Source: Metridium senile
Lineage: Eukaryota; Cnidaria; Anthozoa; Actiniaria; Metridiidae
NCBI GenBank assembly: GCA_949775045.1
Contig: OX459100.1
Location: 7,909,194-7,973,193, forward strand
Direction: 5' to 3'
DNA length: 64,000 nt
Shown here: in pieces, positions 1-64,000 of the stretch
Layout of the letters: each line of letters opens with the position of its first letter
Position numbering within the stretch: the stretch's first letter is position 1
The notes under the pieces: model-generated
The model's input: the letters and a program-made list of their open reading frames with translations, nothing else
What the model was told of the DNA's origin: nothing
The model's database searches: none
Program-made: the position numbers and the translations under genes

Positions 1-117
1 GTTTTGTTTCCCTCGAATCTCAATGTTTCCCTCGGCCGGAGCCTCGGGAAACATTGGGATTCTCGGGAAACAAAACTAACTGTTTCCCTCGGGACCAGTC
101 ATTAAGTGCTTAATATT
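1..117. repeat. MITE-like palindromic repeat, partial at window edge
   Basis: Self-complementary sequence rich in the motif TTTCCCTCG/CGAGGGAAA, ending with CCCTCGGGACCAGTCATTAAGTG. The same terminal motif (AATGACTGGTCC) and the same interior phrases recur at 12002-12098, and a diverged relative with a complete inverted repeat lies at 18153-18303. This suggests one dispersed non-autonomous DNA transposon family. The left end may lie outside the window. Confidence 0.5.
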
Positions 118-256
118 TAAGCGTTGCGTGAAAAAACTGTGTGTAGCTATAATTTTTACAAGAGCGACAAAAAGATATATCTAATGAATAATTTTCGCGA
201 CATTATAAAGATAGATATTTAAAAAGATCAACATTTGAACGGTACAAAACACTCAC

Positions 257-583
257 CATTTTTTCCACAATAGCTCCTATTAAAACCCTTATGGTTGACC
301 AATTCACAAGTACTGACAGGTGTACCATGAAACAGCTTCTTTTCGTTGCTGCCATCTTTGTCATCCATCTTTTGCTTTTTCAAAACATAGGCACGGTAAA
401 GCTCAGGATTTTGAACGCGTTCAATTTTCACTATGTTAATGGGTGACGTCTTGGTTATTGCAGCCAGTACTATGTCGTATTCCTGTTTGTTTTTAGCGGG
501 GTCCAGTTGTACAAGGTGGAGATCTTTTTCTTTTCCTTTAGTATCCTTTGGTTGAGAATCCCATTGGCGCGGCAATGGTATGC
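257..583 (-). CDS. Gene A exon 12: first half of the ART (PARP catalytic) domain
   Basis: The translation contains IPLPRQWDSQ at the domain start, INIVKIERVQNPELYRAY and KKLFHGTPVS. The His of the HG(T/S) motif is the first residue of the catalytic triad and helps bind NAD+. It ends at a GTGAGT donor after CGKNG. It differs from the gene B exon at only a few residues, so the duplication or a conversion event is recent. The Tyr and the third triad residue lie in the exon missing from the window. Confidence 0.88.
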
Positions 584-3500
584 CTAAAACATCATTAAAC
601 AATTTTAACTAATATTTATCGTATTATTAATACAGTAAATACAGCGGTAAATACAGTTAGAATCAGCATTTCTTTACGAAAGAAAATAGTGCTAAAAGCA
701 ATGAAAACATTTGGAGATAGCTATTCGAAGGCAAGACACTTTATTATTTATTCTGTTTTTTGAATATTCGATATTAAAAATGCTTACCGTAGTTATTGAG
801 AGAAATAAAAAAATAAATAGAATAATATTAATGAATAAATTGACAGAATCAAAAAAAATAAATTCGATCAAGCAACTATTTTCTCAATATCGTACCTTTT
901 CCCAGCTCTTCTCTGTGAACATCAGTTTCATCACGCGTGTCAAGATTGGTTTCCTTCATTGTATCAAACACAATCTTGTACGTCAGTACTTTATTACTCT
1001 CATCATCCAAATCTACCATTACTGAATCTTTTTTGTCTTTAAATGCTTCTTCGATCTTTGCATTGGGTATATCATCATACGCCTCTCTTTTGCCATTTTC
1101 AATATAGTACCACTGTACGGTTTTGGAGACCAGTTCTGCGTATCTGCGTTCATGTTCTGCTTCAGTCTTCTCATTTAGAATCTCGTAGATGGCTGCAAAA
1201 TAAACACTTAAGTTGATGCCGTTGTGATTTTGATAGTTCAACGATAGTATACACCTATTTCAATTAACGTTGTCCATCTGGAATGGTTGATCTGAGACCG
1301 ATAGGAATTGTGGGAGCTCGTTAAACTGCAAATGCACTATTATAATCACGCTTGAATATGAATGTTTACTTCTGAAATACTGTTATCTGTAATTCAGCAC
1401 CATGCAAGTATGATTAAAACAATGTATTTAAAATTTAACGAGCTCCCACAATTCCTATCGGTCTCAGATCAACCATCCCAGATGGACAACGTTAATTGAA
1501 ATAGGTGTAAATGGTACGCAATCTTTTGCGCAATAGGTTTACAAACAATTTGACATGAGATGGTGGAGTTCAGTTTTCCAAAATCTTACGAGCGGTAGAC
1601 TAAATAGATTAATATCACGATCGTACTGAAGCAAACCAATAAATGACTTTTGAAAACTTGAAATAGTTTGACTTTAGTTTTCAAATATTGAAGACTTTTT
1701 TAAGCGTTTTCATGCAGATCGCCTTCACTACCTTCACACGACGCCATTTATAAAACGGTTTTGTTACCCAACCAATCACGATACTCTTTACCACAGCAAA
1801 GCTGTGTTGACCAATGAAATACAAATTTCATTTTTCCTCTCTCCTCTTCTTCCTCCCCACATTCCCTTTCGGACCTCTGGTGCCCAGGGTAGTTAAGTGT
1901 CGTTGCAACACAAACTGCGTACCCCAAACGTGTAACACTTGTGCTTTTAAGTTCTCTTGCGCAAAACTTGTAAATTTAAATATCATTTTCTTTACAGTAA
2001 TACTAACCAAATGCCGTATCTGATACATCCTCTGAAAGACCATTTATGATGATTCTAACTGAGCGTTTTTCAATCTCAATTTCAGTAAAGAATTTCCCTT
2101 GTAGTCTTAAAATGCGTTGTTCTTGAGTTTGCGATAGTCCTTCAATTGCAGAGACAGGTTTATCAATTACTTTTCTTTTAGATTGTTCTCTTATCACTTC
2201 GTTGATTGCTTTGTCGGCTTCTTTCAAAAGTGAGTCTCTTGAAGCAAATACCTTAAAACAGAACGTCTATGATTAAATCGGGGTTAGCCACCAAAACATT
2301 ATTATCCAATCACGATCGAGAATATGAACAATAGAATCCCAACATGTGTTTGATTTTGTTGCTTAAAATGCTAATAATTTTCATTATATGTGAACAGAAT
2401 ACATCAAAATTGAATAAGAAACATCGCCTGTGAGAACCCTCTACAATTTTTTTGTTTGATCTCAAAAACAATTTATCTTTCAATTTGTTTTCGGTGGCCC
2501 CGGTTTTAGTAGTCGCACTGTAAAAGTGCTTAACCTCTTTATATAGTCTTTATAGTTTATATGAGAATATCGGAATAGACAATGGGCTGTGGTAAGGTTG
2601 ATGATCGGCGATGTTACTGTCAACAAATCGGAAAAACACATCATATTAAGAAAAATGTGCCACCACAGAAGTCTCAAAATTACTGATGCATTTGCAGAAC
2701 CATCGAGTCCCTTGACAAAGACACAAACAATATTTACTGTCGTTACTCACCTTCAGACACATTGGGCGATGTGGACTAACAGCCATTCCATCAAAGTCGC
2801 CTACGTCAAAATGTGAGGGACCTAGAGCCCTTTTATCTCCACCTCCATAGATCAAACTTTTTAACCATGAAAAGAATCCCCATGAGCTTCCAGAGCTTGA
2901 TTCAGTTTTTTCCAACTCCTCGATAGCTTTATGGAAATCTTTAAGCATGTGTTCTTGGAATACAACAATACGAATGTGTTGTAGTGACGATGGTTTGGTC
3001 TTGCAAAATTTTCCGACGGCTTTCAATAAAGCTTTTGCTGCTTCTTTGGGTGATATGCTAGCATTTCCGGTACCTACAGCAGGTATTGCAATAGAACTGA
3101 TTTCTCCTGTCTCTGCCATTTTAAGACACTTAAGAATCACGTCTGTCATGTCATCAGGTCTAAATGAGGCAGAAACAAGGTGGAACAATTTTCCTGAAGG
3201 CAGTTTTCCAGCTGAAGTGCAAACGACTGATCCTGGAGCCTGACGGCCTAGCTTGTTACATTCTTTCTGTATGGAGGTTCCACCAGCTTTTGCTATAGCC
3301 GCTCCCACACCACCACCTTGAGCTACATCAAGTAATGGGTTTGAAGCTGTTACAATCGCGTGAGTTGATTCCTTAGTTATATCTCCAGGGACAAGATCTA
3401 CACGTACTGAACCAATAAAAGCGTCGTAACCAGCTTCACTTCTCGGCGTATCCTCATTTTTCAATTCTTCTAATGGTTTACTTCGTCGTTTTCCTTTCAA

Positions 3501-6500
3501 AGGCTTACCCCGGTTTTTCTGCTCGTTTTGAAATGCATCGATGGTGGGTTGATCAAGGTAAAACAGCACAAAATGAACTTCAAGAACAGACGTTTGAGGA
3601 TGTTTTTTCTTGAAATCGTTGACCTCTTCAAAGAAGGTCCTGGCAACCAAATCTCGAGGAAAACCAAGATTTCCCGTCCCAATGGCTGGAAAAGCAATGC
3701 TTGAAAATCCTCTTTTATCTGCTTCTTTCAGGCATGACACTAGCAAATTGCGTAGAACCTGAAACATAAACAGTTTTAAAAGAATAAAGGTGTCAAACAC
3801 GGCAACAATTCATTAATGACAAGTGTAATATTTTACCTTCTCGCCTTTGCCATTTTCCCAATGTCCAGCACAAACATGGAAAACATTCTTACAACCTAAG
3901 CTGTATCCTTCAGTAACAACCACATCTCCTACTCTTAGAGGGCCTTTTCCTTGACATTCTTGCTGTAATCGTGGTCCTGCGGCATTACTGAGGGCTTTGG
4001 CACATGGGTTTTTGCTCAGATCAAGATCACTGGCGACGGTGTTGACAATCGCATGAGCCTGAAAAAAGATAAAATCGGATCGAAATTGTTTAGGAAATAT
4101 TTGTTGTGTTAGACAATGGCTTCATAGCATTGTTAATTTTGTTATCACCAGCAGATCATGTAGACGTGAAAAATGGTGATTTTAGCTTTAAAACGTCATG
4201 TGAACTGTTAATGTTCGCAACCGTCAGTTCACAAGTCAAAACTAGAATAAACAACGTCGCAGTTCATTTTTATGTTGAGGTCCACTTTGAGAAACATATT
4301 TCGTTTGCTGAGTTGCTAACTATGTAAGACTTACCTCTTCTTTTGCCAGATCACCGACAATGATGTCTATTTTGATGCCTGTAGTAGTGGCATCATTTAT
4401 TGAAACTGGACTAGTTTTTAAAGATGGCAGGTCGTCTTTAGCGACACTTCTTCGTTTTCCTCGAGGGATACTTCTTGCAATAACGTTTACTGATTCTTTT
4501 TTAGCTGTTGTTACACCATCTGTGAACGTTTTATCTTTGCCGAATCTTTTCCTCATTTCTTTAGAGAAGGCTTGAATAACATTATCATTCATATCAATAA
4601 TGTAAATCTCAGTTAGCTTGACACGGGCGTTTTCTTCTGAATAAGCCAACACGCTCTCTAATATGGTTGTAGCACAGAGGTCAATAGGAAAACCAAAAAT
4701 ACCAGAACTTATGGCAGGGAATGCAATGCTTGTGAATATCTCTGCTTTTTCTAAAGCATTAACAACGGTCTGCGCTAGGATACGTTCTTCTTTTGTTTCT
4801 GTTTCTCTGTACTTTTTTAACCCACCATTCCACATGGGTCCTACAGCATGAACAAGGCGTTTACAAGGCAACTTGCCGGGCTTTGAAACAAAAACCTCAC
4901 CATCTAACAAATCAGCGTTTCGTGATATAAAGTCGTCACACTCATGTTGTATTTCTTTTCCTCCTTTTAACACAATAGCCTTGGCCAGTCCCCCCACATG
5001 CTGTAATCGGCTATTGGCTGCATTTACCATGACGTCAACTTTGAACTCTGTGAGGTCACCTTTTAAAAGAATGATGTTCTTTCCCTCTGGTGTGACATAG
5101 CTGCAAACTTGTTGTGCTTGAGATGCAGCAACAGTAGCACTTCCGGCATTGTTCATATTCTTTTCCTCAAATGGTGACCAATGCTCAATAAAGCACGTAT
5201 GGTCATTTTCGATATTGGACAGTAGTCTTTTACCTTTGCTGTCACTGAATAACTTCTTGATTCCTGGTTTTTCGATCTCAATGGATTTGTCTTTTATCTG
5301 GTTGACTAGCTGCAGCACTTTCTTGGAGGCTTTGTGAGTGCCTTCTTTGGTTCCACGGATTGTGAAACCTTCCTCATTACTGTCTTGGAGAATGTGTAAT
5401 GAGTGATGTTTGAGCTCATCTTCGATCTTTTTTACTTCATCTTGTTGAAATCGAAGTAAGTACTTGATACGACCTGCTTCTGCTCCAACAGTTATATCGA
5501 TTATGGTGTTTTCTTCGAGAAAATCCAAAACCTGTTCTTTCGCTTCATTAACTTCTTCTTTTATTCCAGCAATACATATACTGTTGGAGCCTGGATCTGT
5601 TGCCACTTTAAGCAACATGGACGTTTTGAAGTTATCGACAAGCTTCTTCCAATTATCAGACAAGATCAGAGACTTTTGATCTGGGTCAAGAGGGACACTA
5701 TCTTCAATCGTCGTTTTCTTGATTAAATCAACAGCTTTGTTAACATCTGGGCGATCTACGGCGGTGACTATCAGCCTTGTGTCATCATTACCATCGGAAC
5801 TATTTATGACAGCTTTAATGTTTTGATCTCTAAACTGTTTGGAAAGAAACACGTTTCCTGCATCAGAGGTAAGAATACTGACAACTGACCTGGGAAGCTC
5901 CACCTCTTGGTCTTTCATTTTAGAAAGATATTGCCAGATCGAAATGTTTCCTTCTTTTACAACAGAATCAGGTCCTCTGAAATGGATCGAGTTGTTTTTA
6001 TCAATTTTCACTTCAAGGTCTTTGAATCGTGTCATAAGGATTTCAGTTGCACCTGTGAAATTTAGCAGATCAAGCTGGGGCTTGGTAAAGTCCATTTTCT
6101 CGGTAATCTTAGCTTGTTCATACTCGATCTTCTTGTCGATTTCTTTACTCAAATCTTCTAGTTGCTCTGCTAATGTATCAACATCTTGTTTTTTTCCTTT
6201 GAGTAAGATCCGTTTTTCTTTTTCTTTGCACAGGATATCAATTTTGTCTTCAGCTGTGGAGAATATTGCTCTTGCCAGTTGAATTGTCTCTTTCCAGGCT
6301 GCTGAAGATACTAATACTTCCTGGGATGTTATCTCGTTAATGTACTTCTCAATGACAGCACAGGATTCATCCCATTTGGCTTTGTCTATCTTGTTGTTAA
6401 TTGCCACAAGGACAGCTTCATCTTTTCCTTGCTCCTGGTTAAACTTCACTTCATTTCCTTGTAAAAGCTCTTCAAATTCTTTTTGGAAGAATTTCTCAAT

Positions 6501-9500
6501 AAAAGCAATAACTTGTGGATCTGCGTTAAACTGCTTCTCTTTCTTCCCTCCGCCAGGCTCTTTTGATGGTTCACCAAGGAATGGCTGATGAGGAACAACT
6601 TGTAAAGTTTCACCATTCATCACGTGCTCATGGGTTACCACTCGGTCAACAACTGAAATAAACATAAATGATTTATAATCTTATAATTTTTTTAAGAATG
6701 CACCGTTTAGCTGCGCTTACCTGAGGGCTCCTCAAAGAAAACAAGCGCTTTCGTCTCCCCGTCAACAAATTCTACTTTTTTCACATCTCCACCGCCAGAT
6801 TTTCTTGGGTTTTCAAAGTAGTACAGAATAGTGTCACGTGTTGTTTTAGATCCCAGACCAGACACCTCAATACAGTCACAAATGCTGACTTGTTCAATCT
6901 GTAAGTGGCTTCCATCTAGGGGTCTTTTTCTGCACTTTTGTTGGATTTTTTCCAAGTCTACAAATTATTGTGATAAGTTTTAGTATCAATTTTGCTACTT
7001 TGTTGTGTTCACTACGTGGTATTATTAGAAGTTTTGCTTGGAGCATTGTACGAATTTGTTAAATAAAATGTGTTTTATAACTAAATGCCTTATAAAAATA
7101 CACTTTTGATCGTCATATACCCAACCTATTGACGACCTTAAGGACGTAGGAAGTTATTTTTTCAAATATTCCTTTTTGCCATTTTTGGCAAAACTCCTCT
7201 ATCATTTTACAACATCCAAATATACAAATATATATAAAATACAAAATACAAAAGAGTTTGGAGTTCATAGAACGTTATGCTACTGGAAACATTGGAGCAA
7301 TGGACCATTTTAGTATTTGACTCTTGGAATAGTATATCATTCGACAGTTTGCATTGCCTTACCAGGAGGCTCTTCGAATGTAACCATCGCATTGGAATTA
7401 CTTCCAAACAGGATGCTCTGAACTTCTTCGCCACTGACCACCTCTATGAAGGATAGGAAACCATCTTTCGTAGTCTTCTCCGATAATCCTATTACATGCA
7501 GTTTGCACGGGTCCTTTGGTAGTACTTTAGGTAATTCTTTGAGTGCTAGACCAAGCTTTACACCATCAAGTTTCAGATCCTCTTTTTGAGATACATTTTC
7601 AGCATCTATAAAAACAAATATACTCACATTTTAATCTTAAAACTTAAGTAGTTAGTTTACGAATATTATATGGGACACTTTCTAGCAATGGGTAAAACGC
7701 TTTAGGTTTATAAATGCAACAATTGTAAAAGGTAGAATATATAATAGTGAAATTTCATGCATAATGGTGTACATGGCCAGGAATAACGGTCATTTGAGCC
7801 TGCAGTAACGCAGCGGTTTCCACCATGAGAGTATCAAAATGGCGATATGTTGTCATAAAGAAATGGCCTGAAGCAATTAAAGAACCACAAATATAATCTG
7901 ACTTACTTAAATTCTCGCTAAAAAGGAAATCAACCTATCATGTATTACATGTCCCGAACCTATCTGACTATAAATTAAATTCAGAACAAAAAATCTTACC
8001 TTTCCCTTTTGATGATTTTATTACGAAAAATAGTGCCACATACCGCCATACATCTTCTTACAACGAGCGCAAATCCTAATATTCTAGGAGTTATAATCTT
8101 TGATCGACTATCGTTAACTAAAAAAAGGAAATCGATCCTTACAGTAGTCGTTCATGTTCATGTTATTTCCTTCTAATGTTTAATGCGTACTTGATAGACT
8201 TGATTACAATTAAAACTTTGGCAGAAACTAGTGAGACACTTTTACGGTTTTCTCTATTTTGACCTTTACCTATACATTTTCGGTATAATCCTCCCCTCCC
8301 CCTCCACGCAATGTTGGTTTTCAGTTAACATGTTTCCTTGATGACTGCCAGGCCAACTCGTTCTTGGCCATTGTGTAGTGGGGGAGGGGGCAGTGGCTTT
8401 AACAACAAATTTAGGCCCCAAAAGCACGCGCATTACGGTATAAGACTAATGTCCCATTTTCAAAGCAGTTGTCTCACTTAGTTTTTGCCGAGGTTGTAGA
8501 TTGCCGTTGCATGTCATAAAAAATGCCGTAAAAATGTAGCGTTATCGGTTGTATGTTCAGCATATAACACTAGGATTTTCATCGTATTCTAAAGTATATT
8601 ACTACTATTCAACATGGACTAGTCACTGAAATGATATTTGAATCGTCTATTAACAATTTAAAACCGACTGATTTAGCTTGATTTAGTTTTGCTCTAATAA
8701 ACCCATCATCTGTACTTTCTAAACGGCACAAAATTTGTTACAACAACTATTAGCTATATATTACTGCTTCATTGGAGTTTAAAAAAACATATTAGAGCTC
8801 AAAAACCATATTTATTTACGTCCAAATTGATATTTTTAAAATTGTTGAGCTGTAAGAATATCAGAGAATTAACTTCCAAAAATGATTGAACACGGAATAA
8901 TCGTTATGTAATTCTTGAAATGTCCCTGTTAGTAGTTTTCTACCGTATGCGTATTTTGTACGTAAGTTACAGGTAATTAGGACAAACGTATCGGATCTCA
9001 ATCTCGAACCCCGAGCCTTCGTTCCTCTTGGCCAGCCGAGTAACGTAAGACTCTGGGGGACCGGAATTCTCCGCTTATGCTGATTGGCCCTTCAAAATAC
9101 AATGGTCAGACCGGAAACAGACGAAGTAAAAGCTCTGATTGGTCCATCATGTAAACAAATGTACATTCAAAATGTAAATTTTACGATTACATGTAATACG
9201 ACGTCAACGGTTCTTTAATACTAGATAGAATATTAAATATCGTCGTTTATGGAATATATACGAGTCGCGAAGCGAAGAGATATTGTATCGCCGCTAAGCG
9301 ATGATTATCGAGTCGCGAAGCAAATTAGAATACACACAAAATACTCATTTAAACTATTCTAAACCTTGACTGAATCCTCAGACCTCTGGCATCCAGTTAT
9401 TTACTAAAGGTCAATCGTATCACGAAAGCAAACTAACAACCGTTGGAAAACTATAAATAAATCGACGGTTAATTAAAGCGATCTGAATTGAAGGAGATTT

Positions 9501-10726
9501 AGACGCGTTTTTATATCATTATATCAATCTTGATGGCCGTTAAAAAACCTTCCTAAACTTTAAATGTTTCATTGGTGAGGAAAATGTTTATATTTTGGCT
9601 TAGAAAATATTTAAAATGCTACTAGGTCAATAATATTTTGAATGTCATTAACGTACTAAGTAACACAGGATGCCCGAACCCACAGCTCATTATAATATTA
9701 ACTAAGCATGCGCATTCCAAACCGGAACTCCAAAATTGGAGCAGAAAATTCCGTTCCCCCAGAGTAAGACCGCTGACAAAAAGCCAGACGTGACTCTGGG
9801 CTCGAGATTGATCGGATCTTTGTTTTCTATTGTCATGGTGAAATCCGCTGACGTATAGCGGGCTCAGGATGACCGCTATTCAAATAAAAATAACTTTACC
9901 AACCTTCAGCAGAGCAAAAAGTGATTTCGGCCAATCTTTTATCTTGATTATATTGAATGTCTTCTATCTCTCCTCCTCCTGATCGACGTTTGTTCTCAAA
10001 GAAGTTCAGCAAGGCATCTTTAGTTGTTTTTGGTGAGATACCTGTTACCCTGACAGTATGTGATTTCTCCTCTGTAACTGGAACTTCTGCTGAAGTGGGT
10101 GTGGTCTTCTTGGGCGGATCTGGTTTTATCTTTGTCACTGTCAACAGATGATCATCTAGAGTATGTTTACCCCACTCAAGGACTCTCTTGGCAACTGATA
10201 TGTGAAAAATATATATTACAAAATTTAGGGAAATGCATATATAAGCTTTCTTAGACAATTAAGCCCATATCCCCTACCCCTTCAGTCACTCCCACTTTTG
10301 CCCTCCCTTTAGGCCTCAAATTTACAGTTTAATTAATTGAATGGTATATCATTCAATCATGACAGGAATACAAATTAAAAGGTCATCAATTCATGTCACA
10401 CAGTATATACATGTAAATCAGTTTTGCTCATTGATATTAGATAATACAATATGAATATGACCAAGGAGAAGGGTATTCGGATCCAATGCCAAAAAGGGCC
10501 TAGACCCAGGCGATGACGGGGAGGTCCGACATATATTTTTGGGGTTGACAATTTTCGTTCTGGGTATTTTTTTGGGTTAAGAGACCTGCCTTGCATTTTT
10601 TAGGTCTTAAAAAGAAACCCGTATTTTGGGGGTTTTTCACATCACCGAGTTCAATTTTTGTTTCGATCCATGTATCATAAAAATTATTGGTTTGAAATTT
10701 TTTTCAGCGATATGAAGCTCCTTCAG

Positions 10727-10757
<31 letters not shown>

Positions 10758-13700
10758 ATGCCCCCTGACAAATAGATGCTGCTTTTTAAGGGTAAAAATT
10801 ATTTGTTTGACTCTGGTACCGTTTAATATTGATTTTTTTTATCTGTATGTGATATATTTACATGCATCAGCAAGTTGAAGACGTTGTAATATCTCCTATT
10901 GAACGCAAATATTCCTATTGTATAGTACTTATGAAACATCAACGTTAGTTCTTTCATATTTTACTAAAATTGTCAAGATAAAATTAAATCTGTTTGAGAT
11001 ATTCAAGTTAACACTTATGCAAATCAGGATAATCTTGTATCTAATATACAACCTTCTTCATGGCTATGATTTCTTTTGTCAAATTATTTCTCATGAATTA
11101 TAAATGAGTTTTATAAGTAATATAAACAATATGAGCTGCTGTTCTTAGCTCACCATTGTATATCCCATACAGATTGGATATGAATATTGACTTTTATTAT
11201 ATAACATATAGTGGTATACCGAGTGATATAAACTAGATAAAAAGCCTATCCTAGTCATGAAGATATCATTGATATCGCACATGTGTGATATCACTCTCAA
11301 CCAATCAACTTTCAAAAAAAAAATTTTTTTTTCTTCAATCTGTTATATAATAAACAGAACATTACATGTGCGCTTGGAGATATGAATTTTATCTTCTCGT
11401 GTTGAAAAGATATCCCACTCATTCGCTGCGCTCACTCGTGGGATATCTTATCAACACTCGAAGATAAAATTCATGCGCCCATGTAATATCCTCTATGTAT
11501 TATTTAAGTACTTATGAAAGTCCAACGTTAATTCTTTCATATATTTTTACTAAAATTGTCAAAAAAAAAAATTGTTAAATCTGCATGGCCAAAAAAATTC
11601 AATTTGAAACTATTCAAATCAGGATGAAATCTGTATTAGATTTACAGAACTCGTCACGGAGGTGACTTTTTTGTAAAATTCTCATTTATTTGATAATTCA
11701 TTATTTCTTTAAATGGATTTATAATATCTATAATTTATAATTATAAACATGCTGACACAGGTTAAAGTTGTTATAGCTTTTTTGTTGTAAAATTTCAATA
11801 TTACTGTGGTATATTGTTTTTGGCTGCCATCAATTAAAACCAATATTAAGTCAGTACCTTTTATATTGGAATGTCTAAATTTGCAAAAAGCAGAAAACAG
11901 CTGCAATTAAAGTGAAAGGTGAATCATGCAAATTAATAACGACAATTTTGTATTAGATACACAACTTTCTTTCCTTCAAAATGATCTATTTAGCACTAAT
12001 AATGACTGGTCCTGAGGTAAACAGTTAGTTTGGCTTCCCGAGAATCCGAGGCTCTGGCCAAGGGAAACATTGAGATTCGAGGGAAACAAAATTAACTGAT
12101 TTTTTTTTATTTACAAAAAATAAATTATTATGTTATGAATTACAAAGCGTGGTGAAAATTGAAATGTTATAATATTACAAAGTTTTTAGTTGACCAAAAA
12201 ATGACAAACGACAATAATGTAATGTAAAATAAAACTTGAATTGAATTGAATTTTAAGTGATCGAAATGAAAAGGGAAAATGTTTGTTGCTTATAACTTAT
12301 AAGTTATAGTTTGCAAAAGCGCCACACAAACTTTCGATGGACTTTATCACATGGATTTATTCCCCTCTCACACTTTGATCACATGGATTTATTACCTGCA
12401 CAGGAGTTATAGAGATTTATTTCCCTCCATGTGACGTGCTCTCGACCAATAAGAAAACGAGTTTGAATAGGATATATAATAAATGTTTTTATTTTACTCA
12501 CTTTCTGATGATTCAAATGTTACAACGGCCTGACTATTGTTAAGTTTTTTTATTTCTTTCACATCTCCACCACTTGATCGTCGTTTATTCTCAAAGTAGT
12601 TTTGCAGGGCATCTTCTGTAGTGTTGTCTGAAATACCACGAACTAGGACAGATGATGACTGCAGGTGGTGATAAAGAAATACATGAAATAAATTGAATAA
12701 ACAAATATATATATAAATAAGTAAGTAAGTAAAATAAATATATTTAAATGCACAAAGAGGATGCAAAAAATCAAACAAATGAAAAGAGAAAGTAAAGGGA
12801 AAAATGAATAATCAGATTGCACAAGAAAGGGTAAACAAGAAATCAAACTCAGATTCAGAATGGAGGAATAGTATTAAGGATCAGTTATGAAAAATTGAAA
12901 TTAATATGTGAGATTTGTTTGAAATATTTCAAATTTGATAATTATTATTCTCCACTCATTATGCAAGTAAATCATAAAATATTTGTATATGTATCTTTTT
13001 CAGATGTTGTTTTTAATGTTACTGTTAAAATAGATTGATTCATACCATGTCTTCTTCTTGATCATTTGACATTTTCACAGTCAATGTGCAGCCTTTCAAA
13101 TTGTGTTGTTTACTCGCAACTCTTGTTGCAGCTACAAATTACATAAAATACATCAGTGTTTTCAATTTTGTTCTCTATCTTTTCAATCTCTATTTAATAT
13201 ATTTATCATCTGATCCAAAAACAAAAATCTGTGAAGTTTGTTGTGTGACACATCAAACTATGTGCAAGCATCACGCCATCTTTACCTGAACATTATTATC
13301 ACAATAAACAGATCAGGTTACTCTTCAAAGTAATAATAATGTTTTAAAGACAAATCGGATGTTATACTTCCATGGTTGCGATGTTTTAAAAACAATACGA
13401 TTTAACAATGCATTAGTTTGACAATGTTTTGAGTTGTCTGTCAGTGTGACGTCATCCCCCATCGGTAGGGAATTTTCCCTGATTCTCTTCGATGACTTTC
13501 ACTTTCAATTTCGATATTTATATGTGGCCTGATTGTGGAAAAAGGTTTGTCTCTAGGAGATTTATCTACGATAGAGATCATTAAATATATCATGGAGCTA
13601 CTAAATACTATTTTGCTATGTTTAATCAAACAAAACAATGCTGTACTGAAGCGACTAAACGTTACATATATGCAAATATTTTACAACCGGAAATAGACTA

Positions 13701-14028
13701 GCTTTATACAGACAAGAAAGGTTATATCAGGCAAGAAGAATACCAAATACATGCAATCTAACATAGATATAAAACAATTTACATGAAACGAGGTTTCTCA
13801 ACCCCGAAAAATAGAATTTAAACACAATCTTTTCCACGAAAAAGCTACATCTGTCTGTTTACCTTGACTGTCTGCGAATAAAAGCTTGGCAATGCCAGTG
13901 CCAGGGTTGTAATCAATGTCTTCTACGTCTCCCCCATTTGAATTCTTCTTACTTTGAAAATAAATCTGCAAATCCTGAATCCTTGTATCGCCTGGAAGAC
14001 CAGCCACAAATACAGTTCTCTCGCACAT
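257..14028 (-). CDS. Gene A: PARP14-like macrodomain ADP-ribosyltransferase, 3' end beyond the window
   Basis: Twelve exons read on the minus strand: 14028-13863, 13131-13046, 12658-12502, 10194-9904, 7605-7363, 6957-6721, 6652-4335, 4058-3837, 3758-2751, 2251-2008, 1192-896 and 583-257. All junctions are GT-AG and the phases agree throughout, giving about 1865 codons in the window. By comparison with gene B one final exon of about 91 codons is expected to the left of base 1. Approximate domain order: RRM1 1-84, RRM2 85-165, RRM3 185-260, RRM4 268-340, RRM5 342-420, KH-like repeats 430-900, macro1 913-1090, macro2 1153-1320, macro3 1355-1530, KH-like 1577-1657, WWE 1680-1745, ART from about 1770. 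This matches the vertebrate PARP14 plan (RRM, KH, three macrodomains, WWE, ART) with extra RRMs. The family transfers ADP-ribose to proteins or nucleic acids and reads it through the macrodomains, usually in cytoplasm or nucleus. The start ATG at 14028 opens the first RRM strand directly. Domain names are from sequence motifs; an antiviral role is inference. Confidence 0.85.
896..1192 (-). CDS. Gene A exon 11: WWE domain
   Basis: The exon encodes 99 residues with VQWYYIENGKREAYDDI and a following strand-rich stretch ending TYKIVFDTMKETN, typical of WWE domains. WWE domains bind iso-ADP-ribose or ATP-like ligands and sit next to the ART in PARP7/11/12/13/14. Length and phase (1-1) equal those of the gene B exon. 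Confidence 0.85.
1250..1509. mobile_element. Tc1/mariner-type MITE in gene A intron
   Basis: A 260-bp element with about 75-bp terminal inverted repeats beginning CACCTATTTCAATTAACG and a unique centre. The equivalent intron of gene B (around 27050) lacks it and reads straight through at TTTACCATTTATTCTATCG. That shows insertion at a TA dinucleotide which is duplicated at both ends. No coding capacity. Confidence 0.8.
1510..2007. other. Intron of gene A, no gene seen
   Basis: Intronic sequence between the KH-like exon and the WWE exon. Short reading frames around 1814-2043 occur on both strands but have no recognisable motif. Apart from the MITE to its left nothing stands out. Confidence 0.6.
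2008..2251 (-). CDS. Gene A exon 10: KH-like segment before WWE
   Basis: About 81 residues (FASRDSLLKEADKAINEV ... RIIINGLSEDVSDTAFG). Position between the last macrodomain and the WWE corresponds to the last KH domain of PARP14. It is exactly the same length (244 nt) as the gene B exon and uses the same GTTAGT donor. No GXXG loop is obvious, so RNA binding is uncertain. Confidence 0.75.
2751..3758 (-). CDS. Gene A exon 9: end of macrodomain 2 and complete macrodomain 3
   Basis: The first third completes macro2 (IAFPAIGTGNLGFP motif, the phosphate-binding loop). Macro3 starts near VRVDLVPGDITKE and contains a GGGVGAAIAKAGG loop and IAIPAVGTGN. The usual NAAN motif is replaced by TASN. A linker, LGPSHFDVGDFDGMAV, follows. 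Macrodomains bind or hydrolyse ADP-ribose. The exon begins and ends in phase 0. Confidence 0.85.
3837..4058 (-). CDS. Gene A exon 8: middle of macrodomain 2
   Basis: A 74-codon phase 0-0 exon (AHAIVNTVASDLDLSKNP ... GCKNVFHVCAGHWENGKGEK). It aligns with the ADP-ribose-binding and helix region of a macrodomain. NAAN is replaced by NTVA and the glycine loop by DLSKNPCAKAL, as in the non-hydrolytic middle macrodomain of PARP14-type proteins. No reading frame equivalent to this exon was found in genes B or C. Confidence 0.8.
4335..6652 (-). CDS. Gene A exon 7: end of RRM5, KH-like repeats, macrodomain 1, start of macrodomain 2
   Basis: A single 2318-nt exon. It opens with the last helix and strand of RRM5 (VVDRVVTHEHVMNGETLQVV). 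About 470 residues of alternating helix/strand repeats follow, resembling the degenerate KH array of PARP14. Macro1 carries canonical ligand residues (GDLTEFKVDVMVNAANSRL, then HVGGLAKAI, and later FPAISSGIFGFP). The exon closes at IKIDIIVGDLAKEE, the first strands of macro2. An R-S-I-P-R-G-K-R-R linker separates macro1 and macro2. Confidence 0.88.
6721..6957 (-). CDS. Gene A exon 6: RRM module exon
   Basis: 79 codons, phase 1-1. It holds the last strand of RRM4 and the first three strands of RRM5 (CDCIEVSGLGSKTTRDTILYY, then FENPRKSGGGDVKKV). Nearly identical to 22805-23041 in gene B and 55233-55469 in gene C. Confidence 0.85.
7363..7605 (-). CDS. Gene A exon 5: RRM module exon
   Basis: 81 codons, phase 1-1. 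DAENVSQKEDLKLDGVKLGL is the closing part of RRM3. KLHVIGLSEKTTKDGFLSFI starts RRM4, ending EEPPG at the donor. It has close copies at 21039-21281, 32015-32257 and 54666-54908 and a diverged one at 17229-17468. Confidence 0.85.
7606..9903. other. 2.3-kb intron of gene A, no gene seen
   Basis: No coding region recognised. The left part is AT-rich unique sequence; the right part is occupied by the inverted-repeat element at 8990-9820. Confidence 0.6.
8990..9820. mobile_element. Non-autonomous DNA transposon with imperfect terminal inverted repeats
   Basis: The left end (CGGATCTCAATCTCGA, later GACTCTGGGGGACCGGAATT) is matched in inverse on the right (GAACGGAATT region through CTCGAGATTGATCGGATC). 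This gives diverged terminal inverted repeats of about 80 bp around a non-coding centre. Ends are approximate. Confidence 0.55.
9904..10194 (-). CDS. Gene A exon 4: end of RRM2, linker, start of RRM3
   Basis: 97 codons, phase 1-1. AKRVLEWGKHTLDDHLLTV closes RRM2. A Pro/Thr-rich linker follows (PPKKTTPTSAEVPVTEEK). SHTVRVTGISPKTTKDAL and FENKRRSGGGEIEDIQY open RRM3. The donor is the unusual GTTGGT, shared by the homologous exons of genes B and C. Confidence 0.85.
11361..11487. repeat. Foldback (palindromic) repeat
   Basis: ATTACATGTGCGC, GAATTTTATCTTCT and AAGATATCCCACTCA on the left are mirrored by TGGGATATCTT, GAAGATAAAATTC and GCGCCCATGTAAT on the right, with a short ATTCGCTGCGCTC centre. 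A second palindrome (GATATCGCACATGTGTGATATC) lies just upstream at about 11271-11293. Typical of MITE or foldback families. Confidence 0.65.
12002..12098. repeat. MITE-like repeat related to the one at the left edge
   Basis: Begins ATGACTGGTCCTGAGG and runs through GGGAAACATTGAGATTCGAGG to AAATTAACTG. It is the reverse-oriented counterpart of 1-117. Confidence 0.5.
12502..12658 (-). CDS. Gene A exon 3: start of RRM2
   Basis: SSSVLVRGISDNTTEDAL and FENKRRSSGGDVKEI show the RRM1-type strand/helix and the S-x-G-G signature. Phase 0 acceptor, phase 1 donor (GTGAGT). This exon has no counterpart recognised in genes B and C. Confidence 0.8.
13046..13131 (-). CDS. Gene A exon 2: closing part of RRM1
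   Basis: A short 86-nt exon found by splice sites and phase: acceptor TTTGTAG, donor ATG|GTATG. It encodes ATRVASKQHNLKGCTLTVKM followed by acidic residues, matching the final helix and strand of an RRM (K-G-x-x-L-x-V). It restores phase between exons 1 and 3. Confidence 0.7.
13863..14028 (-). CDS. Gene A exon 1: start codon and first RRM strands
   Basis: ATG at 14028, then CERTVFVAGLPGDTRIQDL and YFQSKKNSNGGDVEDIDY. The Y-F-Q-S-x-K-x-S-x-G-G string at the extreme N-terminus is what vertebrate PARP14 also shows. Ends GACAGTCAAG|GTAAAC, phase 1. Confidence 0.8.
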
Positions 14029-14137
14029 ACTAGTAACTTTATCTAGAAATGCACGCCTAGTTCGCGGAACTGGACTACCGAGAATTATTGCATTAGATTA
14101 CCCATGATTCATTGGGCAGTTCTTGGAAGGGACTTCC
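14029..14137. promoter_or_regulatory. Bidirectional promoter region between genes A and B
   Basis: Gene A starts leftward at 14028 and gene B transcription runs rightward. The segment contains a CCAAT-like motif on the minus strand (CCCAATGAATCATGGG). The same sequence is found before gene C at about 30473-30570, including the first codons of gene A. A copy kept with each gene supports promoter function; core elements were not identified with certainty. Confidence 0.55.
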
Positions 14138-14138
14138 C
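14129..14138 (+). promoter_or_regulatory. NF-kB-like site GGGACTTCCC
   Basis: A perfect match to the kB consensus GGGRNWYYCC, placed about 100 bp from the gene A start codon. The last base belongs to the end of the hAT element, but the pre-insertion sequence inferred from the 5-bp direct repeats also reads GGGACTTCCC. The gene C promoter copy has GGGATCATTG instead. A chance match is possible. Confidence 0.3.
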
Positions 14139-15382
14139 AGGGGCGGATCCAGGGGGGGTGGATTGGGTGGCTAGCCACCCCCCTCTTTGCAGGATTTAAA
14201 ACAGGAAAAATGATTAGTTGATTATAATCAGTAAATAAAAGAAAAAAATATGAATATGTCCCATTGTATAAAAATAGTCAAAGAGTTAACTTGAATAATT
14301 TAATAATTTTAAATAATTAGTTTTATTTTGATCGGAATCAATACTTTATTATTATTCTCGTAAATCTCAGTTGTCATGAGAGCCTGTAGTACATGGTAGC
14401 AGCGTTCATCCGAAAAAACAGCAAGGAAAAGCGAGCGCATTACGAGCTCTGTGCTCTCGTCCCCACAATAATCGTCACAAAGTCATCAGAAGCCATATAT
14501 GAACTTGCCAACGTCCTGCAATAGAAGTGGGATCACTTGCTGCCAGTTTCATCGGCCTTTGAAAGTGAGCTGTCTCGCTGGACCAATCACTGCAAGCGCC
14601 AGGCCATAGAGGAAACATCTGTGACATCACTTTTGTCAAAGCATGCTGATAACATGTTCTTTCCTAACATCAGATAACTTTTGAAAATTCTTGCTGTTTT
14701 GCCAATTGGTAGCACGGAGGCTGAACGCTCATTCTCCTGTGTAAGGCGAGTGCACACATGGCTAAGAATCACGATGACAACGCAAAGATTATCTGACTTA
14801 GCCGTTATTGCCATGCATGGGCATGTCATCCCCATTAGTAGAGAACAGGTTTGCGAGGCATTTATAAAGAATCACCCAAGGAAAATGATAGCACCCTCTC
14901 TCTTGCATACCTAATGTTGTAAGGTTTGTACTTTTCTCTGTTTGAAATTCCGCTATATTTGTTTTCGAAACTGCTTAATTTATTTAGGTGATAAGTAATA
15001 AGTAACTGTCAATTCGAAAAGGCAAGTCTTAATTGATCTCGGGACATAAATGATCGTTCTAATCTGCTTACTTTGAACCTCGCCGGTGTTTATTTCGGAT
15101 TGCAGTTACGTGCCAATCCATATTTGTGTATCCTTTTCGGTTCCTTCACCTTTTTAAATAGGTGCAGTGGAACCTCTATTTACAGACATTCAAGGGCTGG
15201 GAAAAGTCCGAGATATCGAGTTATTTTTACAAATTATTTTTTTTAATGTATTATTTTTATAAATGTATGATATGAATTTTGCATTGCCTAGACATAAAGA
15301 GTTGTCCGCAACCCTAGACCTATCATTTTAATTGATTTTGGAGTTAGCCACCCCCCTTTGTAAAATCCTGGATCCGCCCCTG
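14138..15382 (+). mobile_element. Degenerate hAT transposon
   Basis: Terminal inverted repeats CAGGGGCGGATCCAGG and CCTGGATCCGCCCCTG with a short CTTCC direct repeat outside each end (14133-14137 and 15383-15387). The gene C promoter copy lacks the element. It carries a broken transposase and separates the gene A start from the gene B leader exon. Confidence 0.85.
14411..14914 (+). pseudogene. hAT transposase C-terminal fragment
   Basis: The frame is interrupted by stops (about 14521 and 14671) but shows the hAT C-terminal dimerisation signature: PIGSTEAERSFSCVRRVHTW, then RLSDLAVIAMHG near the end. This is the arrangement seen in the ZMYM1-like and 52-kDa-repressor-like hAT proteins of animals. 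Only the last third or so of a transposase is present, so the element cannot move itself. Confidence 0.85.
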
Positions 15383-15471
15383 CTTCCCCTTGTTTACCCC
15401 AGACTGATCGAACTCATAATTTTGCATTTATCAATCCTTTGCCATGATATTTTGGAGCTTCCAACTTTAAG
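15383..15471 (+). promoter_or_regulatory. Putative 5' leader exon of gene B with a short uORF
   Basis: The sequence to CCAACTTTAAG|GTAAATGC is conserved before gene C (to 30652) and ends in a good donor. The next coding exon in both genes begins at an acceptor just before the ATG. Inside is a conserved nine-codon upstream ORF (ATG ATA TTT TGG ... TAA, about 15443-15470). The 5' end is not determined. Confidence 0.4.
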
Positions 15472-16557
15472 GTAAATGCAAAATAATGTACTTCTAAAGT
15501 TGTAGTTTGTGATCGCCGTCGACTGTTTGCTCGTCGTTTAATACCTTATTGACTAGCTTATTCGTAGCTCGGACTGTTAAGACAGTTTATCGGCGTTGTC
15601 TATATATTAACCTGCTAGTAGAGGAAGTTTATCTCGCTCTTCTGCAAAGGAGAACACATTTTTTCCTTCACAGAAGAACGATCGAGATAGATTCTTCTAA
15701 TAGGGCATGTCTATATATATTCATCATATAAATTTTGTAACATTTTTTTAATATTTTGCAATATTTTTTGGAGAAAACGTTTAGTCGTCACCATTACTCA
15801 GTTATATGTTATTATATTTTAGTTCGCTAGATGATCAAGTAATTTGGGTGTATCTATTTATTGGGTGTATGATAATGTATGTATGATATATGTAACTCGA
15901 TAATGTTATAGACCCCGGTATAAATATATATATGTAACTCGACAACGTTATAAGACTTTATAAATCTCGGTATAAATAGACTAAATATATATATATGTGA
16001 CACGACAACGTTCTTAGTCGTGAAACCGTGATATGCATATTCATCGTTCTATATTCTATATTCATCGATCGAACATCGAGTTTGGACAAAAATATTTACC
16101 CCTGCACGTGTAAATTACTGATCTGATATCAGTATAAATGTGACTTGACAATGTTCTTTTAATATAGCTTCGCGGGTTGAATAGTTTGTTGGTTCATGTC
16201 GATTATTTGTTTGCTGGTTGTTTTGGTTTGTTGGTGGATATGTCATTGTTGAACAATTATTCACTTTTTTTTGTCGTGGTTTTGCATTATTTCGTTTCAG
16301 TTAAACAATTAAAAATTGAATATTAAAGTTTGTGGAATGGTAATAGAAGGTTGATTGACTCTCAGCTTATAGTTGCATCCAAACTCTCAAACTCACTTCT
16401 TTTACGTCTTTTTTAAACTGCATGTATTGCGGATTTGACTAGAAAATCTTATTTACGTTTAAAACTGAAACAAAATTGCTAGCTATATATAGCTTTTTTT
16501 ATTTTTTTTATTATTAAAAACGTTGCTTTTTAGTTCTAAAGTTCTTAGTTGCAATAG
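15472..16557. other. Putative first intron of gene B, no gene seen
   Basis: AT-rich sequence with short repeats such as GTAACTCGATAACGTTATAGAC. Most of it has a shortened paralogous copy at 30653-31472 before gene C. Confidence 0.5.
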
Positions 16558-16768
16558 GAAACACCTATGGCGGCCACATCAGAGGGAATCTCAGCCACAG
16601 AAGAACGCTCACATACTGTCAAGATAACAGCTATCTCACTTAAAACAACTAAAGACGCCTTGCTGAACTTCTTCGAAAACAAACGTCGATCAGGAGGAGG
16701 AAAAATAGAAGACATTCAATATAATCAAGAAGAAGGATTGGCCGAAATCACATTTTGCTCTGCTGATG
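16558..16768 (+). CDS. Gene B exon with start codon and RRM1
   Basis: Acceptor TTGCAATAG, start ATG 16567, then a short tail and SHTVKITAISLKTTKDALL with FENKRRSGGGKIEDIQY. Donor GATG|GTTGGT. A near copy starts gene C. Confidence 0.8.
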
Positions 16769-19700
16769 GTTGGTAACGATACTGATTTGTTTGCTTTTCT
16801 GCTTCACTTTGTTTGTTTGCTTTCTTATTTGTTTTTAATTGATTGTTTTATGGGAACTGCACACTGCTGATCAGAACAAAAATGTTTCAAGTGTTTGAAA
16901 GAACGTACTGTCAGAGAGTTCAGTAACAAATTCTAGACCCTGTGCGTTGGGGATTCATCTCATTTTTATCTATTAAAATATCCATACCCGAGCCGGGGGC
17001 TCCTGAATCACAGCGGAGGAGCGAGCGGTAAACCGGTACCATCTGTATACTTAAAGACAATAATCTATTCGACGGCACATATACGAAGTAGAAGTAGAGA
17101 ATCTTCATATATAACGTTAATTCAGCGTTTTGTGCATTGTTAGAATGAGTGCATCTCATATTCGTAAAATACTTGTTTCTCGTTTCCCAAAAATATAAAA
17201 AACCATGTTAGGATATTTGTTTTTGTAGATGCTGAAAATGTATCTCAAAAAGAGGGTCTGAAGCTTGATGGTACTAAGCTTGGTCTAACACTTAAAAAAT
17301 TACCTAAAGTACTTCCAAAGGACCCGTGCAAACTGCATGTTATGGGATTGTCAGAGAATACGACAGAGGACGGGCTTATTTCATTCATGGAAGTGGTAAC
17401 TGATAAAGAAGTAACGAGTGCACACCTTTGGAATCCCAGTGCTGTTGTAACTTTTATTGAGCCACCAGGTAACATTTACTCTAGGAGAAACCTGTTGTAA
17501 GAAGGGGGCGTAAGGGTTTGCGGTTTCGCGTTATTTTTTTTTTTGTGGGTTTTGCGTTTTTTCATTTGTATGTGCAATTTTACAAAACTGGGCGGTTCGG
17601 TCCAGTTTTTTTTTCATTTTCGAGCGCTGTGAACGGTGAAAACGTTTTTCTACGGTGAAACATTATTTCCGGCTCAGGTTCTTTCAATTCCGTGTGTTTT
17701 GTTTTGTTAAAGATTGCGGTACCTGTTGCGGTTTCGGATTATTAATAAATTTTGATGCGATTTTGCGGTTTTAGTCGATATTTTGTGCGATATCATTCAA
17801 TCCCTCTTACTGTTAGATGTGATCGCAAGAGAGAAGAGGAATAACAACGCAATGCCGCTGGACCGGAGGGTGTGGGGAGAAGTAGTGCTGAACATCTCGA
17901 CCGGAAGGGTCAAACGATGATGATGATGTGCGGTTTTTGCCCCTTATGTCCCCTCTTGTGGTTATGCAGGTGCATTATTCACACATTTGCTGTAACTGAT
18001 AGTGCTTATTCCATCCATTTAACATGTCTGCGTTTGATGATACTTTCTTAGCTACATGGCTTTGCACAACATATGTTACGTTTATATATTCACCAAACGT
18101 GAGGTGAATATAGAGGAATAACCGAATAATTTGAGATTAGTAATTACCAATTAACACTTATTGACTGGGACCGAGGAAAACAGTATGTTTTGTGTTCCAT
18201 AACTACTGATAATTATGTTTCCCGAGGCGGAGTCAAGAAAAACATCGGCGGTCGAGGGACCACAAAACATACTGCTTTCCCGAGGTCCCAGTCAATAAGT
18301 GTTTTGGTACATACAAACTGTCAAATAACAACAAAAAACGTATATTTTTTCCCAAACCTGACCTTTTTGAGCTGACGAAATCACAAATTATAGTGACAAA
18401 AATTTTCCGTTCTGACTAAAAAGACAGCCAAAGCTCACTTGTAAATATATGTGCAAAAGAAAAGAAAAAATATTATGTTAAATAGAAAATATATTACGTT
18501 TCTCCATGACTTTGAAACGCGCGCCGATGAGCTCATGAATTATTGCACTAAAGTGTGAGTCAATCTCGCGATCGCCCTTTATTTCCACTTGCAATCCATG
18601 TAATAATACAATAGCAATACAACATTTTGTAACAATTATAGACCAACATTATTCATTAAAAAGTAATATACATTTTTTTATATTAATACTTCTGCCATTG
18701 TTCTAACTTTCTATAGACTTGGAGAAAACCCAACAAAAATGTTCTGCCAGAGCAATTGATGGTAAGACCTTGAGAGTCGAGCAAGTCAACGTGTGCGAAT
18801 GTATTGAAGTGTATGGTCTGGGCTCATTAACCACACATGACACTATTTTCTACTACTTTGAAAATCCAAGGAAATCTGGCGGTGGAGATGTGGAAAAAGT
18901 AGAATATGTCGATGGGGAAACAAACGCTCTTGTTTTCTTTATAGATCCTTCAGGTTAGTTCAGGAATGTATTACAAATTGCTATAATGGCTTGAAATGTG
19001 GTGGAGCATTCTCCATTTTTTAATTAGCTTTTTCCAAGAAACAGAATGCAATCCCCCTCGCGCGCAATCTCGTTATCACATTGTCAATGCTAATCTGCCT
19101 TGTACAACATTTCTAGATATCTTAACAATCATAAGTTGTAAACGGTTGTAAATACATATAAGACAAAGATATAGAGCAATCAGTATTAATTATAAGATAT
19201 AGCATATTGTTTTTGACATGTTTTCAACCATGCAAAGGCATAGTGTTTAAATGATATATTATTTTCAATGAAACTTCTTTGTAAAATGTTTCAGTTATTG
19301 ACAGCGTCGTGGACCGTGAGCATTTGATAAATGGTGCAACTGTAAAGGCTATTCCTTCATATCCATTCCTATGTGAAACACCGATAAAACTCGAAGAAAA
19401 GCGAGAAGAAAAACTACTCGAAGTAGATGCACAAACGTTGGAATTGATTGAAAAGTTATTTCATCAGGAATTTCAAGATCTTTTGAAAGAAAACCAAGTG
19501 CAGTACACCTTTCTACAGAGCTCTGGAGAAGTTGTTCTTCGCACTGTTAACAGTAACGCAAATGAAGCCAACTTCTATGACATTGAAACGTACATCAACC
19601 AAATAAAACACAACAAAGTAGAGGTGTCTCGACAATTGTGGAAGGAGTTGGAAGATGACTTTATGAAACAATGTACGCCATTTACCGACCGAATGGACCT

Positions 19701-22700
19701 TACTTATTTGGGTGCAATCAACGGCAGTGTTGTTTCAATCACAATCAGTGGGAAAGTACCCGATGTTGAGGCTGTAACAGAAATGCTGAATCATTTGATA
19801 ATAGCAAAAGAAACGAGAATGGAGGAAGAGAAGAAAAAGGTCACCAAAGAGATACCTCTTACCAAAGCCCAGTTTAAGCTAATGAGTTTAGTTGGATTTG
19901 CTGACAGACTTCAAGCCAAATGTACAGACATTGAAGTCAAAATAATTCAAGAGAACCTGGTGGTGACAATGAGCGGACTCGATGAGAACCTCCGTTATGC
20001 TAACGAGGAATTGTGGAAATTTTTTGCCCAATTTAAAGAAACTGAAGTGATGCTTCCAGAATCCGTTAGCAATGTGCTCTTGTCCGACACTGGTTGTGCA
20101 TTCCTACTCAAATCTTTCCAAAGCAATGAAATTAACGCAGTAGTTGGTTTTGAAGACTATCAAATCCCAAAGATAATTATAACAGCAGCAAGTCAAGAAC
20201 ATTTACACAACGCTATGGCACTTTTAAACAGTTTAACAGCCGAAGAAATTATCCCTGTTGACCTAATTTCATCGGATAACTGGGGACAACTCATTGATTT
20301 CCTGCAAGACACTTCACTCCTTAAAGTGACATCATCTAACCAACCACGTTTGATTCTTGCTGGTGTCAAAGAAAAAGTTGAAACAGCAAAGTTTCAAATA
20401 AATGCATTTTTAGAGACGTTTACTAACCAGAAAATAACTCATGGAATAGCAGTATCTTCAGCAGTACCTGAAGAGACACCCACGTCAGCAGAAGCTCCAG
20501 TTACAGAGACGAAATCACATACTATCAAGGTAACAGGTATATCATCAATAACAACTAAAGACGGCTTGCTGAACATGTTTGAGAACAAACGTAGATCAGG
20601 AGGAGGAGAGATAGAAGACATTCAATATAATCAAGATGTAGGATTTGCTGAAATCACTTTTTGCTCCGCTGAAGGTTGGTAACGATATTTTTGTTTGTTT
20701 GTTTGTTTGCTTGTTTGCTTGTTTGCTTGCTTGTTTGTTTGTTTGTTTGTTTGCTTGTTTGCTTGTTTGTTTGTTTGTTTGTTTGTTTGTTTGTTTGTTT
20801 GTTTGTTTGTTTGTTTGTTTGTTTGTTTGTAAATGTACAGTGTGCTTACAGAGGATGAGTCACCTGAAAAATGTTTTAACATTTCTTTGTGTGTAAGTGC
20901 AAGTTGGAGTAGACATGCTCCCGACATAAGCTTTTGCTTTTAGAAATTGTGCGTCTCACATCTCGCCAGTCTCGTTCTCGTTTCTTAAAATATTTGCTTA
21001 ACACTTTTAGAAACACGTGAGTAAACTTGTTTTCGTAGATGCTGAAAATGTATCTCAAAAAGAGGTTCTGGAACTTGATGGTGCTAGGCTTGGTCTAACA
21101 CTTAAAGAATTACCTAAAGTACTGCCAAAAGATCCGTACAAACTGCATGTGATGGGATTATCAGAGAAAACTACGAAAGATTGTTTTTTAGCCTACATAG
21201 AGGTGGTCAGTGGCAAAGAAGTTCAGAGCATGTTGTTTGGAAGTAAATCTAATGTGATGGTTATATTTGAAGAGCCACCCGGTAAGCAGACAATGCATGC
21301 AAACGGTCAAAAGGCCCGTTTACACTAGCAATTTTGTAGCGCGACAAGAGCTGCGATTTCAATGGCGATTTTATCGCAGATTTGTCAACGCTACTTTGAA
21401 CATGCTCGTAATTCAGTGCAATTTGGTGCGACTTTCTGTCTACTAAACGTATTCGAAATTGCAGGGTCAAACGGCTGCGATAACATCGCCATAGAAATCA
21501 CAGCTCTTGGCGCTGTACAATATTTAGTTGTAAATGTTAGGATACAATATTTAGTTGTAAATGGAAACTAGCGAGTAAACTAGTATAGGCTGCGTCGGTG
21601 TTTGATATAAACGATAGGTAATATAATGAAATTTGTAACACCGTTAAACTTTTTTACTCCGACGAAGGGCTAAAGCTCGAAACGTCAGTAAAGTTAAGTC
21701 AACTATTTAGTTGCATGTTGTATTAAAGTCTTCGTAACTATTTCAAATTAACTTTTAATCAATTAATTAATTAATTAATTTATTTAATCTGGGATTATGT
21801 TTGAATAGCCACAATATTAATCAGTCAGAACGTGAAATCATTTCGAGAAATTCGGAACATTTGGAGAAATTCCCAAGCATGTCTAGACTTCCAAATTCAC
21901 CTAGGTTTCTAAAGCGTAAGAAGACGTCACAACAACATTTTAGATGATTTGTTACTAAATGAAAGCGTGATAGTATTTTGTAACATTTATGATCACCAGT
22001 GTAATGCTGTTTTGCAAATAAGTATGCTAATCCATCAATTTTCTTCCCAAATGTTTTAATAGACCATACCTCGTATAACATTTCTTGAACTCCAAGCTTA
22101 TTTTGAAAGATACATACAGGATATTGTATGAGAACTGATGCAATTAATTTCTCAGCACTATGCGTCTAGCTGAGAATGGCAACAATACGAGCCCCCTTTC
22201 CCGGGTTGATGTTGATACGATAAATGTTTGACAATGTCTCCGCCCGGCTTCGATTGAAGTGCGTTTTTATATTAATTATACACATTTTATCAACAAATCC
22301 GACTAAAATAAGCAAAACATCTAATTTACAGTAAAAACACACATATAAGAACCAGTGGATTAAGAACCACTAGGCTAAAATTTGCTTTTTAAGCACCTGT
22401 TAAAAAGAACCACTTTGGCCTAAGAAATTAGACTGGTTCTTATTTGAAAGGTTTCAAGATTTATTTGGATTTATTTAAAATTATACATGTACAGTACTGA
22501 CTATGACTGAAACAGTATTTTTTCTTTAATTCTTTCAAAAAAATGTTATTTTATGTATATGTTTATATTAAGTAATAAAACACCATAGATAGAAATTGTT
22601 CTTGCTTTGTAAATAAGAACCAGTTAAGAACCACCTTAGCCTAATTTCTCACTAAATACCAATTACATATAAGAACCACTTTAGCCTAACCTCAGAAAAT

Positions 22701-25700
22701 AGTGGTTCTTCTATGCGGGTTTTTACTGTACATGCCATACATGCACGTAATAAACACATCAGATTAGAAATCTTGATTGTAAAACTTATTATAACCATTT
22801 GTAGACTTGGAAAACATCCAACAAAAGTGCAGAAAAAGACCCCTAGATGGAAGCCACTTACAGATTGAACAAGTCAGCATTTGTGACTGTATTGAGGTGT
22901 CTGGTCTGGGATCTAAAACAACACGTGATTCTATTCTGAACTACTTTGAAAACCCAAGAAAATCTGGCGGTGGAGATGTGAAAAAAATAGAATATGTTGA
23001 TGGGGAGACGAAAGCGCTTGTTTTCTTTGAGGAGCCCTCAGGTAAGCGCAGCTAAACGGTGCATTCTTAAAAGAATTGTAATATTATAAATCGTTTATGT
23101 TTATTTCAGTTGTTGACCGAGTGGTAACCCATGGACACGTGATAAATGGTGAAACTTTACAAGTTGTTCCTCATCAGCCATTCTTTGGTGAACCATCAAA
23201 AGAGCCTGGCGGAGGGAAGAAAGAGAAGCAGTTTAACGCAGATCCACAAGTTATTGCTTTTATTGAGAAATTCTTCCAAAAAGAATTTGAAGAGCTTTTA
23301 CAAGGAAATGAAGTGAAGCTTAACCAGGAGCAAGGAAAAGATGAAGTTGTCCTTGTGGCAATTAACAACAAGATAGACAAAGCTAAATGGTATGAAACCT
23401 GTGATGTCATTGAGAAGTACATTAACGAGATAACAACACAGGAAGTAGCAGTATCTTCAGCAGCCTGGAAAGAGACAATTCAACAGACAAGAGTAAGATT
23501 CTCCACAGCTCAAGACAAAATTGATATCCTATGCAAAGAAAAAGAAAAACGCATCTTGCTCAGAGGAAAAAAACAAGATATTGATACATTAGCAGAGCAA
23601 CTAGTAGGTTTGAGTAAAGAAATCGACAAGAAGATCGAGTATGAAAAAGCTAAGATTACCAACAAAATGGTCCTTACCAAGGCCCAGTTTGATCTGCTAA
23701 TTTTCACAGGTGCAACTGAAAACCTTATGACAAAATTCAAAGACCTTGAAGTGAAAATTGATAAAAACAACTTGGTGATTTATTTCAGAGGACCTGATTC
23801 AGTTGTAAAAGAAGGGAATATTTCAATCTGGCAATATATTTCTAAGATGAAAGACCAAGAGATGGAGCTTTCCAGGTCTGTTGTCAGTATTCTTACCTCT
23901 GATGCAGGATTCGTGTTTCTTTCCAAACAGTTTAGAGATCGAAACATTGAAGCTGTCATAAATAGTTCCGATGGTAATTATGACACAAGGCTAATAGTCA
24001 CCGCCGTAGATCGCCGAGATGTTAATAAAGCTGTTGATTTAATCAAGAAAACGACGATTGAAGATAGTATTCCTCTTGACCCAGATCAAAAGTCTCTGCT
24101 CCTGTCGGATAAATGGAATAAGCTTTACAATGACTTCAAAAAGTCTATGTTGCTTAAAGTGATAACAGGTCCAGGCTCCAACAGTATATGTATTGCTGGA
24201 ATAAAAGAACAAGTTAATGAAGCGAAAGAACAGGTTTTCAATTTTCTCGAAGAAAACACCATAATCGATATAACTGTTGGAGCAGAAGCAGGTCGTATCA
24301 AGTACTTACTTCGATTTCAACAAGATGAAGTCAAAAAGATCGAAGATGAGCTCAAACATCACTCATTACACATTCTTCAAGACAGTAATGAGGAAGGTTT
24401 TACAATCCGTGGAACCAAAGAAGGCACTGACAAAGCCTCCAAGAAAGTGCTGCAGCTAGTCAACCAGATAAAAGACAAATCTATTGAGATCGAAAAACCA
24501 GGAATCAAGAAGTTATTCAGTGACAGCAAAGGTAAAAAACTACTGTCCAATATCGAAAACGATCATACGTGCATTATTGAGCATTGGTCACCATTTGATG
24601 AAAAGAATATGAACACTGCCGGAAGTTCTGCTGCTGCTGCTGCTGCAGTAAAAAAGAAATGTGTAGGTAACATACCTCGAGGAATTCTAGGTCCCTCACG
24701 TTTGTACGTAGATAACTTTGATAACATGGCTGTTGATATTGGTTCAGTACGTGTCGACCTAGTCCCTGGCGATATAACTAAGGAATCAACCGATGCGATA
24801 GTAACAGCTTCAAACCCATCACTTGATGTAGCTCTTGGTGGCGGCGTAGGAGCAGCCATAGCAAAAGCTGGAGGACCCTCCATACAGAAAGCATGTAACA
24901 AGCTAGGCCGTCAGGCTCCAGGATCAGTCGTTTGCACTTCAGCTGGAAAACTGCCTTCACAAAAATTGTTTCACCTTGTCTCTGCCTCATTTAGACCTGA
25001 TGACATGACAGACGTGATTTTAAAGTGTCTTAAAATCGCAGAGACAGAAGAAATGAGTTCTATAGCAATCCCTGCTGTAGGTACCGGAAATGCTTGCATA
25101 TCAGAAAAAGAAGCAGCAAAAGCTTTATTAAAAGCCGTCGGGAAATTTTGCAAGACCAAACCATCGTCACTACAACACATTCGTATTGTCGTATTCCAAG
25201 AACACATGCTTAAAGATTTCCATAAAGCTATCGAGGAGTTGGAAAAAACTGAATCCAACCCTGGAAGCTCATGGGGAATCTTTTCATTGTCAAAGAGTTT
25301 GATTTATGGTGGTGGAGATAAAAAGGAGGCTTTAGGTCCCTCAAATGTTTACGTAGATAACTTTGATGAGATGGCTGTTAATAAAGGTTCTTTCAGACCA
25401 CATCGCCAAATGTGTCTCAAGGTAAGAAATAAGTGATATTTCAAAATTTCAACGCATTAAGTAATGATGTGTGTATGAACGAGGCAGGCAAACGGCAATG
25501 GAATGCAGAAAGGTGCTAATTGTGCATTGTCTAATCCGTCCGTCTGATTGGTTAAAACATGAAAATTTGCCATAATTTCAAAACTAAGCGGAATTTTATA
25601 ATATTTTATTGGATATCTAATTCCCTTTTCATCTAAGATTTCCTGGGCCTTTATATATCAAAATTTCTATGTTGGAAACCTATCGAATTATAAACGTCTT

Positions 25701-28700
25701 TGGCTATTGTTTTGAGCGCTTATGATTGGACGAGATCTTTAAGTACAAAAGAAACTTTGTTCCAAAATAGAGTTTTTGCACATTTTATTTTTAAAATGAG
25801 TTACCTATAGGCTGATATACTTTCGGTCTGAAAACTGAGACATTCTTATGTGGGGAGGTTGCTATTGCCGCAGAACAATAGAGAGTTGCCTACTTCTTAA
25901 ACACATCATTACTTAATATAAAAAGTCAAAAAGCTACAGCTGTTTGAATTTACAAAGATTTGGCTTAAACTTTGAACTTTGGCCTTTCGAGCCTCGCTTT
26001 CACGTTTTTCGTACATTTCAAATGCTGATAACTTTGCAGCTTGTAATGGTGGCATGTTTTCCTTAATATGTGTAGTGTCTAATTGTGTAAAATTCTGCAG
26101 GTCTCCATTTAAACTGGACTAACCTGTCTAAATATTATTAAATAAATAAATAGTGAAATGGCCGACAATGAACCTTACCACTGCCGAAGCTACATTCAGC
26201 ACACTTGCAAATGATGTCGGTATTGTCATCGTAGTATTGATTAAAATCAAATGAATTATTAAGTTTCTTACCCATTTTTTTTATTAAACACCAACCACTG
26301 CAACAGCTTGCCTTGATAATATACTCATAAAACCATTATTACTAACAAACCATAAGAAGAACCCGTAAGCAAGAGACAATACCGACATCCTTTACTGCCT
26401 TGACTGTTGACTGCATGTAGCAAGTATAAAACATTCCTCATTTATTAAACATTACGTATATTCATACATAAACTCATTCTATATGTAGTTATAACCTGCT
26501 GTTTTGTTTTAAGGTATTTGCTTCAAGAGACTCACTTTTGAAAGAAGCCGACAAAGCAATCAACAAAGTGATAAGAGAACAATCTAAAAGAAAAGTAATT
26601 GATAAACCTGTCTCTGCAATTGAAGGACTATCGCAAACTCAAGAACAACGCATTTTAAGACTACAAGGGAAATTCGTTACTGAAATTGAGATTAAAAAAC
26701 GCCCAGTTAGAATCATCATAAATGGTATTTCAGAGGATGTATCAGATACGGCATTTGGTTAGTATGACTGTAAAGAAAATGATATTTAAATTTACAAGTT
26801 TGCGCAAGAGAACTTATAGTAACACTTAAAAAGACAGGTTAAACTTTCTCATATCTAAATGATACCAAAACAAGGAAATTAAAGCACTAGTGTTACAGGT
26901 TTGGGATACGTAGGTTGTGTCGCAACAAAACTGACTAAATGCATTACATACATCTTCGCTTTGATATCCTCCAACTATATTGTTTAGAGCATCTTCTTAA
27001 TTAGCGACCACCGATGTTCAAATGCTATCATGAAAAAGTCCGGTTTACCATTTATTCTATCGTTTAACTATCAAAATCACAACTATATCAACTTAATTAA
27101 GTGTTTATTTTTCAGCCATCTACGAGATTTTAAATGAGAAGACTGAAGCAGAACATGAACGCAGATACGCAGAACTGGTCTCCGAAACCGTACAGTGGTA
27201 CTATATTGAAGATGGCAAAAAAGAGCCTTATGATGATATAACCAATGCAAAGATCGACAAAGCATATAAAGAAAACAAAGATTCAGTAATGGTAAATTTG
27301 TATGATGAGAGTAATAAATCACTGACGTACAGGATTGTGTTTGCTACAATGAAGGAAACCAATCTTGACACGCGTGATGAAACTGATGTTCACAGAGAAG
27401 AGCAGGGAACAGGTACGGTACAGACAAAATAGTTCTTTGGTCGAATTTATTTTTTGATTCTGTTGATTATTTATTAATATTATTCTAGTTATTTTTTTAT
27501 TTCTCTCGATAACTACGGTAAGCATTTTTAATATCGAATATTCAAAAACAGAATTAATAATCTTAATTTTAAAAAATGAATTGTCTTGACTTAGAATATC
27601 TCCAAATGTTTTCATTGCTTTTAGCACTATTTTCTTTCGTTAAGAAATGCTGATTCTAACTGTATTTACCGCTGTATTTACTGTATTATATAACGATAAA
27701 TATAAGTTAAAATTGTTTAATAATGTTTTAGGCATACCATTGCCGCACCACTGGGATTCTCAACCAAAGGATACTAAAGGAAAAGAAAAAGATCTCCACC
27801 TTGTACAACTGGACCCCGCTAAAAACAAACAGGAATACGACATAGTACTGGCTGCAATAAACAAGTCGTCACCCATTAACATAGTGAAAATTGAACGCGT
27901 TCAAAATCCTGAGCTTTACCGTGCCTATGTTTTGAAAAAGCAAAAGATGGATGACAAAGATGGCAGCAACGAAAAGAAGCTGTTTCATGGTACACCTGTC
28001 AGTATTTGTGAATTGGTCAACCATAAAGGTTTTAATAGGAGCTATTGTGGTAAAAATGGTGAGTGTTTTGTACCGTTCAAATATTGTTCGACATGGAATA
28101 TAAATTGAAAGATTATTTTCAATATCTATATTTATTATTTCGCGCATGTCCAGTCTGGGGATTGCATACATTCATTTATATATACACGTATATATACATA
28201 AATGGCTTTATGTAAATAAGGCAAGCAAACAATCCCATGCGAGCGTGTTGTCAACTTAAAATCAAAATCCCTTGAAAAAATGGTCTTTTGTTTAACTTCT
28301 TCATGTTTTCTGTCCATATTTTTATTGAATTGTTTGCATTGTTGGTATCACTGTTGGTAAAAAGCGGCTCTATGAATATTTCCTCGCCGCTCCACTTCTA
28401 GGTAAACATTCAACTGCTTTTCACCTCCAGTTCAGAGAATAATATATATCTTACTAGACAGTTTGATGATTTTACGAGTGAAACGCTGTATTTTGACGAA
28501 CCTTTAGGCGAGTGAACGAGTAAATATCTAGCCATATTAAATATCAAACTGTCTAATGAGTTATTTATTATCCAACCATTAGAGAAAAAGGTATTTTTTA
28601 AAGAGCAAAATTGTTTTTATTAGTTGAAAGACGAGTCAAAATATCGCTGGATATTTTTACTCGATCCAGTGCTACTCTTGCGATACTTTTACTCGTCTAT

Positions 28701-29023
28701 GACTAGTTGGATAATAATGTTAAATATTTCATTGTGTATTTCTAGCTCTCATGTATGGTAAAGGCGTCTACTTTGCCCGAGATGCGTCTTACTCAACGAG
28801 ACCCCAATATTCCCCTCCTGACCCCAATGGTTATCGTTGCATGTACCTGGCTAGTGTACTGGTTGAGCAGTTCACGGTTGGAAACCAGAACATGGTTGTA
28901 CCTCCACTATACTATCACACAGTAACTTACGACACTACTGTAGACAATACCAATGACCCACAGTTGTTTGTTGTATATCATGACAACCAAGTGTACCCTG
29001 AATATTTGATCACCTTTATGTAA
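16558..29023 (+). CDS. Gene B: PARP14-like ADP-ribosyltransferase, complete
   Basis: Eleven exons: 16558-16768 (ATG at 16567), 17229-17468, 18717-18953, 19295-20674, 21039-21281, 22805-23041, 23110-25421, 26514-26757, 27116-27412, 27732-28058 and 28746-29023. From the ATG they total 5997 nt, an exact 1998 codons plus stop, which supports the model. Approximate domains: RRM1 15-95, RRM2 105-172, RRM3 175-250, KH-like 262-620, RRM4 637-715, RRM5 725-795, RRM6 797-872, KH-like 885-1355, one macrodomain 1390-1557, KH-like 1618-1698, WWE 1720-1780, ART 1815-1998. The ART has His in LFHGT, Tyr in GVYFARD and Glu in YPEYLITF. The start is chosen from CACCTATGGCG, a good animal context, just after an acceptor. 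Compared with gene A it has a duplicated RRM-KH block and lacks macro1 and macro2. Expected role: ADP-ribosylation signalling, with RNA-binding modules targeting it; the defence role is inference. Confidence 0.9.
17229..17468 (+). CDS. Gene B exon: RRM1 end and RRM2 start
   Basis: 80 codons, phase 1-1: DAENVSQKEGLKLDGTKLGL and KLHVMGLSENTTEDGLISFM. It is the most diverged member of this exon family, one codon shorter than the others. A decayed copy exists in gene C at about 32297-32590. Confidence 0.8.
17469..18716. other. Intron of gene B, no gene seen
   Basis: Contains G/T-rich low-complexity sequence near 17500-17760 and a palindromic MITE at 18153-18303. No coding region recognised. Confidence 0.55.
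18153..18303. mobile_element. Palindromic MITE
   Basis: AACACTTATTGACTGGGACC at the left and its inverse GGTCCCAGTCAATAAGTGTT at the right. An inner inverted pair (CAGTATGTTTTGTG and CACAAAACATACTG) follows. 151 bp; related in motif to the repeats at 1-117 and 12002-12098. Confidence 0.75.
18717..18953 (+). CDS. Gene B exon: RRM2 end and RRM3 start
   Basis: 79 codons, phase 1-1: CECIEVYGLGSLTTHDTIFY and FENPRKSGGGDVEKVEY. Donor TCAG|GTTAGT. Paralogous to the exons ending RRM6 in this gene. Confidence 0.83.
19295..20674 (+). CDS. Gene B exon: RRM3 end, first KH-like block, RRM4 start
   Basis: 1380 nt, phase 1-1. VVDREHLINGATVKAIPSYP closes RRM3. About 360 residues of KH-like helix/strand repeats follow (for example VVSITISGKVPDVEAVTEML), then a TSAEAPVTETK linker and SHTIKVTGISSITTKDGLL with FENKRRSGGGEIED. 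The symmetric phase lets the block be gained or lost without a frameshift; gene A lacks it. Confidence 0.87.
20690..20830. repeat. (GTTT)n microsatellite with GCTT variants
   Basis: About 35 tetranucleotide units directly after the GTTGGT donor of the preceding exon. The matching intron of gene C has only a few units (about 35241-35256). Confidence 0.95.
21039..21281 (+). CDS. Gene B exon: RRM4 end and RRM5 start
   Basis: 81 codons, phase 1-1: LPKVLPKDPYKLHVMGLSEK followed by FLAYIEVVSGKEVQS, ending EEPPG at GTAAGC. Confidence 0.85.
21311..21520. repeat. Dispersed repeat, second copy at 59712-60316
   Basis: AGGCCCGTTTACACTAGCAATTTTGT followed by GCGCGACAAGAGCTGCGATT and GTCAACGCTACTTTGAACATGC. 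The same phrases begin the repeat at 59712. Probably a non-autonomous DNA transposon; this copy appears to lack a clear right end. Confidence 0.65.
21655..21690 (+). repeat. Hairpin-forming motif of a dispersed repeat
   Basis: GACGAAGGGCTAAAGCTCGAAACGTC folds as nested stems (GACG/CGTC outside, GGGC/GCTC inside). Its GAAAC and CGA parts recall a small hammerhead core, but the required CUGANGA is not intact. Confidence 0.3.
22327..22730. mobile_element. MITE with TACAGTAAAAAC termini
   Basis: The left end TACAGTAAAAACACACATAT and the right end GCGGGTTTTTACTGTA are inverted repeats. Inside, AAGAACCACT...TAGCCTAA recurs several times in both orientations. About 404 bp, non-coding, in the intron before the exon at 22805. 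Confidence 0.75.
22805..23041 (+). CDS. Gene B exon: RRM5 end and RRM6 start
   Basis: 79 codons, phase 1-1: CDCIEVSGLGSKTTRDSILN and FENPRKSGGGDVKKIEY, ending EEPSG at GTAAGC. Almost the same as the gene A exon at 6721-6957. Confidence 0.86.
23110..25421 (+). CDS. Gene B large exon: RRM6 end, KH-like block, single macrodomain
   Basis: 2312 nt, phase 1 to 0. It parallels the gene A large exon until the end of the KH-like region (CIIEHWSPFDEKN). A short Ala-rich stretch and the linker LGPSRLYVDNFDNMAV follow, then the macrodomain equivalent to gene A macro3 (VRVDLVPGDITKE, GGGVGAAIAKAGG, IAIPAVGTGN). A second copy of the linker (LGPSNVYVDNFDEMAV) follows it. Macro1 and macro2 are absent, and what is three exons in gene A is one here. 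Confidence 0.88.
25422..26513. other. Intron of gene B, no gene seen
   Basis: Its left half is the MITE at 25456-25917; the right half has no recognisable feature. Confidence 0.6.
25456..25917. mobile_element. MITE with ATTAAGTAATGATGTGT termini
   Basis: The 17-bp left end ATTAAGTAATGATGTGT is mirrored by ACACATCATTACTTAAT at the right. About 460 bp and non-coding. Not present in the equivalent intron of gene A. Confidence 0.65.
26514..26757 (+). CDS. Gene B exon: KH-like segment before WWE
   Basis: Same length, phases and donor as its gene A counterpart, with a handful of substitutions (for example NKVIREQ, ITNGISED-type changes limited to single residues). Confidence 0.78.
27116..27412 (+). 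CDS. Gene B exon: WWE domain
   Basis: VQWYYIEDGKKEPYDDI and TYRIVFATMKETN mark the WWE fold. Presumed ligand is poly- or iso-ADP-ribose, or an ADP-like ligand. Confidence 0.86.
27732..28058 (+). CDS. Gene B exon: ART domain, first half
   Basis: IPLPHHWDSQ opens the domain, and KKLFHGTPVSICELVNHKGF has the catalytic-triad His. Donor AAAAATG|GTGAGT. Confidence 0.9.
28746..29023 (+). CDS. Gene B last exon: ART domain, second half with H-Y-E type end
   Basis: ALMYGKGVYFARDASYST has the triad Tyr and the usual D-loop neighbour pattern. The end reads LFVVYHDNQVYPEYLITFM with Glu where tankyrases have their catalytic glutamate. Stop TAA at 29021-29023. Confidence 0.9.
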
Positions 29024-29262
29024 GATTATCACAAAACATACACTGAATAGAAATGGGCTACGAGTGAGTGGAGCGATTATCTACAGTTATGTAAAAAACA
29101 TAGCATGCGTAGCAAGCTGGGTTTTTTTGGGGGGGGGGGGGGGGAAGGGGAAAGGTTTGTTGAAAACAGCAACCACGTTCTCAGGAAGTGTCCCTTCGCT
29201 TTTGAGTGGGGTATTGGGCGGTCAATTCCCGCCCCACCAAAAAGCGAAGGGATACGGTCCTG

Positions 29263-29430
29263 CAGTGGCGGATCTAGGGGTGGTGAATAGGGTGGCTAAC
29301 CACCCTCCATTTTTGCTCCGTTTTCTGCTTTTTATTGTGTTTTATTTGTTAGTAACATATGAACAATGCACAAATACCAAAATATACGCTTCACATTCAC
29401 CCCCCTAAAATATTCGTAGATCCGCCACTG
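29263..29430. mobile_element. hAT-type MITE downstream of gene B
   Basis: CAGTGGCGGATCTAGGGG at the left and GTAGATCCGCCACTG at the right are inverted repeats of the hAT type, resembling the ends of the element at 14138-15382. It lies in what is probably the gene B 3' UTR. An upstream inverted pair (TCCCTTCGCTTTT and AAAAGCGAAGGGA, 29190-29252) and a G homopolymer (about 29123-29141) are next to it. Confidence 0.7.
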
Positions 29431-29679
29431 TACTGGGAACGAGGTTGTAAACGATCAACAGTTGCGTTCTGTACATACTACAACAAAACACAATGACTTG
29501 CTGTTCGACACTGAAATAATCTGTAAAGTACTTAATTTGTAAAATTGATAAAGTCACTATGACTTATTGCTAATTACTCTGGGTTTCAAGAGGCCAGAGA
29601 GGGTGTTGGGGTGAGACCTCTAGAGGACCTCTTGGTATCTAGGGTAATTGTTAATCGGCCATGTAACTAATTTATATCA

Positions 29680-29685
29680 AATAAA
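29680..29685 (+). terminator. Candidate poly(A) signal for gene B
   Basis: AATAAA about 660 nt after the stop codon, followed by GT-rich sequence (GTCTGG, TGTAGCGTGTTC). Only the hexamer is visible. Confidence 0.35.
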
Positions 29686-29689
29686 TGTC

Positions 29690-30467
29690 TGGTTCACTAG
29701 CTGTAGCGTGTTCTTTACATTGTAAATTTAATTGGTTATTCGACCTAGTATCTTAGTTAAGTACCCGCACTTTCTACATTATCTTTATCGGCTAAAGGTG
29801 ATGTTACGACGATTTTTCTCGATATGGCTTGTCAGTGAAGGACATGAAGCTGTTACGCTAATCAACTTGCTGAAAATTTGAGGCTCAATTTCTCACTCAG
29901 AAAGAACAAATACAAATCAAATCAAACCATTTTTTCCACTGAGTAGATGATGATGGATGCAAACATTAAAACGATTTCGAAATGTTTTAGGAAGAGGGTT
30001 GTCACGTGGTTCTCAGTAACCAAGCGCATATTCAAATTCTTATGATTATGTCACCATGTAAACTATGGCCAGCCCCTGAATCGAACCATCCCTTAGTTGA
30101 AGTCAATGTATGTCTAGTCTTGATCAATCAGGTTAGCTTAGATAAAGCACCCCAGAATCAATTGTGTAAGGCAGTGAGAAAATAACTTCACCTGAACGAA
30201 ATCGGCTGAAATTAACTGGGATTATAGAGATCAAGAAGGTTTTATTGAATTATATTAAATTTAAGGCAAAAGAAATCGAAGGTTCAAAAGTGACCCATAT
30301 CATATATCCCCTTTAGTAAATCAACAGTGAGCTTGGGCTACCTGTGGTTTTACCAGTTGCCAACAATGTTATCCCAGAAAAGGTTCAAGTTAGTCTTCCA
30401 TGTCAGTTTGATAATCATTTAGATTAGAGAAGTCTGAATAAAACAAGACTTTCAGCCTAATTTCTCT
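29690..30467. other. Intergenic sequence between genes B and C, no gene seen
   Basis: AT-rich, without recognisable repeats or reading frames. Confidence 0.6.
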
Positions 30468-30652
30468 TGCACATACTAGTAACATCTAGAAATGCACGCC
30501 TATTTCGCGGAACTGGACTACTGAGAATTATGAGATTACCCATGATTCATTGGGTAGTTCTTGGAAGGGATCATTGACTGATCGAACTCATAGTTCTGCA
30601 TTTTGCATTTATCAATCCTTTGCCATGATATTTTGGAGCTTCCAACTTTAAG
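30468..30652 (+). promoter_or_regulatory. Duplicated promoter and leader exon of gene C
   Basis: Copy of 14020-14137 joined to 15395-15471, without the hAT insertion. It still carries, on the minus strand, the first codons of gene A (GTATGTGCAAGAG), which run into a stop. It ends with the same CTTTAAG|GTAAATGC donor and the same short uORF. Confidence 0.55.
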
Positions 30653-31472
30653 GTAAATGCAAAATAATGTACTTCTAAAGTTGTAGTTAGTGATCGCCGT
30701 CGACTGTTTGCTCGTCAACCTTCTTCTAATTCGTAGCTCGGACTGTTAAGACAGTTTAATATCGGCATTGTCTATATATTTATATCCTGCTAGCAGAGGA
30801 AGTTTATCTCGCTCTTCTACAAAGGAGAACACGTTTTTTCCTTCGCAGAAGAACGATCGATAGATTCTGCTAACAGGGTAAGTCTATATATATTCATCAT
30901 ATAAATTTGGTAACATTTTTTTAACATTTTGCAATATGTTTTGGCGAAAACGTTTAGTCGTCACCATTACTTTATATGTATTAAATTATATGTTAGTTAG
31001 CTAGATGATCAAGTATCTATTTATTGGGTGTATCTGATGAGAATGTATGCATGATATATGTAACTCGATAACGTTATAGACCCCGGCATAAATATATATA
31101 TGTGACATGACAACGTTCTTAGTCGTGAAACCGTGATATGAATATTCATCGATCTATATTCTATATACATCGATCTATATTCTATATTTTTTTGTCGTGG
31201 TTTTGCATTGGTTCGCTTCAGTTAAAAAATTGAATATTAAAATTTGTTGAATGGTTAGAAGGTTGATTGACTCTCCTCAGCTTATAGTGGCATCCAAACT
31301 CTCAAACTCACTTCTTTTAAGTCTTTTTTTAAACTGTACTGCGTATTTGACTAGAAAATCTTATTTACGTTTAAAAAAACAAAATTGCTAGCTATATATA
31401 GCTTTACAAATTATTTATTATTATTAAAAACGTTGCTTTATAGTTCTAAACGCTTAGTTCATCGTGCAAGAG

Positions 31473-31665
31473 GAAACACCTATGGCGGCCACATCAGAGG
31501 GAATCTCAAGTACTGTCAAGATAACAGGTATCTCACTTAAAACAACTAAAGACGCCTTGCTGAACTTCTTCGAGAACAAACGTCGATCAGGAGGAGGAGA
31601 AATAGAAGACATTCAATATAATCAAGATGAAGGATTGGCCGAAATCACTTTTTGCTACCCTGAAG
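31473..31665 (+). CDS. Gene C first coding exon, RRM1 start
   Basis: ATG at 31482 in the same context as gene B. Six residues (around ATEERSH) are missing in-frame relative to gene B. FENKRRSGGGEIEDIQY is present; donor GTTGGT. Confidence 0.78.
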
Positions 31666-34600
31666 GTTGGTAACAATATTTGTTTGTTTGTATCGGAAAA
31701 CAAGTGTTAAAATTGGGTAGGCAAAAAACACGATTTTGAGGCCTTATTTCTGCCTCTTTGTATGGACGCCGTGAAGTAGCCATCGCTACAGCTAGCTCAA
31801 TCGTTTATTGACCTTAGGGGTGGACCATTTAACTTTTGAGGGGGGTGGGGATGGATGATTTCGAAAAATACTTTCCTGCACATTCACTATAAAAAATGTT
31901 TCAAGTGTGTGAACGAACGTTATGCCTTAGAGTTCAGTAACAGATTCTAAGCCAGATAAAATACTCGTTTCTCGTTTCTTGGAAAAGTAAAAAAAAGAAT
32001 ATTTGTTTTTGTAGATGCTCAAAATATATCTCAAAAAGAGGGTCTGGAACTTGATGGTGCAAAGCTTGGTCTAACACTTAAAGAATTACCTAAAGTACTT
32101 CCAAAGGACCCGTGCAAACTGCATGTAATAGGATTATCGGAGATGACTACGAAAGATGGTTTCCTATCCTTCATAGAGGTAGTCAGTGGCGAAGAAGTTC
32201 AGAGCATGCTATTTGGAAGTAATTCCAATGTGATGGTTACATTTGAAGACCCTCCAGGTAAGGCAATGCAAACGGCCAAACCGAGAATATACTCTTAAGG
32301 TATATTACCTAAATTATTTCCAAAGGAATTGTTTAAACTTCATGTTATGGGATTGACAAATAACGACAAAGGACGGTTATCTTTCATTCATAGAAGAAGT
32401 AACTGATACAGATTAAGTGGGGCGGGTATATACTCCCTTATAAAAGGGGCGGGGTCATCGTCGGAAATTCTGAAAATGACCCTTAAAAGGGACTTGTATC
32501 CCCCCCCCCCCCCGGGATTAAGTAACGAGTGCATGTGCTCCTTTGGAATGCTTTCAGTGCTGTTGTAACTTTTATTTAGCCACCACGTCATATTTACTAT
32601 AGAAGAAACCTGTTGTAAGAGGGGGCGTGAGGGTTTACGTACGTTATTGTGTTTTTTGTTTTGTTTTTTAAATTATATATGTGGTTTTACAAAACTAGGC
32701 GGTCTGCAGTTCGCCGATGCGCACGTGAATTATTATCCTCAACCTCGTGATTGTCCTATATTTCCATTTAATGATTAGATTGCAATCCATATCATGATAG
32801 CATAGCAATATATAAAATTTTAACAAAAATAGACCAACATTATTTATTAAAAGTAATCGTTAATACAGTTTTATATAAATATTTCTGACAATTTCTTTAG
32901 ACTTTGAGAAAACCCAACAAAAATGCACTGTCAGAGCAATTGATGGTAAGACCTTGAGAGTCGAGCAAGTCAACGTGTGCGAATGTATTGAAGTATCTGG
33001 TCTGGGCTCATCAACCACACATGACACTATTCTGTACTACTTTGAAAATCCAAGAAAATCTGGCGGTGGAGATGTGGAAAAAGTAGAATATGTCGATGGG
33101 GAGACAAAAGCTCTTGTTTTCTTTAAAGATCCTTCAGGTTTGTTCAGAAATGTATTACAAATTGCTATAATGGCTTGAAGTGTGGTGGAGCATTCTCATT
33201 TTTTAATTAGCTTTTTCCAAGGAACAGAATGCAATCCCCCTCGCGCGCAATCTCGTTATCACATTGTCAATGCTAATCTGCCTTGTACAACATTTCTAGA
33301 TATCTTAACAATCAAACTAAGTTGTAAACGGTTGCTTGTTTTTGAAATACATATAAGGAAACAATTCAGAGCAATCTGTATTGATTATAAGATATAGCAA
33401 ATTGTTTCTAACATGTCAAAAGCGTGATATTCAAATGATATACTACGAAAACCACCGAACTGGGGAATGGGTCCAAATATATATGCTAAGAACACGCCCA
33501 CTTTCTTTTAAAGCCACGCCCACTTTCTTTTGATGTCACACTCTCTTTCTTTTCCCGCCAGTGCTGTGTTCACTTTGTGTGGATAAATTTGTGCTTGACT
33601 TGATAAGAATATTACTTCTTAGCAAGTCGAGCACAAATTTATCGACACAAAGTGAACACAGCACTGGCGGGATAAGACAGAGAGTGTGACATCAAAAGAA
33701 AGTGGGCGTGTTCTTAGCATAAATATTTAGACCCATTCTCCAGTTCGATGGTTTTCGTAGTATCATTTTCAATGAAACTTCTTTGTAAAATGTTTCAGTT
33801 ATTGACAGCGTCGTGGACCGTGAACATTTGATAAATGGTGCAACTGTAAAGGCTATTCCTTCATATCCATTCCTATGTGAACCACCGCTAAAACTCGACG
33901 AAAAGCAAGAAGAAAAACTACTCAAAGTAGATCTACAAACGATGGAAGTGATTGAGAAGTTATTTCACCAGGAATTTCAAGATCTTTTGGAAGAAAAACA
34001 AGTGCAGTACACTTTTCTACAGAGCTCTGGAGAAGTTGTTCTTCGCACTATTAACGGTAACGCAAAGCAAGCCAACTTCAATGACGTTGAAACGTACATC
34101 AACCAAATAAAACAAAACAAAGTAGAGGTGTCTCGACAATTGTGGAAGGAGCTGGAAGAGGACTTTATGAAACAGAGTACGCCATTTACCGACAGAATGG
34201 ACGTTACCTATTTGGGTGCAATCAACAGCAGTGTTGTTTCAATAACAATCAGTGGAAAAGTAACCGATGTTGAGGCTGTAACAGAAATTCTGAATCATTT
34301 GATAGAAGAAAAAGGAACAAGAATCGAGGAAGAGAAGAAAGAAATCCCCAAAGAAATTCCTCTTACCAAAGCCCAGTTTGAGCTAATTAATTTAGTTGGA
34401 TTTGCTAACAGACTTCAAGCCCAATGTGCAGACATTGAAGTCAAAATGATTGAAGAGAACCTGGCGGTGAAAATGAGAGGACTCGATGAGAACCTTCGTA
34501 ATGCTAACGAGGAATTGTGGAAATTTCTTGCCCAATTTAAAGAAACTGAAGTGATGCTTCCAGAATCCGTTAGCAATGTGCTCTTGTCCGACACTGGTTG

Positions 34601-37600
34601 TGCATTCCTACTCAAATCTTTCCAAAGCAATGAAATTAACGCAGTAGTTGGTTTTGAAGACGATCAAATCCCAAAGATTATGATAACAGCAGCAAGTCAA
34701 GAACATTTACACAACGCTATGGAGCTTTTAAACAGTTTAACAGCCGAGGAAATTATCCCTGTTGACCTAATTTCATCGGATAACTGGGGACAACTCATTG
34801 ATTTCCTGCAAGACACTTCACTCCTTAAAGTGACATCACCTAATCAACCACGTTTGATTCTTGCTGGTGTCAAAGAAAAAATCGAAAGAGCAAAGGTTCA
34901 AATCAATGCATTTCTGGAAACGTTTACAAACCAGAAAATAACTCAGGGAGTAGCAGTTTCTTCAGCAGCAACGGAAGGGACAATTGAACCGGCAAAACAA
35001 AAATTTTCCAATCCATCCAAGAAAAATACACCCACTTCAGTAGAAGCTCCAGTTACAGAGGAGAAATCACGTACTGTGGAGATAATAGGTATCTCACCTA
35101 AAACAATTAAAGATGCCTTGCTGAACTTCTTCGAGAACAAACGTCGATCAGGAGGAGGAGAAATAGAAGATATTCAATATAAACAGGATGAAGGATTGGC
35201 CGAAATCACCTTTTGCTCCTCTGAAGGTTGGTAACATTATTTTGTTTGTTTGTTTGCTAAAGGCCCGGGTAAATGGCTTCACCATTATTTGGTGCGGTTT
35301 CGAAAATGTTGAAATAGAGTGGCTAACGGATTCAACATTGCCATTCAATAAAATCGAACGGATGAAATTAATGGTAAATTAAGGTGTTTCTCAGTAGTTT
35401 TGTATTGACCACACTTCCCATTTTTCATTTAGCGAATTGATAAACTTTCCCTGATCTGATCAAGATGTATTTTGCACCAGATAAAAAGCAAAGAAAAACT
35501 AAAAAACTACTGAGAAACACCTTAATGTTTGTTTTTTGCTTACACCCTAACACCTAAACAAAAATGTAATGTTTTGTACTACAGACACTCTAGATAGTCA
35601 TTTTACATTTAATTCAGCTTAATTGCTTAATTCAGCTTTTAGGGAAAGTTTCCTTACATGATTCCTATTGGTGGTTCCAATGCTTTTGGTATTTTTGGAT
35701 ACGTAACTGTATTTCAAGTATTGATAGATCAGTTGAACAATTAACCAAACCTTTTATATTGTGCTTAATATTATAATTATTATTTTTTTTTTTTTTTTTT
35801 TTTAAATTTTAAATTTTATTTTAATTAACGACACACACAAAATTTACACTTAAAGAGTGTCGCAATAAATGTGACACACTAGAAGACACACAAAAAATAT
35901 TTACAAGTAAAGAGAGCCACAATAATTGTGACTCACGAGAAGATAAAAGTTTTTACAATAATTGAAGTTTCAATGAAATAAGTTTATAATTAACTATATA
36001 TATATACACACAAACAAACACAATCACTCAACAACTATATATTACTATACTAATGGCATTTAATTAACATACATATAACACAACTACAACACAATTCTAC
36101 GTCTGCTACATAGGACTTGTTCTATCTAAGGCAATAGTTTTTTCAATTTATTGTACTTTTTTAGATGTATATCTATTTTTCCATGACTTTTTGCAATTTC
36201 GTATTCGATATTTTCGTATTCTTGCAATTTTGATTTGAAATTTGCTATATTGGGAACCATTCCTCTGGTTCTACAGTTAACTATTGTGAATTTATATAAC
36301 AAAAATAGAAATTCTTCCATTTTATCGTTAACTCCTCCTAAGATAATATTACTTATATTTAATTTTGGTAGGTTTATATTCCCCGTATGTAACCAGTTTC
36401 TTATTTCAATAAAATAATTCTTTGTTAAATAACAATCAATAAAAAGATGTTCCATTGTTTCAATGGAAGATTTACAAAAAGTACAACTCGGTGAATCAAT
36501 TAGTTTAAATCTAAAAAGGTCTTTATTCAGAAAGAGGGAATTATTTAAAATTTTATATTGCAAAGCTCGTAACTTAGTGTCATTAGTAACATGATACATT
36601 TTTTTGTAAACTTCTGACCACTCAATGTCTGGGTTATTTAATTTATTAGCTATGTGTTTTTGTGCTGTCGGTTTGGTTAATTTATTTTCGATCAATTTCC
36701 AATAAACCATTCTAGTTTTCACTTTAGAAAGAGGAACATAAGTGTTAGAGATATTCAAACCTTTGCCAGCCTCGTTAGGACAGAGTACGGGTTTTTAGAA
36801 TTGTTTTCCAGTTATCTGGTAGAGCTGATATAATACCTCTCCATGTAAAATAGTCGGAATCACACCACTTTCCTTTGGCTTTAACCGAGTTCCAATTCGG
36901 CCCGTCTGTACAATCCCAAATGTCCTTAATTATTATTATCTCCTTCTTTACAAACTTTTTGATATCAAAATGATAAAGATCTAGGTTAATAAACCTATTT
37001 AGCCAAATCGGTTGACAAATAATTTCCTCTGGTTTTTCGACATAACATTTGCTTACTTTACTCCAGCTATAAAGAATTTCTTTATAAAACTCAGGTATAT
37101 CATTGATAAGAGCATGGTCTAAATTTTCTCCTATAACTCCAAACCCACCATATGGTTCAAAAACTTCAAGAGCATCTATCGTACGACTTCCATATAAGGG
37201 CAATGCTCATGTACGTGTAGAGGGTCACTAAAGTACATGAGAGATTTCACTGATGTACGTACAGGAGACTCGTACCCGGTTTACTAGAATATTTGTCCGC
37301 GTGACAAGGAATTTTCAAGATGGCGGACCGATGAAGCGAACAGAAAGTTATTGCACTCGATTCGCATATAAACAACCGAATATACATTGTAGTAATCAAG
37401 CCTCAGTTTATAGCCTGCCAGTGGGCTATGCGAACAGTATAAGTATAATCGCTCAATATCTACCATGGTAATCTAACCCAGTCTTCGACACTGTCCGAAA
37501 GCCCAAATAAAACGGCATATTTATTATTACTTATTCCATATCTTGAAATACTCTCATGCCACGCACTGTTTTCAGTCAGCAGCAGAAAATCATTCTCAAA

Positions 37601-40600
37601 AGAGCATGGTCTTCTGGCATTCGCTCAACGGATGAATACAAACAAAGAGTTTCTGCTTTAGCGAAAGAAGCGTCCCTTTATTAATACTGTAGTACAAGTA
37701 AAGGTAGGCTACGTATGGCTGACATTAGCCTCGTTTAAACAAACATTAATAGCAACATAATGAAGTAAAAAATAACACTTTTTATTAGATCAGTTTATAG
37801 CCTGTGATTAATAGTCGAATGGGTCAGTTTATAACCTGTGATTAATAGTCGAATGGGTCAGTTTATAACCTGTGATTAATAGTCGAATGGATCAGTTTAT
37901 AGCCTGTGATTAATAGTCGAATGGGTCACTTTATAACCTGTGATTAATAGTCGAATGGGTCAGTTTATAACCTGTGATTAATAGTCGAATGGGTCAGTTT
38001 ATAACCTGTGATTAATAGTCGAATGGGTCAGTTTATAACCTGTGATTAATAGTCGAATAGATCAGTTTATAACCTGTGATTAATAGTCGAATGGGTCAGT
38101 TTATAACCTGTGATTAATGGTCGAATGGGTCAGTTTATAACCTGTGATTAATAGTCGAATGGGTCACTTTATAACCTGTGATTAATAGTCGAATGGGTCA
38201 GTTTATAACCTGTGATTAATAGTCGAATGGGTCAGTTTATAACCTGTGATTAATAGTCGAATGGGTCAGTTTATAACCTGTGATTAATAGTCGAATGGGT
38301 CAGTTTATAACCTGTGATTAATAGTCGAATGGGTCAGTTTATAACCTGTGATTAATAGTCGAATGGGTCAGTTTATAACCTGTGATTAATAGTCGAATAG
38401 ATCAGTTTAAAACCTGTGATTAATAGTCGAATAGATCAGTTTATCACCTGTGATTAATAGTCGAATGGGTCAGTTTATAACCTGTGATTAATAGTCGAAT
38501 GGGTCAGTTTATAACCTGTGATTAATTAATAGTCGAATGGGTCGTCAGTTTAAAACCTGTGATTAATAGTCGAATAGATCAGTTTATAACCTGTGATTAA
38601 TAGTCGAATGGGTCAGTTTATAACCTGTGATTAATAGTCGAATGGGTCGTCAGTTTATAACCTGTGATTAATAGTCGAATGGGTCAGTTTATAACCTGTG
38701 ATTAATAGTCGAATAGATCAGTTTAAAACCTGTGATTAATAGTCGAATAGATCAGTTTATCACCTGTGATTAATAGTCGAATGGGTCAGTTTATAACCTG
38801 TGATTAATAGTCGAATGGGTCAGTTTATAACCTGTGATCATTAATAGTCGAATGGGTCAGTTTATAACCTGTGATTAATAGTCGAATGGGTCAGTTTATA
38901 ACCTGTGATTAATAGTCGAATGGGTCAGTTTATAACCTGTGATTAATAGTCGAATGGGTCAGTTTATAACCTGTGATTAATAGTCGAATGGGTCAGTTTA
39001 TAACCTGTGATTAATAGTCGAATGGGTCAGTTTATCCCCTGTGATTAATAGTCGTATGGGTCAGTTTATAACCTGTGATTAATAGTCGAATGGGTCAGTT
39101 TATAACCTGTGATTAATAGTCGAATGGGTCGTCAGTTTATAACCTGTGATTAATAGTCGAATAGATCAGTTTAAAACCTGTGATTAATAGTCGAATAGAT
39201 CAGTTTAAAACCTGTGATTAATAGTCGAATAGATCAGTTTATAACCTGTGATTAATAGTCGAATGGGTCAGTTTATAACCTGTGATTAATAGTCGAATGG
39301 GTCAGTTTATAACCTGTGATTAATAGTCGAATGGGTCGTCAGTTTATAACCTGTGATTAATAGTCGAATGGGTCAGTTTATAACCTGTGATTAATAGTGG
39401 AATGGGTCGTCAGTTTATAACCTGTGATTAATAGTCGAATGGGTCAGTTTATAACCTGTGATTAATAGTCGAATGGGTCAGTTTATAACCTGTGATCATT
39501 AATAGTCGAATGGGTCAGTTTATAACCTGTGATTAATAGTCGAATGGGTCAGTTTATAACCTGTGATTAATAGCCGAATGGGTCAGTTTATAACCTGTGA
39601 TTAATAGTCGAATAGACCAGTTTATAACCTGTGATTTTCAGTTGCAAACTACTAGCAACGATGTCGTTAATTCTCGACAGATGAAGAGTATAAAGTCGGC
39701 ACATTTGCAGCTGTCAAGTTGCTGGACATCATTCCTACGTATTCGTCAGTATCAGAAAATTTGGGAGATTTGGTTTTCGAGAAGTTAAAAATCCCAAAAT
39801 ATCCTTTGAGGCGTGGGGACATAATGTGTGCAACACAGTATTGCCAACGTCCTCGCAATGAAAGAATGGTGTGTTGCGACCACTGCAATAAATGGTATCA
39901 TTTCTCTTGCGTGGGCATTGGTAAAGCAGCCACTTTAGACGCTCAATGGTTTTGTCAGTGTCGTCAAAAGAAAAAAATCACGTACGTATATACCAACAGA
40001 TAAATCATATACCATACATCATGGTAATATCATAAACATCTGGTTTACGTTTGTTATATTTGTTACAGGGCTACAGTTGGATAATTGGACGAAATATATA
40101 CTAGGTATTTTTACAAGTTTTTTAAGGTCGTTTTTGATTATGTGTAAAAAAAAAACTTTGCACATGAACTGAACCGAATTATTGTCTTCTTTACGGATAT
40201 CTCAAAGATATCGGTATGAATAAGATCGATCCTTCATGGAGGCACACCTGTTTTTTAAAAAAACAAGAATAACAGGATCTTAAAAAGAAACCTCGATAGT
40301 CTTCACTGCATGGCCTATTGAAAAAGAAGAAATGGTAGTTAGCATGTTAGGGTACAATGCTAACACAAAACTAGCGGAATATTTCCATTTCGTTTTTATA
40401 GATTGAAGATTTTATGGACACAGCTCGGGGTTTATTAGGACCTTACGACCTAAGTCCGAGAACCCAAGATTTATTCTTCGACAAATCCTCCGACGAAGCA
40501 GTTGTAAATTCAGAATATTCAACTCTTGTTCTCGTTCCCGAGGTATTTATGTCATTTCATTCGTTTTTAGTTCATTATTCTATCTCTAATTGCTTGACAA

Positions 40601-43600
40601 GACCTTAAATTCATCTTGTTTTCCGTAGGCACTGGTAAAAGTAATAATGAAATTGGAGAACACCGGCCAACGCCAGATTGCTGAGGATACAGTCAATCCA
40701 AGGCGTCATCCATACACTTCCTATTTCTAGTGTTGATTTTTGTAAACCAATAGATACTTACGATTTCATTTTGTGATACCAAGCTATGCCAATAATTACT
40801 ATGCAGCCAATTTTGTATAAAACGTCCCATGCATAAAACGACCACCCTCTCTGCATATACAAGAACATGGTGATGATCCATTATAATGATGCAGGGGCGA
40901 GTGGCAGTTTCGTATCCAGAATTTTGAAGGGTAGAAGGGACTCATAAAAACTTCATTTAAAGTTATCAAATCAAATGATCTCTTTAGAATATTTTGTCAT
41001 CCCTAAACTAGACGGATTTTAGACTATTGCCAAGCCGTTGACTTGAATTTGACATTTTTATCATTTTTAGACCGATGACGCCATAACAACTCTAGGGCGT
41101 GGTCAGTGCTCATGTCAGTCACAGTTTTGAATTTGTCTCATCGATATCTTTCACATGATACCATTTGTTGTCACTTTCATCGACATTTTTCAAAAATTAA
41201 TTTTTCAGTCAAGCTGTGTTTTCAAGCCTGAGCTACTAATAAGAAATCTATAAGACCTCAAACCCTAGTTGGCCAAGGTTGGGGTTAACTCTTGAATTTA
41301 TACTATTCTACGCAACACTGGTATATTCTGAAAGCTCTTGCTGTGACATAAACAAATATGGTCTTTGTTTGTGGATTGACCACGCCTATCACGTGTTATA
41401 ACGTCAAACCTGTCAATCAACTCAATTTGCAATCTGCTCTGATTGGAATACGACTGGTATTTTTGGAAAGCGTAGAACTATACCTATTTGTTGGTGCATA
41501 TATAACTTAAATAGTCTAAAAGGCTGCAAAGTTACACAAGTTTTGCTGAACCAGGCTTTAGACCGATGACGCCATAACAACTCTAGGGCGTGGTCAGTGC
41601 TCATGTCAGTCACAGTTTTGAATTTGTCTCATCGATATCTTTCACATGATACCATTTGTTGTCACTTTCATCGACATTTTTCAAAAATTGGTTTTTCAGT
41701 CAAGCTATGTTTTCAAGCCTGAGCTACTAATAAGAAATCTATAAGACCTCAAACCCTAGTTGGCCAGGGTTGGGATTAACTCTTGAATTTATACTATTCT
41801 ACGCAACACTGGTATATTCTGAAAGCTCTTGCTGTGACATAAACAAATATGGTCTTTGTTTGTGGATTGACCACGCCTATCACGTGTTATAACGTCAAAC
41901 CTGTCAATCAACTCAATTTGCAATCTGCTCTGATTGGAAAAAGACTGGTATTTTTGGAAAGCGTAGATCTATACCTATTTGTTGGTGCATATATAACTTA
42001 AATACTCTAAAATGCTGCAAAGTTACACAAGTTTTGCTGAACCAGGCTTTAGACCGATGACGCCATAACAACTCTAGGGCGTGGTCAGTGCTCATGTCAG
42101 TCACAGTTTTGAATTTGTCTCATCGATATCTTTCACATGATACCATTTGTTGTCACTTTCATCGACATTTTTCAAAAATTGGTTTTTCAGTCAAGCTATG
42201 TTTTCAAGCCTGAGCTACTAATAAGAAATCTATAAGACCTCAAACCCTAGTTGGCCAGGGTTGGGATTAACTCTTGAATTTATACTATTCTACGCAACAC
42301 TGGTATATTCTGAAAGCTCTTGCTGTGACATAAACAAATATGGTCTTTGTTTGTGGATTGACCACGCCTATCACGTGTTATAACGTCAAACCTGTCAATC
42401 AACTCAATTTGCAATCTGCTCTGATTGGAAAAAGACTGGTATTTTTGGAAAGCGTAGATCTATACCTATTTGTTGGTGCATATATAACTTAAATAGTCTA
42501 AAAGGCTGCAAAGTTACACAAGTTTTGCTGAACCAGGCTTTAGACCGATGACGCCATAACAACTCTAGGGCGTGGTCAGTGCTCATGTCAGTCACAGTTT
42601 TGAATTTGTCTCATCGATATCTTTCACATGATACCATTTGTTGTCACTTTCATCGACATTTTTCAAAAATTGGTTTTTCAGTCAAGCTATGTTTTCAAGC
42701 CTGAGCTACTAATAAGAAATCTATAAGACCTCAAACCCTAGTTGGCCAGGGTTGGGATTAACTCTTGAATTTATACTATTCTACGCAACACTGGTATATT
42801 CTGAAAGCTCTTGCTGTGACATAAACAAATATGGTCTTTGTTTGTGGATTGACCACGCCTATCACGTGTTATAACGTCAAACCTGTCAATCAACTCAATT
42901 TGCAATCTGCTCTGATTGGAAAAAGACTGGTATTTTTGGAAAGCGTAGATCTATACCTATTTGTTGGTGCATATATAACTTAAATACTCTAAAAGGCTGC
43001 AAAGTTACACAAGTTTTGCTGAACCAGGCTTTAGACCGATGACGCCATAACAACTCTAGGGCGTGGTCAGTGCTCATGTCAGTCACAGTTTTGAATTTGT
43101 CTCATCGATATCTTTCACATGATACCATTTGTTGTCACTTTCATCGACATTTTTCAAAAATTGGTTTTTCAGTCAAGCTATGTTTTCAAGCCTGAGCTAC
43201 TAATAAGAAATCTATAAGACCTCAAACCCTAGTTGGCCAGGGTTGGGGTTAACTCTTGAATTTATACTATTCTACGCAACACTGGTATATTCTGAAAGCT
43301 CTTGCTGTGACATAAACAAATATGGTCTTTGTTTGTGGATTGACCACGCCTATCACGTGTTATAACGTCAAACCTGTCAATCAACTCAATTTGCAATCTG
43401 CTCTGATTGGAAAAAGACTGGTATTTTTGGAAAGCGTAGATCTATACCTATTTGTTGGTGCATATATAACTTAAATACTCTAAAAGGCTGCAAAGTTACA
43501 CAAGTTTTGCTGAACCAGGCTTTAGACCGATGACGCCATAACAACTCTAGGGCGTGGTCAGTGCTCATGTCAGTCACAGTTTTGAATTTGTCTCATCGAT

Positions 43601-46600
43601 ATCTTTCACATGATACCATTTGTTGTCACTTTCATCGACATTTTTCAAAAATTGGTTTTTCAGTCAAGCTATGTTTTCAAGCCTGAGCTACTAATAAGAA
43701 ATCTATAAGACCTCAAACCCTAGTTGGCCAGGGTTGGGGTTAACTCTTGAATTTATACTATTCTACGCAACACTGGTATATTCTGAAAGCTCTTGCTGTG
43801 ACATAAACAAATATGGTCTTTGTTTGTGGATTGACCACGCCTATCACGTGTTATGACGTCAAACCTGTCAATCAACTCAATTTGCAATCTGCTCTGATTG
43901 GCATAAGACTGGTATTTTTGGAAAGCTTAGAACTATACCTATTTGTTGGTGCATATATGACAATGAATACTTTAAGGAAGCAAATATGTAGTAATTGCAT
44001 TACAATAGCCTGCATATTTATTTTTGGAACATCAAAAACGTTTCAAATATGACTATTTTTTTAAACAACAGCTTAAGTTTATTCTGATTCAAGTGTAATC
44101 TTATAATTTATATTATTTTGCAATCATACTTATTATAGTTATTAACAATTAACTATGGTTACAATATATATAGCTATTAGATGTTTCATTTTTTTTTACA
44201 GCAAAGGAGAAGTTTGTTATTCTTTTCAGCTGTTTTTTTTTATCTTTTCATAATATTCAACTCGTGCTTTGTTACCATTTATCATTATTTTATCAGTTGT
44301 GTCTCTATTATATATGGTACTTGTACAACAGCAACAGGAAGTAATTAATTGTCTGTGCTTAAAGTTTGGAACATGATCCGGCATAATTATTACTATTAAA
44401 CTAAGTCATTAAGTTTAGGCAATATTATATTATAGTTGGCAAACCTCTTCACAATCTCACAATATTGCAAATATTAAAGTTTACATTTGACAAATAAATG
44501 CTCTATTGTTTCAATTTCTTTGTTGCACAATGAACACATTGGTGAGCTTTTAATTTTATACTTCATACAAACTTTCAAATATGACTATATTTAACAAAAA
44601 TAAAATAAAATAAAATAAAAGTATACTATGAGAGAAATACTAAAAATATACATAATCTTTTTGAAATTCATTTAAAGAACATATATTCTTTATGGCATCT
44701 CAGGACAAATAAAAATAACTTGTGTTCTAACAGAACATTCATCTGTAAAGGTCCCGATTTGCATTATAGCATCGTATATACTACCATTACCAGAATGCTT
44801 GATTTCTTGCTTTTGTTAAATAATATATTACTGTCAAATGTTCAAACAGTGTTAAGCAGACGTTCTTGTGGGCAAGAATCACAACTATTGAACCAGAAGG
44901 GATAATGATGATATGAGCGCCACCAAAGGAAAGGAATCCTTCGCACAAAGAGGTAAATTGGGCTATATCTGTCACACCATGATATTCGCGCACAGATACT
45001 GTGCTCTCTAGAGCAAGAACCTTTATGGCTTCATCGACATCTAACAGATTACCTGATGTTACCAGAGCATCATAGAGACTATTGCCTTCAATCATGAGCG
45101 GTATAAACGAAATCATAATATTAGCTGTATAATTGGGTACGTTGTAAAATGCTCCCTGCAGAAACTTAACTGTGGTTACCAAACAGAAATATAATAGTAC
45201 AGGCATTGCTGCCTCAACGTCCCAGTAAATAAGACTGACAGAACTGCATGCTCAGGAAGTTTTAGCTCTGTAACATTCTGATACACAATGGCCATGCATT
45301 TGTACAGTTACTGGTATATGAGGATGTGTACTACTGCTCGCTGCTGCTGCTGTATCAGGGTCTTGTGTAGTTACTGTTAGGGTAGGTGTCACAGAAGGGG
45401 TAGAGTTAATCACAGGTTATAAACTGACCTATTCGACTATTAATCACAGGCTATAAACTGACCCATTCGACTATTAATCACAGGCTATAAACTGAACCAT
45501 TCGACTATTAATCACAGGTTATAAACTGATCTATTCGACTATTAATCACAGGTTATAAACTGACCCATTCGACTATTAATCACAGGCTATAAACTGACCC
45601 ATTCGACTATTAATCACAGGCTATAAACTGACCCATTCGACTATTAATCACAGGTTATAAACTGATCTATTCGACTATTAATCACAGGTTATAAACTGAC
45701 CCATTCGACTATTAATCACAGGTTATAAACTGATCCATTCGACTATTAATCACAGGTTATAAACTGACCCATTCGACTATTAATCACAGGTTATAAACTG
45801 ACCCATTCGACTATTAATCACAGGCTATAAACTGACCCATTCGACTATTAATCACAGGTTATAAACTGATCTATTCGACTATTAATCACAGGTTATAAAC
45901 TGACCCATTCGACTATTAATCACAGGTTATAAACTGACCCATTCGACTATTAATCACAGGTTATAAACTGGTCTATTCGACTATTAATCACAGGTTATAA
46001 ACTGACCCATTCGACTATTAATCACAGGTTATAAACTGACCCATTCGACTATTAATCACAGGCTATAAACTGACCCATTCGACTATTAATCACAGGTTAT
46101 AAACTGATCTATTCGACTATTAATCACAGGCTATAAACTGACCCATTCGACTATTAATCACAGGCTATAAACTGACCCATTCGACTATTAATCACAGGTT
46201 ATAAACTGACCCATTCGACTATTAATCACAGGTTATAAACTGACCCATTCGACTATTAATCACAGGTTATAAACTGATCCATTCGACTATTAATCACAGG
46301 TTATAAACTGACCCATTCGACTATTAATCACAGGTTATAAACTGACCCATTCGACTATTAATCACAGGCTATAAACTGACCCATTCGACTATTAATCACA
46401 GGTTATAAACTGATCTATTCGACTATTAATCACAGGTTATAAACTGACCCATTCGACTATTAATCACAGGTTATAAACTGACCCATTCGACTATTAATCA
46501 CAGGTTATAAACTGACCCATTCGACTATTAATCACAGGCTATAAACTGACCCATTCGACTATTAATCACAGGTTATAAACTGATCTATTCGACTATTAAT

Positions 46601-49600
46601 CACAGGCTATAAACTGACCCATTCGACTATTAATCACAGGCTATAAACTGACCCATTCGACTATTAATCACAGGCTATAAACTGACCCATTCGACTATTA
46701 ATCACAGGTTATAAACTGATCTATTCGACTATTAATCACAGGTTATAAACTGACCCATTCGACTATTAATCACAGGCTATAAACTGACCCATTCGACTAT
46801 TAATCACAGGTTATAAACTGATCTATTCGACTATTAATCACAGGTTATAAACTGACCCATTCGACTATTAATCACAGGTTATAAACTGACCCATTCGACT
46901 ATTAATCACAGGTTATAAACTGACCCATTCGACTATTAATCACAGGCTATAAACTGACCCATTCGACTATTAATCACAGGTTATAAACTGATCTATTCGA
47001 CTATTAATCACAGGCTATAAACTGACCCATTCGACTATTAATCACAGGCTATAAACTGACCCATTCGACTATTAATCACAGGTTATAAACTGACCCATTC
47101 GACTATTAATCACAGGTTATAAACTGACCCATTCGACTATTAATCACAGGTTATAAACTGATCCATTCGACTATTAATCACAGGTTATAAACTGACCCAT
47201 TCGACTATTAATCACAGGCTATAAACTGACCCATTCGACTATTAATCACAGGTTATAAACTGATCTATTCGACTATTAATCACAGGTTATAAACTGACCC
47301 ATTCGACTATTAATCACAGGCTATAAACTGACCCATTCGACTATTAATCACAGGTTATAAACTGATCTATTCGACTATTAATCACAGGTTATAAACTGAC
47401 CCATTCGACTATTAATCACAGGCTATAAACTGACCCATTCGACTATTAATCACAGGTTATAAACTGATCTATTCGACTATTAATCACAGGTTATAAACTG
47501 ACCCATTCGACTATTAATCACAGGCTATAAACTGACCCATTCGACTATTAATCACAGGTTATAAACTGATCCATTCGACTATTAATCACAGGTTATAAAC
47601 TGACCCATTCGACTATTAATCACAGGTTATAAACTGACCCATTCGACTATTAATCACAGGCTATAAACTGACCCATTCGACTATTAATCACAGGTTATAA
47701 ACTGATCTATTCGACTATTAATCACAGGTTTTAAACTGATCTATTCGACTATTAATCACAGGTTATAAACTGATCTATTCGACTATTAATCACAGGTTTT
47801 AAACTGATCTATTCGACTATTAATCACAGGTTATAAACTGACGACCCATTCGACTATTAATCACAGGTTATAAACTGACCCATTCGACTATTAATCACAG
47901 GTTATAAACTGACCCATTCGACTATTAATCACAGGCTATAAACTGACCCATTCGACTATTAATCACAGGTTATAAACTGATCTATTCGACTATTAATCAC
48001 AGGTTATAAACTGACCCATTCGACTATTAATCACAGGTTATAAACTGACCCATTCGACTATTAATCACAGGTTATAAACTGGTCTATTCGACTATTAATC
48101 ACAGGTTATAAACTGACCCATTCGACTATTAATCACAGGTTATAAACTGACCCATTCGACTATTAATCACAGGCTATAAACTGACCCATTCGACTATTAA
48201 TCACAGGTTATAAACTGATCTATTCGACTATTAATCACAGGCTATAAACTGACCCATTCGACTATTAATCACAGGCTATAAACTGACCCATTCGACTATT
48301 AATCACAGGCTATAAACTGACCCATTCGACTATTAATCACAGGTTATAAACTGATCTATTCGACTATTAATCACAGGTTATAAACTGACCCATTCGACTA
48401 TTAATCACAGGCTATAAACTGACCCATTCGACTATTAATCACAGGTTATAAACTGATCTATTCGACTATTAATCACAGGTTATAAACTGACCCATTCGAC
48501 TATTAATCACAGGCTATAAACTGACCCATTCGACTATTAATCACAGGTTATAAACTGATCTATTCGACTATTAATCACAGGTTATAAACTGACCCATTCG
48601 ACTATTAATCACAGGCTATAAACTGACCCATTCGACTATTAATCACAGGTTATAAACTGATCCATTCGACTATTAATCACAGGTTATAAACTGACCCATT
48701 CGACTATTAATCACAGGTTATAAACTGACCCATTCGACTATTAATCACAGGCTATAAACTGACCCATTCGACTATTAATCACAGGTTATAAACTGATCTA
48801 TTCGACTATTAATCACAGGTTATAAACTGACCCATTCGACTATTAATCACAGGTTATAAACTGACCCATTCGACTATTAATCACAGGTTATAAACTGGTC
48901 TATTCGACTATTAATCACAGGTTATAAACTGACCCATTCGACTATTAATCACAGGTTATAAACTGACCCATTCGACTATTAATAACAGGCTATAAACTGA
49001 CCCATTCGACTATTAATCACAGGTTATAAACTGATCTATTCGACTATTAATCACAGGCTATAAACTGACCCATTCGACTATTAATCACAGGCTATAAACT
49101 GACCCATTCGACTATTAATCACAGGTTATAAACTGACCCATTCGGCTATTAATCACAGGTTATAAACTGACCCATTCGACTATTAATCACAGGTTATAAA
49201 CTGATCTATTCGACTATTAATCACAGGTTATAAACTGACCCATTCGACTATTAATCACAGGTTATAAACTGACCCATTCGACTATTAATCACAGGTTATA
49301 AACTGACCCATTCGACTATTAATCACAGGCTATAAACTGATCTAATAAAAAGTGTTATTTTTTACTTCATTATGTTGCTATTAATGTTTGTTTAAACGAG
49401 GCTAATGTCAGCCATACGTAGCCTACCTTTACTTGTACTACAGTATTAATAAAGGGACGCTTCTTTCGCTAAAGCATCCGTTGAGCGAATGCCAGAAGAC
49501 CATGCTCTTTCGAGAATGATTTTCTGCTGCTGACTGAAAACAGTGCGTGGCATGAGAGTATTTCAAGATATGGAATAAGTAATAATAAATATGCCGTTTT

Positions 49601-52600
49601 ATTTGGGCTTTCGGACAGTGTCGAAGACTGGGTTAGATTACCATGGTAGATATTGAGCGATTATACTTATACTGTTCGCATAGCCCACTGGCAGGCTATA
49701 AACTGAGGCTTGATTACTACAATGTATATTCGGTTGTTTATATGCGAATCGAGTGCAATAACTTTCTGTTCGCTTCATCGGTCCGCCATCTTGAAAATTC
49801 CTTGTCACGCGGACAAATATTCTAGTAAACCGGGTACGAGTCTCCTGTACGTACATCAGTGAAATCTCTCATGTACTTTAGTGACCCTCTACACGTACAT
49901 GAGCATTGCCCTTATATGGAAGTCGTACGATAGATCCTTCTCAAACTTTCTGCGCAAAGCATTTCCAAAAAACCGTATTTTTGCAATCCAGAAGTTTTAA
50001 CGCCCATTTAACTCGACTTGTTTCTATCATTGTTTCGAGGTCAGGGAGCCTTATTCCGCCTTCTCGTATATCTCCTATTAAAGTTCGGTATTTAATTTTG
50101 GGTTTCCTTCCATACCATATGAAATCGATAATTTCTTTTTGTACTTTTGCAATAAATGCACGATGAATAGGGAGTTTTGAAGATATGTATAACAATTGTG
50201 ATATTGCTAAGGATCGGATAATATGTACTTTTCCATAAATTGTTAAATTTCTTGTTTTCCATATTGATAGTATAGACTTAAACTTTTCAAACTGTCTAGA
50301 GAAGTTGTTATTTTGCATGAGTATTTTATTATGAGAAAAAAAATTCCTAAAATTTTCACACCATCAGTATGGAAATCTATTTTTTTAATTGATCTTACTT
50401 CATGCTGAGTTAGAACTTTATCTTTTAATCCAATCCAACCAATTTCAGATTTTGTCGTATTAAGCTGAAGCGAAGAAAAGGTCTTAAAATTATCGAGACA
50501 TTTTAAAATTTCTTTAAGGGAATTCGTATCCCTTAAACAAAAAGTTGCATCATCTGCAAATAGAACTAGTTTAGTCTGTTCCATTTCCTTATTAATTTGT
50601 ATTCCTTTTATCTCCTCGTTGTCACGGATTAGTTGAGCCATTATTTCAATGGTCAATATAAACAGGTACGGAGAAATTGGATCTCCCTGCTTTGTACCCC
50701 TTTTTATATCAAAAAAATCGGAAACTGACCCATTATTCAAGATACAGCTTCTGGTGTTTAAAAGTAGAATTCTAATCCAGTTAATGAAATCATTACCAAA
50801 ACCGAAATGTTGTAAAACTGCCAAAATAAAGTTATGCTCAATCGAGTCAAAAGCCTTTTGGAAGTCAGCTACAAATAGAATGTATGATCGATTAACTGCA
50901 TTTTCAGAATAATCAAACAAATCTGATATAAACCTTATGGGATCATCTATATGTCTTCCTTTTACAAACGCTGATTGATTAGGATGAATTAAGGAGGGTA
51001 AAAAATTAACTATTCTATTACAAAGGGCTTTACTACAAATCTTTACATCTACGTTTATCAAACTTATTGGGCGCCAGTTTTCAATGAACCTTACGTCTTT
51101 TTCAGGTTTTTCTAATAACATAACACAAACTTGATTTTGAGTAGTTGACAAAGATCCTATTTCATAACTATAATTCAAACAATCAACAAGCATTTGACCT
51201 AAATTATTCCAGAAGGCTAGGTAGAATTCCTTACTTAATCCGTCCATTCCAGGAGTTTTGTTATTACCCATTTCTTTTAGACTGTCATAACATTCTTTAT
51301 TTGTTAGTGGCCCCCCACAATGGCTTTTTTCTTCCTCTTCCAACTTTGGTGTATCAATATCTTTCAAAAACTGTAAAACCTCTTCAACAGACGTATTATT
51401 TTTTGAAGAATAAGTATTACTATAGAAGTTTTCAAGTTTCTTTAATACGGCAGATGGTTCTATAATTTCTTCTTGATCTTCTAAGATCTTTCTCACGTGT
51501 GTTTTTGTTTTCCGTCTTTTCTCTAATGTCAAAAAATATTTATTGCTTTTTTCACCGTATTCAAACCATGTTACCTTAGCTCTCATTATTAAACCCTTTG
51601 CTATATGATCACTAAGCAAGTTCAACTCTTGCTTTAATTTTTCATAATTTTTTAGTAACATGTCACTGGAATGCCAATCCTTAATTTGTTCTATTTCTTT
51701 TATTTCATTTTCAAGTTCCTTATATCTGTTCCTATTTTTTCTAGCCTTTGCTTTTGCGAAGGATATCGATTCTTTTCTAATTTCATATTTCATAAGTTCC
51801 CATTTTGAATGAGAGTTATTAATACTATTTTCTTTGAAATCATTTTTCTTATCCTCTATTAATCTTTTAATCATTTGAATGTAATTTTTGTCTTGGAGTA
51901 AGGAATTATTCATTTTCCAAAAAGATGGACCTTGAGCGTAATTCTGTAAAGACTTCAAACTTAATAGTAATGCGGAGTGATCTGTGGCTGGAGCTGGTAT
52001 TATATCTATGTCATGAACTGAAGGTTGAATTGAATCTGATATATAAAAATAGTCTAAACGACGAAATAATCTTTGACTATTATTTGATAGTTTTCCTTGA
52101 GCATATCCGCTCCACGTGAACCGTTTTGATTCGGGGTTTCTTATCCGCCAAATATCGCATAAGTCCAATTCTTGTTGTAAAACTTGTAATTGTTCAATTG
52201 ATCCAATTTTTAGTTTTGGGTTTCCACCAGCCGCTTCCATGTCTATATTTTGTATAAAATTAAAGTCTCCCCCCCAAATAATGGACGTATCTATTGGCAT
52301 ATTGATATCCTCGATTTTTTTAAGGACCGTTTTAAGAAATTTGATTTGGTTGGTTTCGTCATTTGGAAAGTATGAATTTATCAACAAGCAGTTTTTCCCT
52401 TGAATCTCGCATAACAATATTATTAATCTCCCCTCCTCGTCTGTTGATTTAGATATTACTTTATGATCCAGTTTTTCTCCTAACAGTATGGCTACTCCTC
52501 GGCTATTTGTGGATCCGTGTGAATAAATAATATTTCCCCTAAAGCGCTGTTTCCATTTTTCTTCTATATCCTGTGTACTATGTGTTTCTTGTAATAGTGA

Positions 52601-55600
52601 GATTCCTACTTTTCCTCCGTGTTTTACAAGCCAATTCAACATTTTTTTATTTTTCTTAAAATCTCGCATACCTCGGACATTGAGCGAAATTAAATTAACA
52701 TTCAAATCCATTCTACATCCCATAAAGCTAATTGCCTATTGATACCACAAGCCCTTACAACAACAAAACATTCAACAGTAAAACATAAAACAGTAACAAC
52801 AATAGAACGCACATAAATTAGAGTATTGATAATAACGCCCATATTCTCTGGACATAAAGAAAGTCGAAAACAATACCCACTATATGCACACACAAAGTGA
52901 ACAAAACGCTTAACGAATGTATAGTTAATGAACAATACATGTGATGATGCCATTGGGACTAAACAACTAAATTCCAGGTTTGATCCTGCATATTGATTTT
53001 TCAAAAATATTATAATATTTGCATGAGAAGATATAACATTTTGTCGAAGAGAAAAAAGAACAGTAAAATAAACAGTAAAAAGATAGTTCAGCTCTAGATT
53101 AAATAACACCGTTCATTAAATTTATCATGCACTTATCTGTCAATATTATTCATGTGACAAAGAGTCTTTCCAAATCAGCTTGTCTTGAGATCATGTAGGA
53201 TTTGCCTCCTTTTTCCATCTTAACAAATATTTTTCCATCTTTCGTTGCCACCTTTGACCACTTGTATTGTTTAGCTCTTTTCCTTACTTCGGCAAATAGT
53301 TTCTTTCTTTCTTGGGTCAAATGCTCATTAATGTAGATTTGTTTTGCTCCGTTGATTTTTCCTCTACTTCCCTCGTAGTTTCTCAATTTCCACCTTGCTT
53401 CGTAAAGACTCTTTTTGTCATCATAACTCTTGAATTTTACTAATATTGGTTTTGGACTTATCTTTGACCTTTGACGATGTACTATATCGATATCAATACA
53501 TTCTATTCCCACATCAATTTCTTTTGCTATCGCTTCAACGATATCTTCTAAATCTTCTCCTTCTTCTTCTGGTATTCCATGTATTTCTACGTTATACTTT
53601 CTTTGGTATTGGTTTAGCTCATCTAGCTGTTCTTCTTGCTGGCTTAACCGAGCATTCAGTGTTATCAAATTGGATTCTAAGTTATCTGAGGTTGTGCTTT
53701 GTTTCTTCGTTTCAGCGAGAACCTTGATATTTTCCTCTTGCAGCTCCTTGATTATTTGGGCTTGAAACTCAGAGGCTTTTTTTTACTTCTTCAAATTCTT
53801 TCTTTAACTCGGCATTTTCTACCATGATGTGTTTGGTATTATTTTCTACTTCCATTAGCTTATTGTATATCATAGCTAAAGTTGGGATGTTATGTTGGCT
53901 GTCGTCCATGTGCTCGCGTTCTTTCTCTGCCATTTTGGCGTTCTTAGGATTTGGAGAAGCTTCTTGCGACGACGTGGAAGAGTACTGCTCTCTTTCTCTT
54001 CTTTTGCTCATATGGGATATTTTCTTGTTCTAAGGAAGTATCTTCTTCTTTAAGTTTAAAACTTCAGGCCAAAACCTTGACGGAGCTATTTCACACACGT
54101 CCGTCCATGACCGAGTCCCCCATGCACTATAATTATTTTATTAAACATGACCCCCCTTCCCCCCCCATGCTTTCTCCCTCCCCCTTTCATAAATAATGAC
54201 TGTTCCCTTACTACCGATCGCAGTCTAATGTAACTACTCACGTGAACTGTTCAGGCAACCAAAATAATGAGGGAAGAACGCAAAACATGCAGCCGCTTTG
54301 TTGGGCATAAGCGAATAAGCATTCAGTTTTTTTGAAACGACTGAACAACGGTGCATTCCACATGATCATTTTGCCGTATCAGAAATACCGTATGCAATCT
54401 TGAAAACAATGCCATTACCATATATGGTATTGTAGGTGAGAAGTAACAAAAGACTTTGATTAGCGCGCAAGATTATTTTCTTTTTTAAACAGGTTGAGAT
54501 TCCAACAGAACAATAGGCATATATTTAATACGTCGCCTGAACAGGCCACGTGAGTAGTTTGAAAAACAAAGACGAATCGAATTTTTAGACTGTGAGTAGT
54601 ATTCTTTTATTAAAAGATTTTTTAAAACATTTTTAAAGAACACGTTAGCATATTTGTTTTTGTAGATGCTGAAAATATATCTCAAAAAGAGGGCCTAGAA
54701 CTTGATGGTGCAAAGCTTGGTATAGCACTCAAAGAATTACCTAAAGTACTACCAAAGGACCCGTGCAAACTGCATGTAATAGGATTATCAGAGAAAATAA
54801 CTAAAGATGGTTTCCTATCCTTCATAGAGGTGGTCAGTGGCGAAGAAGTTCAGAACATGCTGTTTGGAAGTAATTCCAATGTGATGGTTACATTTGAAGA
54901 CCCACCCGGTAAGGCAATTTAAAAGGCCAAAGCGAAAATATACTCTTAACGTAGTTCGGGACTCATGCATTCCCTCGATATAAGTTTTTGAAACTTTTCC
55001 CACATAAGGATGACATAGGTAGAACTGAAAACTGAAACAAAAAGGATGTTAACGCGGCCTGCAATAAGCAACTAAATTTGTTGTAATCAAGTAATTATAA
55101 TGAATAGCAATTGTTTTACCCAAATCTTCCGATAGAGGTTTTTCCAGTAATTTTTTTTAAAACATCAATTAGAGCGCGTGACACAACAAATTAGAAATCT
55201 TGATTCTCTAACTTATCATTGATCATTTGTAGACTTGGAAAAAATCCAACAAAAGTGCAGAAAAAGACCCCTGGATGGAAACCACTTGCAGGTGGAACAA
55301 GTCAGCATCTGTGACTGTATTGAGGTATCGGGTCTTGGATCTAAAACAACACGTGATACTATTATGTACTACTTTGAAAACCCAAGAAAATCTGGCGGTG
55401 GAGATGTGAAAAAAGTAGAATATGTTGATGGGGAGACGAAAGCGCTTGTTTTCTTTGAGGAGCCCTCAGGTAGGTGCAGCTAAACGGTGCATTCTTGAAA
55501 AGTTGTACGATTATAAATCATTCATTTTGTTTTCAGATGTTGACAGAGTGGTATCTCATGAACACGTGATGTATGCCGGTGAACCCTTAAAAGTTGTTCC

Positions 55601-57319
55601 TCATTACCCATTCCTTGGTGAACCATCAAAAGAGCCTGGCGGAGGGAAGAAAGAAAAGCAGTTTAACGCAGATCCACAAGCGATTGCTTTCATTGACAAA
55701 TTCGTCCATAAAGAATTTGAAGAACTTTTACAAGGAAATGAAATGAAGCTTAACCAGGAGCAAGGAAAAGATGAAGTTGTCCTTGTGGCAATTAACAACA
55801 AGATAGACAAAGCCAAATGGTATGAATCCTGTGCTGTCATTGAGAGGTACATCAACGAGATAACAACACGGGAAGTAGAAGTATCTTCAGCAGCCTGGAA
55901 AGAGACAATTCAACAGGCAAAACTACGATTCTCCACAGCTGAAGACAAAATTGATATCCTGTACAAAGAAAAAGAAAAACGGATCTTACTCAGAGGAAAA
56001 AAACAAGATGTTGATACATTAGCAGAGCAACTAGAAGATTTGAGTAAAGAAATCGACAAGAAGATCGAGTATGAAAAAGCTAAGATTACCAACAAAATGG
56101 TCCTTAACAAGCCCCAGCTTGATCTGCTAATTTTCACAGGTGCAACTGAAAACCTTATGGCACAATTCAAAGACCTTGAAGTGAAAATTGATAAAAACAA
56201 CTCAGTGATTCATTTCAGAGGACCTGATTCAGTTGTAAAAGAAGGACACATTCCAATCTGGCAATATCTTTCTAAGATGAAAGACCAAGAGATGGAGCTT
56301 CCCAGGTCAGTTGTCAGTATTCTTATCTCTGATGCAGGAATCGTGTTTCTTTACAAACAGTTTAGAGATCAAAACATTGAAGCTGTGATAAATAGTTCCG
56401 ATGGTAATGATGACACAAGGCTGATAGTCACCGCCGTAGATCGCCAAGATGTTAACAAAGCTGTTGATTTAATCAAGGAAATGACGATTGAAGATAGTGT
56501 CCCTCTTGACCCAGATCAAAAGCCTCTGATCTTGTCGGATGAATGGAAGAAGCTTGTCGATAACTTCAAAACGTATGAACAAGCTAAGAATACCGTCAAA
56601 ATTGTCCCTATCAAGCCCAAAAAACCCAAACTAAAAGTCAATGCAGAGAAAAAACAGGCTCTAATGTTTCTCGAAGAAAACACCGTAAGCGCAGTCAGAA
56701 ATGCTGCTGCTGCATCTCAAGCAAAACAAATTTGCAGCTTTGTCACACCAGAGGGAAAGAACATCATTCTTTTAAAAGGTGACCTCACAGAGTTCAAAGT
56801 TGACGTCATGGTAAATTCAACCAATAGCCGATTACAGCATTTGGGGGGACTGGCCAGGGCTATTGTGGTAAAAGGAGGAAAAGAAATACAAGATGAATGT
56901 GACGACTATATATCACGAAACGCTGATTTGTTAGATGCAGGTGAGGTTTTGTTTCAAAGCCCGGCAAGTTGCCTTGTAAACGCATTGTTCATGCTGTAGG
57001 ACCCATGTGGAATTTTAGTTCAAAAAAGTACAGAGGAACAGAAACAAAAGAAGAACGTATCCTAGCGCAGACTGTTTTTAATGCTTTAGCAAAAGCAGAG
57101 AAATTCACAAGCATTGCATTGTCTGCCATAGGTTCTGGTGTTTTTGGTTTTCCTATTGACCTCTGTGCTACAACCATATTAGAGAGCGTGTTGGCTTATT
57201 CAAAAGAAAACGCCAGTGTCAAGCTAACTGAGATTTACATTATTGATATAAATGATAATGTTATTCAAGCTTTCTCTAAAGAAATGAGGAAAAGATTCAG
57301 CACAAAACAACTCGCCTAA
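31473..57319 (+). CDS. Gene C: PARP14-like paralogue without WWE or catalytic domain, frameshifted
   Basis: Exons: 31473-31665 (ATG 31482), 32015-32257, 32901-33137, 33799-35226, 54666-54908, 55233-55469 and 55537 onward. Phases agree and the frame runs 1344 codons to TAG at 56999. Approximate domains: RRM1-3 within 1-245, KH-like 255-630, RRM4-6 within 650-885, shortened KH-like region 890-1245, macrodomain from 1259. Near 56955 one T is missing from a T run relative to gene A; a second frame then continues the macrodomain to TAA at 57319. After KEMRKRF similarity to gene A stops, and no WWE or ART exon is found before 64000. About 130 residues of the KH-like region are missing in-frame. The fourth intron is 19.4 kb because of nested transposons. 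It may be a pseudogene, a non-catalytic reader, or intact with a base-call error at the T run. Confidence 0.75.
32015..32257 (+). CDS. Gene C exon: RRM1 end and RRM2 start
   Basis: 81 codons, phase 1-1. It is closer to the second-block exons (21039-21281, 54666-54908) than to the gene B exon in the same position, so it was replaced or inserted by duplication. Confidence 0.83.
32297..32640 (+). pseudogene. Decayed RRM exon and its downstream intron, copy of 17229-17510
   Basis: Stretches such as TTACCTAAATTATTTCCAAAGGA, CTTCATGTTATGGGATTG and GAAACCTGTTGTAAGA align with the gene B exon and following intron. Several indels and stops break the frame, and a 97-bp MITE splits it. The missing original exon of this position is therefore still visible as a fossil. 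Confidence 0.75.
32419..32515. mobile_element. 97-bp MITE with 8-bp target duplication
   Basis: Flanked by direct repeats GATTAAGT (32411-32418 and 32516-32523); the related sequence in gene B has no insertion. Ends are G/C homopolymer-rich. The 8-bp duplication suggests a hAT family. Confidence 0.65.
32901..33137 (+). CDS. Gene C exon: RRM2 end and RRM3 start
   Basis: CECIEVSGLGSSTTHDTILY and FENPRKSGGGDVEKVEY. The donor is GTTTGT where gene B has GTTAGT, a weaker site. Confidence 0.82.
33443..33760. mobile_element. 318-bp foldback MITE at a TA site
   Basis: CTACGAAAACCACCGAACTGG at the left is inverted at the right (CCAGTTCGATGGTTTTCGTAG). Inside, GCCCACTTTCTTTTGATGTCAC and the stretch to GTGTTCACTTTGTGT are mirrored almost fully. 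The gene B intron has the uninterrupted AATGATATATTATTTTC, showing insertion at TA. Confidence 0.85.
33799..35226 (+). CDS. Gene C exon: RRM3 end, KH-like block, RRM4 start
   Basis: 1428 nt, phase 1-1, 16 codons longer than the gene B exon because of a linker insert (EPAKQKFSNPSKKNTPTS). The KH-like region is strongly conserved with gene B. Ends at the GTTGGT donor, after which the intron is filled with transposons. Confidence 0.86.
35379..35525. mobile_element. TTAA-flanked MITE
   Basis: TTAAGGTGTTTCTCAGTAG and CTACTGAGAAACACCTTAA are inverted ends; the TTAA at both outer borders fits a TTAA target duplication (piggyBac or Kolobok type). 147 bp. Confidence 0.75.
36126..37173 (-). pseudogene. 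LINE ORF2, C-terminal part
   Basis: Continues ORF2 after the insertion (EPYGGFGVIGENLDHALIND, then a W-rich region). It contains the C-terminal Cys-His motif CTFCKSSIETMEHLFIDC typical of L1/Tx1-type ORF2. One frameshift lies near 36778. Confidence 0.82.
37174..37787 (+). repeat. Left terminal inverted arm
   Basis: 614-bp arm. It includes CAAGATGGCGGAC (37316-37328), a YY1-like promoter/initiator motif pointing inward, and a small ORF with a helix-turn-helix-like look at 37556-37684. Confidence 0.85.
37556..37684 (+). CDS. Short homeodomain-like ORF in the left arm, function unknown
   Basis: 42 codons: MPRTVFSQQQKIILKRAWSS, then GIRSTDEYKQRVSALAKEAS. The R-T-x-F-S-x-x-Q start and spacing of hydrophobic residues resemble helices 1 and 2 of a homeodomain-like fold, but helix 3 is missing. 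The right arm copy lacks 21 nt (7 codons) of it. It could be a first exon; the link to downstream exons is not shown. Confidence 0.3.
   Translation: MPRTVFSQQQKIILKRAWSSGIRSTDEYKQRVSALAKEASLY
37788..39636 (+). repeat. 34-bp satellite array, left (about 54 copies)
   Basis: Unit GGGTCAGTTTATAACCTGTG + ATTAATAGTCGAAT. Variants include AGATCAG, TTTAAAACC and a 3-bp insertion GGGTCGTCAG at several places. Starts directly at the end of the arm and ends at TGTGATTTTCAG. Confidence 0.97.
39681..40730 (+). CDS. PHD-finger gene in the core of the foldback element
   Basis: Three exons fit by splice sites and frame: 39681-39985, 40402-40542 and 40629-40730 (stop TAG). The first holds a PHD-type zinc finger: C-x4-C ... 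VCCDHCNKWYHFSCVGIG ... WFCQC, about 50 residues with the Cys4-His-Cys3 order. The region before it (EEYKVGTFAAVKLLDIIPTY) and the later exons (DFMDTARGLLGPYDLSPRTQ; ALVKVIMKLENTGQRQIAED) are not recognised. The true start is upstream, possibly in or before the left satellite. PHD fingers read histone tails, so a chromatin-targeting role for the element is conceivable. It may be a captured host gene or part of the element's own protein. Confidence 0.6.
41067..43965. repeat. 491-bp tandem repeat, about 6 copies
   Basis: The phrase ACCGATGACGCCATAACAAC recurs at 41071, 41562, 42053, 42544, 43035 and 43526, exactly 491 bp apart. Copies 2-5 are nearly identical; the first and last are slightly diverged at their outer ends. 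A 63-codon minus-strand frame recurs in each unit but has no codon-like conservation beyond that of the DNA. Confidence 0.97.
44213..44560 (-). pseudogene. Fragment of a second L1/Tx1-like LINE (ORF2 C-terminus)
   Basis: The minus-strand frame reads KYKIKSSPMCSLCNKEIETI followed by EHLFV. This is the same Cys-x2-Cys...Glu-His-Leu-Phe motif as in the ORF2 at 36126-37173, but clearly diverged. The rest is broken by stops. Confidence 0.65.
44787..45206 (-). CDS. Unrecognised ORF in the right half of the core
   Basis: 139 codons with no clear family. It has a leading hydrophobic stretch, then GNSLYDALVTSGNLLDVDEA, and EGFLSFGGAHIIIIPSGSIV with VVILAHKN. The first part faintly recalls OTU/OTU-like peptidases carried by some transposons (G-N-S-L-x-x-A), the second the strand core of papain-like tegument-type peptidases, but no catalytic Cys-His set can be named. 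Upstream coding-like sequence (to about 45405) is out of frame, so this is probably a decayed gene reading inward from the right arm. Confidence 0.35.
   Translation of the reverse strand: MPVLLYFCLVTTVKFLQGAFYNVPNYTANIMISFIPLMIEGNSLYDALVTSGNLLDVDEAIKVLALESTVSVREYHGVTDIAQFTSLCEGFLSFGGAHIIIIPSGSIVVILAHKNVCLTLFEHLTVIYYLTKARNQAFW
45406..49342 (-). repeat. 34-bp satellite array, right (about 116 copies)
   Basis: Inverse orientation of the left array. Three main variants (GGTTATAAACTGACCC, GGCTATAAACTGACCC, GGTTATAAACTGATCT) alternate in recurring blocks. Rare markers such as CTGGTCTATTCG (near 45968, 48077, 48895) show that larger blocks were copied. Confidence 0.97.
49343..49935 (-). repeat. Right terminal inverted arm
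   Basis: Inverse of the left arm, lacking only 21 bp (AATACAAACAAAGAGTTTCTG on the left-arm strand) and with about one substitution noticed (CTCGAAAGAG for CTCAAAAGAG). Confidence 0.9.
49936..52723 (-). pseudogene. LINE ORF2, endonuclease and reverse transcriptase part
   Basis: Starts MGCRMDLNVNLISLNVRGMR, the first strand of an APE-type endonuclease. LLQETHS, WGGDFNFI and TDHSALLL are its active-site motifs. Then a reverse transcriptase with WRPISLINVDVKICSKAL, FVADFQKAFDSIEH, GTKQGDPISPYLFIL and LVLFADDATF (the F-A-D-D catalytic motif). One base is missing from a T run near 50336 (minus strand), and the ORF is cut by the foldback element at 49935. Confidence 0.9.
53150..54011 (-). pseudogene. 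LINE ORF1 (coiled coil and RRM-like)
   Basis: ATG at 54011, a low-complexity acidic start, a coiled-coil stretch (NKLMEVENNTKHIMVENAEL), then NVEIHGIPEEEGEDLEDIVE and VHRQRSKISPKPILVKF typical of L1-type ORF1 RNA-binding proteins. An extra A in an A run near 53780 breaks the frame. Confidence 0.85.
54666..54908 (+). CDS. Gene C exon: RRM4 end and RRM5 start
   Basis: DAENISQKEGLELDGAKLG and KLHVIGLSEKITKDGFLSFI, ending EDPPG. It is the first exon after the transposon-filled intron and keeps an intact acceptor (TTTTTGTAG). Confidence 0.85.
55233..55469 (+). CDS. Gene C exon: RRM5 end and RRM6 start
   Basis: CDCIEVSGLGSKTTRDTIMY and FENPRKSGGGDVKKVEY, donor TCAG|GTAGGT. Confidence 0.85.
55537..57319 (+). 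CDS. Gene C last exon: RRM6 end, shortened KH-like block, frameshifted macrodomain
   Basis: Matches gene A exon 7 from VDRVVSHEHVMYAGEPLKVV to LVDNFKTY, then skips about 130 residues via a Lys-rich linker (IKPKKPKLK). It rejoins at the macro1 N-terminus with NSTN in place of NAAN. Relative to gene A there is an extra CAG and one T fewer (56936-56960), so the first frame stops at 56999 while the macrodomain continues in another frame to 57319. GATGCAG|GTGAGG also makes a strong cryptic donor. Confidence 0.8.
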
Positions 57320-59711
57320 AAGCTCGTGTGTATACAAGAAAATACAAGTGTGAAATGCACTTTATAAGATCCACGTTACATTACATACAAGAAATTTGGG
57401 AATATAAGAACTCTTGAAAGGTATTGAGAAGCAACAGGTGTTTCTTCGCTCGTGTTCCGACCAATCCTCGTACATTTTGACTGTACACTGCCGATGTCAA
57501 GAAGGTTATCTTTCACTATAAAAAAAAGCCAAAGTTTGCAGCCAACACCTCAAAACTCAATTCAACGAGTGTATAGACCCTTTTAATAAGTCCCGAAGTG
57601 TTGTGTTTTCCGCGCTTGACGTCAAATTTATTATTTTCAATTTCTTTCATATTATACAAATTTCAAAAGAATAAATTTGACGTCAAGCGCGGAAAACACA
57701 ACACCCGGGACTTATTAAAATGGTTTATATATCATTATATTTCATAGGTTTAGTCCAAACCACTCTTATTAGCCTACACCTTTTTGAGTTTTGAAACCTT
57801 TATGATAAATATTTTGATAGGACTTATTATGTGTTTATAGTTGTAATTACTAGAAATTGATAACAGCATAGATAGGTTTCAATCATCTTGGATCATAAGT
57901 TTTCTTATTATTCAAAGGACCGTAAGATTTTTAGTCTTAAGATTGTAATTGTTAGTAATTAATGCAAAGCTAATAAGACAACATCTCTGTCGTAATTTCT
58001 TGATGATTTGACAAGTCAGTTTAGGTTGTGACGCATCATGAATAATATTTGTAGTCAGGTGAGCAGCGTAACGCACACAGAACCAAGGGTAGTATGAGTG
58101 GGAGAAGTCGCCTCGCACGTAGCCTTCCCTAAATAAGTGAATTATTTTTAGTTAACTTTAATAATACCTTCAGGGAGTTTTGTTTGGGTTATGTCTTACC
58201 TAAAGTTTAGTAGAGAAATGATATGTAATAAAAGTTCTATAGCTAGTCAGTAATTGTCGCTAGTGTGTGCGGAGCAGAGACAACAAAATAATAAAGAATT
58301 TAACCACAGACCAAAGGCCCTGGGGAAAGACTCAGCTCAAAAATAAAAATGTAAAAAAATTAAGATTAACAAAAAATTGCGGAAAGCGATAGAATACTTT
58401 TTGTCAGGTTCTTTTTGCTGATATTTTTTTTTTTTTTCCCAAGGCTTAATCTTTGCATGGGGAAACCCGCAATCCATACCCCGTCCCCCCCCCCCCCCCC
58501 CCTTCAATTTTGTAATGGTCCGTCCCTACGTATGAATGACCATGATCATTTTTGATTGGTTGACATAAGTAATAAGCGAGTTGAATTGAGTTCATCAGTA
58601 GTGATTATTCACATCATAGCTAAAAAACGTTAGAACATTTTGGACAGTTTTCTTTCTAAATCGGTGCGCTCTTCCAAATTTTACCTCAGATTTCGCGCTT
58701 CATGGCTACTTAATGTCCCGGATGGATGTCGTCTCGTCTACGCCATGTGATAACAGTCGACGGCCGTAGTTTTACGACAATATGCAACAAAACAACATGT
58801 TCATGCTAGTATCAATTTCTCACTTAGAAACAAACAGAGAGATGACATACAATCAATTTGCCTGCAATTCCGATCATCATTATCATAGTTTATTCAGTAA
58901 AGCATCATTATCTAGGTGGAGGAGGGACTCAGAGGTATAAGCTATCGGGTATGCTCATCGTATATAAAATGAGCAATTTGGTATTTTTTATCTCTTTTTT
59001 TTGGTATCTCTTACGGGTTGAAAATTGTAAATGCCACGCCCTATTAAAGGGGTGGTTTTTTTTTTAATTTCCCACGATACTTTTACCAATGAGACCCCCT
59101 CCCTCTTTTCTCATGATCATTATCTTTGTCATTTATCGTCTTTCTTCATTTTATCTTTATTGCCATTCATTATAGTATCATGCTATCATTAATATTATTG
59201 TAACCATTATTATCATAATACATGAGAGCAGTAATTCTTATGATCACTGTACTTATTATCATTATAATTATGTGATTCATAATATTGGTTGGGCTGCCTG
59301 TGGTGATATGGAAAATTTTGAATTTACCCATGATGCTCTTCAGTACAGGCCGCGGCAAATACAAAATGGCGTTCTTCGAACTAACTAACTCCAATGTTCT
59401 AGTATATTTTGGGAAGATTAAACGGTAAGTTATAAGTTAATATTGATAAAATAGTTATAAAACACAAGCTAAAGGTTTAATTGAAGTTAAAAGAGTTTAT
59501 CTACGACGTTATGTAGAGAGGTTTTGCAGAAATAAGTACGAAGCCCTACCAAAATGCCATGTGCGTTTTACTAACAGGACAAACTATAATTGACTATGGA
59601 CATTACTCGCTTATTGAAACAGTTTAACATACAACAAAACCTACTTGTTCAACATTTAAATCTTTTAGGAAGTGCTTGTATTATAAATTACTCGCTAAAG
59701 TCTTTGAATTT
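57320..59711. other. Sequence after gene C, no gene seen
   Basis: No exon of WWE or ART type was found on either strand. Features are a palindrome at 57581-57720 and T and C homopolymers near 58423-58438 and 58485-58502. Confidence 0.6.
57581..57720. mobile_element. 140-bp perfect-ended palindrome (MITE)
   Basis: TTTTAATAAGTCCCG and CGGGACTTATTAAAA at the ends. Inside, TGTTGTGTTTTCCGCGCTTG and ACGTCAAATTTATT are mirrored around a 40-bp centre. Contains the CRE-like TTGACGTCAA twice. Confidence 0.8.
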
Positions 59712-60316
59712 TCATTTACACTAGGAATTTTGTTGCGCGACAAGGGCTGCGAAATCAATGGCTATTGTTTTGTCAACGCTACTTTGAACATGCTCGAAAT
59801 TTAGTGCAACGTGCTGCGATTTTCTGTCTCCTAAATTCGAGCGCGTACATTCGAAATAGAGTACTAAAGTGATGACGTCATAAAATATTTTCACTATATC
59901 ATATTTTTGGTTCTCAATTTTGATGGGCAAACACAAAAGATGTTCACGTAGCAAATTTGACCAAAATTCGGCCAATAGCAGCTGAGATATGGCCACTTGA
60001 ATATATAATTTCCCCATACAAAACACTGTATTTTCGGGTCTCTTTCCAAACTTTTGGAACAGAGCGTAAATTACAGTGATTTGCATGGGGAAATTATATA
60101 TTCAAGTGGCTATATCTCAGCTGCTATTTGACTGATTCTTGTCACATTTGGAGTGTGAACGTCTTTTTGGATTGTCCATAAAAATTGGCAACCAAAAATT
60201 GTTAAAGCCAAAAAATATTTTCATGTCGTCACACTTTAGTACTCTATTGCGGCGACAAAGCTGCAATAAAATCGCCATTGAAATCGCAACAACATTGCTA
60301 GTGTAAACGGGCCTTA
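59712..60316. mobile_element. Non-autonomous element with TTTACACTAG ends, holding a nested MITE
   Basis: TTTACACTAGGAATTTTGTTGCG at the left and GCTAGTGTAAACGGGCCTTA at the right. Shared with 21311-21520. Interrupted by 59857-60246. Confidence 0.7.
59857..60246. mobile_element. Nested palindromic MITE with TAGAGTACTAAAGTG ends
   Basis: TAGAGTACTAAAGTGATGACG at the left and CGTCACACTTTAGTACTCTA at the right. An inner inverted pair (GCAGCTGAGATATGGCCACTTGA and its mirror) adds a second stem. About 390 bp. Confidence 0.75.
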
Positions 60317-60504
60317 ATTACATCCACATTTCCTTTTTCTGAGGAGAGGAGGGCTGTGCCTTTTTCTTCTAATCACTAACATTTGATAACTTGTACTGCA
60401 CTTAATATTATAACCCCAAGTAACAATTTGACTACCATGCATGAAAACATATTACTAACAAATATTACCATGGCATACTGGTTTATTACCATAACTAATG
60501 ACTT

Positions 60505-61375
60505 TATTGGAAACTATGAACTAAAGGTCAACTATTACCATGACAACATTTGACTACCATGACAACATTTGACTACTATGACAACATTTGACTACCATGA
60601 CAACATTTGACTACCATGACAACATTTGACTACCATGACAACATTTGACTACCATGACAACATTTGACTACCATGACAACTTATGACTACATTTAGTACT
60701 GGCTTGACGACTAATGAATATCATGACACTCCATGGCTGTCATGACAACCAACAAACTATTACCATGACAAACATACCATAACTACTTGTAACTGCTACC
60801 ATGACAATGTATGACTACCATGACAACCTACCACTACCATGACAACACCTATGACCACCATGACAACCTATGACTACCATGACAACACCTATGACCACCA
60901 TGACAACCTTTGACTACCATGACAACCTATGACTACCATGACAACCTATGACCACCATGACAACCTATGACTATCATGACAACCTACCACTACCATGACA
61001 ACCTATGACTACCATGACAACTTACCACTACCATGACAACCTACCACTACCATGACAACCTATGACTACCATGACAACCTACCACTACCATGACAACCTA
61101 CCGCTACCATGATAACCTATAACCACCATGACAACCTACCACTACCATGACAACCTACCGCTACCATGATAACCTATAACCACAGTGACAACCTACCACT
61201 ACCATGACAACCTACCACTACCATGACAACCTATAACCACCATGACAACCTACCACTACCATGACAACCTACCACTACCATGACAACCTATAACTACCAT
61301 GACAACCTACCACTACCATGACAACCTATGGCTACCATGGCAACCTATGGCTAACATGACAACCTACCACTAGGT
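60505..61375. repeat. ACCATGACAACCT minisatellite
   Basis: Around 50 units of about 16 bp with the core ACCATGACAAC and variable spacers (CTATGACT, CTACCACT, ATTTGACT). The left part uses the ATTTGACT spacer, the right part the CTACCACT and CTATAACC spacers, so the array grew in stages. Confidence 0.93.
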
Positions 61376-61379
61376 CCAG

Positions 61380-62515
61380 GGTGACTACCATTACAATTTG
61401 ATAACCAGTTGATATCTTGTATTGTACCTGATACCATGACATTTAATGGATACAACCTATTTTAAAAAATAAGTTATATTATAAAATGACTAAAACACTT
61501 TCAACATAGTCAGTAGCAATAATAATAATTAGTAAAACAGTCTTGTAACAGTTGATTGCATATAAACTATGCATATTGCATATCAGAATAATAACTAATT
61601 AGATTGCTCAATTATAAGAAATATAATTTCATTTATTCTTAAAATAATATTAATACAATAAATATATGAATACAATAAATTCATTTATATTGATAACCTC
61701 TATTCTCCTATTTCACTAAAACTTCATTGTAAAAATTCCCTAGATAGATGTTATGATAATATACTTGACATTTTGTACCGTCAATTATTCTAAAAAAATC
61801 AAATCAAATTGGGTATCCCTAAATGTACTTTAAATTTGTTCATGTAAATAATGAAGTCATAATAAAATAGGGCAATTAATATGCGTTTAATAATTATTAT
61901 AATTCACCTGTGTTATTGTTTTATATTGTTATTGATTAAATGTTGTATTGAATGACAGTTGTTAATGATAACAAAATTATTATGTTGAATGTTGTTTAAA
62001 TATTTCCAAGCTTGATGCATAAGTACTTCTTGAGGCAAAAGGGGAAAATACAGTTAATACTTTTTTATCAAATATATGGAAGAATAGTAGGAAACAAATC
62101 TTTTCATTCCTTTTGATTTAAGAGATGAGATAAGAGATGATCACAGGAGCCTGAATAAAAACAGACAATTCCATTTTCTAAACAGTGTATACTTGAGCTG
62201 TTGGATTTGTGTGCCATTTTATCTAGAAATTATTTTAAAACTTTATTATCAAGAGATTTAAAGTGTACTCATCTTCAATGTAAATGGTTCAAGCATAAAT
62301 TGCACAACATGTACAGTTTGATTTCCATATCAAGAACTTAATCGAAATTTTTAGCAGGCTCCAATCTTAATTTCCCCCCTGATTTAATGGCTTAGTATGC
62401 CAAATCATATTTTTTTACAAAACATATTCCTAAAGAAATATTACCTTGCAAAACAATATTATGATTTACAAAATCATTTACAATTCATTGCTTAATACTC
62501 AAACTTTGTTTTTTG
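61380..62515. other. AT-rich sequence, nothing recognised
   Basis: No gene, RNA or repeat was identified. Confidence 0.5.
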
Positions 62516-62520
62516 TTAAA

Positions 62521-62868
62521 CTTGAGCCCTGTTGTCTGAGTTTAATGATTTTACTTTAACTCCCTCAAATGAATTTACAGTCAATGTCATTTATTTCAAG
62601 TTATCCATTGACTCACTTAAGAAGACTTTCTAGTTGTCTTTTCCATGATAGCCTATACATCCTGTGCTTTAACAATTATCCTTCATTGTTAACTTGAGCC
62701 CTGTTGTCTGAGTTTAATGATTTTACTTTAACTCACTCAAATGAATTATTTACAGTCAATGTCATTTATTTCAAGTTATCCATTGACTCACTTAAGAAGA
62801 CTTCTTAGTTGTCTTTTCCATGATAGCCTATTACATCCTGTGCTTTAACAATTATCCTTCATTGTTAT
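62521..62868. repeat. 172-bp tandem duplication
   Basis: CTTGAGCCCTGTTGTCTGAG starts one copy at 62521 and another at 62693. The copies differ by a few substitutions and small insertions (for example ATGAATTATTTACAG). Confidence 0.95.
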
Positions 62869-64000
62869 CTCCATACAAGATAACGTCTCTTTGTTCACTC
62901 ATCTAATTACAAAGAGACCTGGGAAAATGTGCCTAATGAAGCTATATATATGTAGCCTAAATTCAATGAGAGAAGATCAAGAGTTTCTTTTAACATTTAT
63001 GATATTATTGTGCTTGTTCAAGACAATATTTGGAGTACTGTATAGCTCTGAAAATATATCTTCACTTGTATGGATGTGCTCAAGACGTTTCTGATCCTGC
63101 ATGCTAACAGCAATATCGTCCTACGATATTTTCTGCTATTAAAATTATTCTTACAGTTTCTCTTGTTCAAGAAAATTATAATCCTTTCCTACAATGCACT
63201 AGCTTTGTATGGTCTAAATCCTCAAGGACACATGTTGCAGAAATGCACCTGTAACTAGATTTTTAAGACAAAAGAATTGATATTTTCCAACATTTAAAGA
63301 CAACTTGGATATCACATAAACTTTAAACAATTTTTTGCTGCCACACTTCGTGGCTATAAACAGAAACAAAGTACAAGAGTACATGGGCACATGTAATCAC
63401 TACCTTTGTTTGTCAGTATAAAATCAGTTGTGATGCTTGGTACAATAGCAAGACATAAACACTAAAATAAAACTGTTTCAAAAATACAGAAAGGACAGAA
63501 ATCCAAAAAAAAAACTACAACAACCAGCTGCATGTAGACATATCCAGAAAGACTGATGTTGTCATCACAATGCTAACAAAAAGTCAGTCAATGCATAAAA
63601 ATATATGAGCTCAGAATAAATACTTGAGGAATTTTGTGAGGATCACAAAATCAAAATACTTTGACTGTCACTACAATCTTGATCAGTCGATATGACAAGA
63701 AAATAATTTGCATGAAAGTGAATTTAAAAGCTGCTACATAAGAGCACCTAGTGCCAGTTTTTTTAATGGAGAAATAATTGTCTGGAAGATTTTTGATGTA
63801 ATTGTAGAGATGTGCACAACATGCCATAAATTGCTTATAAAAACATATTGCAAAAGATATGACAAACAACATTCTGATCAGTCTTTGCATGTTGTTGTTA
63901 CTACGTTTTGGCTATAAGGAGCTAGTGAAACTTGATTTAAGATATGGGCACAGATTTCACAGCAGTCTAGACTGTTTGATTTTCTCAGTAAGGACAAGAA
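62869..64000. other. Right end of window, nothing recognised
   Basis: Short frames at 62891-63258 and 63651-63917 have no recognisable motifs and lie in AT-rich sequence. Confidence 0.5.

Follow-up and report, generated by a model that had tools for sequence, protein, structure and literature searches.

In a window of 64,000 nucleotides from Metridium senile (the whole stretch of DNA that we analysed, to which all positions refer), a large unit made of inverted arms, inverted satellite arrays and a core raises the question of whether it represents an undescribed class of giant transposon, as was proposed in the initial annotation, or a form of something already known. Our best reading is that its family is a foldback of a known sort and not a new class; its arms are exceptionally long, and it is tentatively linked to the KDZ (Kyakuja-Dileera-Zisupton) superfamily.

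The window element, its insertion site and its copies

Near-identical inverted arms (37174-37787 and 49343-49935) around inverted arrays of a 34-bp unit (53.6 and 115.6 copies) were recovered, and comparison of copies moves each true end outward by 7 bp, from 37174 to 37167 and from 49935 to 49942. The element (37167-49942) is 12,776 bp long and has a 5.8-kb core between its arrays. Its outer features are:

37161..37166, no strand: target-site duplication AAACTT, left copy (flank comparison)
37167..37787, + strand: A-end arm, terminus CAAGAGC followed by ATCTATCGTACGACTTCC...; 0-2 substitutions relative to the nine other arms of the five large copies
37556..37684, + strand: short exon-like ORF (MPRTVFSQQQKIILKRAW...) in the A-end arm, no Pfam match
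37790..39636, + strand: left satellite array, 34-bp unit, 53.6 copies by tandem-repeat call, 54 units by unit count
45406..49340, - strand: right satellite array, 34-bp unit inverted, 115.6 copies by tandem-repeat call, 115 units by unit count
49343..49942, - strand: B-end arm, terminus GAGAAGG followed by ATCTATCG..., read inward; 21 bp deleted compared with the other arms
49943..49948, no strand: target-site duplication AAACTT, right copy (flank comparison)
50243..52735, - strand: segment of the LINE that the element interrupts (RVT_1, E 2.7e-33; below cut-off, an endonuclease-like match, E 0.0011)

The element sits inside a LINE, where its target duplication is 6 bp. When the element is removed and the flanks are joined, the LINE frame is open again on the minus strand (...WKCFAQKVFEPYGGFG...), which bears out the clean interruption that had been claimed; the LINE is apparently continued by frames 49941-50363 and, across the element, 36775-37166. 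As a control for chance, 39 of 20,000 position pairs drawn at random from the window gave a flank match of at least 6 bp.

A search of the genome found the arms at several loci and not at one: there are four further large copies (11-31 kb) and one of 560 bp. Target duplications of the two-ended copies are 8 bp in four of six, 7 bp in one and 6 bp in one, and 30 swapped flank pairs used as a control matched over only 0-2 bp. All six have one CAAGAGC (A) end and one GAGAAGG (B) end each, and in all five large copies, the arms of which are 0-4 substitutions apart, the A end adjoins the side of the core that carries the PHD exon. Scanning the genome for ends with up to 3 mismatches yielded 16 (8 A and 8 B), 12 of which form pairs; the reversed-pattern control yielded none. 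As five large copies and a miniature occupy separate sites and every one of them has a target duplication of its own, we count the family as mobile, in agreement with what the LINE insertion had first suggested. When segmental duplication was considered, the copies were found not to share flanks. That the locus is an assembly artefact, or a segmental duplication of satellite DNA, is extremely improbable: long tandem arrays in inverted orientation are easily misassembled, and exact array lengths are uncertain for this reason, but six copies with unrelated flanks, copy-specific target duplications and fixed end polarity, together with the restored LINE frame, argue against it. The window unit is a real, recently mobile, non-autonomous foldback transposon with satellite-swollen arms, and belongs to the foldback structural group, having inverted, tandem-repeat-filled arms around a middle part and target duplications of 6-8 bp in six of six copies.

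An older, more diverged end in L018 lies beyond the reach of the 3-mismatch scan. The sizes of the copies in C4 and C3 suggested gene-rich giants, which were ruled out, since the C4 copy is 83% satellite and the C3 copy contains a later 18.3-kb insertion with a 5-bp duplication.

The core and the arms-only copy

The unit had been credited with a spliced gene of its own, encoding a PHD finger, and this gene was used as a mark of the proposed class. The features of the core are:

39681..39985, + strand: PHD-finger exon, AG before and GT after, borders drawn by eye
40402..40542, + strand: predicted exon that follows in the PHD gene; joined to the final exon, it gives a weak RTC4-like match (E 0.038, below cut-off)
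40629..40730, + strand: final predicted exon of the PHD gene
41066..43958, + strand: 491-bp tandem repeat, 5.9 copies (tandem-repeat call), copy number varying between elements
44787..45251, - strand: 154-aa ORF, decayed relative of the unnamed proteins P0002-P0004

The PHD domain of this gene stood (PF00628, E 8e-8, 32.6 bits for a cut-off of 24). The spliced gene was confirmed only in part: introns with GT-AG borders can be placed by eye, but a complete protein was not found in the window core, and none of 45 candidates from a protein database was related, at E <= 0.01, to the 182-aa join of the three exons. No transposase was seen in the window element, the core of which holds the PHD-gene remnant, the decayed ORF and the 491-bp repeat. 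Polinton/Maverick elements, which carry polymerase B, integrase and capsid genes, were rejected as a candidate for the window copy: no frame of its core exceeds 154 aa, and a scan of the two longest of these frames matched only PHD.

The reading in which a new class of giant transposon encodes its own machinery in the core draws on the lack of a recognisable transposase in the family, on elements reaching 31 kb and on the PHD exon conserved in all five large copies. We consider it highly unlikely. The PHD gene is in all large copies because they stem from one very recent element, and recency accounts for the conservation of the core. Since this sharing reflects recent common descent, and since the 560-bp copy lacks it, the gene does not define a class. 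This small copy (C3:9272603-9273162) is made up entirely of arm sequence, has an A end as well as a B end and is flanked by an 8-bp duplication; therefore the core is not needed in cis. Also against this reading, the 154-aa ORF is without the conserved FDSHSHGKDGALSFS stretch of P0002-P0004, or its like, in all four copies that have the ORF, and 31-83% of the length of the elements is satellite.

The predicted structure for the family of the 154-aa ORF (mean pLDDT 38.7) was set aside, and an IMG/VR scan with P0003 gave five pattern-matching stretches, none of which encodes a relative. A motif had led us to suppose this ORF to be a herpes-tegument-like (C76) protease; scans of domain libraries gave this idea no backing. 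The 491-bp repeat was absent from the initial annotation.

Satellite growth and known foldback systems

Arrays of the five large copies hold 47-617 units, the longest in a single arm reaching up to about 21 kb, and the highest satellite share (83%) is that of the 31-kb copy. Duplicated blocks exceed shuffles in 7 of 11 arrays, the longest, in the left array of C4, spanning 52 units (shuffled maximum 9); internal blocks above shuffles are absent in the other four. Copies C3 and C1 have blocks of 26 and 33 units in common (8 and 9 in shuffles), C1 and C14 a block of 13 units (10 in shuffles), and 7 of 10 compared array pairs, including C6/C4, the copies nearest in orientation, have no common block above shuffles. 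Since arrays of such different lengths stand in complete, duplication-flanked elements with nearly identical arms, the transposon seeds satellite arrays at new sites, and their lengths diverge almost at once. Long arrays may have moved as such or grown after insertion, and the five near-identical copies represent a natural experiment on satellite growth.

Taken as a whole, we find it probable that this is a non-autonomous cut-and-paste foldback DNA transposon with satellite-growing arms, a decayed core and a transposase most likely of KDZ type. In this model, a transposase presumably supplied in trans would recognise the termini, probably their outer ~158 bp, and the unit, which would be excised, is inserted with a mostly 8-bp staggered target duplication. 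The 34-bp satellite between the conserved termini and the core was perhaps seeded from an arm motif; the arrays change length by block duplication, as the unit order in 7 of 11 arrays shows, and do so much faster than point mutations accrue, and unequal exchange or slippage may drive this process. The core would be decayed cargo, copied along with the element.

In its structure, in lacking a transposase and in having tandem repeats within its arms, the family agrees with known foldbacks (Tetris, Galileo, Tm1, FB), and the claim of an undescribed class is not supported. The arms of FB and TU elements consist of short tandem units, a likeness by description and not by sequence. Tetris/DAIBAM of Drosophila virilis is, in the cited passages of PMC4079207, also non-autonomous, with few complete copies and an autonomous partner not found; its repeat has a stretch in common with the outer end, its repeats grow into satellite DNA, and its duplications of 8-10 bp count as a further likeness. 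It differs in its 220-bp unit and in satellite arrays of at most 66 copies, whereas in the window family, which has a 34-bp unit, a single arm of a complete element between target duplications can contain as many as 617 copies. The same passages propose a Mutator affiliation for Tetris, consider that large arm arrays may disrupt transposition, and name FB (D. melanogaster) and TU (sea urchin) as foldbacks. Galileo, of the P superfamily, has long inverted ends with tandem repeats of varying number, lengthened by internal rearrangement and longest in non-autonomous copies; unlike the window family, its ends, as given in the cited part of PMC3573991, are about 0.3-1.2 kb, with at most 3 internal repeats and a known P-type transposase. 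Tm1, a Mutator/foldback element of root-knot nematodes, has composite inverted ends of variable length and MITE-like forms alongside gene-bearing forms, but 9-bp duplications and a Phantom/Mutator transposase (PMC3169594, cited part).

The transposase and the KDZ superfamily

None of the 16 ends found in the genome scan (up to 3 mismatches) lies in an evident complete autonomous element. Two loci, L034 and L035, have the outer ~158 bp in common with the window element and continue into a C2H2 zinc-finger exon; they are 95.8% identical over 525 aligned columns, from the B end past the 158-bp module into that exon. In L035, an exon after the C2H2 finger, on the same strand, matches CxC4 (PF18717, E 3.3e-5; no match with the reversed sequence), with 24.2 bits for a curated cut-off of 26.9 and over 49 of 130 profile positions. 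CxC4 is described in Pfam as a CxC-type cysteine cluster associated with KDZ transposases. Three later exons of L035 are each preceded by AG, and from their order and strand we infer that they are part of the element to which that B end belongs. A genome-wide CxC4 profile search gave no match at E <= 0.001, none of the 21 genome matches listed for the KDZ domain (PF18758) is near L034, L035 or the window element, and, of 12 protein-database candidates for an approximate 162-aa join of the L035 exons, none was related at E <= 0.01. A recent KDZ family with 11 matching places was rejected as a partner, as its terminus ATCACCCGG differs (one family, one end and two copies compared).

In the cited parts of two studies, target duplications are 8 bp for Zisupton and 7 bp for two Kyakuja families (PMC12730594), and Zisupton genes are multi-exonic, with a Pristionchus Zisupton that has inverted ends but is described without duplication (PMC9297572). 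The likeness to KDZ/Zisupton, as far as these parts describe it, lies in duplications of 7-8 bp and multi-exon genes (PMC12730594, PMC9297572) and, if the sub-cut-off match of L035 is genuine, in CxC-type cysteine clusters as described in Pfam for PF18717; the difference is that the KDZ domain was not seen in copies of the window family. Among the papers listed in our literature search, there was no foldback KDZ element. The duplications of the window family (8 bp in four of six copies, 7 bp in one, 6 bp in one) fit the 7-8 bp of KDZ, although the 6 bp of the window element itself speaks against it, and fit other superfamilies too: the P superfamily has a P-type transposase with THAP, Mutator a MULE transposase and 8-11 bp duplications, and hAT a hAT transposase and 8-bp duplications, so that our 6-8 bp partially fit the Mutator range and fit hAT. 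The element could be a foldback from a different superfamily, one that makes duplications of about 8 bp (Mutator, P/Galileo-like or hAT), and the CxC4-like exon of L035 would be coincidental or captured. Duplications of 7-9 bp are compatible with this, foldbacks are known in Mutator (Tm1, PMC3169594) and in P (Galileo, PMC3573991, both as cited), and what speaks for KDZ is a single domain match, partial and below cut-off, beside a null genome-wide CxC4 search. Yet no Mutator, P or hAT transposase was matched in 27 strings of chosen frames scanned with Pfam, and the common 158 bp of L034 and L035 leads into the C2H2-finger exon, with the CxC4-like exon after it on the same strand in L035; we regard this alternative as conceivable but rather unlikely.

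On the slight evidence of these two loci, a KDZ-type transposase probably moves the window family, which points, if weakly, to a known superfamily and again away from a new class. If this link is true, foldback structure reaches another transposase superfamily. Whether animal KDZ transposons gave rise to satellite-armed non-autonomous foldbacks, in which arrays of tens to hundreds of units ride in mobile ends to new sites, appears to us evenly balanced. Finally, one copy has nested in it another foldback of a different kind, with inverted 19-bp arrays, which suggests repeated origins of satellite arms in this genome.

The window foldback element and its copies

In the 389-Mb assembly, where the window occupies C6:7909194-7973193, the limits and layout proposed in the initial annotation (inverted arms, inverted arrays of a 34-bp unit, and a core) were correct to within 7 bp, and alignment of the copies placed the true element start 7 bp further out. 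Structurally, this is a foldback element. Its arrays hold 53.6 and 115.6 units by TRF, versus 54 and 115 by segmentation, and its core carries an additional 491-bp tandem repeat (5.9 copies). The termini are of two types, the A end (CAAGAGC followed by ATCTATCGTACGACTTCC) and the B end (GAGAAGG followed by ATCTATCG...). A genome search with the left arm matched at least 19 places, a tally that is a lower bound. These comprise five large two-ended elements, named here by contig, one miniature, and further relatives that have one end only, are incomplete or are older (two on C11, others on C8, C1 at 39.34 Mb, C7 and C2).

Two-ended copies: location; length; target duplication; array units, left/right
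Window copy (C6); large, 12,776 bp; AAACTT (6 bp); 54/115
C4:8983489-9014678; large, 31.2 kb, right core truncated; AAATAAAG (8 bp); 617/131
C3:23135125-23164049; large, 28.9 kb including an 18.3-kb later insertion (5-bp duplication); TCAAATCA (8 bp); 64/91
C1:48714149-48728154; large, 14.0 kb; CAGATTGT (8 bp); 128/96
C14:5786059-5797328; large, 11.3 kb, one arm with a 2.4-kb insertion; GACCTGT (7 bp); 54/47
C3:9272603-9273162; miniature, 560 bp; CTATTTTG (8 bp)
For comparison, the C11 relative has 24 array units, much more diverged.

Swapped flank pairs (30) shared 0-2 bp, and when pairs of window positions were drawn at random, 39 of 20,000 gave a flank match of at least 6 bp. The window duplication may originally have been the 8-bp AAAAACTT, from which two A's were lost. 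The interrupted LINE encodes RVT_1, and its frame is open across the joined flanks with one duplication (59 codons tested). Genome-wide, allowing up to three mismatches, we found 16 element ends, eight A and eight B, and none with the reversed-pattern control. All six two-ended copies have one A and one B end, and the PHD side of the core carries the A end in all five large copies. The left core has six matches, namely the five large copies (99-100%) and a 220-bp fragment (86%). This fragment (L041, C6:12728795-12729005) is related to the left-core edge, includes the start of the PHD exon and has no satellite before it; it is perhaps the source gene, or an older element.

Coding content and a candidate transposase

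The PHD finger exon of the left core is certain as a domain. GT-AG introns can be drawn from it to two further exons, and the arm contains a short ORF (MPRTVFSQQQ...) which we conjecture to be an earlier exon. A 154-aa ORF on the minus strand is present at four places and has four database relatives: P0001 (99%) is the same version, and the other three run on into FDSHSHGKDGALSFS or similar, a stretch that the element's version lacks. This ORF looks decayed. No transposase was seen among the frames read, in an ORF listing that covered the window, the extracted loci L020-L022 and L024-L026 and smaller loci, and left out the C1 and C14 copies. As the miniature copy demonstrates, the core is dispensable in cis.

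Two relatives open on a B end: L034 (C8) and L035 (C1:39.34 Mb). Both have their outer ~158 bp in common with the window arms, and the two loci align with each other past this point into a C2H2-finger exon (525 columns in all, 95.8%). Downstream on the same strand, L035 has more exon-like frames, one of which matched PF18717 CxC4, described in Pfam as a "cysteine cluster associated with KDZ transposases" (E 3.3e-5; 24.2 bits against a cut-off of 26.9; 49 of 130 positions), and the reversed frame had no Pfam match. Since 27 strings were scanned with Pfam in all, some overlapping, a chance match at this E value is unlikely. A transposase of the KDZ (Kyakuja-Dileera-Zisupton) type is the likely candidate behind the element. 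Against it, there was no KDZ-domain match near L034 or L035 among the 21 listed for the genome, a genome-wide CxC4 search gave nothing at E <= 0.001, and the one KDZ family compared has a terminus unlike that of the foldback element. This KDZ family, at C1:4440659 and 10 other places (11 places with the same KDZ-domain segment by score), looks recently active; among nine 3.1-kb loci compared, L047 is 99.90-99.94% identical to the other eight.

Array turnover and a probable exchange between arms

Arms of the large copies, ten in all, are 0-4 substitutions apart over ~610 bp, and the C11 arm is 28-32 substitutions from them. We compared the arrays as strings of unit variants, setting block lengths against the maximum of 10 or 20 shuffles. 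The final units adjoining the left core are the same in four of the five copies; the C6 left string has singletons at its end, yet the rare unit of the other copies is found there too. Those adjoining the right core are the same in three of five (C3, C1, C14), and the middle parts vary in length and order. Internal duplicated blocks exceeded the shuffled maximum in 7 of 11 arrays and did not in C6 left (5 vs 7), C3 left (6 vs 8), C14 left (6 vs 7) and C11 (1 vs 1).

Longest internal block versus shuffled maximum (units)
C4 left, 52 vs 9
C4 right, 27 vs 6
C1 left, 26 vs 10
C3 right, 19 vs 10
C6 right, 15 vs 7
C1 right, 9 vs 8
C14 right, 6 vs 5

Blocks common to two copies rose above shuffles in three of ten array pairs (C3/C1, 26 and 33; C1/C14, 13 vs 10), and in none of the other seven, C6/C4 included. 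Turnover is thus far more rapid in the arrays than in the single-copy parts, to the extent that C6 and C4 have no common order left. As to a possible origin of the satellite in the arm, a 15-bp word is common to the arm and one unit variant (76 of 1421 units), where 500 shuffled arms reached at most 12; the commonest unit has only a 10-bp word in common with the arm, a length also reached by shuffled arms. For Tetris, comparable sharing between repeat and end, of 37 bp, is reported (PMC4079207).

At one arm site, four of five A arms have A and all five B arms have G, the exception being the C14 A arm. This same arm carries a 5-bp insertion otherwise found in the B arms of C3, C1 and C14 (the last from raw sequence). 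The missing A-arm base and the B-arm insertion therefore point to an exchange of sequence between the two C14 arms. In their unit order, the left and right C14 arrays give this no further support (longest common block 6 units, shuffled maximum 7).

Known foldback elements and further insertions

Tetris is closest to this family in form and behaviour (PMC4079207), followed by Galileo and Tm1 (PMC3573991, PMC3169594). What sets our family apart is its 34-bp unit, hundreds of copies, one ~21-kb arm, slightly asymmetric termini and a possible KDZ affiliation. Among the open-licence papers listed for Zisupton, KDZ and foldback elements, titles and abstract openings mention no foldback KDZ element and no arrays this long, which leaves their absence unproven.

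The C14 arm insertion (L030:2558-5000, C14:5786558-5789000) is itself a foldback, with short inverted ends (TGGCGTGCCGTTTG...) and a 19-bp unit repeated in two arrays of opposite orientation (43.8 and 33 copies), the inverted halves being ~80-83% alike; its apparent 3-bp duplication, CGT, suggests the same design in a different superfamily. The 18.3-kb insertion in the C3 core (L024:6108 to L026:4397, C3:23139208-23157497) is flanked by the duplication ATAAT and holds several ORFs, three of which were scanned with no significant Pfam match. Elsewhere in the window, 228-35234 and 55419-57319 contain several long ORFs on both strands with recurring similar sequences, putative paralogous genes of PARP14/macro-domain type, and 60536-61366 is a further 19-bp tandem array of 43.8 copies (TACCATGACAACCTATGAC).
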